Position numbers and translations under genes: made by a program. Below are positions 1 to 64,000 of a DNA stretch of 64,000 nucleotides, piece by piece. Source of the stretch: Cloeon dipterum. Taxonomy: Eukaryota; Arthropoda; Insecta; Ephemeroptera; Baetidae. Location: positions 36,630,844 to 36,694,843 of the forward strand of contig NC_088787.1 of assembly GCF_949628265.1 (NCBI RefSeq), written 5' to 3'. The notes beneath the pieces are model-generated. The model was not told the origin of the DNA. It saw only the letters and a list, made by a program, of their open reading frames with translations, and searched no databases. Position 1 is the first letter of the stretch; the number at the start of each line of letters is the position of its first letter.

Positions 1-420
1 GGAGATAAACCAACAAGAAACATAATTTTTGTCTATTTCCATCAAAAGTTATCGCAGCACACTCACAACAAAATTCGAGGCTCACCACCTTGACATTTGT
101 AATATGCAAATCGCGTCTGATCAAAATGGCGACTCCACCTCTCGCTATCTCTCTCCTACCGAAACCAGCAGCCAATTTGTAGTCCAACATTTGTAGACCT
201 TTGACTTCATTCTCATCCAACCAAGTATCAGTCAAAAGCAATAGACTAGGAGAAAGTGTATCTTTCTGGATGCGGATAGCGTCCTTGAACAAATTTAGTT
301 TTTTGGCACTTGACAAACCCTGCACATTAATCAGCCAAAAGGAGAAGTCAAAACTCTTATCTCTTCGTTCTTCGTTTCTTGTAGAAACGTTTATTGAAAA
401 TTTGCTAACGTAGGCGACGA
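1..420 (-). mobile_element. Non-LTR retrotransposon, APE-type endonuclease N-terminus (runs off left edge)
   Basis: Read on the minus strand, this stretch encodes the start of the apurinic-like endonuclease domain that nicks target DNA in non-LTR retrotransposons. In order I can see INVQGLSS (the N-terminal strand, with Gln where many families have the metal-binding Asn), LLLTDTWLDENEV (the segment that normally carries the catalytic Glu; here TDTWL), and RGGVAILIRRD, the conserved Gly-Gly strand. The frame is open from a TAG near 430 to base 1, so the rest of the endonuclease and the reverse transcriptase would lie outside the window. No good ATG begins the frame, and a stop lies just upstream, so this copy may be decayed. 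It resembles the endonuclease at 24.7-25.4 kb in layout but is a different family. Confidence 0.75.
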
Positions 421-438
421 AAAGCTATCATCATCATC

Positions 439-810
439 TCAATCATTGGCAACAACATTTTCTAACTTCCTCCGACGCCTAACTGACCTGCCGGTGACAT
501 TTGGCGTGTCTAGCATGAAAAAGACGTCATCGGAAGGAGGACCATCTATTCCAACAGCTTCTGGAGCCGAGGGAGTTAATTGTTCAGAAACGGGCTCACC
601 TGATGAAGAAGGGGTGGCTTGTGGTGCGCACTGTGGCTGCTCCTTGGTTGAGGGGCCAGGCGCCGCCACCAATCCACCCCAAAACGCCCGCCTGTCAGGG
701 CCACCAACATGGCCATAACGATATATTTTCGCCTGAAATGATCTTATAAAAAAAATATTTAGTGCAACATCATTTTCAGGTATTTTATGTTCTGATAAAT
801 TTATATTCAT
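439..810 (-). CDS. Possible ORF1 tail of the left-edge non-LTR element
   Basis: A 123-codon open frame directly upstream, on the minus strand, of the endonuclease start. The middle is rich in Pro, Ser, Ala and Glu, and the C-terminus is basic, with a run of four Arg followed by Lys, ending ENVVAND. Its position and composition match the C-terminal linker of ORF1 in the element at 22.8-24.6 kb, which also ends in a basic tail just before the endonuclease. No domain is recognisable. The start shown may be arbitrary, since an AG acceptor-like site lies inside the N-terminal part. It could equally be an unrelated open frame. Confidence 0.35.
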   Translation of the reverse strand: MNINLSEHKIPENDVALNIFFIRSFQAKIYRYGHVGGPDRRAFWGGLVAAPGPSTKEQPQCAPQATPSSSGEPVSEQLTPSAPEAVGIDGPPSDDVFFMLDTPNVTGRSVRRRRKLENVVAND

Positions 811-1118
811 TTTGTTTGTGCAAATAAGTAATTTTTCTCTTCAAAGTGGGCTTTGTCAATATTGTTGAAAAGACGTCACGTTTGTGAAGTTGGCGATATC
901 GCCAGCCCATTTTTCAAAATTTTTAAAAGCTACAATTTTTTCAACGTTTGTATCACTGGTTTCAAAAAATTCAGTGAGACTCCTTGCAGTGAAATGGTGA
1001 AACCCCCTTTTCCAACGCCCCTCGCCATCGCACTCTTGTTGCCATTTTACTTCAACATTTTATTGTCGCTATTTAATCAGGTATCTGAACAAAATTGGAC
1101 CCTGGAGCTTAGAAATTA

Positions 1119-2417
1119 ATGGCCATTTACAAGTGCAGCAATGTAATGGCAGCATCAAAGATCAAACGAGAAAAGCCGGACGAAGGTGGAGCGTCGTCAT
1201 TAATTGGATCGCATATCCAGGTTAAGTTTGACGATGATGAAATACTCCACGTCACCAAACCGACAGTAAATTTTGCGGTCGGTGACAAGTCCGTTTTTCC
1301 TTGGCTTGACGGCTGAAGCTACCCGGGAGTTGTTCTCGCAGTGGGCTGTGAGTAATATTCTTAATCATTTCGGTTTTTGTAGTATAAATTTTCCAATCAT
1401 GTATACGTATATAGCTTGTCTGTAATATTGACATGCCTTTATTAGTTTACTTTGAATATAATATAATAAAATACAGTATATATTTGACTTTAAGCCTGCA
1501 CATATTACTATTAATTAATTAATTTTATGTGATAATTCTCAGCAAATTCCTTCTGCAAGAGAAGAAAGATTGCGGAACTTCAGGAGTCTAGAGAAACAAA
1601 CACACCGCAGTCCGATAGATCGAAAAGAAGTGCAAAGCATGAGGAATTATTGTTTTACATTTTATATTTTTTTTAAATTTCATGAGGTTCAATTTATTAT
1701 GAAATTTTAAAGGTGCTGTTGGAACTTACGCCCTGGTCGAGCGGAAAGACGGCTCCTTAATGGTACATAAAGCCAAATCACTGAAAAGCCCGACGGAAGA
1801 GAAAATCAGCGAAGGATCGCCGGTCAAAATAACTTCAAAGACTGTTGATGGTGCAAAATCAGAAAGTGAAGGACTGGTTATCCAGTTGGGGATATTTTTT
1901 TCTTTTATTTTTGATTTTTTTTTGTTTTAATTTTCCGTTTTAGACAAAAAAGCGTTAATGAGGAAAAAGAAAAATATGAGAAACTAGAATGAAGAAGGTA
2001 GACCAGAGATATCCACTAATCTTCCCGTCATACTCAACGAAGACGTAAGTGAGTTTTTACACTAGCTTTGCCCATTATGTTTTCATTATTAAATTTTAGC
2101 AATTGGAGCAGCCCCTCTCACCAACAACTGTAGCAAAAATACTAAATGAAGTAGAAGGCTTGCAGAACGAGAGTAACACACAGTCTGAGAGCTCTCCATC
2201 AGCTTGTGATGACGACAGTGCTGAAACTGATGAAGAAACTGAGCCCTGTGGTGATGACACTGCGTAAAACCCTAGCGAAAAGGACGAGGACACTGATTCT
2301 TCATTGGATGATGCAGAAACTGACCCATCTCCCTCATGTTCTGATGAATCTGTGGTGGATTCCGATGGTGGTCAAGCTGACACTGGTAATTCGAATTCGA
2401 GTGATTTCTTCCCTTAA
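1119..2417 (+). pseudogene. Exon-like coding fragments of an unrecognised protein
   Basis: Three separated stretches read like protein exons. The first (1119-1340) encodes a charged segment including HIQVKFDDDEILHVTKP; it stays open only if a one-base shift near 1297 is assumed, and ends at a GTGAGT donor-like site. The second (about 1712-1870) encodes VGTYALVERKDGSLMVHKAK and begins after an AG. The third (about 2101-2417) encodes an acidic Ser/Asp/Glu-rich tail with one TAA at about 2265. Between them lie AT-rich, intron-like sequences. I do not recognise the protein. The internal stop and the shift suggest decay. The fragments may be upstream exons of the same mobile element that carries the Helitron domains further right, but nothing ties them together. 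Confidence 0.3.
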
Positions 2418-2615
2418 ATAATTTGGGAATTCTTGATTAGGATCCAGTTCCATTACTTACTAAAAAATTTTAGCGTAAACTATGCCATTGACTGAAATCT
2501 TGAACGCGTTCAAATACTTTAATTTGTTAAAGAACACTGCCCAACTATTTTTCACTTCCCTGTCACTTTAGCTTCATTTGAAAAATTAATTTAATAAATC
2601 AATTTTGCAATCGTA

Positions 2616-2790
2616 TTGGCGTCGTCAACAAGCAACAAAATATGCAAGGACTACATTGTAAACTATGATGGCCCAGTGCGGATCTTAACCAAAGAAGAAG
2701 TTAGCGATATGGGACGCTATCACATGTGCGTCTTTTGCATGAAGCAAATCAAAGACGTGCGAGCTCACTTATTTCGGAAACATGAGGGTG
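2616..2790 (+). pseudogene. Exon fragment with a C2H2-like zinc finger
   Basis: About 58 codons ending in MCVFCMKQIKDVRAHLFRKH, which has Cys-X2-Cys followed by His-X4-His, the spacing of a single C2H2 or BED-type DNA-binding finger. After His-Glu-Gly the frame passes into a short tandem repeat and a tRNA-like segment, so the coding part seems to end near 2790. The first codon is GTG/ATG-ambiguous, and an AG at about 2617 could be a splice acceptor. No partner domain is visible. It may belong to the same gene as the fragments on either side. Confidence 0.35.
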
Positions 2791-2821
2791 GGGCACGTGG
2801 TGCGTGGCGCGTAAATCCACA

Positions 2822-2879
2822 AGGGCATTGCATATCCGCTGCACATCCGCTGCTCATCCACTGCATATCCACTGCCAGA
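2822..2879. repeat. Short tandem repeat, about 14-bp unit
   Basis: Four imperfect copies of a unit like CATATCCGCTGCAC follow one another (CATATCCGCTG, CACATCCGCTG, CTCATCCACTG, CATATCCACTG). Confidence 0.7.
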
Positions 2880-2928
2880 AGGGCCTGGCGCGAAAATCAG
2901 TTCTCCAGTTGTTACCAGTTGTAGATAG

Positions 2929-2977
2929 TAGCGTGGCCATTGTTGCATCACTCTGGTTTGACACGAGGTTCGAATCA
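2929..2977 (+). promoter_or_regulatory. tRNA-like A and B boxes (possible SINE head)
   Basis: TAGCGTGGCCA at 2929-2939 resembles a Pol III A box, and GGTTCGAATCA at 2967-2977 matches the B box consensus. Their 38-bp start-to-start spacing suits a tRNA-derived promoter. I could not fold a full cloverleaf, so this is more likely a SINE head or a chance match than a tRNA gene. Confidence 0.25.
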
Positions 2978-3030
2978 CACGACGCGGAAATCGCAACCAA
3001 CGGCCTTTCGGTTCTTTCTGGGCCTCTAAT

Positions 3031-3462
3031 ATGCAACGTCGGACTAAGAAACCGAGTGGTTGCACCCACTGTGTCGCTAAAGAGGAAAAGGTGAGCTGTT
3101 ATCCATGCAATGTCTGCGTACTGGGGCACAACACGATGGACTGCTCGCCATTTCAGGCCATCCCAGCCCTCCCAGAGAATCTTTGGGAGACTAACAAGGA
3201 CGCTAGAAGGATGGAGGTCGATGTACAGATGAAGGTGCTGCAGTTGGAAGATTCTGTTCGGAATGCTACGCAGCGGTAGAAGTACGAGTGCGAAATGGAA
3301 ATGGCCCCGCTGCGACACGAAAGTGAGAAAATTTCGCGTTCAATCCGGTGTAATTGTGGTAATGTGTGAGCATCCCATTCCAATTCGTAAAGAGCATGAT
3401 TTCTTCCAAAAACAGTTGGAATTCAAAACCCCCAAGACATCAGCAAGGACGGATCAAAGGTT
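3031..3462 (+). pseudogene. Cys-rich exon fragments
   Basis: Frame 3031-3310 encodes a Cys-rich stretch with CTHC and CYPCNVCVLGHNTMDC, zinc-binding in appearance, followed by a charged helical stretch. It is broken by one TAG at 3277-3279 and then continues in the same frame to a CNCGN segment. Frame 3360-3462 (KEHDFFQKQLEF) ends at AAAG before GTTAGT, a plausible donor. The protein is not recognised. The TAG suggests pseudogenisation, or these may be separate exons. Confidence 0.3.
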
Positions 3463-3778
3463 AGTTAATTTTTGGTTCTCCGTTCCTCCATCGAGAATAA
3501 TTTTTCACGAAATAACGTAATAAAATTATTATATTATGACACAACGTTCAAACATATTATAATATATGCTTACGAGTCAGTCCGTTGTTCAAAATAATGA
3601 GGGGAAAAATTTATTGGCCTCGTAGGGTGGACAAGAATAAAAAAACCCCGTCATAATTGCAAACTCCCTCAAACATGCATTGCTTTTAGGTCTTGTTCAT
3701 TGAATGTTGTCAAGGGACAGCCTTCCTTGACATGGATTATGTCGATCTATGATCGAGAGGCGCCCGATCAGATCGGGA

Positions 3779-3903
3779 GCTGTTGTTGCGGCTCGTGTGT
3801 CGTCATTTCACGCCTTCACGGGATACGACACTCTCAACGGCGGCATCGAAGAAGGATACGGCCTGCACCAACTCCATCCACCGACGATGCATGCCATTTG
3901 CTA
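3779..3903 (+). pseudogene. Fragment with a HAFTG-type motif
   Basis: In one frame this reads FHAFTGYDTLNGGIEEGYG. It resembles the HAFTGCDTTSA-type motif I know from transposon- and retroelement-associated proteins of invertebrates; here Cys is replaced by Tyr. Only about 40 codons are present and neither end connects obviously to a neighbour. This is an inference from one motif. Confidence 0.3.
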
Positions 3904-3951
3904 TGAGTAACAAAATTAATTTTGACTTTCTGTGCCCTCATTCAGGACTCG

Positions 3952-4122
3952 CTCATGGTTTCAGACATCGTAAGTGACGTACCATTGAGCGTTCCGAGCT
4001 CCGACCCAAGAAAGAGGAACTTCAGAGAGGACTGCACGTGCATTCTTACTCTCAAGGACAGCCTGCGCAGGCTTGGGCAGCGCCTCAGGGAGTGCGAGAA
4101 TTATCGAAATTCACTTCACTGA
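3952..4122 (+). pseudogene. Possible terminal exon, charged helical segment
   Basis: After TCATTCAG, an acceptor-like site, an open stretch of 56 codons contains CTCILTLKDSLRRLGQRL, a likely amphipathic helix, and ends at TGA. I do not recognise it. Confidence 0.2.
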
Positions 4123-4290
4123 ATTGTCTGCATTTCGATTTCAATGTAATCCGATTTGTTCCGAAGGTTTCGTATCGTTCGTTGGAAAATAAAATGTGAA
4201 ATTTGAAAATAATTCGTTTTAATTGAAACTGGGAGACGGTTCTGGGATTGATATTTACTCAAACTTAAAATTACAATTTGTGTAAGGCAC

Positions 4291-4497
4291 TGGAACTTGG
4301 AAAAAAACATGAATATGAGCGAAAAACAAAATCCACATACAGCTAGGCGGCAGCACTGCCTTTGCGGCAAAGCAGGCCAACACTCCCAGGTGCATGCGGA
4401 GCAGGAGCATTGCATTGAGGGCGGCAAAATTTTCACTCCTGAAACTTGCGCTATCTCCGGTCCGTATTTGTCCCTCAGGTGCAGAAAGTGGCTACAG
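4291..4497 (+). pseudogene. Possible exon rich in His and Cys
   Basis: An open stretch including QHCLCGKAGQHSQVHAEQEH and a later CRKWLQ, ended by a CAGGTATGT donor-like site at about 4497. The His/Cys content suggests metal binding, but the spacing fits no family I can name. Confidence 0.2.
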
Positions 4498-5023
4498 GTA
4501 TGTAAATTTCCGTCATAAAATGAGTATAAATGTCAATTCCAACAGTTCTACATCAATTTCAACCCAAATGCTTTTTTTAAAATTAATGCATGTGCGTGAT
4601 GTATGTAATACATCCAGTGAGAAATGAAAATCTTGTAAGTTGAAGTGTTGCATGCCCGCGAAAAAAGCTAAATCGAATGTAATGCACAATTTTATGGCCT
4701 GCGTAATTTTGCACCTTCAGACTGTACTGAATGCGTGAGTGTTATTTATGTGCGAATGTATGTATGCATGTCTGTAGCGAAATTTGGACGAATGCATGCA
4801 AATGAAAGGCTGCATGTGAGTGAAAATTAATGTTGACTAATTTTGGTGCTTTCATAACGGTCAACAAGTACGTTCCGAAATCGTTGGCAATAGGTGTCTG
4901 TCCGCTGGTATGTATCGAAAGTTGTACGATTGCTAATTCTGTGAAATTCGTAAGAGACAACAACGCCAATTGCATTGCCGTGGCACGTTGCACTATTTTT
5001 TGACATAGCTTTCTCAGTTTCAG

Positions 5024-5256
5024 CATGCAACAAGAGTCGGAAACCATGGAAGGCCTGGCCAACGCGGTCACCATTGACATGAAAGCGCCCGAAATGGACC
5101 CACTGGACCTTGACTTCTTCCACAACAATCCGTCACGTGAGTTACAATCTCCCCCTTCGTATACGCTGCAATACTCAGCTCTCATTTATTTCCACGCAGG
5201 TGAACCCCTGCATGATTTGATTACGGAGGTTGAAATTGGTCAAGGAAGAGAGTCGG
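5024..5256 (+). pseudogene. Two small 5' exons upstream of the Helitron Rep gene
   Basis: Exon 5024-5136 follows TTTCTCAGTTTCAG and ends at CAC before GTGAGT. Exon 5201-5256 follows TTCCACGCAG and ends before GTGAGT. Joined (phase 1), they read through an acidic segment including MDPLDLDFFHNNPS and then REPLHDLITEVEIG. Joining on to the next Helitron exon at 5326 puts that exon out of frame, so either an indel has occurred or a different splice choice is used. The role is unknown. Position suggests the N-terminus of the Helitron protein. Confidence 0.4.
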
Positions 5257-5325
5257 GTGAGTAAAAAAGTTGATTGCATGTTGTCCTATTTGTTTATAAA
5301 TGTCGCTCTTTTCACTCGACCGCAG

Positions 5326-5687
5326 TCCGCTCAACCTCCAAGAGGTCTCCGAGGGGAACGTGACATCCGCAACTACAACAGGGCAGTTCGCGAGGGCACT
5401 TACAACGCAGTGCGAGGACCGCTGCCAGACTACGTCCAAAGATTTCCGCTCGGGACCTTTGGCGGTGACCCCGACAACGACGGCGGGATCTACAGGTGCC
5501 GCCACTGCCGGGCTTGGTTCTTCCCAGCTGAGCTGACTCCTGCCGACATCGCACGAGGCATCTACACCTGTTGCTTCAGAGGAAAGGTCTCCATTCTTCC
5601 CGCTGAAGACTATCCTGAAGAGTTGATGTGTGTGCTTCGAGACCACAAAAAAAACGTCCGCACCATCAACCTTTTGGTGGGTTTATT
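5326..5687 (+). pseudogene. Helitron protein, N-terminal exon
   Basis: An open frame after an acceptor CGACCGCAG. It includes RDIRNYNRAVREGTYNAVRG and a zinc-knuckle-like YRCRHCRAWFFPAEL (Cys-X2-Cys), then a later YTCCF. Helitron proteins commonly have such a Cys-rich finger N-terminal to the Rep domain, typically in sequences like CxxCGALxWxxE; the AWFFPAEL part fits that pattern. A donor GTGGGT at 5679 or nearby leads into a 270-bp AT-rich intron that ends TGTTTTCAG before 5957. Confidence 0.6.
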
Positions 5688-5956
5688 CATATTACTGTTA
5701 TCTTGATCACTTTTAACAATCGCAACCTGAAAATAATTACCTGAAAACACTTACCTGAATATACATCAAAAGAAAATCAAAATAAAAGTAGCAAACATTA
5801 AAATTTAGTTATAAGAATTGAAAAAAAACGTTGAATCCTATTGTATATATGGAAATATTTTTCTCTATTGACCTTAGTTAATGTTTGCTAAACCTGAAAG
5901 AAATATTTAGATTATTCGTGTCTTCATTATTTCCTTCACTCTTTGATGTTTTCAGA

Positions 5957-7245
5957 TCGCCCCTGCTCAGTTCGAGGCCAAACGACGACCCGGCAGACGA
6001 GCCCTAAATATCCACAAGATCCACGGCCAGACCCACGCCCACCTGCCACCGCTCGACCCCAGAGCAGCGGTGAACTCAGCGGGGACCGCAGCTGGTGGAC
6101 GACCAGGAGTCCAGCAGCGCCGAAACTGCCAACTGATTGGCTTTGTCACCCCCCAGAGAGTGGCTGAGCAGGTGGTCGGAGGTTTGACGCACCAAAAGTC
6201 TCCAGAAGAAGTCGTCGCCACAATCGTCGAGTACATTGAAGAGAATAATCCCTACTTTAAGATGTTCTCCCTGGCACACACGTACATCGACGAAGAAATC
6301 AGGAACAACGGTGCAGTGGGCGAAGTCACCATCATCTTCAAGAACTCGAACAGAGACAAGGTCACCATGCGCCACAACACCCACGCGCTGCCGGCAGAAG
6401 AGAACGAGGTGGCGGCACTCTTCGCGGCAGGTTGTGAGCCAGACGGGATGAACACGTTCGTCGTCAAAAATGGACAACGAGTGCGCCTGAAGCCAACCAA
6501 CCCGAACCGCGACGCCCTCGTGTACCCGCTGATGTTCCCCAAAGAAGTCTTCGGTTTGCACCCGAACATCCAGCACGTCGGACCCAACATCACTGCCACG
6601 AGATATCGCGTCACAATGAACGAATACCACAAGTAAGTTTAATCCAACTCATCTTGAAAAACCACTAATGAAATACTTTTCAGATTCAAGATTTATCGGT
6701 GTCGTCTGCAGGTTGAACTGAACTACGGGACCCTGACGCAGCAGTTTGTCATTGACCAGCGGGTCCGCATCAAGCAAAACCGTATCAGCTTCCTCGAGTA
6801 TGGATTGGACCAAGAGTTCACGTTTGCCTCAAGAAGGGACTCGGTGGAATACATAGACATGATTGCGGACGACATGAACTACGATGTCGGCAGATCCGTC
6901 GTCCTGCCGAGGAGCTTCCTGTACGGGGACGAGGCGATGCAAGCTTTGTTCCAACATGCCATCGCTTCCATCAAGGTAAATTACGATTAACAATTTGCAA
7001 AATTCGTTAAAAATCCATAAATTTCCATAATAACTCGAGAAAACCTGAAAAAAATGGATCAATAATAATACAAACCTGACGACATGCTAACCTGAAAAGA
7101 AAAACATTAATTAAAACACTTTTCTTATGTTCCAGAAAACCGGTGTTCCCACTTTTTTCGTCACCATGACGGCCAACCCCCGTGAGCTTGAGTTCGACGA
7201 CATCCCAGGCTTTGACGTAAATGACGGCTCGCTCAACAGCGATAT
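5957..7245 (+). pseudogene. Helitron_like_N / Rep domain, first part (three exons)
   Basis: Exon 5957-6632 encodes a region with the ALVYPLMFP segment, corresponding to the conserved 'YPLLFP' segment of Helitron proteins. It joins in phase (6633-6683 intron, GTAAGT...TTTTCAG) to exon 6684-6975 with RCRLQVELNYGTLTQQFVID and the LPRSFLYGD segment. That joins in phase (intron 6976-7135) to exon 7136 onward with KTGVPTFFVTMTANPRE, the 'PDLFITFTCNP' strand of the Helitron_like_N domain. Three consecutive in-phase junctions make the exon model solid. Coding then stops in a foreign insertion at about 7246. Confidence 0.8.
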
Positions 7246-7249
7246 TTAA

Positions 7250-7645
7250 TTTGTTAAAAAATATCCAAGTTACTTCCAGCGAACGCGTGATGTTCACTCG
7301 TACTGCACACACCGAAAGAATGATATTTATGTGCCGCTGCAGACGACTATGATATCAAAGCATAACCCACTAGCACGTGCAGCAAATGTGTTCAATGATT
7401 TGCCAGTTGCTCTCCGCCAAGAGTCGCGATATAAAGAGTTTGTTGCGGCATTGCATACTTTCGTGTAAGACAAGCGATTTAATAATGTAAATGAATATAT
7501 TTCTTATGTTAAACAGTTGTGACCAACTTGTTGATACTTTTCTTTATTTTGTGTGCTATTTTGTATTGTATATTTGCAATTAGATGTGCATGATTAGTGT
7601 ATAACTGTATTATGTGCATGCTAAAAGTCAAATAAATATAGCATA
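7250..7645 (+). mobile_element. 5'-truncated non-LTR retrotransposon inserted in the Helitron
   Basis: From about 7278 one frame reads RDVHSYCTHRKNDIYVPLQT and ends PLARAANVFNDLPVALRQ...AALHTFV-stop at about 7469. This is the typical C-terminal end of a non-LTR reverse transcriptase ORF (pattern 'R..kNdl.vP...t....ar..a.v.yN.LP'). It is followed by about 170 bp of AT-rich 3' UTR with AATAAA near 7632. It separates two stretches of the Helitron Rep domain that are adjacent in intact proteins. I could not identify a convincing target-site duplication; both junctions are placed only to within about 20 bp. Confidence 0.65.
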
Positions 7646-7649
7646 TTTT

Positions 7650-8366
7650 CGTGTGCCGGGCTTTCTTGGCCAAGGTGCTGAAGCTCAAGAAGCTGCTGCT
7701 GGACGATCAGGTGATAGGCCACGTCACCAATTACATCTTCGTCACCGAGTTTCAAAAATGAGGTCTTCCCCACATCCATCTGATCCTCACCACCAGCTCA
7801 CCGGTGAGTGTTAAGTCAAAACCTGAACTTGAATTTCGTTTAAACTCTTTGCTTTAATGACTATTTTAGTTGGTAAACCCTGGTGACGTTGATGCCTACG
7901 TGTCCACCTCCATCCCTGACGAACGTGAAGACCCTGAACTGCATGATAACGTGAAAAGATTCATGCTGCATCGGCGCACCTACCTCTGTGCTGGCGGCAG
8001 AGGTGGAATCTGCAAGAAAGGCTTTCCTGCACCGTTTCGTGACGAGACGGTCCTCAACGACGGGCGTGGGTAGGTTCAGTTGAGGCGACTGGACGACGGA
8101 CGCAATATCAGAGTTCGGGGCAACGAGTTCACTAACCAGCAAGTTGTCCCGTACAACCCGCTCCTCCTAAGGACGATGCATTGCCACATTACATGAGCGG
8201 CGGCGCCCCCAACGACAACGCCCAGGAGGCGAAGTAAGACGACGAACCTTGCAACGGCATCCTGTGTGTCAACGAGATCAAGAAGATCTTGGATTGCACG
8301 TACACGATGGCCACCGAGGCGACCTGGCGCACTCTTCAACTTCCCATGTTGGGAATGATGTTCACG
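7650..8366 (+). pseudogene. Helitron Rep domain, HUH part, with stops and a deletion
   Basis: Exon 7650-7803 reads VCRAFLAKVLKLKKLLLDD and then VTEFQK-stop-GLPHIHL. The HIH is the HUH metal-binding motif of the Rep nuclease, and the stop is where other Helitrons have Arg (CGA to TGA). The exon starting at 7870 reads NPGDVDAYVSTSIPD, GGICKKGFPAPFRDET and VVPYNPLLLR, all matching conserved Helitron Rep sequence, with a TAG after DGRG (about 8071). After MHCHI the frame is lost. The stretch where Helitrons carry the catalytic Tyr motif (YxxKYxxKG type) is absent, and sequence resumes at about 8193 with CVNEIKKILDCTYTMATEAT. A GTGAGT donor at 8367 ends the exon. Confidence 0.75.
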
Positions 8367-8436
8367 GTGAGTTGAATCGACAATTTGTGTGCATTGTCTG
8401 AGCGTAATGTTATTTGTTTTTCATTTTATTCCACAG

Positions 8437-9451
8437 ATCTACGACTTGAAGGTGCACACAGAGGAAGAGACGCCGGTCTTTTGGTGGGCGCGTGGACATG
8501 CGGCAATCTCAGAGGCTGCTACAAGTCCGCTCAAGAAGACAAGGTTCCTCGCATTAATGGATCTCTGCAGGAACGCCGTGGGCCCTGAGGAGCTTGCCCT
8601 GTTAAACCGCGTCAAATTTGTTGAGCTGCCTGAACACTACGTGTGGAACAATAAGGACCGCATCTGGACACGCCGCAAGAGGGGCGGCGAGAAGATCATC
8701 GGCGTCGTCTCCCCCGTCAGCCCCAAGAACATCCAACGGTATTGGCTGCGCGCCATTGTTCAACACAGGGCGTACATCACCAGGTTGGTTCTTTAATATA
8801 ATTACCAATTTATTATCTTCACAACCTATCTTTTTTCACAGCTACCAGGACGCCAAAACCGTTGATGGTGTTGAATACGTCACCTTCCGCGAGGCAGCAG
8901 TGGCCCTGGGACTTGCTCGCAACGACCTTGAGCACCTCAATTGCCTGCAGGAGGCTGTAAGGACGGAAGCGACGCCGTTCGCCATGCGGATCCTGTTTCT
9001 GCTCTTGCTCCTCCACGCAGTACCAGCAAGGCCGGCTCAGCTCTTCGAGCAATTTTGGGAGAGTATGGTCGGCGAATTCCACCTGAGACGCGACCCTAAA
9101 GGAAGTCGGCTGCGCGTGCTGCGCTACCACGCCAGGAAGCCGCTGCTCAACAATGCTCCCCTGGACGAGGAGTTGTTTGAGGAGATCAACATCGACGAGC
9201 TCCGCGCCACCATCGATGACGACATGACGGTGGACGAGGCAGTGGACGACGACGACATCCCTGACGGAGCCGCTGTCCAAGAAGAGATTTCTTTTCAGAA
9301 TTTCAACTCGGAATTACCTTTAAGAACAATCGCCACAACCACTTTGATTTCAGAACAGTATGACAGACTCAACGCCCAACAGCAGGAGGTGGTGGACACC
9401 ATCATGGAGGCTGTGCTGGACTACTCGTCGCCCAACCACCTCGACCAGTGA
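8437..9451 (+). pseudogene. Helitron Rep C-terminal region and first residues of the helicase
   Basis: Exon 8437-8783 (after TTCCACAG) holds FVELPEHYVWNNKDRIWTRR and VSPKNIQRYWLRAIVQH, a conserved Helitron block. It joins in phase across intron 8784-8841 to SYQDAKTVDGVEYVTFREAA and, further on, QLFEQFWESMVGEF. After an acidic linker the frame reads YDRLNAQQQEVVDTIMEAVL, the start of the PIF1-like helicase, and then ends at TGA (9449-9451). The ATP-binding Walker motifs and the rest of the helicase, about 500 residues in intact Helitrons, are missing. The same intron is present in the second Helitron copy at 22276-22336. Confidence 0.75.
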
Positions 9452-9453
9452 CG

Positions 9454-10548
9454 TACGTAGAGCTCAGGACATCAGGAAGGTTCTGTGTCCAGACGACAGG
9501 CAGGGATGGCATCCGGACGCCGGGGCTTGGTTCACCCACAACGCGGTCCGCCATCACCTGTGGAACCTCGAGAAACCGCCAGCACCACCACGGCCGGAAA
9601 AGGAAGTTCCTCCTCCTGTCCAGCTTTTCACGGGACATGTAAGTTGCAAACAAAAGGTTAATTTTCTAACTTTAACTGGTCGTTTCTTTTCATTTTTCAG
9701 GACAAATGCGTTGTGGAGCCTGCCGTGTTCGATGATGGACTGGATGAGGAGGACAACGGAGAGGACCACGACGGCGAGGATGACGACGACGACTACGAGA
9801 TGGACGACGGTGACGAGGAGGACGAAGACGTCAACTGGCGACCGCCCCGCCCTTTGACCCCGCAGGAAGAGCCCGTTGACGCTGCTCAAGCTGAGCTGAA
9901 CTTGGCCGCCTTCATGGAGGAGCTCGCACAGGTGAGAGAAATACTATTACGAACCTGAAATATTATTTAACCTGAAAATTTTAATAACACTACTGAGAAG
10001 TTAAAACAAACACCTGAAAACAAGAACGCAGTTAGTAAATAAAATCATCCCTTTGCTTTCAACGCGACCGCGAGCGTGGATGTCCACCAATGCCTCAAGA
10101 GGGAACGCCCAGGCAGAGATTCCAGAAGCGATTCTTCAGTCAGGAAGTAATGAACGAGTTCACGTTTGATGGCCGCGGCTCCCAACCAGGTGACATCGCG
10201 GTGTTGGTCGACGAGGACGACGACAACTGGGAGTCGATGCCGCAGGAAGACCTGGACGAGCAGTGCGCCTCAGCGATCGTGTACGTCCTCCGTTCCCCGA
10301 GGATCACCAGCAACATCAACACCCAGGAACGAGAGGAGCGCCAGCAAGAGCACCTGATGGAGGTCAACTTTGAGGACGTTCGGCAGAAAAATGAACACCA
10401 TCTTCGTTCCCCGAGTGTCGCCAGCAACCTCAACAATCAGGAACGAGAGGACCGCCAGCAGGAGCACCAGACAGAGATCTACTTTGAGGACGTGAGGCGG
10501 GAAAATGAACATAACCGGAACCCGAAGTCCTATCGACCCCGCCGCTAG
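9454..10548 (+). CDS. C-terminal exons replacing the Helitron helicase: acidic, low-complexity protein
   Basis: Three exons: 9454-9638 (donor GTAAGT), 9701-9931 (acceptor TTTTTCAG, donor GTGAGA) and about 10074-10548, ending in TAG. The first reads RAQDIRKVLCPDDRQGWHPD and a Pro-rich stretch. The second has a long Asp/Glu run (EDHDGEDDDDDYEMDD). The third has DEDDDNWESMPQEDLDEQ followed by two in-frame copies of a 38-residue unit. There is no helicase motif. The frame differs by one base from the Helitron exon before it, so a frameshift or an unseen splice is needed. It may be a captured host exon set or a family-specific tail. The second exon shows the same GC-rich codon use as the Rep exons. 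Confidence 0.5.
10291..10518 (+). repeat. In-frame tandem duplication, 114-bp unit
   Basis: CGTTCCCCGAG starts at 10291 and again at 10405. Each 114-bp copy encodes 38 residues with QEREERQQEH or QEREDRQQEH in the middle and NFEDVRQKNEH or YFEDVRRENEH at the end. Confidence 0.85.
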
Positions 10549-10619
10549 CCATTTCGCAGACTCTCGACGCGATTTGCGAGAAATTAAGAGGATGAGCGCC
10601 TTGGGAACGTTCTACCCGC

Positions 10620-10730
10620 CTCGTCATTCGCCCGCAGGTCCCCGCGGCGCACCAAGCCGGTAGGCCCGCAGGGCCAGACGGCGAGCCGCGAAGCGGCCGT
10701 CGGAGCGCGCAGCGCAGAGCAAGGAACACT
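10620..10730. other. CpG-rich segment after the Helitron coding region
   Basis: About 110 bp rich in GC and CpG (for example GGCGAGCCGCGAAGCGGC) in AT-rich surroundings. It contains short self-complementary pieces and might be near the Helitron 3' end, but no standard terminus is visible. Confidence 0.3.
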
Positions 10731-10799
10731 TGTTGTAATAATGTGTTGTGTTCTTTAAAATAATTATTATTGTAAAAATGCGTTGATATTATGGAACGA

Positions 10800-10906
10800 T
10801 GTTGAATATAATTAAAATCAGGCTTCATCCTCGTTGGCAATTAAAGAGAAATTCGACTTCTTTATTTCTCGACGAGGATGAAGCCTGGTTTTAATAATAT
10901 TCAACA
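10800..10906. repeat. Imperfect inverted repeat with nested hairpin
   Basis: About 34 bp from 10801 (GTTGAATATAATTAAAATCA...) is the reverse complement, with few mismatches, of 10872-10906 (...TTAATAATATTCAAC). The central loop contains a second small stem, GAGAAAT/ATTTCTC. The right arm continues into a piece of a retrotransposon endonuclease also found at 20641-20691. Confidence 0.8.
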
Positions 10907-10945
10907 TGAAAACAACCTCGAGTGGTTGCACTTTTCAAATATTTG
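10889..10945 (-). mobile_element. Short fragment of the 20-kb-type non-LTR endonuclease
   Basis: The sequence from TTAATAATATTCAACATGAA to CACTTTTCAAATATT matches 20641-20691 almost base for base. There it lies in the endonuclease reading frame of a minus-strand element. Here only this short piece remains. Confidence 0.7.
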
Positions 10946-13900
10946 GAAACGAGTTAAGTACACCTTTTTATGTTGTTAGATTGTAACAATTAATTGTATA
11001 TTGTTTAATATGTTATTAGCAATGACACGAATATTTAGAAAATAATTTATTTATTTATAATTTTTGTTAACACTCTTTCCTATAGTCCCTCTCCTATTTC
11101 TTCTTCGTGAAACAATTTGTCCGTAAGGTTAATTTGTGAGAATTGTGTGAATTTAAGACATTCCGTTAAAGGTACCACTTCAAAACGGACCGGGCGTGCT
11201 TGTTAAAGTTGTGGCTTCTTTGATTTTCCAGGGGTCTGCTTTTTCGTGTGCCACACACTTATGGTCAATTTCAGAGTGTCGTTTAGGAGTTACTCTCTGT
11301 GACTGCTTCTTCGGGTTATGTGCCCATAGGTGGAATATAGGTACAGTGGAAAGTATTTACAGGAAATGGCACTAAATGTACGTTGCTTTGTTTGTCTGTG
11401 AACTTAAAAAAACTTCTTACTGCTGGTGCCTTAAAATTCAAAATTTCAATTCCATCATGAGAATAAGATGAAAAAATTATATTATAAACAAATCGGAAGA
11501 TAAAACGAAGGGAAAAATTAAATGCTTGCAGAAAATGATTAAAGTACAAAATCAATCTCTATCAAATTCTAGTGTTGTATCCAAATTAAATAATTTGTCT
11601 TGAATATGAATTATTATTATATAAAGCTCAACGATATACTCTTTTTTCTAAGCGTTTAAAATTATTATTTATATCCATAAACTTTGTAACTTAATTTGAG
11701 CAGCTATATAGCATACATGAATATTCTTGAAAATGTTGAAAAATACATTAATTTACTGCTAAATCCATTAATTCCATTTTTCTCTGTTATTTCTTGTTTT
11801 GCTGCTTTTTGGCAAGATTAGTCATTTTGTGTTGATGAGGGTGTTCTAATGTGTTCTACAGTAGAGTTGCTGAATTCGGAGAAAAAAAATGTGGCATAGA
11901 GTTTAAGCCATGAAAGTGTACGTACTGTTTTGAAATGGTCATTCCGTACAATTGAACAGTGTAACATATGTATAAGTGGTGGGCTCATGAATTTTTTTTT
12001 GTTATTAAAAATACCGTAATATTTGGTATTGTTAGAATATATAAAGTGAGAATTTGTTGGTACGCAATTTATTTATTTATGAAGGTGCATAGTGTTGTTA
12101 ATTCTTTGACCTCCGTGAATTACAAAAAAAAATGAAATTAATTTAGACTTAGTGGTGATTGTGTGTATTATTGGTCAAGAGTGAATGAATTTAATTTCAT
12201 ATTAATTTGTCGGTTTTCTCACGTGTTGGTTTTTTTTTGTGTGTTGTATTTACGTTTCAGGCAAAACTGTGGTGTATTATGTTTGTGGAAATTGCTTCTT
12301 TTTGAGTGTTTCTATTATGTTGAGTCTATTATGTGTCGTTTCGGCGGGATTGCTATTATGGCTGAATTCAATAGATTTATTGCACAATGAAAAATGATGT
12401 TATTCTTGAAATGTGGTATAATGAAAATGCAAACGAAATCATTCCAATTAAACTTAATGTTGCCAACTTAATTTAATTGTGTATGATCATGGCCTGGGAT
12501 AATATATTCAATTATGCAAAAAAAATTATATTCCATTTTTTACAGTCTGAATTGGTTTTGATTTACGCTCATCAAGTTGTTGAATTTAATTGTTTTTGGA
12601 TATACTTTGCAATAGCATTCTTAGAAAGGAGAAAAATAATAATTTGCTGCATTTTTTGTTTGAGAGACACAAATTTGTTGAACTCGAGTTACAAGCTGCC
12701 GTTAACCGTGATCTGATTTTTTCTTATGGGAAGCAAGTGTGAAGTAGTCAATATACACTTTCTGGAAACATCGTTGGGTTTCTGTAAATTTCACCAAATA
12801 TTATTAGTTTTATTCAATTTCATTGCTGGTATTTAATCAAAATTTAATCAAATCTTCTATTTTGTAATTAATAAAAATTACACATTAATGGAAATTAATC
12901 AATTTGATATTATATTTTTAAATATTAAACATCTATTTTTTTCAAAAGATAAATAACTTTAATATCTGTGCCATTGTTATACTCTTAGGTAAAATTTAAA
13001 TTGTCGTTGGAAATGCTCAGTATTTCGAAATTATTAATTCAACTTGTTATCTTATTTACAATAATCTAGGTTTTTAATTCATTTCTTAAATCAATTCAAC
13101 TCTCAAATCTCTTTCAACTCAAGTCTACTCAAAATTAATTCTCTACCTGATTGCTTTAACATGAGCATTTCAAAAAATCTGAAAAGAATACGAAATTAAA
13201 CTGAAAAGAAAAATAATTAGAACTGAACAGGGCGGAGGGGAGATGCACGCCTTTTTCTTGTAGTAATTGTCGAGACTAATGTTTATATAAACAAGTATTG
13301 ACAAAGTTGATACCCTTTTTTCCTGAGAAAAAAAATATTTTGTACTCTTGTAGTTTATTAGAAAAGTGTGGTGAAACTTTTTGTATAATGTCACGAAAAT
13401 GTTTTATGTTTGCTACACTCTGCGTACAATGCCAAACTGGGAATAATTTTCTATTTTGTTAAACCAACGCCACCGCCGCCGCGTGTCTGTTTCTTTTTCT
13501 CTGTCTCTGTCACTATGTCATGCTATGCTCAAAAATCTCTCAAGATTGCAAAATCTGCTTTGCTAATAACTATCTTTTTCTCTAATTATGTTTCCATTTA
13601 AATTAATTTTTCTTTAACTGCGGTTCACTGGACCATTATTCAACTCGGCTAAATAATATGACCAACAATCAGTCATAATTATTACTAACTTGGCTGCTCA
13701 CGCGTTGCAGTAAGTTGAAATACTTATGAGATTTTAGTAATATTTATTTGCCTTCTGCTCATATTAGCAGTCAGAAATCGTCAGGCTGAGATCTTCGTTT
13801 TGCTGGCCATGCAAAAACACAGGACTAGATTTGCCAAGCGACTTCCAAACGTTAATAAAGTCCAGTTTTCCTAAAATTATCAAACTATGAAAATTGCAAA

Positions 13901-16330
13901 ATGATTGAATAATTAATATTTTTTTGAATCTTTGTTATGAAAATTTAATATCTTTTAATTTATAGAATGAAAAAAGATTAATTATCTAAAGTTTTTTGAA
14001 ATTTAAGATTAATTTGAATGATATGGTTTATTGAAATCGAAGTGATTTTATTAAATCATACTAAAAGGCTTCCAATCACATCATTGATTTGAATTACAAG
14101 TAACGTTAATATTGGGTTTCGTTGAGACTTTTAATAAAATGAACTTAAGTTTCTTATGGCTGGCTGGCGCGCGGGAAAGGGGGGTTGGGTGCATTTTGTT
14201 TAACTCTCTTTTTTGCTATTACATGAATATCTGATTGATATAATCCTTATATTTTCTTGATTTGAGCAGTGATTAGGGTGTCGTGTCAATAATTAAATCC
14301 ATTAATAACCAAAATATATACAAACTTCATGTTTAATTGAATTACCTTGTCTTTAATGCTAAATCAATAGAAAGCATCAGAGAAACGATATACTGGAATG
14401 CGTCATTTATCAGAGGGATAAATAATTTAAGAATTGCCTTGTCTTTTGTGTCGGCTTCATAGATTCTTTCTATTCCAACAAAATAATCAGTTCTTTGCTT
14501 CAGACCTGAAGTTTTAGTCAGATACGTATGCGCATTGTTATATTAGTGAGTCTCCTGGGGGTTCGAGGTGGATATTTTAAGCTCAATTTCTCTTTTTCCT
14601 CCGTGTCGCACTTAATAGTTTGACTTTACGTTCTACAAAAGTGTCCCTGTGATCGCTTTAAGAAAACTAGACTCGAGAAATATCTTTACTCGTTGAGTAT
14701 CATATAAACAACTTTTATAAATTATCGCCACTTTGTTTTGAACCTTTCTTTCCTTTAATATCGTGAATATGTAGAAGTTCGTCTCGTTTTGTGTCTACCA
14801 TGTTCGCACGTTGAGGTTTATTTGAAAATTATACAAAAAACCAGAGTGTCGAAACACATATTATGTTCACCTTGATGGTGCAAAGCCGCTGCTTTTATCG
14901 CGATGTACATACTCATTATTTTCTCTTTATTTTGTGAAATTTCCATAACTCTTTATTTTCTATGCAGGATTTAACGCAGTGATAACTCATTCTTTAAATG
15001 TCTTCTTTTCATTCATTATCCAAAAACCGTGTGTTTCCAAAATGTAACCAAGATATAAAAAAAATCAATTTTGTGACATACCATCTCGTTTCTGTCCTGT
15101 AACCGTCAATTGCAACCACTAATTATAAAAGAAATGAAACAATTGACCTCTTTAAAACTAATATAAAAAAAATTGCGCGCTCTTAAAATGAAGATAAAAA
15201 AATTGAATTCGAGTCAACTGCCCGATTGGTCGGAATTTTCTGCCCACGTTGGAAGTTTTGGGTATGGTAACCTCAAATCTTGACCAAGTGTGTGTCGCGT
15301 AATGAAAAATTAAATAAAACCGCGACTAATATTTGTGTTGCCCTAGGAGTAAAAACTAACAATTGGATCATCTCCTTCTTGGTTCTGAATCACGGGAAAG
15401 CTTTCTGCACTTTATTATTAAACCTAATTGCGTGTTCCTGCTATATTGATTCATTACTTAAAACTTCGTTTAAGGGGTATTGTGTCTTATACAAAAATAG
15501 AGAAGAATGTGACATAAATTAAATAAGAATAAATAAAGAAATCGTAATGATATTAAAGAACAGAATGTGTCAGTGCTTCTTAAAAAGATAGGAATTTTAA
15601 GCTTTGTAAGAACTTGACAATAACCTTTTGTTTTTTGTATAGAACCAAGCACAAAGGTATCTCATGGTTAATTGTTCGCTTGACCTTCTAAAACAGATGT
15701 GTTTCGTTTGTAAGAGGGCGAGCGTGAGATATATAGAGGGTTTTCTGTGGTGGGCGGTGGTCTAATTCTTTGAAGGGGGGGAAAATTTGTCCTTATTTTA
15801 CAACAAAAGTTTACTGCGATACAATGTCTCTTGTGCTGCTTTGATCCTCTTAAAATAGGGTTCTTTGACCTGTATGAACCTCAAGTCTTGCCGCTTCGTG
15901 AGAACTATTTAGATGTGAGGGTATTTTTTTTTTAAGGAAATGTTTTTTTTGTATGAGCAAGAAGGTGGAACCCCTGGTGATAGGTTCTAAATTTCTTTGT
16001 TGTTAATGATGTAACTTGGGAGATATACAGAGAATTCGTGGGAAATGAATTGAAGGAAAATTGACTGACATTGGTGGTTTTTGGTGACTTTTAGGGGAGT
16101 AGGATTTTATTTAGAATATTTTTTGAATAAAAATTGCGCCGCCTGTGATGAGAATTTTTGAAGTAAAGTTGTTCATGCTGTGCTCTATTGTTTGCTAACG
16201 TTTGAAGCTTTGTATTACGCTTTGTGCTGGCGAGTGAAAATTTAAGGGACGGGGGGGTTACTTGGCATTGACTTGGTTCAATGACCTGGATTAATATAAT
16301 ACACATTCATGTAGAGAGATCTAGAGACCT
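10907..16330. other. AT-rich gene-free region
   Basis: About 5.4 kb without a convincing coding exon, RNA gene or element terminus on either strand. Homopolymer A/T runs are common, and a small Pro-codon GCC/CCG cluster sits at 13464-13480. Short open frames here have no protein-like composition. It could be intron, a long UTR or old decayed repeat. Confidence 0.5.
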
Positions 16331-16742
16331 GACCTTAAGAAATCAGTGTGAAGGAAGAAGAAAAGGAATATATACCGTCGTTTTTATCTTTTGTGGACGT
16401 TATTTACTTTTTAAAAAAAAATGTGCGATCGGGACCTTAAAAATTCGATAACCTTGCGACAATCTGGATTTCATAAACGGATCATTCCGTTCTTCTTTAT
16501 ATTTCTACTGCGCGTAGAGGAAAATTTATCAATACTGCTTTTAGGAATATTTTGTATTCCGTCTTCTAAAATTTGTTTCATGTCCTTTCTTGAAGGGAAA
16601 TCGTACCTAATTTATTTATTTGGAAAATCATGCACATTTTTCGAAGAAAAGCGTTTGACGTTCAAATTACTGAATGTAAATTTTACAAATCGAAATACTA
16701 AAATTACTTTACAAGAATATTTTATATATGCAACTTTGAATC

Positions 16743-18670
16743 TCAACAGTTCTGTGGTTTGTTCGGCAATACCTCGCTTTTCGTTATTTTAACCATTTCG
16801 AAGGTTTTCGTGTTGTCTTGTTCGTGCTTTCGCTTATTGCGCCACTTGCTACTAAAGTTCCCAAGATTTCGTAAAAATTCTACTGTGTTCTTGATAATGG
16901 GTTTTAGTTTCAAAGGAATTTCAATTTTTTCCTTACTCCTGTCACAGGGAATAGTCTTATCATCGTTGTCAACGTGATTTTCGCGCTCATTCAAGTTATT
17001 AGTTTCTTGCTTAACTGCTGCTACAGTATCTACTACACATTTTCCGGGCAATGTGATGTTATTTTCTGCTGTACTGATTAACGCTTTTTTCTGCGGTACG
17101 AACTTATTTACGACTACGGCATTTTCTATAGCAGTGTTTTTTGCAATTTGAATTTCAGCCTTTTGCGCGTTCTTTTAACTTTTTACGTTCAATTTTCCCT
17201 TGTGAATTGATCTTCTTTGGATTTTTCTTTTTCTCAACTTGAGATCTTCCAATCTCATTTTTCACATGAGCTGATTGGAACGACTCTACTTGTCCAGTTA
17301 TTCCGACATTTTTGGTTTCCGCCCATGTACATGCATTTTCTGGAGATCTTTTTTCGGATATTAATCCACTTTGAGCTACAAATCCGGTTGTGTGCGGAAC
17401 TTCTCACTTTTGTTCGTTCCAATTCACTACTCTCTTTTGGTTTTCTTCTTGAAAATATGACAAATCGAAATACTCGCTTGAACTTGATTTTGGCACTGAT
17501 GAGAACGGTATTTGGTGAATCGCGTGCTTTTGTTGTTGCGAATTACCCTTTTCCGAGGGAACTGGAGACTCGGCTTCTTTGGAGGAAATGGAATTTACAA
17601 TATTTACATGAGTGCGTTCCCTGGCGAGGCTGTGATTTTGCGTGATAGATTTTTGATTATTCTGTTCTGGGTTTGTTGCTGATTTGGGTGCATAAACCGG
17701 CATGTTATGGAGTACCTTTCGCGTTTGAGTCGAGTGCGCGGTCTGGGGTAAAATCGCGTTTGTTGGAACGCCGCATGTCGTTGCCGGCTGAGATGTTATA
17801 AGGTCGTGCGTGCGCGAAGAGTAATTTTGTCTTCTATTTCTGCGATACGCATCTCCTCCGCGAGATCTGCATTGTTTTCTAATGTGTCCAATGCGGTTGC
17901 ATTTGAAACAAATTTTGGGGGCTCGGTATGGGAAAAATTGCTGTTGTTCTGACTGGGGTGCCGTTTGGTAGGCAGGTGCGAAATCTGGTGGTGGGTGCAC
18001 TTGGTACGACGGGTACTCGGCTGGGTATTGGTAAATTGGGAAAGCATGCTGTAGTTGCGGCTGAGGAAGAATTTCCACGAACTGTTGTTGTATAGGTAGC
18101 GGGGTTTGCATGTGTAAATAATTAGTATGAGTTGAAGTTAACGCGTATGTGTTATGTGCGGTGCAAGGTGCCACTTGAAGTGTGCGCACTTGCTCTTCTT
18201 TTTGTTGCAACTGTTTGAGGAGAAGTAAAATTAGTTCATCTTTTTCCTCCTTTTGTGTTTTCGATTTTTTCTTACGTTCTCGGCTGACTCTAAAGGTGTA
18301 ATCTGTCTCAACGTAATCGGTAGATTGATCGCTATCTGAGAAAGGGGGAAGAATCTCGCGGCTCGCCATGTTTTCTCGGGTTTTTTACGTAGTACGAGTG
18401 TTTTAAATCATTGTGCCAACTTTTCAAATCGTTCAAAAGTTCATCAAGCCCCTTATTTACATTTAATGGGTCACATTACCACTGCAAATGCCAGTTTTTC
18501 GCGTGTCCTTGTAATTTGCCTGCAAGAACATCAAGCGTTTCATCTTTTGTCATTCCCGAGATTTTTCTAATTACGTGTAAGTCCTGTACGTATAATTCAA
18601 CGTCCTCTGTACTTTCACTGAAAAATTCATCGAGCAACCGGCGTCCGATTTGCATAGATTTACCGTCCAT
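16743..18670 (-). pseudogene. Degenerate Gag region of an LTR retroelement
   Basis: Read on the minus strand. 18670-18476 encodes a capsid-like segment (DVELYVQDLHVIRKISGMT, then LQGHAKNW) resembling the Ty3/gypsy-type Gag N-terminal region. After a TAA it continues in frame to about 18342. A frame change leads into 18369-17404, a long Gln/Pro-rich stretch holding one CCHC zinc knuckle, CFKCNRIGHIRKQC (CX2CX4HX4C), the nucleocapsid RNA-binding motif. After its stop the same frame stays open to about 17155, and a second shift leads to a basic, Lys-rich tail ending at 16743. At least two stops and two frame changes make it non-functional as one polyprotein. I find no protease, reverse transcriptase or integrase motif next to it. 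Confidence 0.6.
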
Positions 18671-18699
18671 TTTAAATTTACGTATGTCTCAGCGTGCAA

Positions 18700-19345
18700 A
18701 GAAAAAATGAGATCGCCTTATATGCACCTGACATATTTTAAATTATACAATATTTACAAAATTTGCATGACGCGTACGCAAGTTCGATTTTACATGTCCT
18801 TTAGGAGGAAATTACGCGCTTGTTGGGGGGGTTTCAGGTCCAAAAAATTTGGAGGGATGGGTTTGGGAGGGCACTTTGGCATCAGAAAAAAACAAAACTC
18901 TTCGCTCGTGAGGGCTGACCTATCAACTTTTTACGGGTCTCGCCGGTGTGCCTCCACATGTCAGCGACGCGGGGCAGGGCCGCCGAATGGGCGCAGTCGG
19001 CCCTGCCGGCGCGCCTTCTCCCAATCACGAGGTCAGAGTCTATTCTTCTGTAGCCAGGGTATACTTTAAAGGGTGCAGGGTGGACAAGAAGGGAAAATGC
19101 CCAGTTACTATACCATACCAGTTTATTGTGGTTAGCAGCGACAGTACACAGCGTGGCTACCCAGAGGGACGAGCGGGGGAGCGAGAGAGTTACCCTCTTG
19201 CTCTCGTGCCGTCAGGAGAACGAATGCCTGGGTGCGAGCGGGTCGTGTGCTCACGAGGGGGAGGCGCTTGCGTTGCCTTTATTGATACCTGAGTTTCTCC
19301 CTCCGCTCTCCCTTGTGGGCGCCCGAAAGTTAACGTAAATACATA
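18700..19345. other. GC-richer gene-free stretch, possible LTR remnant
   Basis: No gene is visible. Minus-strand AATAAA-type signals occur at about 19115 and 19281, as expected if an LTR of the minus-strand Gag element lay here. On the plus strand, GGGCGCCCGAAAG at 19318-19330 resembles a tRNA-Lys-type primer-binding site. I cannot define LTR ends. Confidence 0.25.
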
Positions 19346-19362
19346 TCGGTGCAGAACAATTA

Positions 19363-20691
19363 TTAATGCGATCGTAATATCGTCAGGTAAAACCCTGACA
19401 CCTCCTCATTTTCATCGTTGATCATTATTGCTTCTATTTCGTTACTACACATCTTCCCGCTGTTTTTGCTCTCGTTAATGATTCTCCAAGATGCTCGTGA
19501 CTTATTTGTTGATCTTGACAGTCGTTTGTCATTATGGATCCTTACTTCATTATTTACTTGATAACCCACATAACTCTTCAAAAACTTGTACTCTTTTACT
19601 AGGTATCGAGTTCTATCAGTCTTCTCACCATTATTTGTCTTATCACTTTTTTTAGCCAAAGAGAGTTGCTCTCCACATTTTCGAAGCTTATCTTTCATAA
19701 TACTTGTGAATTCGGACAGTCTCACTTTCCCGACCTGATTAGCTTTCTTCCTGGTTTTATTCAGGGGGAAGCTTTCTTCGTAGAGTCTAACAAGCCGGTT
19801 CATGAATATTTCACATTTTGCATCACATGACTGCATTTCGTAAAAATCAGTCCAACTTTCCTCACTCAAATAGTCTGTTAATTTGTTAAAATTATGTTCT
19901 GAATGTTTTTTTTATTTAATAGTTTATTTCTCTGCTATGTCATTTACATATCAAAAAGAGTAAAAAGGCACATGTACAAAGTGATCAGGTCACTGAAACG
20001 TCGGCAATCAAAGAATCGTCGAGTCGTACACAGCCTAAGCTAAAAAAAACACTCACAAACACATTAAAACTCCCGCCACAAAAAATCTTTTAGCTCCAAT
20101 GGGAAATGTGAAAATTGCTGGTCTTGAAGTGGCTGAGGCAAACTATTCCATAGCCTAGCGATCCTAAATGAAAATTAGAGAAGCTAATTTCATCTTGTCT
20201 CTTCTGTAAAGAAATGTCGAATTTAACTCTAACTGTTTTATGATCTGAGAATGGGACGACTTCAACGCAGAATTGGCTTTGATAGTCAAACGTGAACACA
20301 TGGTCAATTAACGTCATACTTGAGCCTGCTTCTATTGTTCCAATATTTTTACTAACCAGGTGAAGATTGTAGTTTTCCATAAGTTTTTCAAGTTTCGTTC
20401 CGTTTGCATTTTTGTTTAAAAGATCAATATTCAAATCTCCAATTATCATCAGTTCCTTGTTTGGGACCAGGAGAGTCTCAATGCAATCCTCTAAACACTC
20501 AAAAAAAATTTCCATCTGCAAGTTTGTACTATTTTTCTCGTTGCTAGGTCGATAAATTGCCAACAAGGAGAATGTCAAGTCACTTCCAACATTAATTTCA
20601 CAGCATATCGCTTCAAACTTCATTGCGACTGATTTCGTTTTAATTATATTCAACATGAAAACAACCTCGAGTGGTCGCACTTTTCAAATAT
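19363..20691 (-). mobile_element. Non-LTR retrotransposon fragment: endonuclease and linker (same group as the 24.6-kb element)
   Basis: On the minus strand, 20680-20170 encodes the C-terminal two thirds of an APE endonuclease: LLAIYRPSNEK, ELMIIGDLNIDL, TLIDHVFTF and VVPFSDHKTVRV (the catalytic SDH). After a nested insertion (19916-20166) the frame resumes at 19910: SEESWTDFYEMQ, LYEESFPLNKTRKKANQ and a long Lys-rich helical linker to about 19390. The linker aligns residue by residue with 25.47-25.85 kb of the plus-strand element (ESWLSVYE, LSFPLKKYINRANQ). A TGA at the extreme 5' end and loss of the reverse transcriptase show this is a dead piece. Confidence 0.75.
19916..20166 (-). mobile_element. 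Nested 3' end of another non-LTR element with 4-bp target duplication
   Basis: On the minus strand it begins with RIARLWNSLPQPLQ, the classic C-terminal 'R.a.lWNsLP' motif of non-LTR reverse transcriptase ORFs, and reaches a stop after LKDFLWREF. It ends in AATAAA and eight A residues (T run 19916-19923 on the plus strand). AATG flanks it on both sides (19912-19915 and 20167-20170). Removing the insert and one AATG rejoins the host element in frame as SNFHSEHNFNKLTDYL. Confidence 0.8.
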
Positions 20692-20785
20692 TAACAAAAC
20701 AGTTAGTCTCATGACACCACTGGGAAAGGGCGTGTTTTATTTCACTGCTCTTCCTTACTACTGTCAGCGAGACATAAGGCCAAAG

Positions 20786-21950
20786 CTAGACCCAAAAGTA
20801 CCAGCCCTGATGGGACCTGAGCCGGCGCTTTCCTTCACCTGCGAAGGCTACCGGCGTAACAGGCACCACGGCGGCAGTCTTCCAACCCGCTGGAAGCGTA
20901 CACTGCTGCAACGAGCAATTGAAAAGGCGCGCGAGGCTAGGAGCGTGAGCGGCAGCGCACTTCAGCAGCACGCAGCCCTGCACGCCGTCGGGGCCGGCCG
21001 TGGCGTTGCCCTTTAATTGCTTCAGCTTGCTGTAAACACACGCAACACTGACCGACATATCGCAAAGGGTGGGTGGAGGGGGGCCTGGGGGACGGCGTCG
21101 CATGAATGGGAAATAATTTTAGTTTAGCGGAAAACACAGGCTCGGAAATACATATTAACACCATTCACTAGAAACACGCCGGCAGAGGGAGAAATGTTGC
21201 TTTTTGATTTGATGTAGTCCCAGAAGAATTTGTTACCGTCGGGGCCGCGTCCCAACTTCCACATCCAGCCGTCCCTTGCTGTCCGCAACGCTTTTTGCAC
21301 TTTTCTGCGCGCCGCCAATAAATCATCGCACCTGCTTTGCGATTTGCCACCTTTCAAACAGCCTGTCTCGTTTATTTATTTCGGAGCGCAGTTCTTTCGT
21401 GATCCACGGTGTTGGATTTCTTTTTCCTGGGCGAACACGTTTCTTGGGTGCAGTTTCAGCTAGCGCTTCCCAATAAATTCTCAGCCACTTCTCCCAGCCA
21501 CGATCAACGTTTTCTCCCTCGAAAGTGCACTCGGCAAATGTTTCCTTGAGTTGCTGGCTAACAGCAGGCCAATCAGCTGTTTTGAAGTCGAAGATTACGC
21601 GTGTCGTGGTCGTTGCTCTCTGGGTAACCGCGAAATCTAGCAATATTGCATCGTTGTCTGACGTTCCTGGAACAATGGTCACGCTTGCAACGAACGCGGG
21701 CGCGTAACAGAGCGCGAGATCAAGGATTTTTGAAGTTGTGTCTGTCGTGCGGGTTGCGATCAGCACTAGCTGCTGCAGCGCGAGCTTAGAAAAAGTGCCG
21801 AGAAACTCGGCGGCGGGTGCGTGTCCTGCACGCGGCGGGTTTTGCGGCCAGTCTGCGTCCAAGTTAAAGTCCCCTTTGAGGACACACACGTTAGACACGT
21901 GTTTAATTTCGGTGGCTTTATCGAGAGAGGCAATCATGTGGTCGTTGTAA
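20786..21950 (-). mobile_element. Non-LTR retrotransposon fragment C: endonuclease end to reverse transcriptase start
   Basis: Minus strand. From about 21950: YNDHMIASLDKA, then VLKGDFNLDADWP (endonuclease GDFN), ILDLALCYAP and TSDNDAILLDF (where the catalytic SDH normally lies; here SDND). The linker continues (RPGKRNPTPWITKELRSEIN), shifts frame near 21350 and reads on with RKVQKALRTARDGW. A gap follows, then KLKQLKGNATAGPDGVQG and LPAGWKTAAVVPV, the first blocks of the reverse transcriptase. It is truncated on both sides and has at least two frame breaks. It is richer in GC and differs from the 24.6-kb family, looking more like the Jockey or CR1-type group. Confidence 0.7.
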
Positions 21951-21957
21951 GGGTGTC

Positions 21958-22606
21958 CTTGACCTCAAACAGAACGGAGCAAACTTCAAGAAACTGGAAG
22001 TTCCTTATAGCTGAAGATCACATATCAGAGGTGGGCGGGCCAATCTCATTTTTTGACCTCTGCAGGACCGCCAACGATGTCGATCGCATCCTTCTGGAAA
22101 GAATCAAGTTTGTCGATGTGCCTGAATTCTTCACGTGGGATCGCAAGGAGCGCAAGTGGAACGCCAGGAAGCGCCAGAGAATCAGAATGCTGGGAAACCT
22201 TTATCCCGTCTCTCCAAAACACGTGGAGAAATGCAGGCTCCGCGCTATTGTTCAGCACAGGCCGTTTATTACGAGGTTTGTAATAAATTCTAGCTCGTAA
22301 AATAAAAATTTTCGACCAAATTAATTTTATTTCCAGCTACGAAGACACAAGAACAGTTGATGGCGTCGAGCATCAGTCCTTCAGACAAGCGGCGGTCGCA
22401 ATGGGACTCGCCAGAGACGACCAAGAGCATAGGAACGTCCTGGAGGAAGCTAAAATGGGCGCAACCCCATTTTCAATGAGTGTTGTTCTTGATGCTTTAG
22501 CTCCATGCTGGCCCTGCGCAGCCAAAAGAACTTTTTGAGGAATATTGGCGCACCATGGTCGGCCCTTTCGCCCTGCAGCGAGATGAAGAAGGTCAGAGGT
22601 TGGCAG
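21958..22606 (+). pseudogene. Second, diverged Helitron fragment
   Basis: Aligns at protein level with 8470-9080. Exon 21980-22275 has RIKFVDVPEFFTWDRKERKW and VSPKHVEKCRLRAIVQH. Intron 22276-22336 (GTTTGT...TTCCAG) lies at the same codon position as intron 8784-8841. The next exon reads SYEDTRTVDGVEHQSFRQAA and ATPFSMS, then shifts frame and ends with ELFEEYWRTMVGPFALQ. It is broken by that frameshift and cut off at both ends by retrotransposons. Divergence from copy 1 is large, so they are different Helitron lineages rather than a recent duplicate. Confidence 0.75.
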
Positions 22607-22760
22607 CACTGCCTAGTAGCGTAAACATTGATTGTCCCTACGCTCTGCCATGTTCCCTAAATCCAATTTTGAGGACAACAAGTGCCGTAAATAGTGGTCC
22701 GAGCTGCAATTTGATACGGGTTTTCCATCTCCTGCGAAATTCCACTTGAATTTGTGAGAA
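22607..22760 (+). other. Probable 5' UTR of the macro-domain retrotransposon
   Basis: About 150 bp between the end of the Helitron fragment and the ATG at 22761. There is an in-frame TGA two codons before that ATG, which supports this start. No coding signal is seen. The exact 5' end of the element is not marked by any repeat. Confidence 0.4.
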
Positions 22761-24587
22761 ATGAGGGTGTTCTACGGCCGGCAATATCAGCCTGCCAGAA
22801 CCAGCATGGAGGCGGGGCCGGCTTGCCGGTGCGGCTGTAGCGAACAACAACACCACTGGATCGGGATTACCCTGAAAAAGGTACTAGATGACCTTCAACA
22901 GATCAAGAGCGCGGTTTTTAATCAGCAAGATGCCCGGGAAGACTCCGGAGCAGCCAGCACAAGCCACCAGCCCTGCCGAACAGAAAAGGCCAAAATCTTT
23001 GAAATAGACGGCGACCTTTTCCTGGACGCCCCGAAGGATGCCGCCCTTGCACACTGCGTGGGGGCAGATTTTCTGATGGGAGCCGGTCTGGCAGTCACGT
23101 TCAGAGAAATGTTCGGAAATGTTAACTACCTGAAGTCCCTTAAAAAGAAGCCAGGACAAACAGCCGCACTGAGATACTGCCCCGACAATGACGGAATCAA
23201 CAAGATGGTCTATTACTTAGTCACGAAACCGCGTTCCGCATGGTGCAAACCTCATCCGGACGACTTTCAAGCCGCCGTCCGTGATCTCGCACGATAATGT
23301 ACCGAGCACCACATCTCCACTCTAGCCATTCCGAGAATCGGCGCCGGCCTGGACAACCTCGGATGGCGCTGGGTCCGCGATGTCCTTGAGGCAGAATTCG
23401 CAGGAAGCAACACCGAAGTCCTGGTCTTCACCTCACCTTGTGAAAGGCCGAAGAAGAGGCGGAATCCTCATCTGCCGAGCCGACGAGTGGCCCCGAACAC
23501 CAGCGGCGCCCCGGATGCCGCCCGAGCACAGCATGCCGCCAGCCCAGGTGGACTCACTGTACTCAGGACGAAGGCCACCGAGATAACAGATGGGACGACT
23601 AAGACGGCCACTCCTCCACCTGCGTACAGCCACCCGGCGGCAGAGAATTCAGGTGAGCACATTTCAAATTGCTCTAACTCGGTCACCTTGACCGACGTAC
23701 AACCTACTACTTCTCACGAGGTTTTCACCTCTGCCAGGGTGGATGAGTGGACACTGATGCAGCGCTGCAGAACGGCCCCCGCATTTGACGGCGACTCAGA
23801 AGCCGTCCAGGAGCAACCTGCCGCGCGGAAGGAGGGACTCACTGAGCACGGATTGGAGGGCATCAAGACAATAGATTCAACCGAGCCGAAGAACACAACG
23901 AAGGGGGCCACCTCCTATCCTGTGCTCAGCCCTCCAGCGGCCGACAAACAAGGTGAGCGTTCAGAAATTCTCCATATGGCTACCCTGGTTGCCATTAGTT
24001 CAGACGCTGCCTCAGAAAATGCTTCCCCGATTCATTGGCCAACACGGAGCCCAAAAATATCGGCCCTGGAGAGAAGATTGAATGACGTGCGCAACAAGTT
24101 CGCTACCGCCGCAGAAGTCATCACCAGGACATTGCAGACTTCCCCATATACCCCATGGCGAGACAGTGCCCCAAAATCTGTCACCCCTATTGTCGCCTCG
24201 GCGGGTGGATCAGCTGGTCGCGGTACGGAGACCTGTGGGGCGACAAGGGTTCTCACTCCTTCCGCGACTGGCCCCACCCCAGGGCAAACGTCAGGTGAGA
24301 TTCATTCACAACACCCTGAGGCCATTTTAGCCAAAGGTTCACCTGGCAATGACCCCTTTGACGATGAGCCCCATTTCAGCGAAGCAGCTCCTAAACGAAC
24401 AAAGAGGAAAAAGACGCCGATACCTCGCCGCCTAATCGACCACAATGTTGAGACAAATGATGGCAAAGAAGAAGAGGAGCACGCTGAGAGCGAGGTTCGC
24501 ACGCCAAAGCAAGACAAAACGGGAAGCCCGTTCCTGAGAACAAGATCCCAGAAACGAGCAGCAGCAACAGTTCAACCAAAAAACTAA
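22761..24587 (+). CDS. Non-LTR retrotransposon ORF1 with a macro domain (one in-frame stop)
   Basis: ORF1 of the element whose ORF2 follows. Residues 1-35 include a Cys-rich CRCGCSEQQHH, followed by a short helical stretch. Residues 75-220 form a macro domain closest in pattern to the OARD1/TARG1 type, which binds ADP-ribose and removes it from proteins: IFEIDGDLFLDAPKDAALAH, CVGADFLMGAGLAVTFREMF (the MGAGLA loop), then VYYLVTK-like MVYYLVTKPRSAWCKP, and after an in-frame TAA (23295-23297) LAIPRIGAGLDNLGWRWV and EVLVFTSP. Residues about 235-600 are a Ser/Thr/Pro-rich disordered stretch with a basic end (RRLIDH, RTRSQKRAA). The stop sits inside the domain, so this copy is dead, edited or read through. 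The frame is identical on both sides. The protein ends at TAA 24585-24587, directly after A AAA AAC. Confidence 0.8.
24578..24587 (+). promoter_or_regulatory. Predicted -1 ribosomal frameshift heptamer A AAA AAC before the ORF1 stop
   Basis: In the ORF1 frame the codons are CCA AAA AAC TAA, so A AAA AAC lies in the X XXY YYZ phase that tandem slippage needs. Slipping back one base continues as CTA AAC CAC GGT, which is the ORF2 frame, open from about 24490 to 27292. No downstream pseudoknot was established by eye. Confidence 0.6.
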
Positions 24588-24622
24588 ACCACGGTAGTCG
24601 ACAGTTAGATCAATCAAGCAAT

Positions 24623-27292
24623 GTGAATGCACCAAACAATCCTGCTTGCAGTGACAACAACTATAATCGAAAAAGTCAAAACTTTAAAAACCTCAGTATA
24701 CTTTCGCTTAACGCGCACGGACTTCATGACAGCGTTAACTTCAACCTCTTTTATAATTTTATATATGACCTTGAAAGCAATCCTGATATTATTATTATTT
24801 GTGAACACTTCTTGGATAAGTGTGAAATTAACTCATTCAAATTACCAGGATACAAACTGATCTCTAACTACGCTAGAGCCAAAAAGAGAGGCGGAGTATT
24901 AATTCTATTAAGTGATAATTTATCTTGCAAAGTTAAAACCATTAAGTTAAAGTCCATCAATTTAATTATTGAACTCTGTGGGAACAAATTAATTTTTGAC
25001 AATTCAGAAATTACCGTCATTGCAGCTTATAGACCAAGCAATCCCAATGCAAATACTAACCATGAAATGTTCTTTGAAACCCTGCAGGACTTGTTGGAAA
25101 AAAATAGAGGTAACGGTAACTTCCTACTTGCAGGAGACCTAAATGTCGACCTTTCCGATTCTATAATACCAACCGCCAATAATACCAATAGCCACTCCCG
25201 CAAATTAATCCAAATTTGCAAATCTTTTGACCTACGGTTAATTAACCACACAGGTGCCACCAGGCGACCAAACAATTTTGTAACTGGAACCCTAATTGAT
25301 CACATTTTCTCAAACATGGCTGAAAATAGTTCGTATGAGATATTAGACACCCAATTCTCAGATCACAAGGCTGTTCACGTAAACCTTAAGGTTCCCATAA
25401 CCAGACAAGTTGACACTTTTATATTTAAACGAGTATTTAACGATCAAAACTGGGAAAAATTCGAAAGTCTTCTGCTAAAGGAATCATGGCTATCCGTTTA
25501 TGAGGCACATGATATTGACACTATGAGTGATACTTTTATGACTATATTGTTGAGATACTTTGAATTGTCATTTCCCTTGAAAAAATACATCAACAGAGCA
25601 AACCAAATGAATAAAATTGTGTTATCCGAATCAACAAAGCGAATTAAAATTGAATTACGCGAGGTGAGCGAGTCAATTAAATGTGTCACCGACAAAAACC
25701 ACAAAGAAAAACTTAAACGCGAATTAAAATCATTGAAAAAGTATCTTAGCTTTTGCATTAACTCGGAAATCAAGCAGAAAAATGACAAAGCGATAGCAAA
25801 CTCTAAAAATAAGAGCAAAACTGCATGGAATATTGTCAAAATATCATCACAGTCAATTAATAATGAACACAAAATTGAATCACTTAGGCTAGGAAACACT
25901 GTAATCAAAAACCAGACATCAATCGCGAATACTCTGAACACGAACTTTGTTGTTAAACCACCGTCACAAGGTACAGACACAAACCTTTACAATATGAGAG
26001 ATCCGCATATAGCAAACCAATTCAATCTAACTCCAACTAGCCCCGCGGAAGTTTATAGTGTTATTATTAACTTAGTAACAAAACACTCTGCCGGGTGGGA
26101 TGGCATCTCTGTTTACGTTCTTAAAAAGATTGCTTTGTTTATCGTAAATCCACTCGCCCACATGATAAATACATCTCTTGTGTCAGGTAAATTTCCGGAA
26201 AATATGAAGCTATCAAAGATAGTCCCAATTTACAAAAAAGGAGAAAAAGACGATCCCTCCAACTATAGACCAATTTCAATCACGTCATCACTGTCTAAAA
26301 TTTTTGAAAAAATATTTCTAGCCCGACTCGACCACCATTTCTTCGTTAATAATCTTTTCAGCCAAAATCAGCATGGCTTTAGGAAGCAAAAAAGTACAGT
26401 AACTGCACTTTTTGACTTCATAAGTAACATACATACATCAATTGACGCTAAAGAGAGGACGAATGTCATCCTCTATGACTTCTCCAATGCATTCGGGACT
26501 CTTTACCCGCAACTCCTTCTCCAAAAGCTGAAAATATATGGGCTTTGCAATAACTCAATTAAATGGCTAGAAACGTTTTTACTAAATCGTAAGCAATTTG
26601 TTCAACTCCGGGTATTAGACCAAGACAATAACACATACCGTGACGTGAACTCGACACATATATCTTCTCACATGGGCATTCCCCAGGGCACCACATTAGG
26701 TCCGACTGGATTTAATATCTACACTAATGACATTGATCTGCATATTGTAATTGCCACTTTATGTTTGTTCGCGGATGATACGAGTCTCGTTATTAACGGA
26801 CCCTGCAACAAAGTAGTAAACGATAGATCTAAAATAGCAAATGACCTAATTGTTGAGTACACAAAACTGAACCATCTCACACTGAACGCGAGTAAGACTA
26901 AGATACTACAAATGCATGTTTCCCAAATGACAAATGTGATAAATCCCCTTATAGAAATTAACAATTTTCAAATTGAAGTTGTAAACAAAAGTAAATTGCA
27001 TGGAGTTATAATCTCAGATACCTTGAATTGGAACGAACAATGTGATTTAGTCAGCAATAAACTTAGAAGTGTGACGTATCTTTTTACCGAATTAAGAGAC
27101 AAAGTGTCTAATGGTGTATTAAGACAGATTTATTTTGCGTACGCCCAAAGTCATATCCTTTATTCTATTATTATTTGGGGCGGGTCTACGTACCTGAAAA
27201 ACGTTTTTACCGCACAGAAAAGAGTTGTAAGGGCAATGGCTGGCCTAAGATACTGGAGGAAAAATACTGCCCTTGACTCATGCCGACCATAA
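24623..27292 (+). CDS. Non-LTR retrotransposon ORF2: endonuclease and reverse transcriptase, 3'-truncated
   Basis: An 889-codon uninterrupted frame. Residues about 25-260 are an APE endonuclease: ILSLNAHGL, IIIICEHFLDK (catalytic Glu), RGGVLILLSDN, VIAAYRPSNPNAN, LLAGDLNVDL, TLIDHIFSNM and FSDHKAVHV (catalytic SDH). A Lys-rich linker follows to about 480. The reverse transcriptase then runs with HSAGWDGI, KIVPIYKKGEKDDPSNYRPI, QNQHGFRKQKST, GIPQGTTLGPTGFNIYTNDI and LCLFADDTSLVI (FADD catalytic pair), ending at ALDSCRP. The last roughly 100 residues expected from the related minus-strand copy at 27334-28264 are missing, so the element is cut at 27292. The GTG at 24623 is not a likely start; the frame is open upstream and probably entered by frameshift from ORF1. 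The endonuclease and catalytic residues look intact. Confidence 0.85.
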   Translation: MNAPNNPACSDNNYNRKSQNFKNLSILSLNAHGLHDSVNFNLFYNFIYDLESNPDIIIICEHFLDKCEINSFKLPGYKLISNYARAKKRGGVLILLSDNLSCKVKTIKLKSINLIIELCGNKLIFDNSEITVIAAYRPSNPNANTNHEMFFETLQDLLEKNRGNGNFLLAGDLNVDLSDSIIPTANNTNSHSRKLIQICKSFDLRLINHTGATRRPNNFVTGTLIDHIFSNMAENSSYEILDTQFSDHKAVHVNLKVPITRQVDTFIFKRVFNDQNWEKFESLLLKESWLSVYEAHDIDTMSDTFMTILLRYFELSFPLKKYINRANQMNKIVLSESTKRIKIELREVSESIKCVTDKNHKEKLKRELKSLKKYLSFCINSEIKQKNDKAIANSKNKSKTAWNIVKISSQSINNEHKIESLRLGNTVIKNQTSIANTLNTNFVVKPPSQGTDTNLYNMRDPHIANQFNLTPTSPAEVYSVIINLVTKHSAGWDGISVYVLKKIALFIVNPLAHMINTSLVSGKFPENMKLSKIVPIYKKGEKDDPSNYRPISITSSLSKIFEKIFLARLDHHFFVNNLFSQNQHGFRKQKSTVTALFDFISNIHTSIDAKERTNVILYDFSNAFGTLYPQLLLQKLKIYGLCNNSIKWLETFLLNRKQFVQLRVLDQDNNTYRDVNSTHISSHMGIPQGTTLGPTGFNIYTNDIDLHIVIATLCLFADDTSLVINGPCNKVVNDRSKIANDLIVEYTKLNHLTLNASKTKILQMHVSQMTNVINPLIEINNFQIEVVNKSKLHGVIISDTLNWNEQCDLVSNKLRSVTYLFTELRDKVSNGVLRQIYFAYAQSHILYSIIIWGGSTYLKNVFTAQKRVVRAMAGLRYWRKNTALDSCRP

Positions 27293-27333
27293 TTAAAATA
27301 TGTCAATATATCTTACGCTGATTATCAGCTGAG

Positions 27334-28264
27334 TCACATATCAAAATCACAGGCAAAATATCCACATAAGTCATAATATTGGTAATGAGATAAAATAAGT
27401 TTAATTTGCCGTAGGAACTCTTTGCTATCATCAATAAATTTTACATCTTTGGGCAGAGCGTTAAATAGACGTGCTGTCATAACCGCAGGATTTTGTGTTG
27501 AGAGTTTTAGGTCAAAGGGGGCAATGAAAACATCATTTTGACTTCTATTTTTACAATAATTTCGAGTTATCCTCGTATTAGAGTCTCTAGCACCGACAAT
27601 CCTAACAAATTTTTCAGAGGCTTTTTAGGAATTTGAGACATTCGAAAATATACAGGGAGTAAAGAATATCAAATTTGGTGAACAGTGGCTTAGATGATTC
27701 CAGTGCGGTGTTGCTGCGCCAATATCTTTTCCCTGCCATTGCTATTATAACCCTTTTTTGCACTAAAAATACTGTCTGTAAGTGCGGCGAGGCCCCCCAA
27801 ATCACAATTGAATACAAAATTTGGCTCTGCCCATTTGCATAATAAATTTGTTTTAACATTGATTCAGACCCTTTTTCTCTAATTATAGTAAGCATATAAG
27901 TAATGCTACGCAATTTTTTCGTTATCTTGTAGCATTGTTCTTGCCAAGACATACAATCAGAAATATGTATCCCTAATAAATTGACATTGTTTACTGATTC
28001 AATGTCAATCTCACCAATTTTTATATCAAGCTTTTGTAACAATTTAGTTTGACAGGTATGAATTTGTAGTTGTTTCGGTTTTTGAGCATTCAGAATAAGC
28101 ATGTTTCTTTGTGCATATTTAATTACGGCCTGATTTGCATTTTTCGTCATATTTTGAATGTCATTACAATTCCCTTTAATAAGCAAGGATGAGTCGTCTG
28201 CGAAAAGGATCAAAGTGGCTAGTGACATCGTTAATGGCATAGCATTTACGTAGGCCCGTTTCAT
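27334..28264 (-). pseudogene. Reverse transcriptase C-terminal half of a related non-LTR element, inverted
   Basis: Minus strand, beginning within the palm domain: ATLILFADDSSLLI (FADD), LLGIHISDCMSWQEQC, QILYSIVIWGASPHLQTVF and RYWRSNTALESSKPLF. It parallels the plus-strand element at 26.75-27.29 kb but with many substitutions. One frameshift in an A run near 27636 separates this from the C-terminus VGARDSNTRITRNYCK, FDLKLSTQNPAVMTARLFN and a stop at 27334. It is 5'-truncated at about 28264. It meets the plus-strand element tail to tail. Confidence 0.8.
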
Positions 28265-28412
28265 CTGGGTGGCTTAAACAGACTCGGCAGAATCGTAAGA
28301 AAATCTGCAGAGCTAATCAGAGATGCGTGCGTGCTTACCGGAATGCTCAGGAGATAAAAATAAATTAAGATACTGTGTAATTACACGCTTTGCAAGTCTT
28401 GGCGTTGACAGT

Positions 28413-29778
28413 TCACTCATTGTACTCTTTGGACAGGTGAAAATCTTTGATTGCATGTTCGAGGCAGAGCAGTTTCTTACACCAGGAACATTTCAGAAAT
28501 TTTTTTCTTCCACACATTGCGAACACGCCATGCTTCAGGGGAAAGATGTATCTATGGGTACACTCGTATTTTTCGAGTCGCGATGTTACGTAGCCTGGCT
28601 TGAACCAAGCGTACTGCACCATGCTTCAAAATCGTGGTGAAACGAGCTGGTGGTAGGAGAATGAGATGAGCGATATCAGATTGTTCCTCGACTGAATTTT
28701 AAAATCAATTCTATTCAAAATGATTTCATCTTCGATGTTTCTCGTGATCTTCTTCAAGGGCCCATTCACGTTAACGTTCAATGGCTGGAACCTTCCTGTT
28801 GAGCCCTCCGGGATGTACAGAACATCAAGCTCAACTCCATTGTCCCTGAACAGAGCCTTGAGTTCCTCTCCGCGTTTGGTCCACCCACTCCATTTGTCGA
28901 TGATGATGAGCGATCGCATTCCTGGCAGAGTGTGGGGCAGTGCGCACTTTTGGAAGAGGTACAGAACTTGACCACCATGCATCTTGCAACTGTTGGTGCA
29001 AGTCACGACCAGGTTTACTGGTCGTAGGACTTGCACTGCAGGGCCAAAATGCCCATTATTCTCGGCCAGGATCAAATAGGCTGGCTCGAGGAGGTCACCT
29101 GCTGCATTGCAGGCTCGTACCAAGGTCACAGAGTCCGTTGTCGCGTTCATGCTTTATACGATCTTCTCAACCTTTTTTTGCCTCTAAACTCGAGGCTCCT
29201 GACAGCGTGAAACTCCTTTTTCAACCCAGTGTGGTCGAGGTTGAACAAGTGTTTGGCTTGCACTTCTCCGCTTTCAAGCAGGCCTTTCACTGTCTTGACA
29301 AAGTCTTTAGCTGGAGCTTCAATCAGCGCCTCGTCTCGAGCATTCTTTCTGCTGATAAACTTTCCCACCTTCCTGTCGACAATGTTATGCCTCTTTTTGA
29401 ACAAGTCTAGCCACGCATTTGAGGCTTTGAAATCTTCGAACGACAGAGAATGCTTCTCGGCAATTTCCAAAGCCCAGCTTCTAATTTGACACCCTTTAAT
29501 TACTGACTGGTCTTCCCGAAATTTTTGAATCAGCTCTTGTTCGACAGCAAGCAACTTTGAAGCCCTTGTGGATGAAACATTCTTGATTGTGAAAAAGCTG
29601 CGTTTGTCCTTCCTTCGGTTCTCACCACCCTCTGGGCTGTCAGCGTCAGCATAGCGCCAGAAGTCGACCACTTCCTTTTTGACTTGATAGTTGATCAAAT
29701 TTCTGCTTGGCTTCGTATTATCTTCTTCGTCTTCTTCGAAAGCTAGTTGAAATTCACCATCGCTGTCGTCATCAGAAT
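28413..29778 (-). pseudogene. Pogo/Tigger-like DDE transposase, broken
   Basis: Minus strand. 29778-29147: acidic N-terminus, then a CENPB-type DNA-binding region (WALEIAEKHSLSFEDFKASN, WLDLFKKRHNI) and the first catalytic region FNLDHTGL. A one-base shift at the overlapping ATGA (29147-29150) leads to SVTLVRACNAAGDLLEPAYL, LIIIDKWSGW (second Asp) and IPEGSTGRFQPLNVNVNG, where the third catalytic residue, normally Asp in QPLD, is Asn. After a TGA at about 28626 the same frame continues to a Cys-rich tail (LKCSWCKKLLCLEH), known from some Tigger-like families. The N-terminus is cut by element 1. Frameshift, stop and D-to-N change make it inactive. Confidence 0.75.
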
Positions 29779-29804
29779 CCCAGGTAGCACAAAATGTCAC
29801 CCAG

Positions 29805-29975
29805 ACATCACAATGATGTCATACCGAACATCACTATGATGTCTGTATGACATCAGAATATGTCACAGTGATATCATTTTTAAGTACAAATGTCCACTTT
29901 TCTCATGTCACTCTGATATCATTTTCTAACATCTATTTGACATCACCTTGATGTCAGGGTGATGTCTTCCTGAAA
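29805..29975. repeat. Left subterminal array, GACATCA/TGATGTC words
   Basis: At least eight copies of GACATCA, TGATGTC or one-base variants in both orientations within 170 bp. The sister array is at 32120-32180. Confidence 0.75.
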
Positions 29976-29997
29976 TCACCCATATATCATACAGACA

Positions 29998-30790
29998 AAT
30001 GGCCGCCTCCACCGTGGCCGCCCTGCCTGCGGCCGCTGGTGGTGGCCGCCGGTGGTGGCCGCCTCCGTTGTAACCACCAGTGGTGGCCGCCACCACCGTG
30101 GCCGCCCTGCCTGCGGCCGCCGGTGGTTGTGGCCGCCTCCACCGTGGCCACCCTGCTTGCGGCCGCCGGTGGTGGCCGCTTCCATTGTGGCCACCGGTGG
30201 TGGCAGCCTCCACTTTGGACGCCCTGCCTGCGGCCCCCGGTGGTGGCCGCTTCCATTGTGGCCACCGGTGGTGGCCGCCTCCATCATGGCCGCCCTGATT
30301 GTAGTCGCCTTTCCCGCAGCCGCCACTGGTGGCCGCCCCACCTGCGGCCGCTGGTGGTGGCCGCCCTGCCTGCGGCCGCCGGTGGTGGCCGCCTCAATTG
30401 TGGCCACCAGTGGTGGCCGCCCTGCTTGCGGCCGCCGGTGGTGGCCGCTTCCATTGTGGCCACCGGTGGTGGCCGCCTCCACCGCGGCCGCCCTGATTGT
30501 TGTTGCCTTTCCCGCGGTCGCCACTGGTGGCCGCCTTGCCCACGACCGCTGATGGTGGCCGCCTTGCCCGCGGCTTTCTGTGGTGGCCACATTGCCATTG
30601 GCCGCCTATCCCGCAGCCGCCGTTGGTGGCCATCTTGCCCACGGCCATCGGTGGTGGCCGCCTCTTTCATGGCCACCCTGCCTGCAGCCGCTGATAGTGG
30701 TCGACTTTCCCGCGGCCACTGTGGTCGTGGCCGCCTTGGCCACAGCTGCCGGTACTGGCCGCCTTACTCGCGGCTGCCAGAAATCTCTTC
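29998..30790. repeat. GC-rich minisatellite built on GGTGGTGGCCGCC
   Basis: About 0.8 kb of irregular repeats of GGTGGTGGCCGCC, GTGGCCACC and CTGCCTGCGGCCGC. Several frames are open on both strands, giving Gly/His-rich or Pro/Trp-rich low-complexity products; this follows from the repeat and is not evidence of a gene. Confidence 0.85.
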
Positions 30791-30849
30791 CTCGCCCGTG
30801 GCAGCCTGCGATTACATCTCAAACGATGCTTTCGAGGGTGATACGTGAG

Positions 30850-31680
30850 TAGTTCGGGATGGAATAAAGTATTCAATTTTTTCATAAATAGTAACATTAA
30901 TATTAGAATATCAGGAATATAGAAATTTCAATTTCAATCGAAAACAAATTTTTTTAGATTTAGGAAACTTTTGAAGCTGTCCAACATTATAATAAAGGTT
31001 AAAAAATGTTAAATTTGCTCTGCAAAATATAGAAAATAATATTTTCTAAATATACTTATATTTTAAAACATCTGTTAGCGTGCTCTGATTTTAATAATTT
31101 GATAACCCTACCCATAATAATAATAATATTCTTTATTTATTGAAGTTAGAATGAAACTTAAAATCCCGGACATTCGAGCTTCTCGAGTGATGAGTGGTTG
31201 GCGAGGGAGGCGGACAGCGTCAATTTCGATGACGGGCGGCTCATCGCGTTGTCAGTCTTAGCCTTAAAATATTAAAAAACACAATTTTATTCCATTCTTT
31301 GAACATTGACAAAAGTTATACATTTATTCTGCATTAAACTTCTTATTTTAGTGTAAAAAAGTATGAAATAATCGAAAATTTTGACTCACGGCTGCGTTGA
31401 AAATGTGTATTCAGGCAAGCGGAGGTGTCCATGCTGAGTTACAGGACACAGACAGGCTCCCTGGTCCTCGATCGTCCTTCTGAAGGTTGAAAAGGGTCCA
31501 GGAAGTGTGCTCGACGTGTTGGTTGACGAAAAGTTGACACCATTCGTTTAGATCTCTGGCCGCTCATGACGATGCTAGTCTCGAAATCAACCTAAAATTA
31601 AATGCACGCCCTATAAAAATTCCTCAACGTGAAGTTTTTCTAAAAAAAGCCCGATGAAAACTTAAAGTTTGACACCAAAA
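30850..31680. other. Gene-free interior of element 1
   Basis: AT-rich, with no convincing coding sequence. A GC-richer patch at 31160-31250 and another at 31405-31560 have no recognisable content. Confidence 0.4.
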
Positions 31681-31990
31681 AGCGTGTTCAACTTTGCAAA
31701 ACATATTCGCTTGAGCCGCCTAACTCACCTTTTGTGACTGCTTGGTGCAAAATCCAGGTGCTAACGGCAGGATGACCTGACGTCTGTTAGCTGCTGCAAT
31801 TTCGGAACGCCACACGACCTAACCGTCACTTTTTAAAGCGCTAAAACTGTTCTATCCTTTGAAAACAAAACGTTCACACAATAAAACATGGCCGCGCAAC
31901 TTCTGACTCTGGCTCGCTCAGCTCGCTGTATCGTCGGTGCTGCCGCCTGGTGGCCGCGCGCTTGAATGTGTGAAACCGCGCGCGTCAAAT
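31680..31990 (-). promoter_or_regulatory. Promoter and exon-like segment of element 1
   Basis: On the minus strand a GC-rich stretch (GCGCGCGG, CGGCAGCAC) is followed by an open stretch AAANRRQVILPLAPGFC ending in AAAAG before GTGAGT (donor at 31728). The same order, a GC-rich segment with GCAGCAGC then a short exon with a donor, occurs in elements 2 and 3. Confidence 0.35.
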
Positions 31991-32119
31991 TTTACGAAGT
32001 CCACATCGATAAGTGGTTTGCTTGCAAGTGGGCCAGAAAATTAAAAATTTCGAAAAATTGTTACGGATGAGCGCGAATTATACATTTTTACAACTTTTGA
32101 GGCCAGTTTTCATTTTGGT

Positions 32120-32180
32120 GTCTGACATCATAGTGATGTCAAACCAGCATCACAGTAATGTCAGTCAGATGTCAGAAATT
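32120..32180. repeat. Right subterminal array of element 1
   Basis: GACATCA, TGATGTC, CATCACAGTAATGTC and GATGTCA follow within 60 bp, matching the left array. Confidence 0.7.
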
Positions 32181-32239
32181 GATTTTTCAAAATTATTGAT
32201 TGTGCCCTGAAATCTTGCTTCATCCCGGGCTAGAATTGC

Positions 32240-32616
32240 CAACGGGTTACTGCTTGCTCAAATTTTTCTCCTTCCAGTGAGCGCCCCAAAGCGTCTCATG
32301 GAATAGCTTTTGTAACCGGTTCTTGCAGGTTTGTGGCACACACAGTCGGTCGGATCAGCGTCCCCAAAGGTATAGTAAGCCTCTCTGATCCAGGAAGTAT
32401 TTTCCGTCATCTTTTTCTGGCGTTTTCTCTACTATCTGGCTCCCTCCATTTAATACATTCTTGATCCTTCATTTGTTCGTCCTTTATTTGCTGGTTGACG
32501 AGCTGAGGTGGCAGGCCGATGATCAAAATTTGGATGTTGTTTTCAGGAGTGATGGTCATATGAGAGATTGTATTATTAAAATTTAGAGGATTGACTACGC
32601 CGCAAGGCACCTCCAC
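32240..32616 (-). pseudogene. Gypsy-type pol fragment: region before and at the integrase zinc finger
   Basis: Minus strand. 32616-32407 ends with LVNQQIKDEQMKDQECIKW, like the segment between RNase H and integrase in Ty3/gypsy polyproteins. After a one-frame shift it reads GKYFLDQRGLLYLWGR, a TGA, then DRLCVPQTCKNRLQKLFHET and LWGAHWKEK. This fits the H2C2 integrase start pattern (d.G.Ly...RL.vP......l...H....GaH...k). It is cut off at element 1. One frameshift and two stops make it dead. Confidence 0.55.
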
Positions 32617-32757
32617 TCTACGCCGCGTACTCCCCTATCACAAGAATAGAGAGTTCGGTCGCTTCAGGTTCGCCGACAAATATTTAAAATACCATCCACG
32701 CTCTTGACATTCTGACGTAGCTACAAGAGCCCAGTAGGTGATAATTTTCCTGTTAAG

Positions 32758-33712
32758 ATGGAAGCGGCATTAATGGAAGGCGACGAAGAAGCCGTTCTCC
32801 AACTCCACCCTGGAGTTGGGGACCTTCCCCAAGAACCGGACAGACAGCCCTCAATTGCCGAACTCACCCATCAGCTAAAGGATGCGGACGAAGCAAGGAA
32901 TCGTCTGAAGGCGCAGCTGGAAAGACGCGCGAGGGTTGCCCAGTCAGCAGCCAAGGCAGCAGAACCGCAGAAGATACGCTTACGGGAAGGCGAGCAACGA
33001 CAGACGGCGATGGCAGCGAAACGGGACCGAGTAACCGAATCAACCCAGAGTAAGCATATGCAATTAGTTTGGACAATCTACAAGGTCTCGTAGTATGTTT
33101 CCTTAGAAACGCCGCCGAAACAAGTTCAGTGAGCTCCTCCAGGAGAAAGGGATCCGGCCATCAAAAGATCTCGTACCATGCCCACCAAGCCAGGAATGCA
33201 GAGGCCTCCACCGACTGTGACGGTAACCCCAGTAGACCGCCAGGGGCAGAAGCCGAAGGAAGCCGCCAGTAGCAGCAAGCCGCCAGTTCCACCGCTCCCT
33301 GACCTGAGGAGCGTCCTAAGCCGCCCTCCCCAGCCGTTGCCTGAGACCAGGCCCTGCCTCCAGCCTTCATCACCAGCTGACCCACGCCACCCGATAACGC
33401 CCTTGCCTCCGCCTGCCGCACTACCCAGACAGGCTCCGATGGCGGCCCTATTCGACCTGGTTCCCTCGAGGTCGTCCTCCGATTCCTCTTTGGGCAGAGA
33501 CGAGCTTGAGGGCGTCATACGGCAAATCGTCACTGGGCTCAGGCAGATGCCTACCGCCGAGGACGTAAGGGCCCTGACCGGAGAAGTGGCCCGGCTGCGC
33601 AACTGCCTGGAAACCAACAGAGGCGCACAAAGGATCTCGCTGACCGAAGCCGTCCTATGCATCGGTGATCGTATGGCTAGAAGGACCCGGGACGAGCCAC
33701 GGGAGAGTGCAC
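32758..33712 (+). pseudogene. Gag-like or ORF1-like gene, 5' part, interrupted by the hAT insertion
   Basis: Starts at ATG 32758. Exon 1 (32758-33049) encodes a helical, probably coiled-coil stretch (HQLKDADEARNRLKAQLERR). Intron 33050-33106 (GTAAGC...TTCCTTAG, 57 bp) joins in phase 1 to exon 2. Exon 2 carries one TGA at 33130-33132 and then continues in frame through a Pro-rich linker (PPTVTVTPVDRQ, KPPVPPLPDLRS) to a helical end (DELEGVIRQIVTGLRQM, LTGEVARLRNCLE). The order coiled coil, Pro-rich linker, helical domain is typical of retroelement ORF1 or Gag proteins, but I recognise no specific family. At GAGTGCAC (33705-33712) the hAT has inserted; the last codons are at 42140-42183. Confidence 0.5.
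33705..33712. repeat. hAT target-site duplication, left copy (GAGTGCAC)
   Basis: GAGTGCAC here and at 42132-42139 are identical 8-mers. The left copy is followed by TA, the first two bases of the hAT terminal repeat. Confidence 0.85.
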
Positions 33713-33739
33713 TACCCACCGAGAAAAATGTCAACCAAA

Positions 33740-34220
33740 AGGTGCCCATTGGGTGCCCGCGTTCGGTCACCCGGCTACCCCCCGTGGGCACCCAGATGGG
33801 CACCCATTGGTTATACCGCATGTCCAACCCTTCGGGCACCCGCGAGTGGTCATGCCCAGAATTCGGTCACCAAATGGGCACCCATTAAATGACCTTTCAT
33901 AGAATCTCCTTATATTTACATTTAAAGTATACCTGAATTCAGGGAGCGTAATAAATGAGAGGCCGAGAATGTTCGTTGACCAAAAGCTAACCATCGGGTG
34001 CCCGGCTGAGGTTACCACCAGTGGGCAGCCAATGGTTACCTTTTGGCCACCTTTTATCTAGGGCTGTCAGGTGGCACTGGTGGCAGGTCACTTGACTTTG
34101 TCCATTAAAAAAGATAAATTTCAGCATAGCGCAAAATGACAGCCCGAGGTAAGAGGTAGCCAAAAGGTAACCATTGGGTGCCCGCTTGGGGTTACCCTCA
34201 GTGGGCAGCCAGATGGGCAG
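33740..34220. repeat. Left subterminal array of element 2
   Basis: Words such as GGTGCCCATTGGGTGCCC, GTGGGCACCCAGATGGGCA and GGTAACCATTGGGTGCCC recur, mixed with GGTTACC and TGGGCAGCC, in both orientations. Confidence 0.75.
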
Positions 34221-34344
34221 CACTTTTATTTGTTATTTCAATACAGCAAAGTAAAAATCACAAAATTAAACATTTTATAAATCAATGACCATCCATTCCC
34301 TAATATTACAATTTCTTAAAAATCCCCGGAACATGAATTCAGAA

Positions 34345-35490
34345 ATTGAAAGGCGAAGTGTAACTCTTGACTGCGTTGTGGTATCACCTTGAAATATTTA
34401 CTGTCCAACCTTGTTTTCGATCCTGAACAAATTTTCAGTTTTCAAAACATTTGCAGGTTGTAGGTCAAGGTCACCTTTCGCGACCTTTTTCGAAAATTCA
34501 AAATTAAGGGATGATAGAACCCTTAGATTTTTTGGGGTTCATGGCTGAAATGTAGCCCTTGAAATTCTGCTCAAGCTCACCAAGTTTCAAAGGTGCAATT
34601 TTAATTGAAGTTTAATAACCAGCTCGAGGCCGCTCGATCGAGTACGGCCTTTAGTCTTCGAGTTCGCCTATCATTCGTCAAGACTATTTTTACATTTTCC
34701 ATTAGATTAGACACAACAAGAGGGCCCAGGGTAGACATATTAAGGTTGAAATCGACCTTCAGGGTCTGTACCTGACGAGACCCTGAGATAAAAATTTAAA
34801 AAAACTCAATTTCATCAAACTTAGTGTCTTTCTATAGGCTCTGCAGCTCTAATATAAAGCCAAAACTGCTGATTTTCAATTTTAACAACATTTAACATCA
34901 CGTCAGGATTAATGGCTTCCACAATTATTTCAAGAACCGGTTTCAGGATTGTCATTCGGCAGTTTAGGCTCTATATTTGAGCTGTGCAGCGGCGAAAACC
35001 TATTAAAAGACACCATTCTTGATGAAATTGGACATTTTCTAAATTATTATCTCAGGGTCTCGTCAGGGTCAGACCCTGAAGGTCGATTTTGACCTTACTA
35101 TGTCAAATCTTGGTCCTCTTGTTGTGCCTAATCAAATGGAATGGGTAAAAATATTATCGACAAATGATAGGCGAACTCGCCGACTAACGAGCATGCTCGA
35201 TCGAGCGGCATCAAGCCTAAATTAAACTTTCTTTAACAAATTATAGCAAACTATTTTTGCACTTCTGAAACTTGGTGTGCTTGTTCAGATTTTCACGGGC
35301 TACATTTCAGGCTTGAACCCTGAAAAAATCTAAGGAGGCCACCATCCCTTAAGGTCGAGAAAGGTGACCTTGACCTTCAAATTGCAAATTTATGGAAAAA
35401 TAAGTTTTTCAGTATCGAAATCTGGGTTTGGCAGCGAAAATTCCAAGGTGATACCTCAATACAGTTAAGTTACATTCCACCTTTCAATAA
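34345..35490. repeat. Long imperfect inverted repeat (foldback), arms about 0.5 kb
   Basis: From the outside inward the arms match: ATTGAAAGGCGAAGTGTAAC against the complement of 35470-35490; GGTCAAGGTCACCTTTC; CCGCTCGATCGAG; GTTCGCCTATCAT; CACAACAAGAGG; CGACCTTCAGGGTCTG; and GACGAGACCCTGAGAT. The centre is near 34920, with a spacer of about 90 bp. The arms differ at many positions and by indels, so the structure is old. Confidence 0.85.
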
Positions 35491-36780
35491 CACAATAAGC
35501 AAAAACAAATAAATAATAAATAATGTAAACAAAAATTTTTCAAACCCATAGAATCGCGTACAATAGACTTTGAAGAACTGCACACTTAAAAGTTAATAAA
35601 ACCTAATAATTTAAACTATAATAACACATTAATTTATGAGGTGATGCAGCAACAAAGCAAAAATAATGTTGGATGATTATATAAATTGTACGAGTTCACC
35701 AGAAGTTGTGAATTCCCCTTGGCTGCCAGCTGTTACTTTTGATTTTAATAAGATTCCTGATGCTGCGCATTCAACCCTTAAAATAATTCTATTTGATGTG
35801 CTGGAAACCAAAACCGTCCATCGTCTAAACCTGATTGTATATATATTTTCAATCTGCTGATGGTTCTAGGGTAATTGGTTGAACTGGTTATGGTTCTCAG
35901 CACATTAAAATTAATGATTTTTAGTCAAGAAGGCACGGTAACAGTATTTAAAAAAACCACAGTGCAATTAAAATCAGTATGTGGTGGCTCATATGTTGTT
36001 TTTGATTTCAAAACTTTAAGGCTTTTGCAATTTTTAACTTTAAACCCACGATGATTATCTGACAATAAGTAATTGATTTTAAAATTTAGTTGCCACAATA
36101 GTTAACTGTCTTGGAAATTATACTAAAATCTACTTCAAGAGGAAGCCAACTTGAACTAAAAAATATGCCGCAATTCCAAACTAAATCACAAAACACAAAA
36201 ATAGTTATGGGATAATATTATAGTTGTTACAAACATAACAATAGAAAATTGAAGTATTTAAGCAGCAAATTGAACTTTGTAAAAATTAATTTTCAAGGTA
36301 TAAACACAAAATTTATCATCAAAAATAGCCATTAAACATACAAAGATTACCACAAATTAACCCTATACCAATGTCGTCCAGCGCGCTTCCTGCCAAAACA
36401 TGTGGGTTCGTTGCTTTTCATCTCTGCAGGAGTTCATAGTCCCAGCGCATTCCACGTCGGTAGCAAAAGCAAATCGAACCAACAGCACACAACTCTACAA
36501 AATAAAATAAAAAGTAACAATTTTCTACTCATTAATTTTGCCATGTATTCAACTACATACCTGGATAATATGCGGGCGATGTTTAGTTAAGTTTTCCAGG
36601 CTTATAACCGGATGGCCATCGTGTACAGGCAGCTATTCCCAACAAGGACATCAGGGCGGGATGCGGTAGAAGCCTGCTGACACACAGGATTGATTAAAAA
36701 GCAATTTAAAATGAATATTTTGAAGTCAGTGTCCGCTCGCGTATTTTTGTAGCCCCCAACCTAAGTAAATTCAATGATAC
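35490..36780. other. AT-rich interior of element 2
   Basis: About 1.3 kb with no convincing gene. One possible minus-strand exon at about 36600-36683 follows GTGTGTCAG, but it cannot be connected to anything with confidence. Confidence 0.35.
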
Positions 36781-36786
36781 CCTTAC

Positions 36787-37090
36787 CTTTCGGAATATCA
36801 GGAACATCGACCATCCGTCCAAGTATCTGTTGATGTTGTCGATTTGCCGAAATGCAACCGAAATCAGGGCGAAATAATCGGCTAACAATGATGATGCAAT
36901 CGCAGCGCGTCTCAACCGTCATGCTTGTTTACAGTCAGTCAGTAACTGAGCCAGATCAGCCAGATCAGCCATAGGCAGCCGGCAGCAGCAGCTGGTGCTG
37001 CTGCCGACAGTGGCGCCACACGCGCGGTTGACGAGTGTTACATAGAAACGCGCGCGATAATGCTGAGCATGAATAAGTGCTCAAAACGAG
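36787..37090 (-). promoter_or_regulatory. Promoter and first-exon-like segment of element 2
   Basis: Minus strand: a GC-rich stretch (CGCGCGCG, GGCAGCAGCACCAGC) followed by ATG at 36922 and 45 codons (including FGCISANRQHQQILGRMVDV) ending in GAAAG before GTAAGG (donor at 36786). It parallels the segments in elements 1 and 3. No domain is recognised. Confidence 0.35.
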
Positions 37091-37689
37091 TTAATTTAAA
37101 GAGTTTGAAATGCTAATTAGTGTTATAACCAAATAAATTTCTAAAAAATAATTTCTACGAAACATGAACTCAAGAATTTACGGTGGTTATTTTAGGTTGC
37201 TCATTGGTTGCCCATTGGTTAACCCATTTTGGTTATCAAAGTTTTTTTATTTATTTGTGTAATTTTACTACTTTTACAAAAATATTTTCCAAAATAAGTT
37301 AAAACTTTTGTGGTGACGAAAAACTGACAAAATTTGAGGGTAAAAAAGCAAGTAAAGGAAAAAAGTGCCCGCGCATTGGTTAACCATTGGGTAACCAAAA
37401 GTTGCCCCTTTTAAGCAATCATATATTAAAATGCATAAAAAATTTATTTTTCATTCCTAACAATAACCAAAACAATATTTTTTTTCTGTGCCCAAAATTT
37501 TACGAACACAGTTCATGATCCGGTCACACCGCAGTTATCCGATCCGAGCTACCCGAAAGCTGCCCGATGGTTGCCCACGACTGGGCACTGGCAATTTTAG
37601 GTGATCCCAGCCAAATATAAAAAATTCCAACGAAGCCAGGTTCAGGGTCATGCCTGAAATGCAAAACCACTCTTAGTTTAATTTTTTGG

Positions 37690-38410
37690 TGACCGCAAGT
37701 GACCATGGTTAACCGCCTGCCCACTCCGAGTATCCGAAAGGTGCCCGATGGGTGCCCAAGACTGGGCACGGGCAATTTCGGTGATCCGAGCCAAATTTCG
37801 AAAAAAATCCGATGAAACATGATTCAGGATCATGCCTGAAATGCAAAATCACCCTTAATTTTAATTTTGTTAGGTGACCGCAAGTAACCCCCTGCCCGCT
37901 CCAGGTAACCGAAAGGTGCCCATCGGGTGCCCAAGACTGGGCACTCAAAATTTGCATGATCCAAGCCAAATTTAAAAAAAATCCAATGAAACATGAATCA
38001 GGATCATGCCTGAAATGCAAAATCACTCTTAGTTTTAATTTTGTTAGGTGACCGCAAGTAACCCCCTGCCCACTCCGAGTATCCGAAAGGTGCCCGATGG
38101 GTGCCCAAGACTGGGCAGTGGCAATTTCGGTGATCCAAGCCAAATTTAGACAAAAATTTAATGAATCATGATTCAGGATCATGCCTGAAATGCAAAATCA
38201 CCCTTAGTTTTAATTTTGTTAGGTGACCGCAAGTGACCCCCTGCCCGCTCCGGGTAACCGAAAGGTGCCCATCGGGTGCCCAAGACTGGGCACTCAAAAT
38301 TTGCATGATCCAAGCAAAATTTCAAAAAAATTCCAATGAAACATGAATCAGGATCATGCCTGAAACACAAAACCACACTTTGCTCAACTTTCGTCAGGTG
38401 ACCGAAAAGT
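37690..38410. repeat. Tandem repeats of about 174 bp in the right part of element 2
   Basis: GGTGACCGCAAGT or close variants recur near 37690, 37875, 38048, 38223 and 38398. Each unit contains GGTGCCCATCGGGTGCCC-type words, a conserved AGGATCATGCCTGAAATGCA, and an A-rich part. Minus-strand open frames here follow from the repeat. Confidence 0.85.
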
Positions 38411-38440
38411 GACCGCGGTTACCCCTCTGCTCGCTGGGTA

Positions 38441-41400
38441 GAGCGTATTCCAAGACAGGAAATGGAAACAGGAAACAAGAATTCCTGCTTTTTCCTGGAA
38501 TTCCGGCAGGACAGGAAAATATTTTCCAAGAACAGGACAAGACAGGAAATTTTATTCCTAACAATTCCATTCTTGTTTTATTAATTTTATCACATTTTAA
38601 TAGGAATAAAATATTCGTTTGAAGACAACATTAAATTTTAATATTTGTAATACTGTTTATTGACGTAATATACTTTCTTTCGTGTGCCCACGCCCAATAC
38701 CCACTCCACTCCATATCCAACCAAAGTTCCCGCCAAATCTACGCTCTTAGTTAGCTAACTACACGCCCACTCGAGATACATTCACGCACTATACATACAT
38801 ACAAATTTAAATAGCAACTAACAAAATGTGTTTTACATCGGCCGGCCGCTCTATCTGCCTTATTCCCATGCCTCATTAAATACATAATGCAATTTCATTA
38901 ACTTTCTTCTGTCTACGTCAACGAGTTCAACGACTCTTCTTCTACACTTAAGTTCAAATATCTAGTGTTTTCTTTTTGAACGAAACAAGACCATGGACCT
39001 GCTGGACAACAATTGGGATTTAGAGTTTGACCCTGATGAAGATGACCCTGGACCTGGACTGAATGAGCTTGGCGCTTCAGCGGCTGAAGGAAGGATCGCT
39101 GTTTCTGATGCTGGAACGTCTGGATTAAATCAGCAGGCTACTTCAGTTACAGCACCAATAACTGTTGACAAGTCACATTTGCAGAATATTTTACATGATG
39201 CGTCCAAATGCACGAGAGTGCACTTCGTCGGCCCTAAAAAGGGTGAAGGCAAATCAGCTGCTGCCTATTTTGATAGGCTATGTGCTTATGGAAAAGCAAC
39301 GAACTTTATTGTCTGCCGTCAGTGCGAAACATTGCTGAGATTTAACGCTACGGAAGGACCATCTGGCATGATCAGACACTGGAAAACCTGCTCTAAAATC
39401 AAAACTGGACCTGGTGTCACATTGCAAGGAGTAAAAACAGGTCCTCGAGGGATTCAAATGAAGTTAGCAACCCAAAGGAAGGTACCAAGGAAGGTTAGTT
39501 TTATTATTTTAGATTTATATTTATATTATATTTACCATCACTCAGATCAATACAAAATTTTAAATAAAAATGATTAAAATATTTAATTTGCCACACGTTG
39601 TTTAACATAATCATCTTAATGCATTATATATAATATATAGGTAAAATCTGAGGTCACAAAAGTCATAGCAGAAATGTGCAGCTCGGATCTACGTCCATTC
39701 AATATTGTTGAGGGAGCTGGATTCCGCACTTTTTGCCAAAAGTTGATTGATACTGGTGCAAATTTTGGGAAAGTAGAAGTAGACGAAGTTGTCCCGAAAA
39801 AAAATGCGGTGGCTGCGCATATTGAGAAAATCATTTTGGTCGTGGAGGAGCACATCACAGAAGCATTTGGGCAGGCAAGACATTCTTTAAATACAAGTTT
39901 TAAGAAAAATATGTAACATTTTTGTGTGATGATGATGATATAATTTTGTTTATTTGTCTTTGCAGAAATATAGACCCCTTGCCTTTACAGTGGACGCCTG
40001 GACCCAAAAATTTAAAAATGAGTCCTGTTTGGGAGTAACTGCTCATCAACTGAAGCTGTCAAAAGTAGAATCAACAGGACAACCCACCATTGTCCTTGAG
40101 GACCAGGTTTTAGGGAACAACCCCTTCCCACCCCCCCACAATCAGGAAACCATTTTCAATGAGTTTGAAGCTGTCACGCTGGTAAAATCATATTGTAATG
40201 CATTGATTAAAGTCGCACCTAAATTAATCTAAATTTTAGAAATACGGCAACATGACGACCAGTTGTGTTGTCGTAACTGACAATGACGCTGCTACGAAAG
40301 CTGCGTTTAACAAACAAAGCCACTTAACATGGTTATCGTGCGCAGTTCATGACGCTAACTTGGCTGTGAAGCAAACTCTGCACAGTGTTGCACTTCCAAA
40401 TGAAATTAAAATTGCCATCGAGGCATGCAAAGAAATCGTGAGATATGTTAAAAAGGCCCAGTAAGTAATTATTTTATAGTGTATGCGATATGTTTTGCTA
40501 AATTATATTTCATTCAAGGTTGAACAGCAAACTTCTTGAGTTAGGAAAGAAGTCTTTGAAACAAGAATGTGAGACCCGCTTTAACAGCCTATGGAACATG
40601 GTTAGATCTGTTATCGACGCCATGGCTGCATTGCCAGAAGTTCTTCCAATAGAGCGCCGAGGAGGCCTTCCTAAACTTACCAAGCCATCATTTACAGAGC
40701 TGATATCTATTCTCTCACATTTTGACGCCCTAACTAGAGAATTGAGTGCCTCAAAAGTGCCCACATTATTTCTAAAGCCACTGTGGAAGAAAGAGTTGAT
40801 GAAACTCTTAAACGAAAAGTCAAAGGATAGATCGATTTCTGCTGCTGGTCAGAAGGTACATTTTATTTTCCATCTCAAATTGTTTTATTATGCCATGTTG
40901 ATGAATTAAGGTGGCCAGTATGCTCATGGACAGTGTTGAGAGCAAAGTACAACTTCAAACTCTGCATTTTTGTGCGACAATTTTGCACCCGCAGTTAAAA
41001 TACTTTGTGCAAAGAGAATACGGAGCAGAGTGCCACAATGAAGCGGCAGATTTCCTTGAGTCAAAAATGATGCCAGACTGCGCTCAGCATTTTCAAGATC
41101 TGCTAGGTATATATTAAATTTTTTTTACTGTATAATTAATCAATAACACAACGATGTATTCCAAATAGGTGATGGCATAGAGGACTGCCAGCGACAGCCA
41201 AACAACCTATTAGGAAATTCCTCATCCGAGCAGCAGATCCCGATGAGCCATGTTAATATTTGGGATAGAATCCAATCATACGGTTGTGGCAGTTCCAGCA
41301 GCGGCCTTTCTGAGGATTTTACTGCATTTACCTCCCACGCTGAAGAACTGGCATCGTGGATGTGTGTACCAGAGAGAAAATTGGAGGGCAAAAGTATCCT

Positions 41401-42131
41401 GAATTATTGGAGGGAACAAAAACACCATCCAATTTTGGCTGCCACAGCACTTTTCATCCACAGTATTCCGTGTTCCTCAATCCCATCCGAAAGGCTGTTT
41501 TCCGTATCAGGTAAATGTTAACTATATTCAATTTTAGTTTCAAAATTAGAATTACTTCATAAATAAATTTTAAATTTCAGGCAGAATTACAGCAGATCCA
41601 AGAAGATCGTCCCTCAGTGCAGACAAACTAAGCAAGTTGTGTGTGATCAACAGTTTCAAGAAAAATGGGGGGAAAATCGAGTGACTTGTGAAAGTGACAA
41701 TTATAAGGAACACTGAGTAGATAAAAAAGTGGATTCGTATGTTGGAAGTTAAGTTCAATAAATGAAAACTGAAAATGAGTTGATGTCTATTTATTTTCCA
41801 TATATTATGTTCAGCTTTTATAATTGAATGTAATTTTAAGTAAAACTTTCATATTAATATGTTTATGTTAAGCTTAAAAGGTGTTCACGTCACATCAAAC
41901 TCCACATCCAAAATATCTTTTACATTATATCTTAAAGATCATTTTCCTCGTAAAAAATATTAAGATTATTGCTAATTTGTTTTATCGATTTTAATTGCAT
42001 AAAAAAACAGGAAAAAACAGGAACAGGACAGGACAAGAAAATGTAATTGAACAGGAACAAGACAGGACAGGTAATTTTTTTTCCGGAACAGGACAAGACA
42101 GGAACAAAAAACCTTTCTTGAATACGCTCTA
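38441..42131 (+). mobile_element. hAT transposon (autonomous type), left end split by element 2
   Basis: The right end GAATACGCTCTA (42120-42131) is the inverse of TAGAGCGTATTC, whose TA lies at 33713-33714 or 38439-38440 and whose GAGCGTATTC starts at 38441. Flanking 8-mers GAGTGCAC are identical. Both subterminal regions (38450-38570 and 42003-42115) are packed with AACAGGACA and ACAGGAA words, probable transposase sites. Without the nested element the hAT is about 3.7 kb, a normal length for an autonomous member. Element 2 separates the two terminal bases from the rest, which should block mobility. Confidence 0.85.
38993..41683 (+). CDS. hAT transposase, eight exons, open throughout
   Basis: Exons: 38993-39494 (acidic N-terminus, then a BED-type finger with CRQC...HWKTC); 39641-39871; 39966-40181 (LAFTVDAW, first catalytic Asp); 40239-40460 (VVVTDNDAAT, second Asp; WLSCAVHDANLAVKQ, the hAT 'CxxHxLNL' region); 40519-40855 (ETRFNSLWNM, equal to 'TRWNS'); 40912-41105 (CATILHPQLKYF); 41169-41510 (ILNYWREQKHHPILAATALF, IPSERLFSVSG, the C-terminal dimerisation block with SER-FS-G); and 41580-41683 ending TGA. 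Most introns are GT-AG and short. The second to third junction keeps frame only with a GC donor (CAG before GCAAGA at about 39872). No stop or frameshift was found, so the protein could be functional. Expression is not known. Confidence 0.85.
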
Positions 42132-42139
42132 GAGTGCAC
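42132..42139. repeat. hAT target-site duplication, right copy (GAGTGCAC)
   Basis: Directly follows the right terminal repeat GAATACGCTCTA (42120-42131). An 8-bp duplication is the hallmark of hAT transposition. Confidence 0.85.
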
Positions 42140-42183
42140 CGTCTTCAAGGGGACGCCAAAGCCGAGACCCGCCCGAGCAGTAA
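42140..42183 (+). pseudogene. 3' end of the gene interrupted at 33712
   Basis: Removing everything from 33713 to 42139 (insertions plus one GAGTGCAC) continues the upstream frame as ESAPSSRGRQSRDPPEQ and TAA at 42181-42183. AATAAA follows at about 42247, a plausible polyadenylation signal. Short in-frame continuation across the junction supports the insertion model. Confidence 0.6.
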
Positions 42184-42189
42184 AGGAAC

Positions 42190-44590
42190 TGACTGGAAGA
42201 GGCCACACGTTAGGAGAGGTTGATTTTCTGTATTTGTAAAATTGTTAAATAAAATCCCACTCCATCATCCAAGCCGACTCGTTTTATTGTCAACAACGTT
42301 GAGGGGCACATGCTGGGCGCCAGGTCTTAGCTCATGGAACGTTGTCTCAGCAAAACGAGGCTCCGCCACTTTTGAGAAGCTACCAGACCTTCCAGAACTT
42401 CCAGATCTTCAATATAAAAAAATTTTAATAAATTTAGTAATAGCCTGAGTTGGAAATATTTTAGTAGTATTATTAGTACTGGTGCATTTTAATTTCATGT
42501 TTGGACATATAATTAAATTTGCGTGTCATTATTTCCATAATTTTTAATTTGTAAACTGTGTTTATTAACTGTAAATGATTTACCACTCAGGAAGATAATT
42601 ATAAAGTAAATTAATTCATAACCTGGACGGCCTCAATAAAGGTCGGAGGGTTCGCATTTTGTTCAATCTTCTTGAGTGAAACAACACCCTCCGTGCTGAC
42701 CAACACCATGTACTTAACTGCGCGAAAACGCAACAGTTAATTCAAATCATAAATGACACTGCGAAAGCTAGATTCACAAAAGAGGCTGTGAAAATTATTG
42801 AGGGAATTAGCAACAATGTAGGTCGTGCCACCGCAGGGTTCATTAATTTTTATTGATGCGAGCCTCAATCAAATAATTTTCAATTGGTGACCAGCATCGT
42901 TCCACGTTGCGTGAGAGAAATTTGAAGCAGATGCCGATTTTAAAAATCATTCAATTTACGGATCGCAAATAAGCGAAAGAACCATTATTTTGAGACAATT
43001 AAAGCTCCAACTTGATGTAACGTGCAAGTCCCATGCAGAGATGCTTTTTCAGGTCGCTAATAACTGCATTCCGTATGAGGATGGCTCAAGAAATTATTGA
43101 TTTCAGATTTCAGAAGATTCTCACCTTCTCGGACTGCATGACTGAACCGAATGAGCGGGGAACGTGGTGCGTGGCGCTTAAAACCGTAATGGCATCTGAA
43201 TCACGATTATTGCTGTTTACCGCAAACGCAGGTCTGACGCCGGTCTGGCGACCTCTTTCAGGGGAAACCACGGTGAGATCGGTTCTGGGGCCCGTTTTTC
43301 GCGGTTTTTCGACGCCGCCATTGCCCCTTTGGCAGGCCGCTTCGGCTACATGTGACAATGACTTCCGCCCCTTTCAAGAAACGGGAGAGATCGGCTATAT
43401 TAACTTGAGAGTTGCCTCTTGCTCGAATTAACTACGCTTCGCCATCCCCCCCCCCCCCAAGAATCCCACGCCAAGCTCGCACTCGACGCGTGTGCACAAC
43501 ATATTTTATACCGGGTGCCCCTCCAAAATTCATTCATGATTTATCGGTTCCCTTCATCAATTCGCCATTAGTTCCGTTTCTAATTAATTCTCAAGATTCT
43601 CGCAAAATTCCATTCAGTTTTCTGTAAAATATACGGTGTTCGATATTTGCGCCTGGTCACGGCGTCTCTAAGGTCAGTATAACAGGCCAAAGAGTGTCAC
43701 AACAATCCGTCACGACCAGATATCTATAAAATGACACAACGTTAGGTCACCCCAAAGAGTGTAATTAATTTTGGAAATGTTAAAAGTTTAAACGACAGTT
43801 CAGGATAGATTGCCTTTTTTATCAGGACGATGACCGTGAAAAATTAATTCATATTCTTTGTTCTGAGCAGGAAGAGCACACACATGAATGAGAAGGGGAG
43901 GAAGCGAGGCTGTGAACAAGATGTGAGAGCGAAAAGTAGGCCGCTCAGCCAGTTTTCGGATAAATTCATTTTCCAAGCTATGAGCATTTTTGACGGCTTC
44001 CGTTACATTTAGATGTCAAAATTTTTTTTAATTGAAATTTGACGAGAGCTGAATAAATTTGAAAAACAATAAAAAATAGAGAAATTCCACTTCTTTTATG
44101 CATCTATAAAATTAAGTGTTGACTTTCATTAATATATTTTATATTATAATTATAAAGCTATAATGACACAGTTAATAAATCAATTTTAAATTAATATTAT
44201 TTTTCATTTCTAATTTTCAAAAATGTGAATTTATTTTCTAATTTTAAAACAATATTGTCTTAACACCAATATTTAAAAAAAATTGCAGAAAATTTCAATT
44301 TGTTGAGCAGACTAATTTTGTGGCATATGTCGGTAGCGCCCCCCGTTGGTAGTTATATTGGTGAGGAGGTTTTCGCTTTAATATGTTGTAGCAAAATTAT
44401 TATGAGCTGTTTATTCTCACAATTTGTCAAAGTACATTCATGTTATCACAGGTCAGTTTACAAATAGGAAAAAAGCATGTGAGAAAGGGCGACACTTCTG
44501 GAAAACAAGTTTCTAAGACTTTGTCCAGGAGGACATAGCCGAAGTGAGCCCAGACTAGTTACATTAAAATACATCACAGTAATCACACTA
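42190..44590. other. Region without a convincing gene
   Basis: AT-rich with a GC-richer patch at 43100-43400 that is open on both strands but shows no recognisable motif. An 11-base C run lies near 43450. TGGGCGCCAGG at about 42315 vaguely resembles a retroelement primer-binding site. Confidence 0.35.
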
Positions 44591-44599
44591 AAATCTTGC

Positions 44600-44780
44600 T
44601 TTCACATACGCCTTGCAGAGGGACGAAAACTGTGCCGCTGAGCAGTCCTTTAGTGCGGGCGGCATATCATTCCACATGCAGGGTTGTCGTGCACGTGTCA
44701 CGTCCATGACGACGCACTTCTTGGCGTTTAGCTGCATACCAAAATCTGATATGAAGTGATCAACCTGTCAAAAAATTAAT
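44600..44780 (-). pseudogene. Internally deleted non-LTR reverse transcriptase fragment
   Basis: Minus strand, one frame: VDHFISDFGMQLNAKKCVVM, a segment that normally follows the FADD motif ('...LN..K...m'), joins directly to CMWNDMPPALKDCSAAQFSS and a stop, the usual C-terminal 'WN.lP..l' end. About 250 residues that lie between these in intact proteins are missing. A 3' UTR with AATAAA (about 44410, minus strand) follows. Confidence 0.65.
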
Positions 44781-45016
44781 TACATTAATTAATACATAAA
44801 TGGTTTTTTATAAATCAAAATCGAGCAATATTTGAAAGGCTCAAACTTTGGGTCCAGCGCGAGCTGGATAAAAAATCAAACGTAGTGGCATACTCTATCT
44901 CAATTTTAGCTGTGGGGGAAGAGAACCAAATTGGTTCAAGCTGTTCAGCAAATGGGGAGGGAAGAGACCAATAAGGGTATTTTTTTTCCAACAGCCAGTT
45001 CCAAAGGCGAAGCGTT

Positions 45017-45081
45017 CTGAGTGCAAAAGGCGCAGCTCTGACTGAGTGCAAAAGGCGCAGCTCTGACTGAGTGCAAATGGA
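45017..45081. repeat. 25-bp tandem repeat, about 2.5 copies
   Basis: CTGAGTGCAAAAGGCGCAGC begins at 45017, 45042 and (partly) 45067. Confidence 0.85.
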
Positions 45082-45297
45082 GAAGCTTGCTGTTCCAAGT
45101 CATCCCTTAGAATGGCAATTTCAGGTAGTTGTTTTATAAAGTGGCTTTTAAGCGTTTCTATCTTATAGTGATATGTTCATCAGAAAACCGAGAACAGCAA
45201 AAGAAAAAACATCTACCGCTGCATCTTGTATCTTAATCCGTATAAAAAACCCACCCTTTTAACAAATATCGGAGGTGAAAACAACCCTTCCACAGCT

Positions 45298-46194
45298 TCA
45301 ATCCCCAGCCCAATTTTCAATTCCTAGAAGATTCAGGTGGTCTTCATACCTATATAACAACATATATAGCTTTTAGAATCAAAATACGTTTCCTATGACC
45401 ACTTACGAGTAATCCACTTGAGATTTGGCATCCTGAATATACGCCGGAATCGTGGTCAGGTCATGCATCCTTACACTGCGGCGAGATACAAACAGATGCC
45501 TGCCCTCGTGGGTTGTCCGGACCCTGGTATCTAGCTCATGGTACTCATTCTGCCTCTCTCTGCACCTCCGGTTAAAATCCTGGTATCCGCGTTGGCTTTC
45601 CGGGAGCCACCTGAAACGATTTAGCATGCAAAATAGCCCACCAATCCACAAATACATTCGATCATCTTACATTCTCAAACCGGACCCCTCAACATTCCCG
45701 ATCTGCACCGCAAAAAAATACCCAGGGAGCACCTGCAAAAATTCTAAACCCATGTCACCCTTAAATTACTAACATCCGGCAGCTAATAAAATACTAACAG
45801 CATGCGAATATTCATGGACAAAACTTACCGGAGTGAAACCAGGCAGCCGCTCGTTCATGCATCGCCTCTTGTTCAACTCATCCCTCTCTCTCACGACTAA
45901 GGTCACACCTCCAGTCAAGGGAACACCCTTCACGTTCGTTCTGCATTCCGAATTACACCAAAAAGCACACAAAACGCACGAAATAACAAAAAAAAAACAG
46001 CCGGTCGCGATGCAAACACGCTGACAACACGTGGTTGAAGAAGCATAAAATGCCGATGCGGATGCTGATGCTCAATTGTTTCAGCGATGCAGCACACACC
46101 TTCAGCTCGGTGATTCCGTTTAAAAAACCGGTTACGATTATTGCGCAACGGTTGTTCCGGCCGGTGAACGCGTCGCGAACCGAAACAGTGGCCC
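45298..46194 (-). CDS. Unrecognised spliced gene, 3' exons (split by element 3)
   Basis: Minus strand. Exon 46194-46100 continues the exon at 50663 across element 3 and ends ITELK before GTGTGT. A further exon (about 45940-45829) reads VKGVPLTGGVTLVVRERDEL and LPGFTP before GTAAGT. The next three exons join in perfect phase: 45732-45671 (LPGYFFAVQIGNVEGSGLR), 45610-45407 (WLPESQRGYQDFNRRCRERQ, HLFVSRRSVRMHDLTTIPAY) and 45349-45298 (YEDHLNLLGIENWAGD, TGA). The junction between the first and second listed exons is not resolved (phases do not match). I recognise no domain. Three clean junctions and an open frame suggest a real gene or an intact mobile-element gene. Confidence 0.55.
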
Positions 46195-46199
46195 CGCCC

Positions 46200-46640
46200 A
46201 CCAAGAAATGAGACGTCCCTGGGCCGTTCAAAACCTGTCTCGTCCAAAGGTCCTGGAGACGTACCATCTGAAGGATTTTGACCGTACCCTGGTACGTCCC
46301 TGAGTCGTATGTGATGGACGAGTCAAATTTGAGACGAGTCGAGTCCGACCAGTTTGGGACCTTTTCGGAACACCCCGGCCCACGCGGCCCGGCTCGACCC
46401 CCGCGTCCCAGCTGGGCCCCACAGCCTCTTTGGGCCTTCTAAATGCCTTTAGTGGCCCATAGGGACTAGTAATGACCCACGATTGGGCTCATTTTCAGCT
46501 TGACCGAAATAGACGGAAAAAAGACGTACGGAGGACGTTATTTTACAAGTCAGGAAAAGTTTGAGACGAGACAGGAAAAAGATGGCTCATGGACGTTTTT
46601 CTTGTCTCGTCTCAATCTTGTTCAGAAACTAGTCCAAGAT
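46200..46640. repeat. Left subterminal array of element 3
   Basis: GAGACGTCC, CTGTCTCGTCC, GGACGAGTCAAATTTGAGAC, GAGTCGAGTC, GACGAGAC and CGTCTC words in both orientations. Confidence 0.75.
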
Positions 46641-46902
46641 GTCCTTTTCGCGCTAAGTTTTAGTTCCCTGCAGAAAATGTGGCCTAAAACCTACACTAAA
46701 AATGAGGTTAGCTTGAGAGAAAATCAATTTAAGTTTTAGGTACAAGGTGCTAAGTTTAATAATTCATAAAAACGTTTACACATAATATTGACAACAGGAG
46801 GAAATTTTTCTTTGAGAACCTTTTACATAAGAGCGAACACGACCTTAGACTGCTGTCGGCGCGGCCACCTGGCAAGCAGCTTTGACGGGGGTCGGAGGTG
46901 GC

Positions 46903-49285
46903 TCAGGTTAGGGAGCGAGGGTTTGGCGGGTTGGACTCCTTGCATGTCACCTCCTTCAGACCTGAATAAACACAAATTGAATTTATTACACATGGTGACC
47001 ACGCGGTAAGGAGACACTTCATTAATGTATAACAAAAGTGGGCGTGTAAAATGATTTTTTACTATATATAGAGAGTGGCAATGTTCTTCATATCATTTAT
47101 TATCAAAGAAGTTTCTTTTGTACACCGATTAAATGTCGCAAAATTCAAAATTCATGACTTTTCCACTTAGATGGAGAGGGAGTGACGCCTAAAAGAGCTG
47201 TCTCACAAGACTTGATAGTACTATTTTTCCCATTTTATTTGTAATTAAAAAAAAATATTGAAATGCTTTATCTTAGAGATCATATTTACTCATGAAGTAG
47301 AGTTTACCTATCAATAAAGACAATAATTTATCAATTTCAAGCAGCAAAACATGCAAATTGAGCGTTACTTCTGTAATTCTAGCATCTCACTACATAAAAT
47401 CCAAAATTTTATCGCTTTCTCCCACTATATTAAGGCGGCAAAACTTTTAAAATTAATCGTTTGAGTATTTCCTTATGTCAGGGAAGAGCATTGGTAGATA
47501 CAAAAATTTTATACATCATGTGGGCCAATTACGAATTATTTTAAAAGCAGCCGCCACAAACAAAGTGTCTCGCTACCTTGCGGACACCATACTATGCATT
47601 ATATGCATATTTGAATAGTTAAGATTTATGATTTATTTTTTAATAAGTGTGCATGTTTTGATTTCTTAAATTACGGACAGGCTTGAAAGTGCAAAGTGTG
47701 TAATATGTATATATTATATTACGCATTAGCAGAATTAGCTAAATATTCACAATTAGCAGAATTGACACCAAAATAAACATGTGCTGTATGATGTAATCTG
47801 TGAAATTTATAAGGGAAAAATTACATTGCATGGTATTTGTGTACGAATGTAAAATATTGCGTGCCGTAAATTCGATTGTCGGCTTTGACATTACATAATC
47901 GTGCACTAGGCTAAAATGATGCATGAAAATTTGAGCAACACAACAAGAATTAATTTTTTTATATTATTTAAGCCTAATGCATTATTGTACAGCATAATGT
48001 ACATAATGTCACAAGCCAAAACAATTGAATTTACTGCATGCATATCCTTTACATTCGCATACATGCATGTAATGCGGTTTTTCCTTGGTAAATCGTGAAG
48101 AAAAAAATTATAGATACAGCGCATGTTCGTTCTGGCATCAATTAAAAATTATGTTAATAATTAGAAGAGCAATTAACATTAAATACTTGGTGAATTATGT
48201 ATGTGCATTGTATGTTGTGGTTAATTGTGTTATTATTTTAGTAGTTATTGGATACTATACAAGAAGCAAGAAATCAAAACAAGAAGTATCTTAAGATACA
48301 TACTTATTTCAAAATAAACCATGTTAATAAATCATAAAACAAAATACATAGCATCTGTATGTAATAATAATAATTAATGCACGCTATTGTGGTACTCAAA
48401 TAAATAATATGCATACATACCGATACATACATACTCTTCAAAATGAAAAATGAATGCATAATCATATATATGTATCATATCATACATACATTACTATGTA
48501 AGTGCAAGTGAACATGCATGCAAGTATGTATGTATGATACGTCATACCCACACGTAACGGATAATATTACATAAATGCCGAAATATTGTGCATTATTTAC
48601 ATACATTAAAATAGATACGTCATACATAAACCTAATTCATGCATGTAGAAAATTACGTTTGAAAGTCATGCATTCATTTGTCTTACACGATGAAGTTCAT
48701 GTATGCGTATGTATCTAAACAGGAAAAAATATCAAAATCTTACCAGAAAATATCACAATGCCAGGGCCAGGGGTCGCAAGTTTCAGGGCGTTAGTATCAT
48801 CCGCTAAGCAGCATAACACGAGTTGTATTGTTGTCACGCAAGCCGCGGGCACGGGTCTGTAAGAAAAATGGGACAAATAATTAATTAATAACAAACAAAT
48901 CGGCGAAACAGACATTTTGAACTTTGAACCATGAGCGGCGAGAACAAAATAAACAAATAGCAAGTCCTTACCTGGGGTTATTTGCGGATAAAACAGCTTG
49001 TCCTGCATCCTTGGCTTCTTGCTGGCCGACTCGAGGGCGAAAATTCGGCCGAACATGGGTAAAATTTGACGAGCCGACATCCAACGGCTTTTCTTTAGCA
49101 CTCGCGCGGTTTGCCGGCGTCTCCGCATGCTCCGGTCGGCTCGGCTGACTAGTGATAATGACTAACTCTCGTCTACAGCGCAGCAGCAGCACGCAAGTGA
49201 AGTGACACCGGACCGCGCTCATTGGCTCGCTGCAGCTAGTGCGATAATGCGCGTGTTTTTTCAAAAGTTTCAAAGTTTGAATCAC
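46903..49285 (-). CDS. Possible small spliced gene inside element 3
   Basis: Minus strand. A GC-rich stretch with GCTGCTGCTGCGC (49170-49260) precedes an open exon to 48972 (including DVGSSNFTHVRPNFRPRVGQ) with donor GTAAGG. It joins in phase 2 to exon 48856-48744 (PVPAACVTTIQLVLCCLADD) with donor GTAAGA, which joins in phase 1 to 46961-46903 ending in TGA. Two phase-consistent junctions are suggestive only. The protein is unrecognised and short. It parallels the promoter/exon segments of elements 1 and 2. Confidence 0.3.
47585..48720. repeat. Cryptic simple sequence rich in ATGCAT and TACATA words
   Basis: More than 1 kb of AT-rich sequence in which ATGCAT, GCATGCA, TGTATGTA and CATACATAC recur irregularly. 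No coding signal is seen. Confidence 0.6.
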
Positions 49286-49854
49286 GGCTTCGACTATTCT
49301 GGCGAGGTGGCGGGATTTCCGAAGATGAGGAAATAATGCAGCTGCATGCAGCTATCCTATTTCCGATCTCATTAAATCGATTAAATCTAATACAAAATGG
49401 CTGAAATTTACGAAATTTACGCTACTTAAAATTTATAATTCGGCGCGCGTGCCTGCTTTTTTCTAACCGCGGATGAATCCCGGCGCAGGTTGTGCACCTT
49501 CGAAAATTATCTTGGGTGACGAGAGTTTTGGGCCCGACGGACCCGTAAGGACTTCGCAGGAGCTCCTCGAGTAAATCGCGTTCGACGATGTTTTTTCCCC
49601 CGCAAATTTTCACCGCTCGTGCTATCCTCGACCATGACCCCTCATCAGATAGGTCCTTGGCTCGCCTTCCATGGGCAATACCCTGACAACCTTTCTCAGG
49701 GTACCCCAACCTGAGATCGCGTCCGAAGCGTAATTTTGGTGCTTTTTCTGCACTTTATTTCATAGTTAGAGATGCAATCATAAAATCACACTATTTTGTC
49801 CAAAAATTTCTTCACTTATCACGTTCTAGAGTTGCTAAATTCAAGATGTCAAAA

Positions 49855-50610
49855 TCTGGACTCGACTCGACTCGACCTTTCCTTGCACCAATTATGAACC
49901 ACTTTGAAATCATGGGAAATCTCCTTTTTTTATTGACAAACTTAGTTTTTGAACTTAAAAGGACCAATATCTTACTCTTAGATTTCAAAATTTTAAATCC
50001 TAAACTTCAAAATTTTTGAAATGTCCGAAACTAGTCTCGACTTGACTCGTCTTTGAGCGGACACAGTCGACATGTCCTAAGCTGGACTTGACTTGACTCG
50101 ACTCGTCCTTGGATGGGTTTGAAACCACTTTTAAATAAAAGGAAATTCACCGTTTTGATGGTAGAAATTATAGCTTCTTATCACAAGGACCATTTTGACG
50201 CCCTCAAATTCAAAATAATTTAATTTTAACCATGATTATTTTCAAATGTCCGAAATCGGTCTCGACTTGACTCGTCTCTAATCGGACACAGTCGTAATGT
50301 CCTATACTGGACTTGACTTGACTCGACTCGTCCTTGGATGGGTTTGAAACCACTTTTAAATAAAAGGAAATTAACCGTTTCAATGGTGGAAATTATAGCT
50401 ACTTCGCAAAAGGACCATTTTGCCGCTCTCAAATTCAAAAAAAAATTAAATCAAACCATTATTATTTTCAAATGTCCTTAACTGGTCTTGACTCGACTCA
50501 TCAATTATTGGACAGGACAAAGAGGACGAGTTTAAGCACCGGATTTGGACCGTCCAAAACTGGTCCACACCGGTCCGTCCCGTCTGACTCGTCAAAACTT
50601 GTCCAATTTC
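49855..50610. repeat. Right subterminal array of element 3, with about 219-bp tandem units
   Basis: TTTCAAATGTCC plus GGTCTCGACTTGACTCGTC recur near 50010, 50230 and 50460 with shared AT-rich spacers (GGATGGGTTTGAAACCACTT). GACTCGACTCG words are frequent throughout. Confidence 0.8.
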
Positions 50611-50618
50611 TTGGTGGG

Positions 50619-50663
50619 CGCCCAGTACCGCCCCACAGCAGGCCACGCCCAAGGGCTGCCAAC
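50619..50663 (-). CDS. Upstream half of the exon split by element 3
   Basis: Minus strand, after a TTTCTTAG acceptor: WQPLGVACCGAVLG. Deleting element 3 and one CG joins this to GATVSVRDAFTGRNNRCAII at 46194 in the same frame. Exons further upstream were not found before the satellite. Confidence 0.5.
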
Positions 50664-50696
50664 CTAAGAAACCGTTTGTTCATGTATTTTTCGCGT

Positions 50697-50822
50697 GATG
50701 TCGTAAGTGACTGTCAATTATTGCATCTTTTCCGTCACTTATGGCATCTTTGTTGGGATGCTATGTGACAAAATTTTAACAGATGCCATAAGTGACAGAA
50801 ATGATGCCATAAGTGACATTAC
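50697..50822. repeat. Small array of GATGCCATAAGTGAC words
   Basis: GATGTCGTAAGTGAC, its inverse GTCACTTATGGCATC, then GATGCCATAAGTGACA twice more within 125 bp. It looks like a subterminal array of a fourth element of the kind seen in elements 1-3, but no partner is in view. Confidence 0.6.
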
Positions 50823-50950
50823 TCAAATACTCTTAATATTTTGGTCAAGCATTGGTTCAAAATTGTATGAGTAATTTTATTTTATATTAACACAATATTA
50901 TGTAACAACCATCCTGATTGTAATTATTAAAATTTTAATTTATTAAATGT

Positions 50951-51145
50951 AATGAAGACGACATTCTACATGGTGACGAGGAGCAAGAGCTTCAGTTTTC
51001 GTCGTCATTTGAAAGTCTCCATGGTAATCACCCTAATAACTTCCAATTAAAATACTTTGATAAATAACAATTATTACAGAACCTGAACCTGTGGCCAAAA
51101 AATACCGGATTGAAACCCAAACTTTCGTTTCGAACGAAACTTCAG
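50951..51145 (+). CDS. Two possible exons of an unrecognised plus-strand gene
   Basis: Exon about 50951-51023 encodes DDILHGDEEQELQFSSSFES and ends at CCATG before GTAATC. It joins in phase 1, across a short intron ending ATTACAG, to exon 51080-51145 (PVAKKYRIETQTFVSNETS), which ends TTCAG before GTATAA. No further exons were found before the satellite. The protein is acidic and not recognised. Confidence 0.3.
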
Positions 51146-51149
51146 GTAT

Positions 51150-51736
51150 AATATAATCTTTGATATTCCAAACATTGAGCTATAAAAAATTAAATTTTTT
51201 AATTTAAACTGGATAATGATAACAATATTTGAAACTTCAAATACAAAAAATAAAACAAATATGGCATTACTTCATAGCGTTCGCCGGGCCTGGTATTTTT
51301 TTCGGTGCCCGACAATGCTCGGGTACGAAGATTTTAAAAAATCCAGATCATGCTTTCGGCTTCAACTAGTAAAGACCTCAAACCTCATTCTCGTCCGCTT
51401 TCAGAACAGAAATTCAAATTCATTGCAATTTTTTCAATTTTATTACACATTCTTTTTCAACAAGAGAGCAAAGAGGGTTGGGCAGAAAAAATATAGGGTT
51501 GCAAATATCCACATTATTTAAAAAAAATGCAGTGCAGTGGTAAATAACATCTTTTTAACAAGTTTTGCTGGCCATGTTTGCGCCTCACAATCGGTTTTTA
51601 ACAGTTTTTCAAATATTAGCTCATGAACTCGACTTACAAAATTGTGAAAGATGATATTTTTTAAAATTGAGGCAGAAAATGACAATTTAAAAGAAAAAAC
51701 TGCACTGTGGAGGGAATTTGCGGTTGGAGCAGTCAA
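51150..51736. other. Gene-free stretch before the satellite
   Basis: AT-rich, with no recognisable gene or element end. Confidence 0.4.
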
Positions 51737-52881
51737 AACCAAAGTTATCGATTTCCATTTATACGACCGAATAATATTTCTAAGATTGATGGACTTTTAA
51801 GAATGTTTGACCAAAACTATCGATTCCCGTTATTAAAACCGACCAAACCTTAGAAGATTGATGGAATACCAAGAATGTTTGACCAAATCTACCGATTTTC
51901 TTTCATACGAGCGAAAAATCTTTCAATAATTGATGGAATTCCAAGAATGTTTGACCAAAACTATCGATTTCCATTCATAGGACCGAATAATCTTTCGAAG
52001 ATTGATCGAATTCTAAGAATTACAGATCAAAACTATCGATTCCATTTCTTAAAACTGACCAATCTTTTAAAGATTGATGAAATTCCAAGAATGTTTGACC
52101 AAAACTTTCGTTCCCATGATTATAACCAAACAATCTTTTGAAGATTGATAGAATTCCGAGAATATTTAACCAAAGTTATCGATTTCCTTTCATACGACTG
52201 AATGATATTACGAAGATTGATGGAATTTTAAGAATGTTTGACCAAAACTATCGATTCCCGTTATTAGAACAGACCAATCTTTCGAAAATTGATGGAAGTC
52301 CAAGAATGATTGACCAAAACTATCGATTCCCGTTATTATAACCGACCGAACCTTAGAAGATTGATGGAATACCAGGAATGTTTGACCAAACCTAACGATT
52401 TTCTTTCATACGAGCGAAAAATCTTTCAAAGATTGATGGAATCCCAAGAATGTTTGACCAAAACTATCGATTTCCATACATAGGACCGAATAATCTTTCG
52501 AAGATTGATCGAATTCCAAGAATTACAGATCAAAACTATCGATTCCCTTTCTTAAAACTGACCAATGTTTTGAAGATTGATGAAATTCCAAGAATGTTTG
52601 ACCAAAACTATCGATTTCCTTACATAGGACCGAATAATCTTTTGAAGATTGATGGAAAACCAAGAATTTAAAACCAAAACTATCGATATCCTTTAATAGG
52701 ACCGAATAATCTTTTGAAGATTGATAGAATTCCGAAAATGTTTAACCAAAGTTATCGATTTCCTTTCATACGACTGAATGATATTACGAAGATTGATGGA
52801 ATTCTAAGAATGTTTGACCAAAACTATCGATTCCCGTTATTAGAACAGACCGAACCTTAGAAGATTGATGGAATACCAGGA

Positions 52882-53601
52882 ATGTTTGACCAAAACTATC
52901 GATTTCCATACATAGGACCGAATAATCTTTCGAAGATTGATCGAATTCCAAGAATTACAGATCAAAACTATCGATTCCCTTTCTTAAAACTGACTAATCT
53001 TTTGAAGATTGATGAAATTCCAAGAAAGTATGACCAAAACTATCGATTTCCTTTAATAGGACCGAATAATCTTTTGAAGATTGATAGAATTCCGAAAATG
53101 TTTAACCAAAGTTATCGATTTCCATTTATACGACCGAATAATATTTCTAAGATTGATGGACTTTTAAGAATGTTTGACCAAAACTATCGATTCCCGTTAT
53201 TAGAACCGACCAAACCTTCGAAGATTGATGGAATACCAAGAATGTTTAACCAAATCTACCGATTTTCTTTCATACGAGCGAAAAATCTTTCAATGATTGA
53301 TGGAATTCCAAGAATGTTTGACCAAAACTATAGATTTCCATTCATAGGACCGAATAATCTTTCGAAGATTGATCGAATTCCAAGAATTACAGATCAAAAC
53401 TATCGATTCCATTTCTTAAAACTGACCATTCTTTTGAAGATTGATGAAATTCCAAGAATGTTTGACCAAAACTATCGATTCCCGTTATTATAACCGACCG
53501 AACCTTAGAAGATTGATGGAATACCAGGAATGTTTGACCAAATCTGACGATTTTCTTTCATACGAGCGAAAAATCTTTCAAAGATTGATGGAATTCCAAG
53601 A
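52882..53601 (+). repeat. Satellite higher-order unit, copy 1 (ten monomers, 720 bp)
   Basis: Ten distinguishable monomers in order, starting with the PYIGPNNLSKIDRIPRI type and ending with the AKNLSKIDGIPRM type. The next unit starts exactly 720 bp later. Confidence 0.85.
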
Positions 53602-54321
53602 ATGTTTGACCAAAACTATCGATTTCCATACATAGGACCGAATAATCTTTCGAAGATTGATCGAATTCCAAGAATTACAGATCAAAACTATCGATTCCCT
53701 TTCTTAAAACTGACCAATCTTTTGAAGATTGATGAAATTCCAAGAAAGTATGACCAAAACTATCGATTTCCTTTAATAGGACCGAATAATCTTTTGAAGA
53801 TTGATAGAATTCCGAAAATGTTTAACCAAAGTTATCGATTTCCATTTATACGACCAAATAATATTTCTAAGATTGATGGACTTTTAAGAATGTTTGACCA
53901 AAACTATCGATTCCCGTTATTAGAACCGACCGAACCTTAGAAGATTGATGGAATACCAAGAATGTTTGACCAAATCTACCGATTTTCTTTCATACGAGCG
54001 AAAAATCTTTCAATGATTGATGGAATTCCAAGAATGTTTGACCAAAACTATAGATTTCCATTCATAGGACCGAATAATCTTTCGAAGATTGATCGAATTC
54101 CAAGAATTACAGATCAAAACTATCGATTCCATTTCTTAAAACTGACCATTCTTTTGAAGATTGATGAAATTCCAAGAATGTTTGACCAAAACTATCGATT
54201 CCCGTTATTATAACCGACCGAACCTTAGAAGATTGATGGAATACCAGGAATGTTTGACCAAATCTGACGATTTTCTTTCATACGAACGAAAAATCTTTCA
54301 AAGATTGATGGAATTCCAAGA
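53602..54321 (+). repeat. Satellite higher-order unit, copy 2
   Basis: Same ten monomers in the same order as 52882-53601 with only a small number of substitutions. A third copy starts at 54322 and switches to another monomer order near 54740. Confidence 0.85.
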
Positions 54322-57300
54322 ATGTTTGACCAAAACTATCGATTTCCATACATAGGACCGAATAATCTTTCGAAGATTGATCGAATTCCAAGAATTACAG
54401 ATCAAAACTATCGATTCCCTTTCTTAAAACTGACCAATCTTTTGAAGATTGATGAAATTCCAAGAAAGTATGACCAAAACTATCGATTTCCTTTAATAGG
54501 ACCGAATAATCTTTTGAAGATTGATAGAATTCCGAAAATGTTTAACCAAAGTTATCGATTTCCATTTATACGACCAAATAATATTTCTAAGATTGATGGA
54601 CTTTTAAGAATGTTTGACCAAAACTATCGATTCCCGTTATTAGAACCGACCGAACCTTAGAAGATTGATGGAATACCAAGAATGTTTGACCAAATCTACC
54701 GATTTTCTTTCATACGAGCGAAAAATCTTTCAAAGATTGATGGAATTCCAAGAATGTTTGACCAAAACTATCGATTTCCTTACATAGGACCGAATAATCT
54801 TTCGAAGATTGATCGAATTCCAAGAATTACAGATCAAAACTATCGATTCCCTTTCTTAAAACTGACCAATGTTTTGAAGATTGATGAAATTCCAAGAATG
54901 TTTGACCAAAACTATCGATTTCCTTACATAGGACCGAATAATCTTTTGAAGATTGATGGAAAACCAAGATATAAAACCAAAACTATCGATATCCTTTAAT
55001 AGGACCGAATAATCTTTTGAAGATTGATAGAATTCCGAAAATGTTTAACCAAAGTTATCGATTTCCATTTATACGACCGAATAATATTTCTAAGATTGAT
55101 GGACTTTTAAGAATGTTTGACCAAAACTATCGATTCCCGTTATTAAAACCGACCGAACCTTAGAAGATTGATGGAATACCAAGAATGTTTGACCAAATCT
55201 ACCGATTTTCTTTCATACGAGCGAAAAATCTTTCAATAATTGATGGAATTCCAAGAATGTTTGACCAAAACTATCGATTTCCATTCATAGGACCGAATAA
55301 TCTTTCGAAGATTGATCGAATTCTAAGAATTACAGATCAAAACTATCGATTCCATTTCTTAAAACTGACCATTCTTTTGAAGATTGATGAAATTCCAAGA
55401 ATGTTTGACCAAAACTATCGATTCCCGTTATTATAACCGACCGAACCTTAGAAGATTGATAGAATTCCGAGAATATTTAACCAAAGTTATCGATTTCCTT
55501 TCATACGACTGAATGATATTACGAAGATTGATGGAATTCTAAGAATGTTTGACCAAAACTATCGATTCCCGTTATTAGAACAGACCAATCTTTCGAAAAT
55601 TGATGGAAGTCCAAGAATGATTGACCAAAACTATCGATTCCCGTTATTATAACCGACCGAACCTTAGAAGATTGATGGAATACCAGGAATGTTTGACCAA
55701 ATCTAACGATTTTCTTTCATACGAGCGAAAAATCTTTCAAAGATTGATGGAATCCCAAGAATGTTTGACCAAAACTATCGATTTCCATACATAGGACCGA
55801 ATAATCTTTCGAAGATTGATCGAATTCCAAGAATTACAGATCAAAACTATCGATTCCCTTTCTTAAAACTGACCAATGTTTTGAAGATTGATGAAATTCC
55901 AAGAATGTTTGACCAAAACTATCGATTTCCTTACATAGGACCGAATAATCTTTTGAAGATTGATGGAAAACCAAGAATTTAAAACCAAAACTATCGATAT
56001 CCTTTAATAGGACCGAATAATCTTTTGAAGATTGATAGAATTCCGAAAATGTTTAACCAAAGTTATCGATTTCCTTTCATACGACTGAATGATATTACGA
56101 AGATTGATGGAATTCTAAGAATGTTTGACCAAAACTATCGATTTCCATACATAGGACCGAATAATCTTTCGAAGATTGATCGAATTCCAAGAATTACAGA
56201 TCAAAACTATCGATTCCCTTTCTTAAAACTGACTAATCTTTTGAAGATTGATGAAATTCCAAGAATGTATGACCAAAACTATCGATTTCCTTTAATAGGA
56301 CCGAATAATCTTTTGAAGATTGATAGAATTCCGAAAATGTTTAACCAAAGTTATCGATTTCCATTTATACGACCGAATAATATTTCTAAGATTGATGGAC
56401 TTTTAAGAATGTTTGACCAAAACTATCGATTCCCGTTATTAGAACCGACCAAACCTTCGAAGATTGATGGAATACCAAGAATGTTTAACCAAAACTATCG
56501 ATTTCCATACATAGGACCGAATAATCTTTCGAAGATTGATCGAATTCCAAGAATTACAGATCAAAACTATCGATTCCCTTTCTTAAAACTGACTAATCTT
56601 TTGAAGATTGATGAAATTCCAAGAATGTATGACCAAAACTATCGATTTCCTTTAATAGGACCGAATAATCTTTTGAAGATTGATAGAATTCCGAAAATGT
56701 TTAACCAAAGTTATCGATTTCCATTTATACGACCGAATAATATTTCTAAGATTGATGGACTTTTAAGAATGTTTGACCAAAACTATCGATTCCCGTTATT
56801 AGAACCGACCAAACCTTCGAAGATTGATGGAATACCAAGAATGTTTAACCAAATCTTCCGATTTTCTTTCATACGAGCGAAAAATCTTTCAATGATTGAT
56901 GGAATTCCAAGAATGTTTGACCAAAACTATCGATTTCCATTCATAGGACCGAATAATCTTTCGAAGATTGATCGAATTCCAAGAATTACAGATCAAAACT
57001 ATCGATTCCATTTCTTAAAACTGACCATTCTTTTGAAGATTGATGAAATTCCAAGAATGTTTGACCAAAACTATCGATTCCCGTTATTATAACCGACCGA
57101 ACCTTAGAAGATTGATGGAATACCAGGAATGATTGACCAAATCTGACGATTTTCTTTCATACGAGCGAAAAATCTTTCAAAGATTGATGAAATTCCAAGA
57201 ATGTTTGACCAAAACTATCGATTTCCTTACATAGGACCGAATAATCTTTTGAAGATTGATGGAAAACCAAGATATAAAACCAAAACTATCGATATCCTTT

Positions 57301-60300
57301 AATAGGACCGAATAATCTTTTGAAGATTGATAGAATTCCGAAAATGTTTAACCAAAGTTATCGATTTCCATTTATACGAGCGAATAATATTTCTAAGATT
57401 GATGGACTTTTAAGAATGTTTGACCAAAACTATCGATTCCCGTTATTAAAACCGACCAAACCTTAGAAGATTGATGGAATACCAAGAATGTTTGACCAAA
57501 TCTACCGATTTTCTTTCATACGAGCGAAAAATCTTTCAATAATTGATGGAATTCCAAGAATGTTTGACCAAAACTATCGATTTCCATTCATAGGACCGAA
57601 TAATCTTTCGAAGATTGATCGAATTCTAAGAATTACAGATCAAAACTATCGATTCCATTTCTTAAAACTGACCAATCTTTTGAAGATTGATGAAATTCCA
57701 AGAATGTTTGACCAAAACTTTCGTTCCCATGATTATAACCAAACAATCTTTTGAAGATTGATATAATTCCGAGAATATTTAACCAAAGTTATCGATTTCC
57801 TTTCATACGACTGAATGATATTACGAAGATTGATGGAATTCTAAGAATGTTTGACCAAAACTATCGATTCCCGTTATTAGAACAGACCAATCTTTCGAAA
57901 ATTGATGGAAGTCCAAGAATGATTGACCAAAACTATCGATTCCCGTTATTATAACCGACCGAACCTTAGAAGATTGATGGAATACCAGGAATGTTTGACC
58001 AAATCTAACGATTTTCTTTCATACGAGCGTAAAATCTTTCGAAGATTGATCGAATTCCAAGAATTACAGATCAAAACTATCGATTCCCTTTCTTAAAACT
58101 GACCAATGTTTTGAAGATTGATGAAATTCCAAGAATGTTTGACCAAAACTATCGATTTCCTTACATAGGACCGAATAATCTTTTGAAGATTGATGGAAAA
58201 CCAAGATATAAAACCAAAACTATCGATATCCTTTAATAGGACCGAATAATCTTTTGAAGATTGATAGAATTCCGAAAATGTTTAACCAAAGTTATCGATT
58301 TCCATTTATACGAGCGAATAATATTTCTAAGATTGATGGACTTTTAAGAATGTTTGACCAAAACTATCGATTCCCGTTATTAAAACCGACCAAACCTTAG
58401 AAGATTGATGGAATACCAAGAATGTTTGACCAAATCTACCGATTTTCTTTCATACGAGCGAAAAATCTTTCAATAATTGATGGAATTCCAAGAATGTTTG
58501 ACCAAAACTATCGATTTCCATTCATAGGACCGAATAATCTTTCGAAGATTGATCGAATTCTAAGAATTACAGATCAAAACTATCGATTCCATTTCTTAAA
58601 ACTGACCAATCTTTTGAAGATTGATGAAATTCCAAGAATGTTTGACCAAAACTTTCGTTCCCATGATTATAACCAAACAATCTTTTGAAGATTGATATAA
58701 TTCCGAGAATATTTAACCAAAGTTATCGATTTCCTTTCATACGACTGAATGATATTACGAAGATTGATGGAATTCTAAGAATGTTTGACCAAAACTATCG
58801 ATTCCCGTTATTATAACCGACCGAACCTTAGAAGATTGATGGAATACCAGGAATGTTTGACCAAATCTAACGATTTTCTTTCATACGAGCGTAAAATCTT
58901 TCGAAGATTGATCGAATTCCAAGAATTACAGATCAAAACTATCGATTCCCTTTCTTAAAACTGACCAATGTTTTGAAGATTGATGAAATTCCAAGAATGT
59001 TTGACCAAAACTATCGATTTCCTTACATAGGACCGAATAATCTTTTGAAGATTGATGGAAAACCAAGAATTTAAAACCAAAACTATCGATATCCTTTAAT
59101 AGGACCGAATAATCTTTTGAAGATTGATAGAATTCCGAAAATGTTTAACCAAAGTTATCGATTTCCTTTCATACGACTGAATGATATTACGAAGATTGAT
59201 GGAATTCTAAGAATGTTTGACCAAAACTATCGATTCCCGTTATTAGAACAGACCGAACCTTAGAAGATTGATGGAATACCAGGAATGTTTGACCAAAACT
59301 ATCGATTTCCATACATAGGACCGAATAATCTTTCGAAGATTGATCGAATTCCAAGAATTACAGATCAAAACTATCGATTCCCTTTCTTAAAACTGACTAA
59401 TCTTTTGAAGATTGATGAAATTCCAAGAATGTATGACCAAAACTATCGATTTCCTTTAATAGGACCGAATAATCTTTTGAAGATTGATAGAATTCCGAAA
59501 ATGTTTAACCAAAGTTATCGATTTCCATTTATACGACCGAATAATATTTCTAAGATTGATGGACTTTTAAGAATGTTTGACCAAAACTATCGATTCCCGT
59601 TATTAGAACCGACCAAACCTTCGAAGATTGATGGAATACCAAGAATGTTTAACCAAATCTACCGATTTTCTTTCATACGAGCGAAAAATCTTTCAATGAT
59701 TGATGGAATTCCAAGAATGTTTGACCAAAACTATAGATTTCCATTCATAGGACCGAATAATCTTTCGAAGATTGATCGAATTCCAAGAATTACAGATCAA
59801 AACTATCGATTCCATTTCTTAAAACTGACCATTCTTTTGAAGATTGATGAAATTCCAAGAATGTTTGACCAAAACTATCGATTCCCGTTATTATAACCGA
59901 CCGAACCTTAGAAGATTGATGGAATACCAGGAATGTTTGACCAAATCTGACGATTTTCTTTCATACGAGCGAAAAATCTTTCAAAGATTGATGGAATTCC
60001 AAGAATGTTTGACCAAAACTATCGATTTCCTTACATAGGACCGAATAATCTTTCGAAGATTGATCGAATTCCAAGAATTACAGATCAAAACTATCGATTC
60101 CCTTTCTTAAAACTGACCAATGTTTTGAAGATTGATGAAATTCCAAGAATGTTTTACCAAAACTATCGATTTCCTTACATAGGACCGAATAATCTTTTGA
60201 AGATTGATGGAAAACCAAGATATAAAACCAAAACTATCGATATCCTTTAATAGGACCGAATAATCTTTTGAAGATTGATAGAATTCCGAAAATGTTTAAC

Positions 60301-63300
60301 CAAAGTTATCGATTTCCTTTCATACGACTGAATGATATTACGAAGATTGATGGAATTCTAAGAATGTTTGACCAAAACTATCGATTCCCGTTATTAGAAC
60401 AGACCGAACCTTAGAAGATTGATGGAATACCAGGAATGTTTGACCAAAACTATCGATTTCCATACATAGGACCGAATAATCTTTCGAAGATTGATCGAAT
60501 TCCAAGAATTACAGATCAAAACTATCGATTCCCTTTCTTAAAACTGACTAATCTTTTGAAGATTGATGAAATTCCAAGAATGTATGACCAAAACTATCGA
60601 TTTCCTTTAATAGGACCGAATAATCTTTTGAAGATTGATAGAATTCCGAAAATGTTTAACCAAAGTTATCGATTTCCATTTATACGACCGAATAATATTT
60701 CTAAGATTGATGGACTTTTAAGAATGTTTGACCAAAACTATCGATTCCCGTTATTAGAACCGACCAAACCTTCGAAGATTGATGGAATACCAAGAATGTT
60801 TAACCAAATCTACCGATTTTCTTTCATACGAGCGAAAAATCTTTCAATGATTGATGGAATTCCAAGAATGTTTGACCAAAACTATCGATTTCCATTCATA
60901 GGACCGAATAATCTTTCGAAGATTGATCGAATTCCAAGAATTACAGATCAAAACTATCGATTCCATTTCTTAAAACTGACCATTCTTTTGAAGATTGATG
61001 AAATTCCAAGAATGTTTGACCAAAACTATCGATTCCCGTTATTATAACCGACCGAACCTTAGAAGATTGATGGAATACCAGGAATGTTTGACCAAATCTG
61101 ACGATTTTCTTTCATACGAGCGAAAAATCTTTCAAAGATTGATGAAATTCCAAGAATGTTTGACCAAAACTATCGATTTCCTTACATAGGACCGAATAAT
61201 CTTTTGAAGATTGATGGAAAACCAAGATATAAAACCAAAACTATCGATATCCTTTAATAGGACCGAATAATCTTTTGAAGATTGATAGAATTCCGAAAAT
61301 GTTTAACCAAAGTTATCGATTTCCATTTATACGACCGAATAATATTTCTAAGATTGATGGACTTTTAAGAATGTTTGACCAAAACTATCGATTCCCGTTA
61401 ATAGAACAGACCAAACCTTACAAGATTGATGGAATACCAAGAATGTTTGACCAAATCTACCGATTTTCTTTCATACGAGCGAAAAATCTTTCAAAGATTG
61501 ATGGAATTCCAAGAATGTTTGACCAAAACTATCGATTTCCTTACATAGGACCGAATAATCTTTCGAAGATTGATCGAATTCCAAGAATTACAGATCAAAA
61601 CTATCGATTCCCTTTCTTAAAACTGACCAATGTTTTGAAGATTGATGAAATTCCAAGAATGTTTGACCAAAACTATCGATTTCCTTACATAGGACCGAAT
61701 AATCTTTTGAAGATTGATGGAAAACCAAGATATAAAACCAAAACTATCGATATCCTTTAATAGGACCGAATAATCTTTTGAAGATTGATAGAATTCCGAA
61801 AATGTTTAACCAAAGTTATCGATTTCCATTTATACGAGCGAATAATATTTCTAAGATTGATGGACTTTTAAGAATGTTTGACCAAAACTATCGATTCCCG
61901 TTATTAAAACCGACCAAACCTTAGAAGATTGATGGAATACCAAGAATGTTTGACCAAATCTACCGATTTTCTTTCATACGAGCGAAAAATCTTTCAATAA
62001 TTGATGGAATTCCAAGAATGTTTGACCAAAACTATCGATTTCCATTCATAGGACCGAATAATCTTTCGAAGATTGATCGAATTCTAAGAATTACAGATCA
62101 AAACTATCGATTCCATTTCTTAAAACTGACCAATCTTTTGAAGATTGATGAAATTCCAAGAATGTTTGACCAAAACTTTCGTTCCCATGATTATAACCAA
62201 ACAATCTTTTGAAGATTGATATAATTCCGAGAATATTTAACCAAAGTTATCGATTTCCTTTCATACGACTGAATGATATTACGAAGATTGATGGAATTCT
62301 AAGAATGTTTGACCAAAACTATCGATTCCCGTTATTAGAACAGACCAATCTTTCGAAAATTGATGGAAGTCCAAGAATGATTGACCAAAACTATCGATTC
62401 TCGTTATTATAACCGACCGAACCTTAGAAGATTGATGGAATACCAGGAATGTTTGACCAAATCTAACGATTTTCTTTCATACGAGCGTAAAATCTTTCGA
62501 AGATTGATCGAATTCCAAGAATTACAGATCAAAACTATCGATTCCCTTTCTTAAAACTGACCAATGTTTTGAAGATTGATGAAATTCCAAGAATGTTTGA
62601 CCAAAACTATCGATTTCCTTACATAGGACCGAATAATCTTTTGAAGATTGATGGAAAACCAAGAATTTAAAACCAAAACTATCGATATCCTTTAATAGGA
62701 CCGAATAATCTTTTGAAGATTGATAGAATTCCGAAAATGTTTAACCAAAGTTATCGATTTCCTTTCATACGACTGAATGATATTACGAAGATTGATGGAA
62801 TTCTAAGAATGTTTGACCAAAACTATCGATTCCCGTTATTAGAACAGACCGAACCTTAGAAGATTGATGGAATACCAGGAATGTTTGACCAAAACTATCG
62901 ATTTCCATACATAGGACCGAATAATCTTTCGAAGATTGATCGAATTCCAAGAATTACAGATCAAAACTATCGATTCCCTTTCTTAAAACTGACTAATCTT
63001 TTGAAGATTGATGAAATTCCAAGAATGTATGACCAAAACTATCGATTTCCTTTAATAGGACCGAATAATCTTTTGAAGATTGATAGAATTCCGAAAATGT
63101 TTAACCAAAGTTATCGATTTCCATTTATACGACCGAATAATATTTCTAAGATTGATGGACTTTTAAGAATGTTTGACCAAAACTATCGATTCCCGTTATT
63201 AGAACCGACCAAACCTTCGAAGATTGATGGAATACCAAGAATGTTTAACCAAATCTACCGATTTTCTTTCATACGAGCGAAAAATCTTTCAATGATTGAT

Positions 63301-64000
63301 GGAATTCCAAGAATGTTTGACCAAAACTATAGATTTCCATTCATAGGACCGAATAATCTTTCGAAGATTGATCGAATTCCAAGAATTACAGATCAAAACT
63401 ATCGATTCCATTTCTTAAAACTGACCATTCTTTTGTAGATTGATGAAATTCCAAGAATGTTTGACCAAAACTATCGATTCCCGTTATTATAACCGACCGA
63501 ACCTTAGAAGATTGATGGAATACCAGGAATGTTTGACCAAATCTGACGATTTTCTTTCATACGAGCGAAAAATCTTTCAAAGATTGATGGAATTCCAAGA
63601 ATGTTTGACCAAAACTATCGATTTCCATACATAGGACCGAATAATCTTTCGAAGATTGATCGAATTCCAAGAATTACAGATCAAAACTATCGATTCCCTT
63701 TCTTAAACCTGACCAATCTTTTGAAGATTGATGAAATTCCAAGAAAGTATGACCAAAACTATCGATTTCCTTTAATAGGACCGAATAATCTTTTGAAGAT
63801 TGATAGAATTCCGAAAATGTTTAACCAAAGTTATCGATTTCCATTTATACGACCAAATAATATTTCTAAGATTGATGGACTTGTAAGAATGTTTGACCAA
63901 AACTATCGATTCCCGTTATTAGAACCGACCGAACCTTAGAAGATTGATGGAATACCAAGAATGTTTGACCAAATCTACCGATTTTCTTTCATACGAGCGA

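What the first reader, a model, noticed from the sequence alone, without database searches (positions are those of the whole stretch)
22761..24587. Non-LTR retrotransposon ORF1 carrying an OARD1/TARG1-like macro domain
Seen: EIDGDLFLDAPKDAALAHC, FLMGAGLAVTFREMF, MVYYLVTK, LAIPRIGAGLDNLGW and EVLVFTSP in order, in one frame, followed by a disordered Pro/Ser-rich linker and then an APE endonuclease/RT ORF2. Known: macro domains of this type bind ADP-ribose and hydrolyse it from proteins; viral macro domains counter host ADP-ribosylation. Inference: the element may use it against PARP-type genome defence or DNA-damage signalling at the insertion site. I do not know a described non-LTR family with this ORF1 architecture.
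Basis: partly seen in the sequence, partly recalled or inferred. Interest (0 to 1): 0.87.

Follow-up and report, generated by a model that had tools for sequence, protein, structure and literature searches.

The report
Retrotransposons carrying an ADP-ribose-removing domain
Several families of jumping genes in what is probably a mayfly genome carry, in their first protein, a domain whose sequence and predicted fold match the human enzyme TARG1, so they are predicted to strip ADP-ribose marks from proteins or nucleic acids, which would likely help them escape host silencing or repair.

The parts
22600..22760 (+). 5' untranslated region of the element; begins TTGGCAGCACTGCC
   Evidence: DNA homology with copy L011 begins at 22591; the 5' ends of families C, D and E begin with a similar motif 5' of which flanks differ; motif located
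22761..24587 (+). ORF1 (609 codons with the terminal stop; one in-frame TAA)
   Evidence: full-length homologue of the intact 621-aa ORF1 of L004
22842..22928 (+). predicted N-terminal helix (probable coiled coil; multimerisation inferred)
   Evidence: helix 28-56 in the model of L004 ORF1, placed on the window by ungapped alignment
22983..23438 (+). TARG1-like macro domain, residues 75-226
23226..23228 (+). codon of the Lys equivalent to TARG1 Lys84
   Evidence: alignment; role of Lys84 from PMC9411070 passages
23295..23297 (+). in-frame TAA that breaks this copy's ORF1
23352..23354 (+). codon of the Asp equivalent to TARG1 Asp125
   Evidence: alignment; PMC9411070 passages
23523..23657 (+). 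RNA hairpin unit R1 inside the ORF1 tail
   Evidence: covariance model 84.4 bits (a model member); covariation
23808..23957 (+). RNA hairpin unit R2 inside the ORF1 tail
   Evidence: covariance model 60.2 bits; R2 units were not used to build the model
24180..24299 (+). RNA hairpin unit R3 inside the ORF1 tail
   Evidence: covariance model 111.6 bits (a model member); covariation
24623..27292 (+). ORF2, broken off before its C-terminus; endonuclease about 24686-25387, reverse transcriptase about 26240-26911
   Evidence: Pfam; LINE-1 endonuclease match to residues 22-255; homology with copy L044 ends at 27290
27293..28264 (-). inverted 3' part of a related ORF2, tail to tail with the element; ends this copy
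   Evidence: tblastn 50.8% identity at 28252-27686

Best explanation
This is one dead copy of a multi-copy group of APE-type non-LTR retrotransposons whose ORF1 carries a TARG1-class macro domain with the catalytic Lys/Asp positions kept, so the ORF1 protein is predicted to be an ADP-ribosyl hydrolase that would likely erase host ADP-ribosylation from the element's particle, from silencing factors or from the nicked DNA. Shown by calls: the architecture, the copies, the fold match of one predicted model to TARG1, the kept residues, purifying selection, insertions with shared 5' ends and different flanks. Inferred: the N-terminal helix multimerises ORF1p; the basic disordered tail and the hairpins in the ORF1 message mark the element RNA for ORF1p or ORF2p; the macro domain acts on that particle or at the target. 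The likeliest substrates are those known for TARG1: mono-ADP-ribose on Glu/Asp side chains and on DNA or RNA phosphate ends. The likeliest benefit is relief from ADP-ribosylation-based silencing, for which SIRT6 modifying KAP1 at mammalian L1 is a precedent; control of PARP signalling at the nick is second.
Against: No activity was tested. Pfam scores the window copy below cut-off. 8 of the 14 and 10 of the 12 upstream macro matches are divergent types: no Pfam Macro match in L038, L040, L041, and only L038 was modelled. The TARG1 Asp20 position is Asn in family C, L021, L038 and L042, and Asp125 is Glu in L038 and P0016. Macro-less ORF1s precede two other, full-length ORF2s, so the domain is dispensable. 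PARP1/2 help L1 insertion in mammals (PMC8535693 passages). Whether insects ADP-ribosylate anything to silence transposons is not shown here. dS is near saturation in the macro domain of A-B, and in the tail it is lowered by conservation of the DNA itself, so the tail ratios are inflated.
Confidence: 0.55

Rival explanations
1. The macro domain serves mainly as a nucleic-acid-binding or ADP-ribose-reading module of ORF1p, in place of the RRM of other ORF1 types, and hydrolysis is incidental. It would package element RNA or tether the particle to ADP-ribosylated sites at DNA breaks.
For: The domain sits after a helix, as the RRM does in L1-type ORF1 (types described in PMC4120745 passages). A viral macro domain has been crystallised with RNA (3gpq, listed). 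The tail and N-terminus are basic in five of the six ORF1s measured. Hairpins in the ORF1 message are candidate binding sites.
Against: Both TARG1 catalytic positions are kept even in very divergent copies, more than a pure binder needs. The macro domain itself is near neutral or slightly acidic in four of the six measured (A, B, C, D).
Confidence: 0.3
2. The domain repairs ADP-ribosylated nucleic acid of the element itself, as DarG and TARG1 do for thymidine-linked ADP-ribose on DNA, protecting cDNA or RNA ends from a host nucleic-acid ADP-ribosyltransferase.
For: TARG1 and DarG are the nearest solved structures. [quoted passage not shown]
Against: No host nucleic-acid ADP-ribosyltransferase was looked for in this genome; substrate choice cannot be read from the sequence.
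Confidence: 0.12
3. A one-off chimera, an assembly artefact or a host macro gene that happens to lie beside a retrotransposon.
For: The window copy is broken in ORF1 and ORF2. The genome also has macro genes with no ORF2 found beside them (L005/L007, L027, L029, L039, L043, L046).
Against: Many copies in several families in the same order; shared 5' ends with different flanks. In the macro tree the rows taken as host genes fall outside the group of families A to E with P0001 and P0002 (93/100).
Confidence: 0.01

Closest known systems
Human TARG1/OARD1 (C6orf130), TARG1-like macro domains
   Different: TARG1 is a small host enzyme of one domain; here the domain is embedded between a helix and a long tail in a retrotransposon ORF1.
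ORF1 types I-V of non-LTR elements (Khazina and Weichenrieder, as told in PMC4120745 passages)
   Same: An ORF1 upstream of an APE-RT ORF2, with a predicted helix; ORF1s reported to pass between lineages.
   Different: No RRM-CCHC, L1-type (Transposase_22), PHD or esterase match in Pfam scans; by that scheme it would be type V, unclassified. The word 'macro' does not occur in that paper.
Esterase-carrying ORF1 (type IV; CR1, L2, RTEX)
   Same: Precedent for an enzyme in ORF1 that goes beyond RNA packaging and is shared by distant elements (PMC3905857 passage; PMC5408684 passages).
   Different: Different fold and chemistry: lipolytic esterase, not ADP-ribosyl hydrolase.
Viral macro domains (alphavirus nsP3 and others)
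   Same: Same fold; a mobile parasite's own macro domain. That they counter host ADP-ribosylation is recalled.
DNMT-carrying retrotransposons of dinoflagellates and charophytes (PMC5890265, abstract and outline)
   Same: Retrotransposons that took up a host chromatin enzyme more than once.
   Different: DNA methyltransferase, not an ADP-ribosyl hydrolase.
LTR-type polyproteins of the beetle Molorchus minor with a macro domain
   Same: A TARG1-like domain in a retroelement-type protein, Lys and Asp kept in the one row aligned (P0007).
   Different: gag, protease and integrase-type domains with the macro domain near the C-terminus and a CCCH finger after it (P0007; macro below Pfam cut-off); place in the macro tree unresolved.

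Membership tests
TARG1/OARD1-like macro domain | Significant sequence match to TARG1 | tested here: met
   E 1.5e-24 (window), 1.6e-26 (L004)
TARG1/OARD1-like macro domain | Macro fold | tested here: met
TARG1/OARD1-like macro domain | Catalytic Lys84 and Asp125 | tested here: met
   Both kept in the window copy; 18/18 and 17/18 non-LTR rows of this genome
TARG1/OARD1-like macro domain | ADP-ribose binding and hydrolysis | not testable with these tools
   Needs a purified protein
TARG1/OARD1-like macro domain (divergent ORF1 types of L038, L040, L041, L042) | Macro fold or significant profile match | tested here: inconclusive
APE-type non-LTR retrotransposon | Endonuclease and reverse transcriptase in ORF2 | tested here: met
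   Pfam; LINE-1 endonuclease match E 3.5e-9
APE-type non-LTR retrotransposon | Independent insertions, 5' truncation, target duplication | tested here: met
   Shared 5' ends with different flanks; 5'-truncated copy C1:3984167. A 6-base duplication was seen by eye at one copy only (sequences)
ORF1 type I (RRM + CCHC) | RRM next to a CCHC knuckle | tested here: not met
   No such match in Pfam scans of the window ORF1 (E up to 1) and L004 ORF1 (E up to 0.1)
ORF1 type II (L1-like) | Coiled coil, RRM and CTD (Transposase_22) | tested here: inconclusive
   A helix is predicted; no Transposase_22 match; divergent RRMs can escape Pfam
ORF1 types III and IV | PHD or esterase domain | tested here: not met
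   No PHD or esterase match in the same Pfam scans
Named RT clade (CR1, L2, Jockey, RTE and others) | Place in an RT tree with named reference elements | not tested
   No named reference RTs were at hand; the tree only shows two deep arms among ten local rows

The most novel reading that the evidence does not exclude
Insect retrotransposons have repeatedly captured a TARG1-class ADP-ribosyl hydrolase as a portable counter-silencing weapon: an ORF1 cassette (helix, macro hydrolase, tail with RNA-recognition hairpins) passes between distant RT lineages, and a separate capture sits in LTR elements, which would make ADP-ribosylation a front line of genome defence.
Probability: 0.35. Interest if true: 0.92.

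Novelty: new variant of a known kind. Interest (0 to 1): 0.8.

Why it matters
Few enzymes are known in the ORF1 of non-LTR elements; an esterase is the classic one. A conserved ADP-ribosyl hydrolase there would tie ADP-ribosylation directly to the contest between genomes and retrotransposons, as viral macro domains tied it to antiviral defence. Macro-bearing and macro-less sibling families within one genome make the question directly testable. The covarying hairpins in the ORF1 message are a candidate for how such elements recognise their own RNA.

Tried and rejected
One-off chimera or artefact: rejected. Known RNA families for the hairpin: no Rfam match in window 21000-28500 up to E 5; in eight loci three weak matches to unrelated families, none on a hairpin. 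Folding energy does not mark the units: z between -1.5 and +0.9 for six units, so the case rests on covariation and low synonymous change. Naming the RT clade: not settled (one search shows only LINE-1-type endonuclease and weak R2 similarity). Host name: G000 is unnamed; the nearest named protein is from the mayfly Neocloeon triangulifer at 51%, so 'mayfly' is an inference. Whether P0001-P0003 lie in elements: not checked, no flanks were held. Counts of copies are lower bounds by the tool's own statement; one search scored 48 of 1339 candidates. Rows dropped before the macro tree: B_L012, D_L014, D_L015, E_L017, C_L019, L021 (near-copies or broken). In the clade test L020 was put with D and E by macro similarity; its own ORF2 is unknown.

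Full report
What was checked. The frame 22761-24587 holds the peptides quoted, with one in-frame TAA at 23295-23297. Pfam sees Macro just under its cut-off in the window copy (19.7 against 22 bits) and above it in an intact homologue, L004 (23.9 bits). Against solved structures the window ORF1 hits human TARG1/OARD1 at E 1.5e-24 and L004 at 1.6e-26; next best is DarG, at 1.6e-6 for the window. ORF2 (24623-27292) has APE-type endonuclease and reverse transcriptase domains. The window copy starts near 22600 and stops near 27290 at an inverted fragment of a related element.

Catalytic residues. TARG1 works through Lys84 and Asp125 (PMC9411070, passages). In an alignment of 30 macro rows the Lys position is kept in 30 and the Asp in 28; the exceptions (L038, P0016) have Glu. 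For the 18 non-LTR rows from this genome the counts are 18 and 17. Against a perfect pocket, the TARG1 Asp20 position is Asn in family C, L021, L038 and L042. In the divergent rows the alignment of these positions is by MAFFT alone.

Copies. The genome (G000, 190 Mb in 10 contigs, unnamed) was searched with L004 ORF1 (45 matches), window ORF2 (53), L040 ORF1 (41) and L038 ORF2 (48). Of 20 window-type ORF2 matches beginning within the first 25 residues, 14 have a macro ORF1 match on the same strand within 4 kb upstream: six of the TARG1-like type (families A, B, C and L021) and eight of the divergent L040-like type. The six others: a 5'-truncated copy (C1:3984167); one whose upstream frame starts inside the macro end, by eye a broken macro ORF1 (C7:787619, L051); one with a macro-less ORF1 (C2:37245224, L050); its likely sibling (C1:389507, not fetched); and two not fetched (C3:27376764, C5:1509072). 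In the L038-type arm, 12 of 25 such ORF2s have a macro match upstream: two TARG1-like (families D and E), ten divergent. Of the 13 without, I read two: L052 has a macro-less ORF1 and L053 no ORF of 100 aa; the other 11 are unread. Thus the domain is widespread but modular. Both macro-less ORF1s keep a similar N-terminus and tail repeats, read by eye.

Mobility. Families D (L013, L014, L015), C (L018, L019) and E (L016, L017) have copies with ORF1 open whose 5' regions agree up to a shared start and whose flanks then differ. Ungapped identity of the shared 5' stretch is 0.97 for D, 0.95 for C, only 0.59 for E, where an indel is likely, so E is the weaker case. Near-identity of copies speaks for recent movement. 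ORF2 is open in some copies and has stops in others. Family A copies agree at 98-99% in DNA.

Selection. Window against L004: macro pN 0.14, N-terminus 0.35, tail 0.28; dN/dS 0.07, 0.32, 0.45. L013 against L016: macro pN 0.09, N-terminus 0.32, tail 0.27; dN/dS 0.08, 0.70, 0.52. Synonymous sites are near saturation in the macro domain of the first pair, and in the other between-family pairs they are saturated; pN is the safer comparison. Between near-identical copies there are too few changes to say anything.

ORF1 exchange. A tree of ten RT pieces splits the elements into two deep arms: A, B, C and the L040 type against D, E and the L038 type (100/100). In the macro tree C and L022 group with D, E and L020 (99/97), and holding D, E, L020 and the L038 type together, as the RT tree would have it, is rejected (p-AU 0.005). 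The macro tree rests on 145 columns and has long branches, so direction and number of exchanges are open. ORF1 exchange between CR1 and L2 lineages is published (PMC4120745, passages).

RNA hairpins. In the ORF1 tail, synonymous change is low in some windows (dS about 0.26-0.6) while it exceeds 1 in much of the macro domain. These windows coincide with repeated units ending AGGTGAG. On 15 units from families A to E, L020 and L022, a two-stem hairpin is supported: 90.1% of cells pair against 81.7% in shuffles (0 of 500 as high) and at most 50% when slid; 23 cells have both sides changed against 6.7 in shuffles. Not all measures stand out: the number of pair types does not (115 of 500), pairs with a change on both sides only mildly (19 of 500); four rows lack part of the outer stem; and the structure was chosen on these sequences. 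On the 27 model matches (21 distinct) the figure is 92.0%, but that alignment is fitted to the structure. Searching 24 of the sources then held, the model finds three units in each 5'-complete family A and B ORF1, two in families C, D, E and L022, one in L020 and in the truncated copy L024/L044, and none in L027, L029, L038-L043, L045, L047-L049 or elsewhere in the window; one weak antisense hit (E 0.046) lies on a unit. The R2 units, not used for the model, score 48-60 bits. With filters off, weak hits appear in L050, L051, L038 and L040; L050 has four AGGTGA repeats without a clear common stem. Rfam gave no match. A role in RNA recognition is inference.

How it may work. TARG1 removes ADP-ribose from Glu/Asp and from DNA and RNA phosphate ends (PMC9411070 passages). 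In mammals SIRT6 helps silence L1 by mono-ADP-ribosylating KAP1 (PMC4695847 passages). PARP1 and PARP2 act at L1 insertion and promote it (PMC8535693 and PMC10201437 passages). An element-encoded hydrolase could undo the first or tune the second. Whether insects use such marks against transposons is not shown here.

What is known. Eight searches of the held library with macro-domain or TARG1 words and non-LTR, ORF1, transposon or mayfly terms listed no paper that, by title or abstract, describes this architecture; PMC4120745, PMC3905857 and PMC5408684 hold no macro-domain passage by word search. Subscription papers, preprints and Repbase notes could not be searched. Macro domains in LTR-type proteins of the beetle Molorchus minor (P0004-P0015; P0019-P0021; one scanned) and in another ORF1-like protein (P0003) suggest a wider theme.

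Noticed in passing
window 51738-64000: Satellite array of a 72-base unit, about 170 copies; arrays of it also lie elsewhere on this contig. One family C copy (L018/L047) and the L015 and L050 copies lie against or inside it, the first with an apparent 6-base target duplication seen by eye.
   Followed up: partly
window 23523-24299: Three covarying RNA hairpin units ending AGGTGAG inside the ORF1 coding region; conserved more as DNA than as protein.
   Followed up: partly
P0004-P0015 and P0019-P0021 (Molorchus minor): Beetle LTR-type polyproteins or fragments with a TARG1-like macro stretch: a separate link of this domain with retroelements.
   Followed up: partly
P0003 (855 aa, organism not named): ORF1-like protein with a macro domain above the Pfam cut-off and, by eye, CCHC-like cysteines near its C-terminus.
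   Followed up: no
L050 734-2383; L052 516-1766: Macro-less ORF1s of similar N-terminus and tail in front of ORF2s of the two different RT arms: natural controls for what the macro domain adds.
   Followed up: partly
window 19459-21043 and 21323-21937 (-): Fragments of other non-LTR ORF2s (30-38% to the window ORF2) and, by eye, an endonuclease-like ORF.
   Followed up: no
window 28626-29800 (-): Two adjacent ORFs that look, by eye and recall, like a pogo/jerky-type DNA transposase.
   Followed up: no
L005/L007, L027; L036, L037, L039, L043, L046: Other macro proteins: an OARD1-like pair with a long tail and a multi-copy family of about 230-280 aa; no window-type ORF2 was found in these stretches.
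   Followed up: no
window 22600 and the 5' ends of families C, D, E: Elements begin with a short imperfect palindrome of the type TTGGCAG..CTGCC.
   Followed up: no
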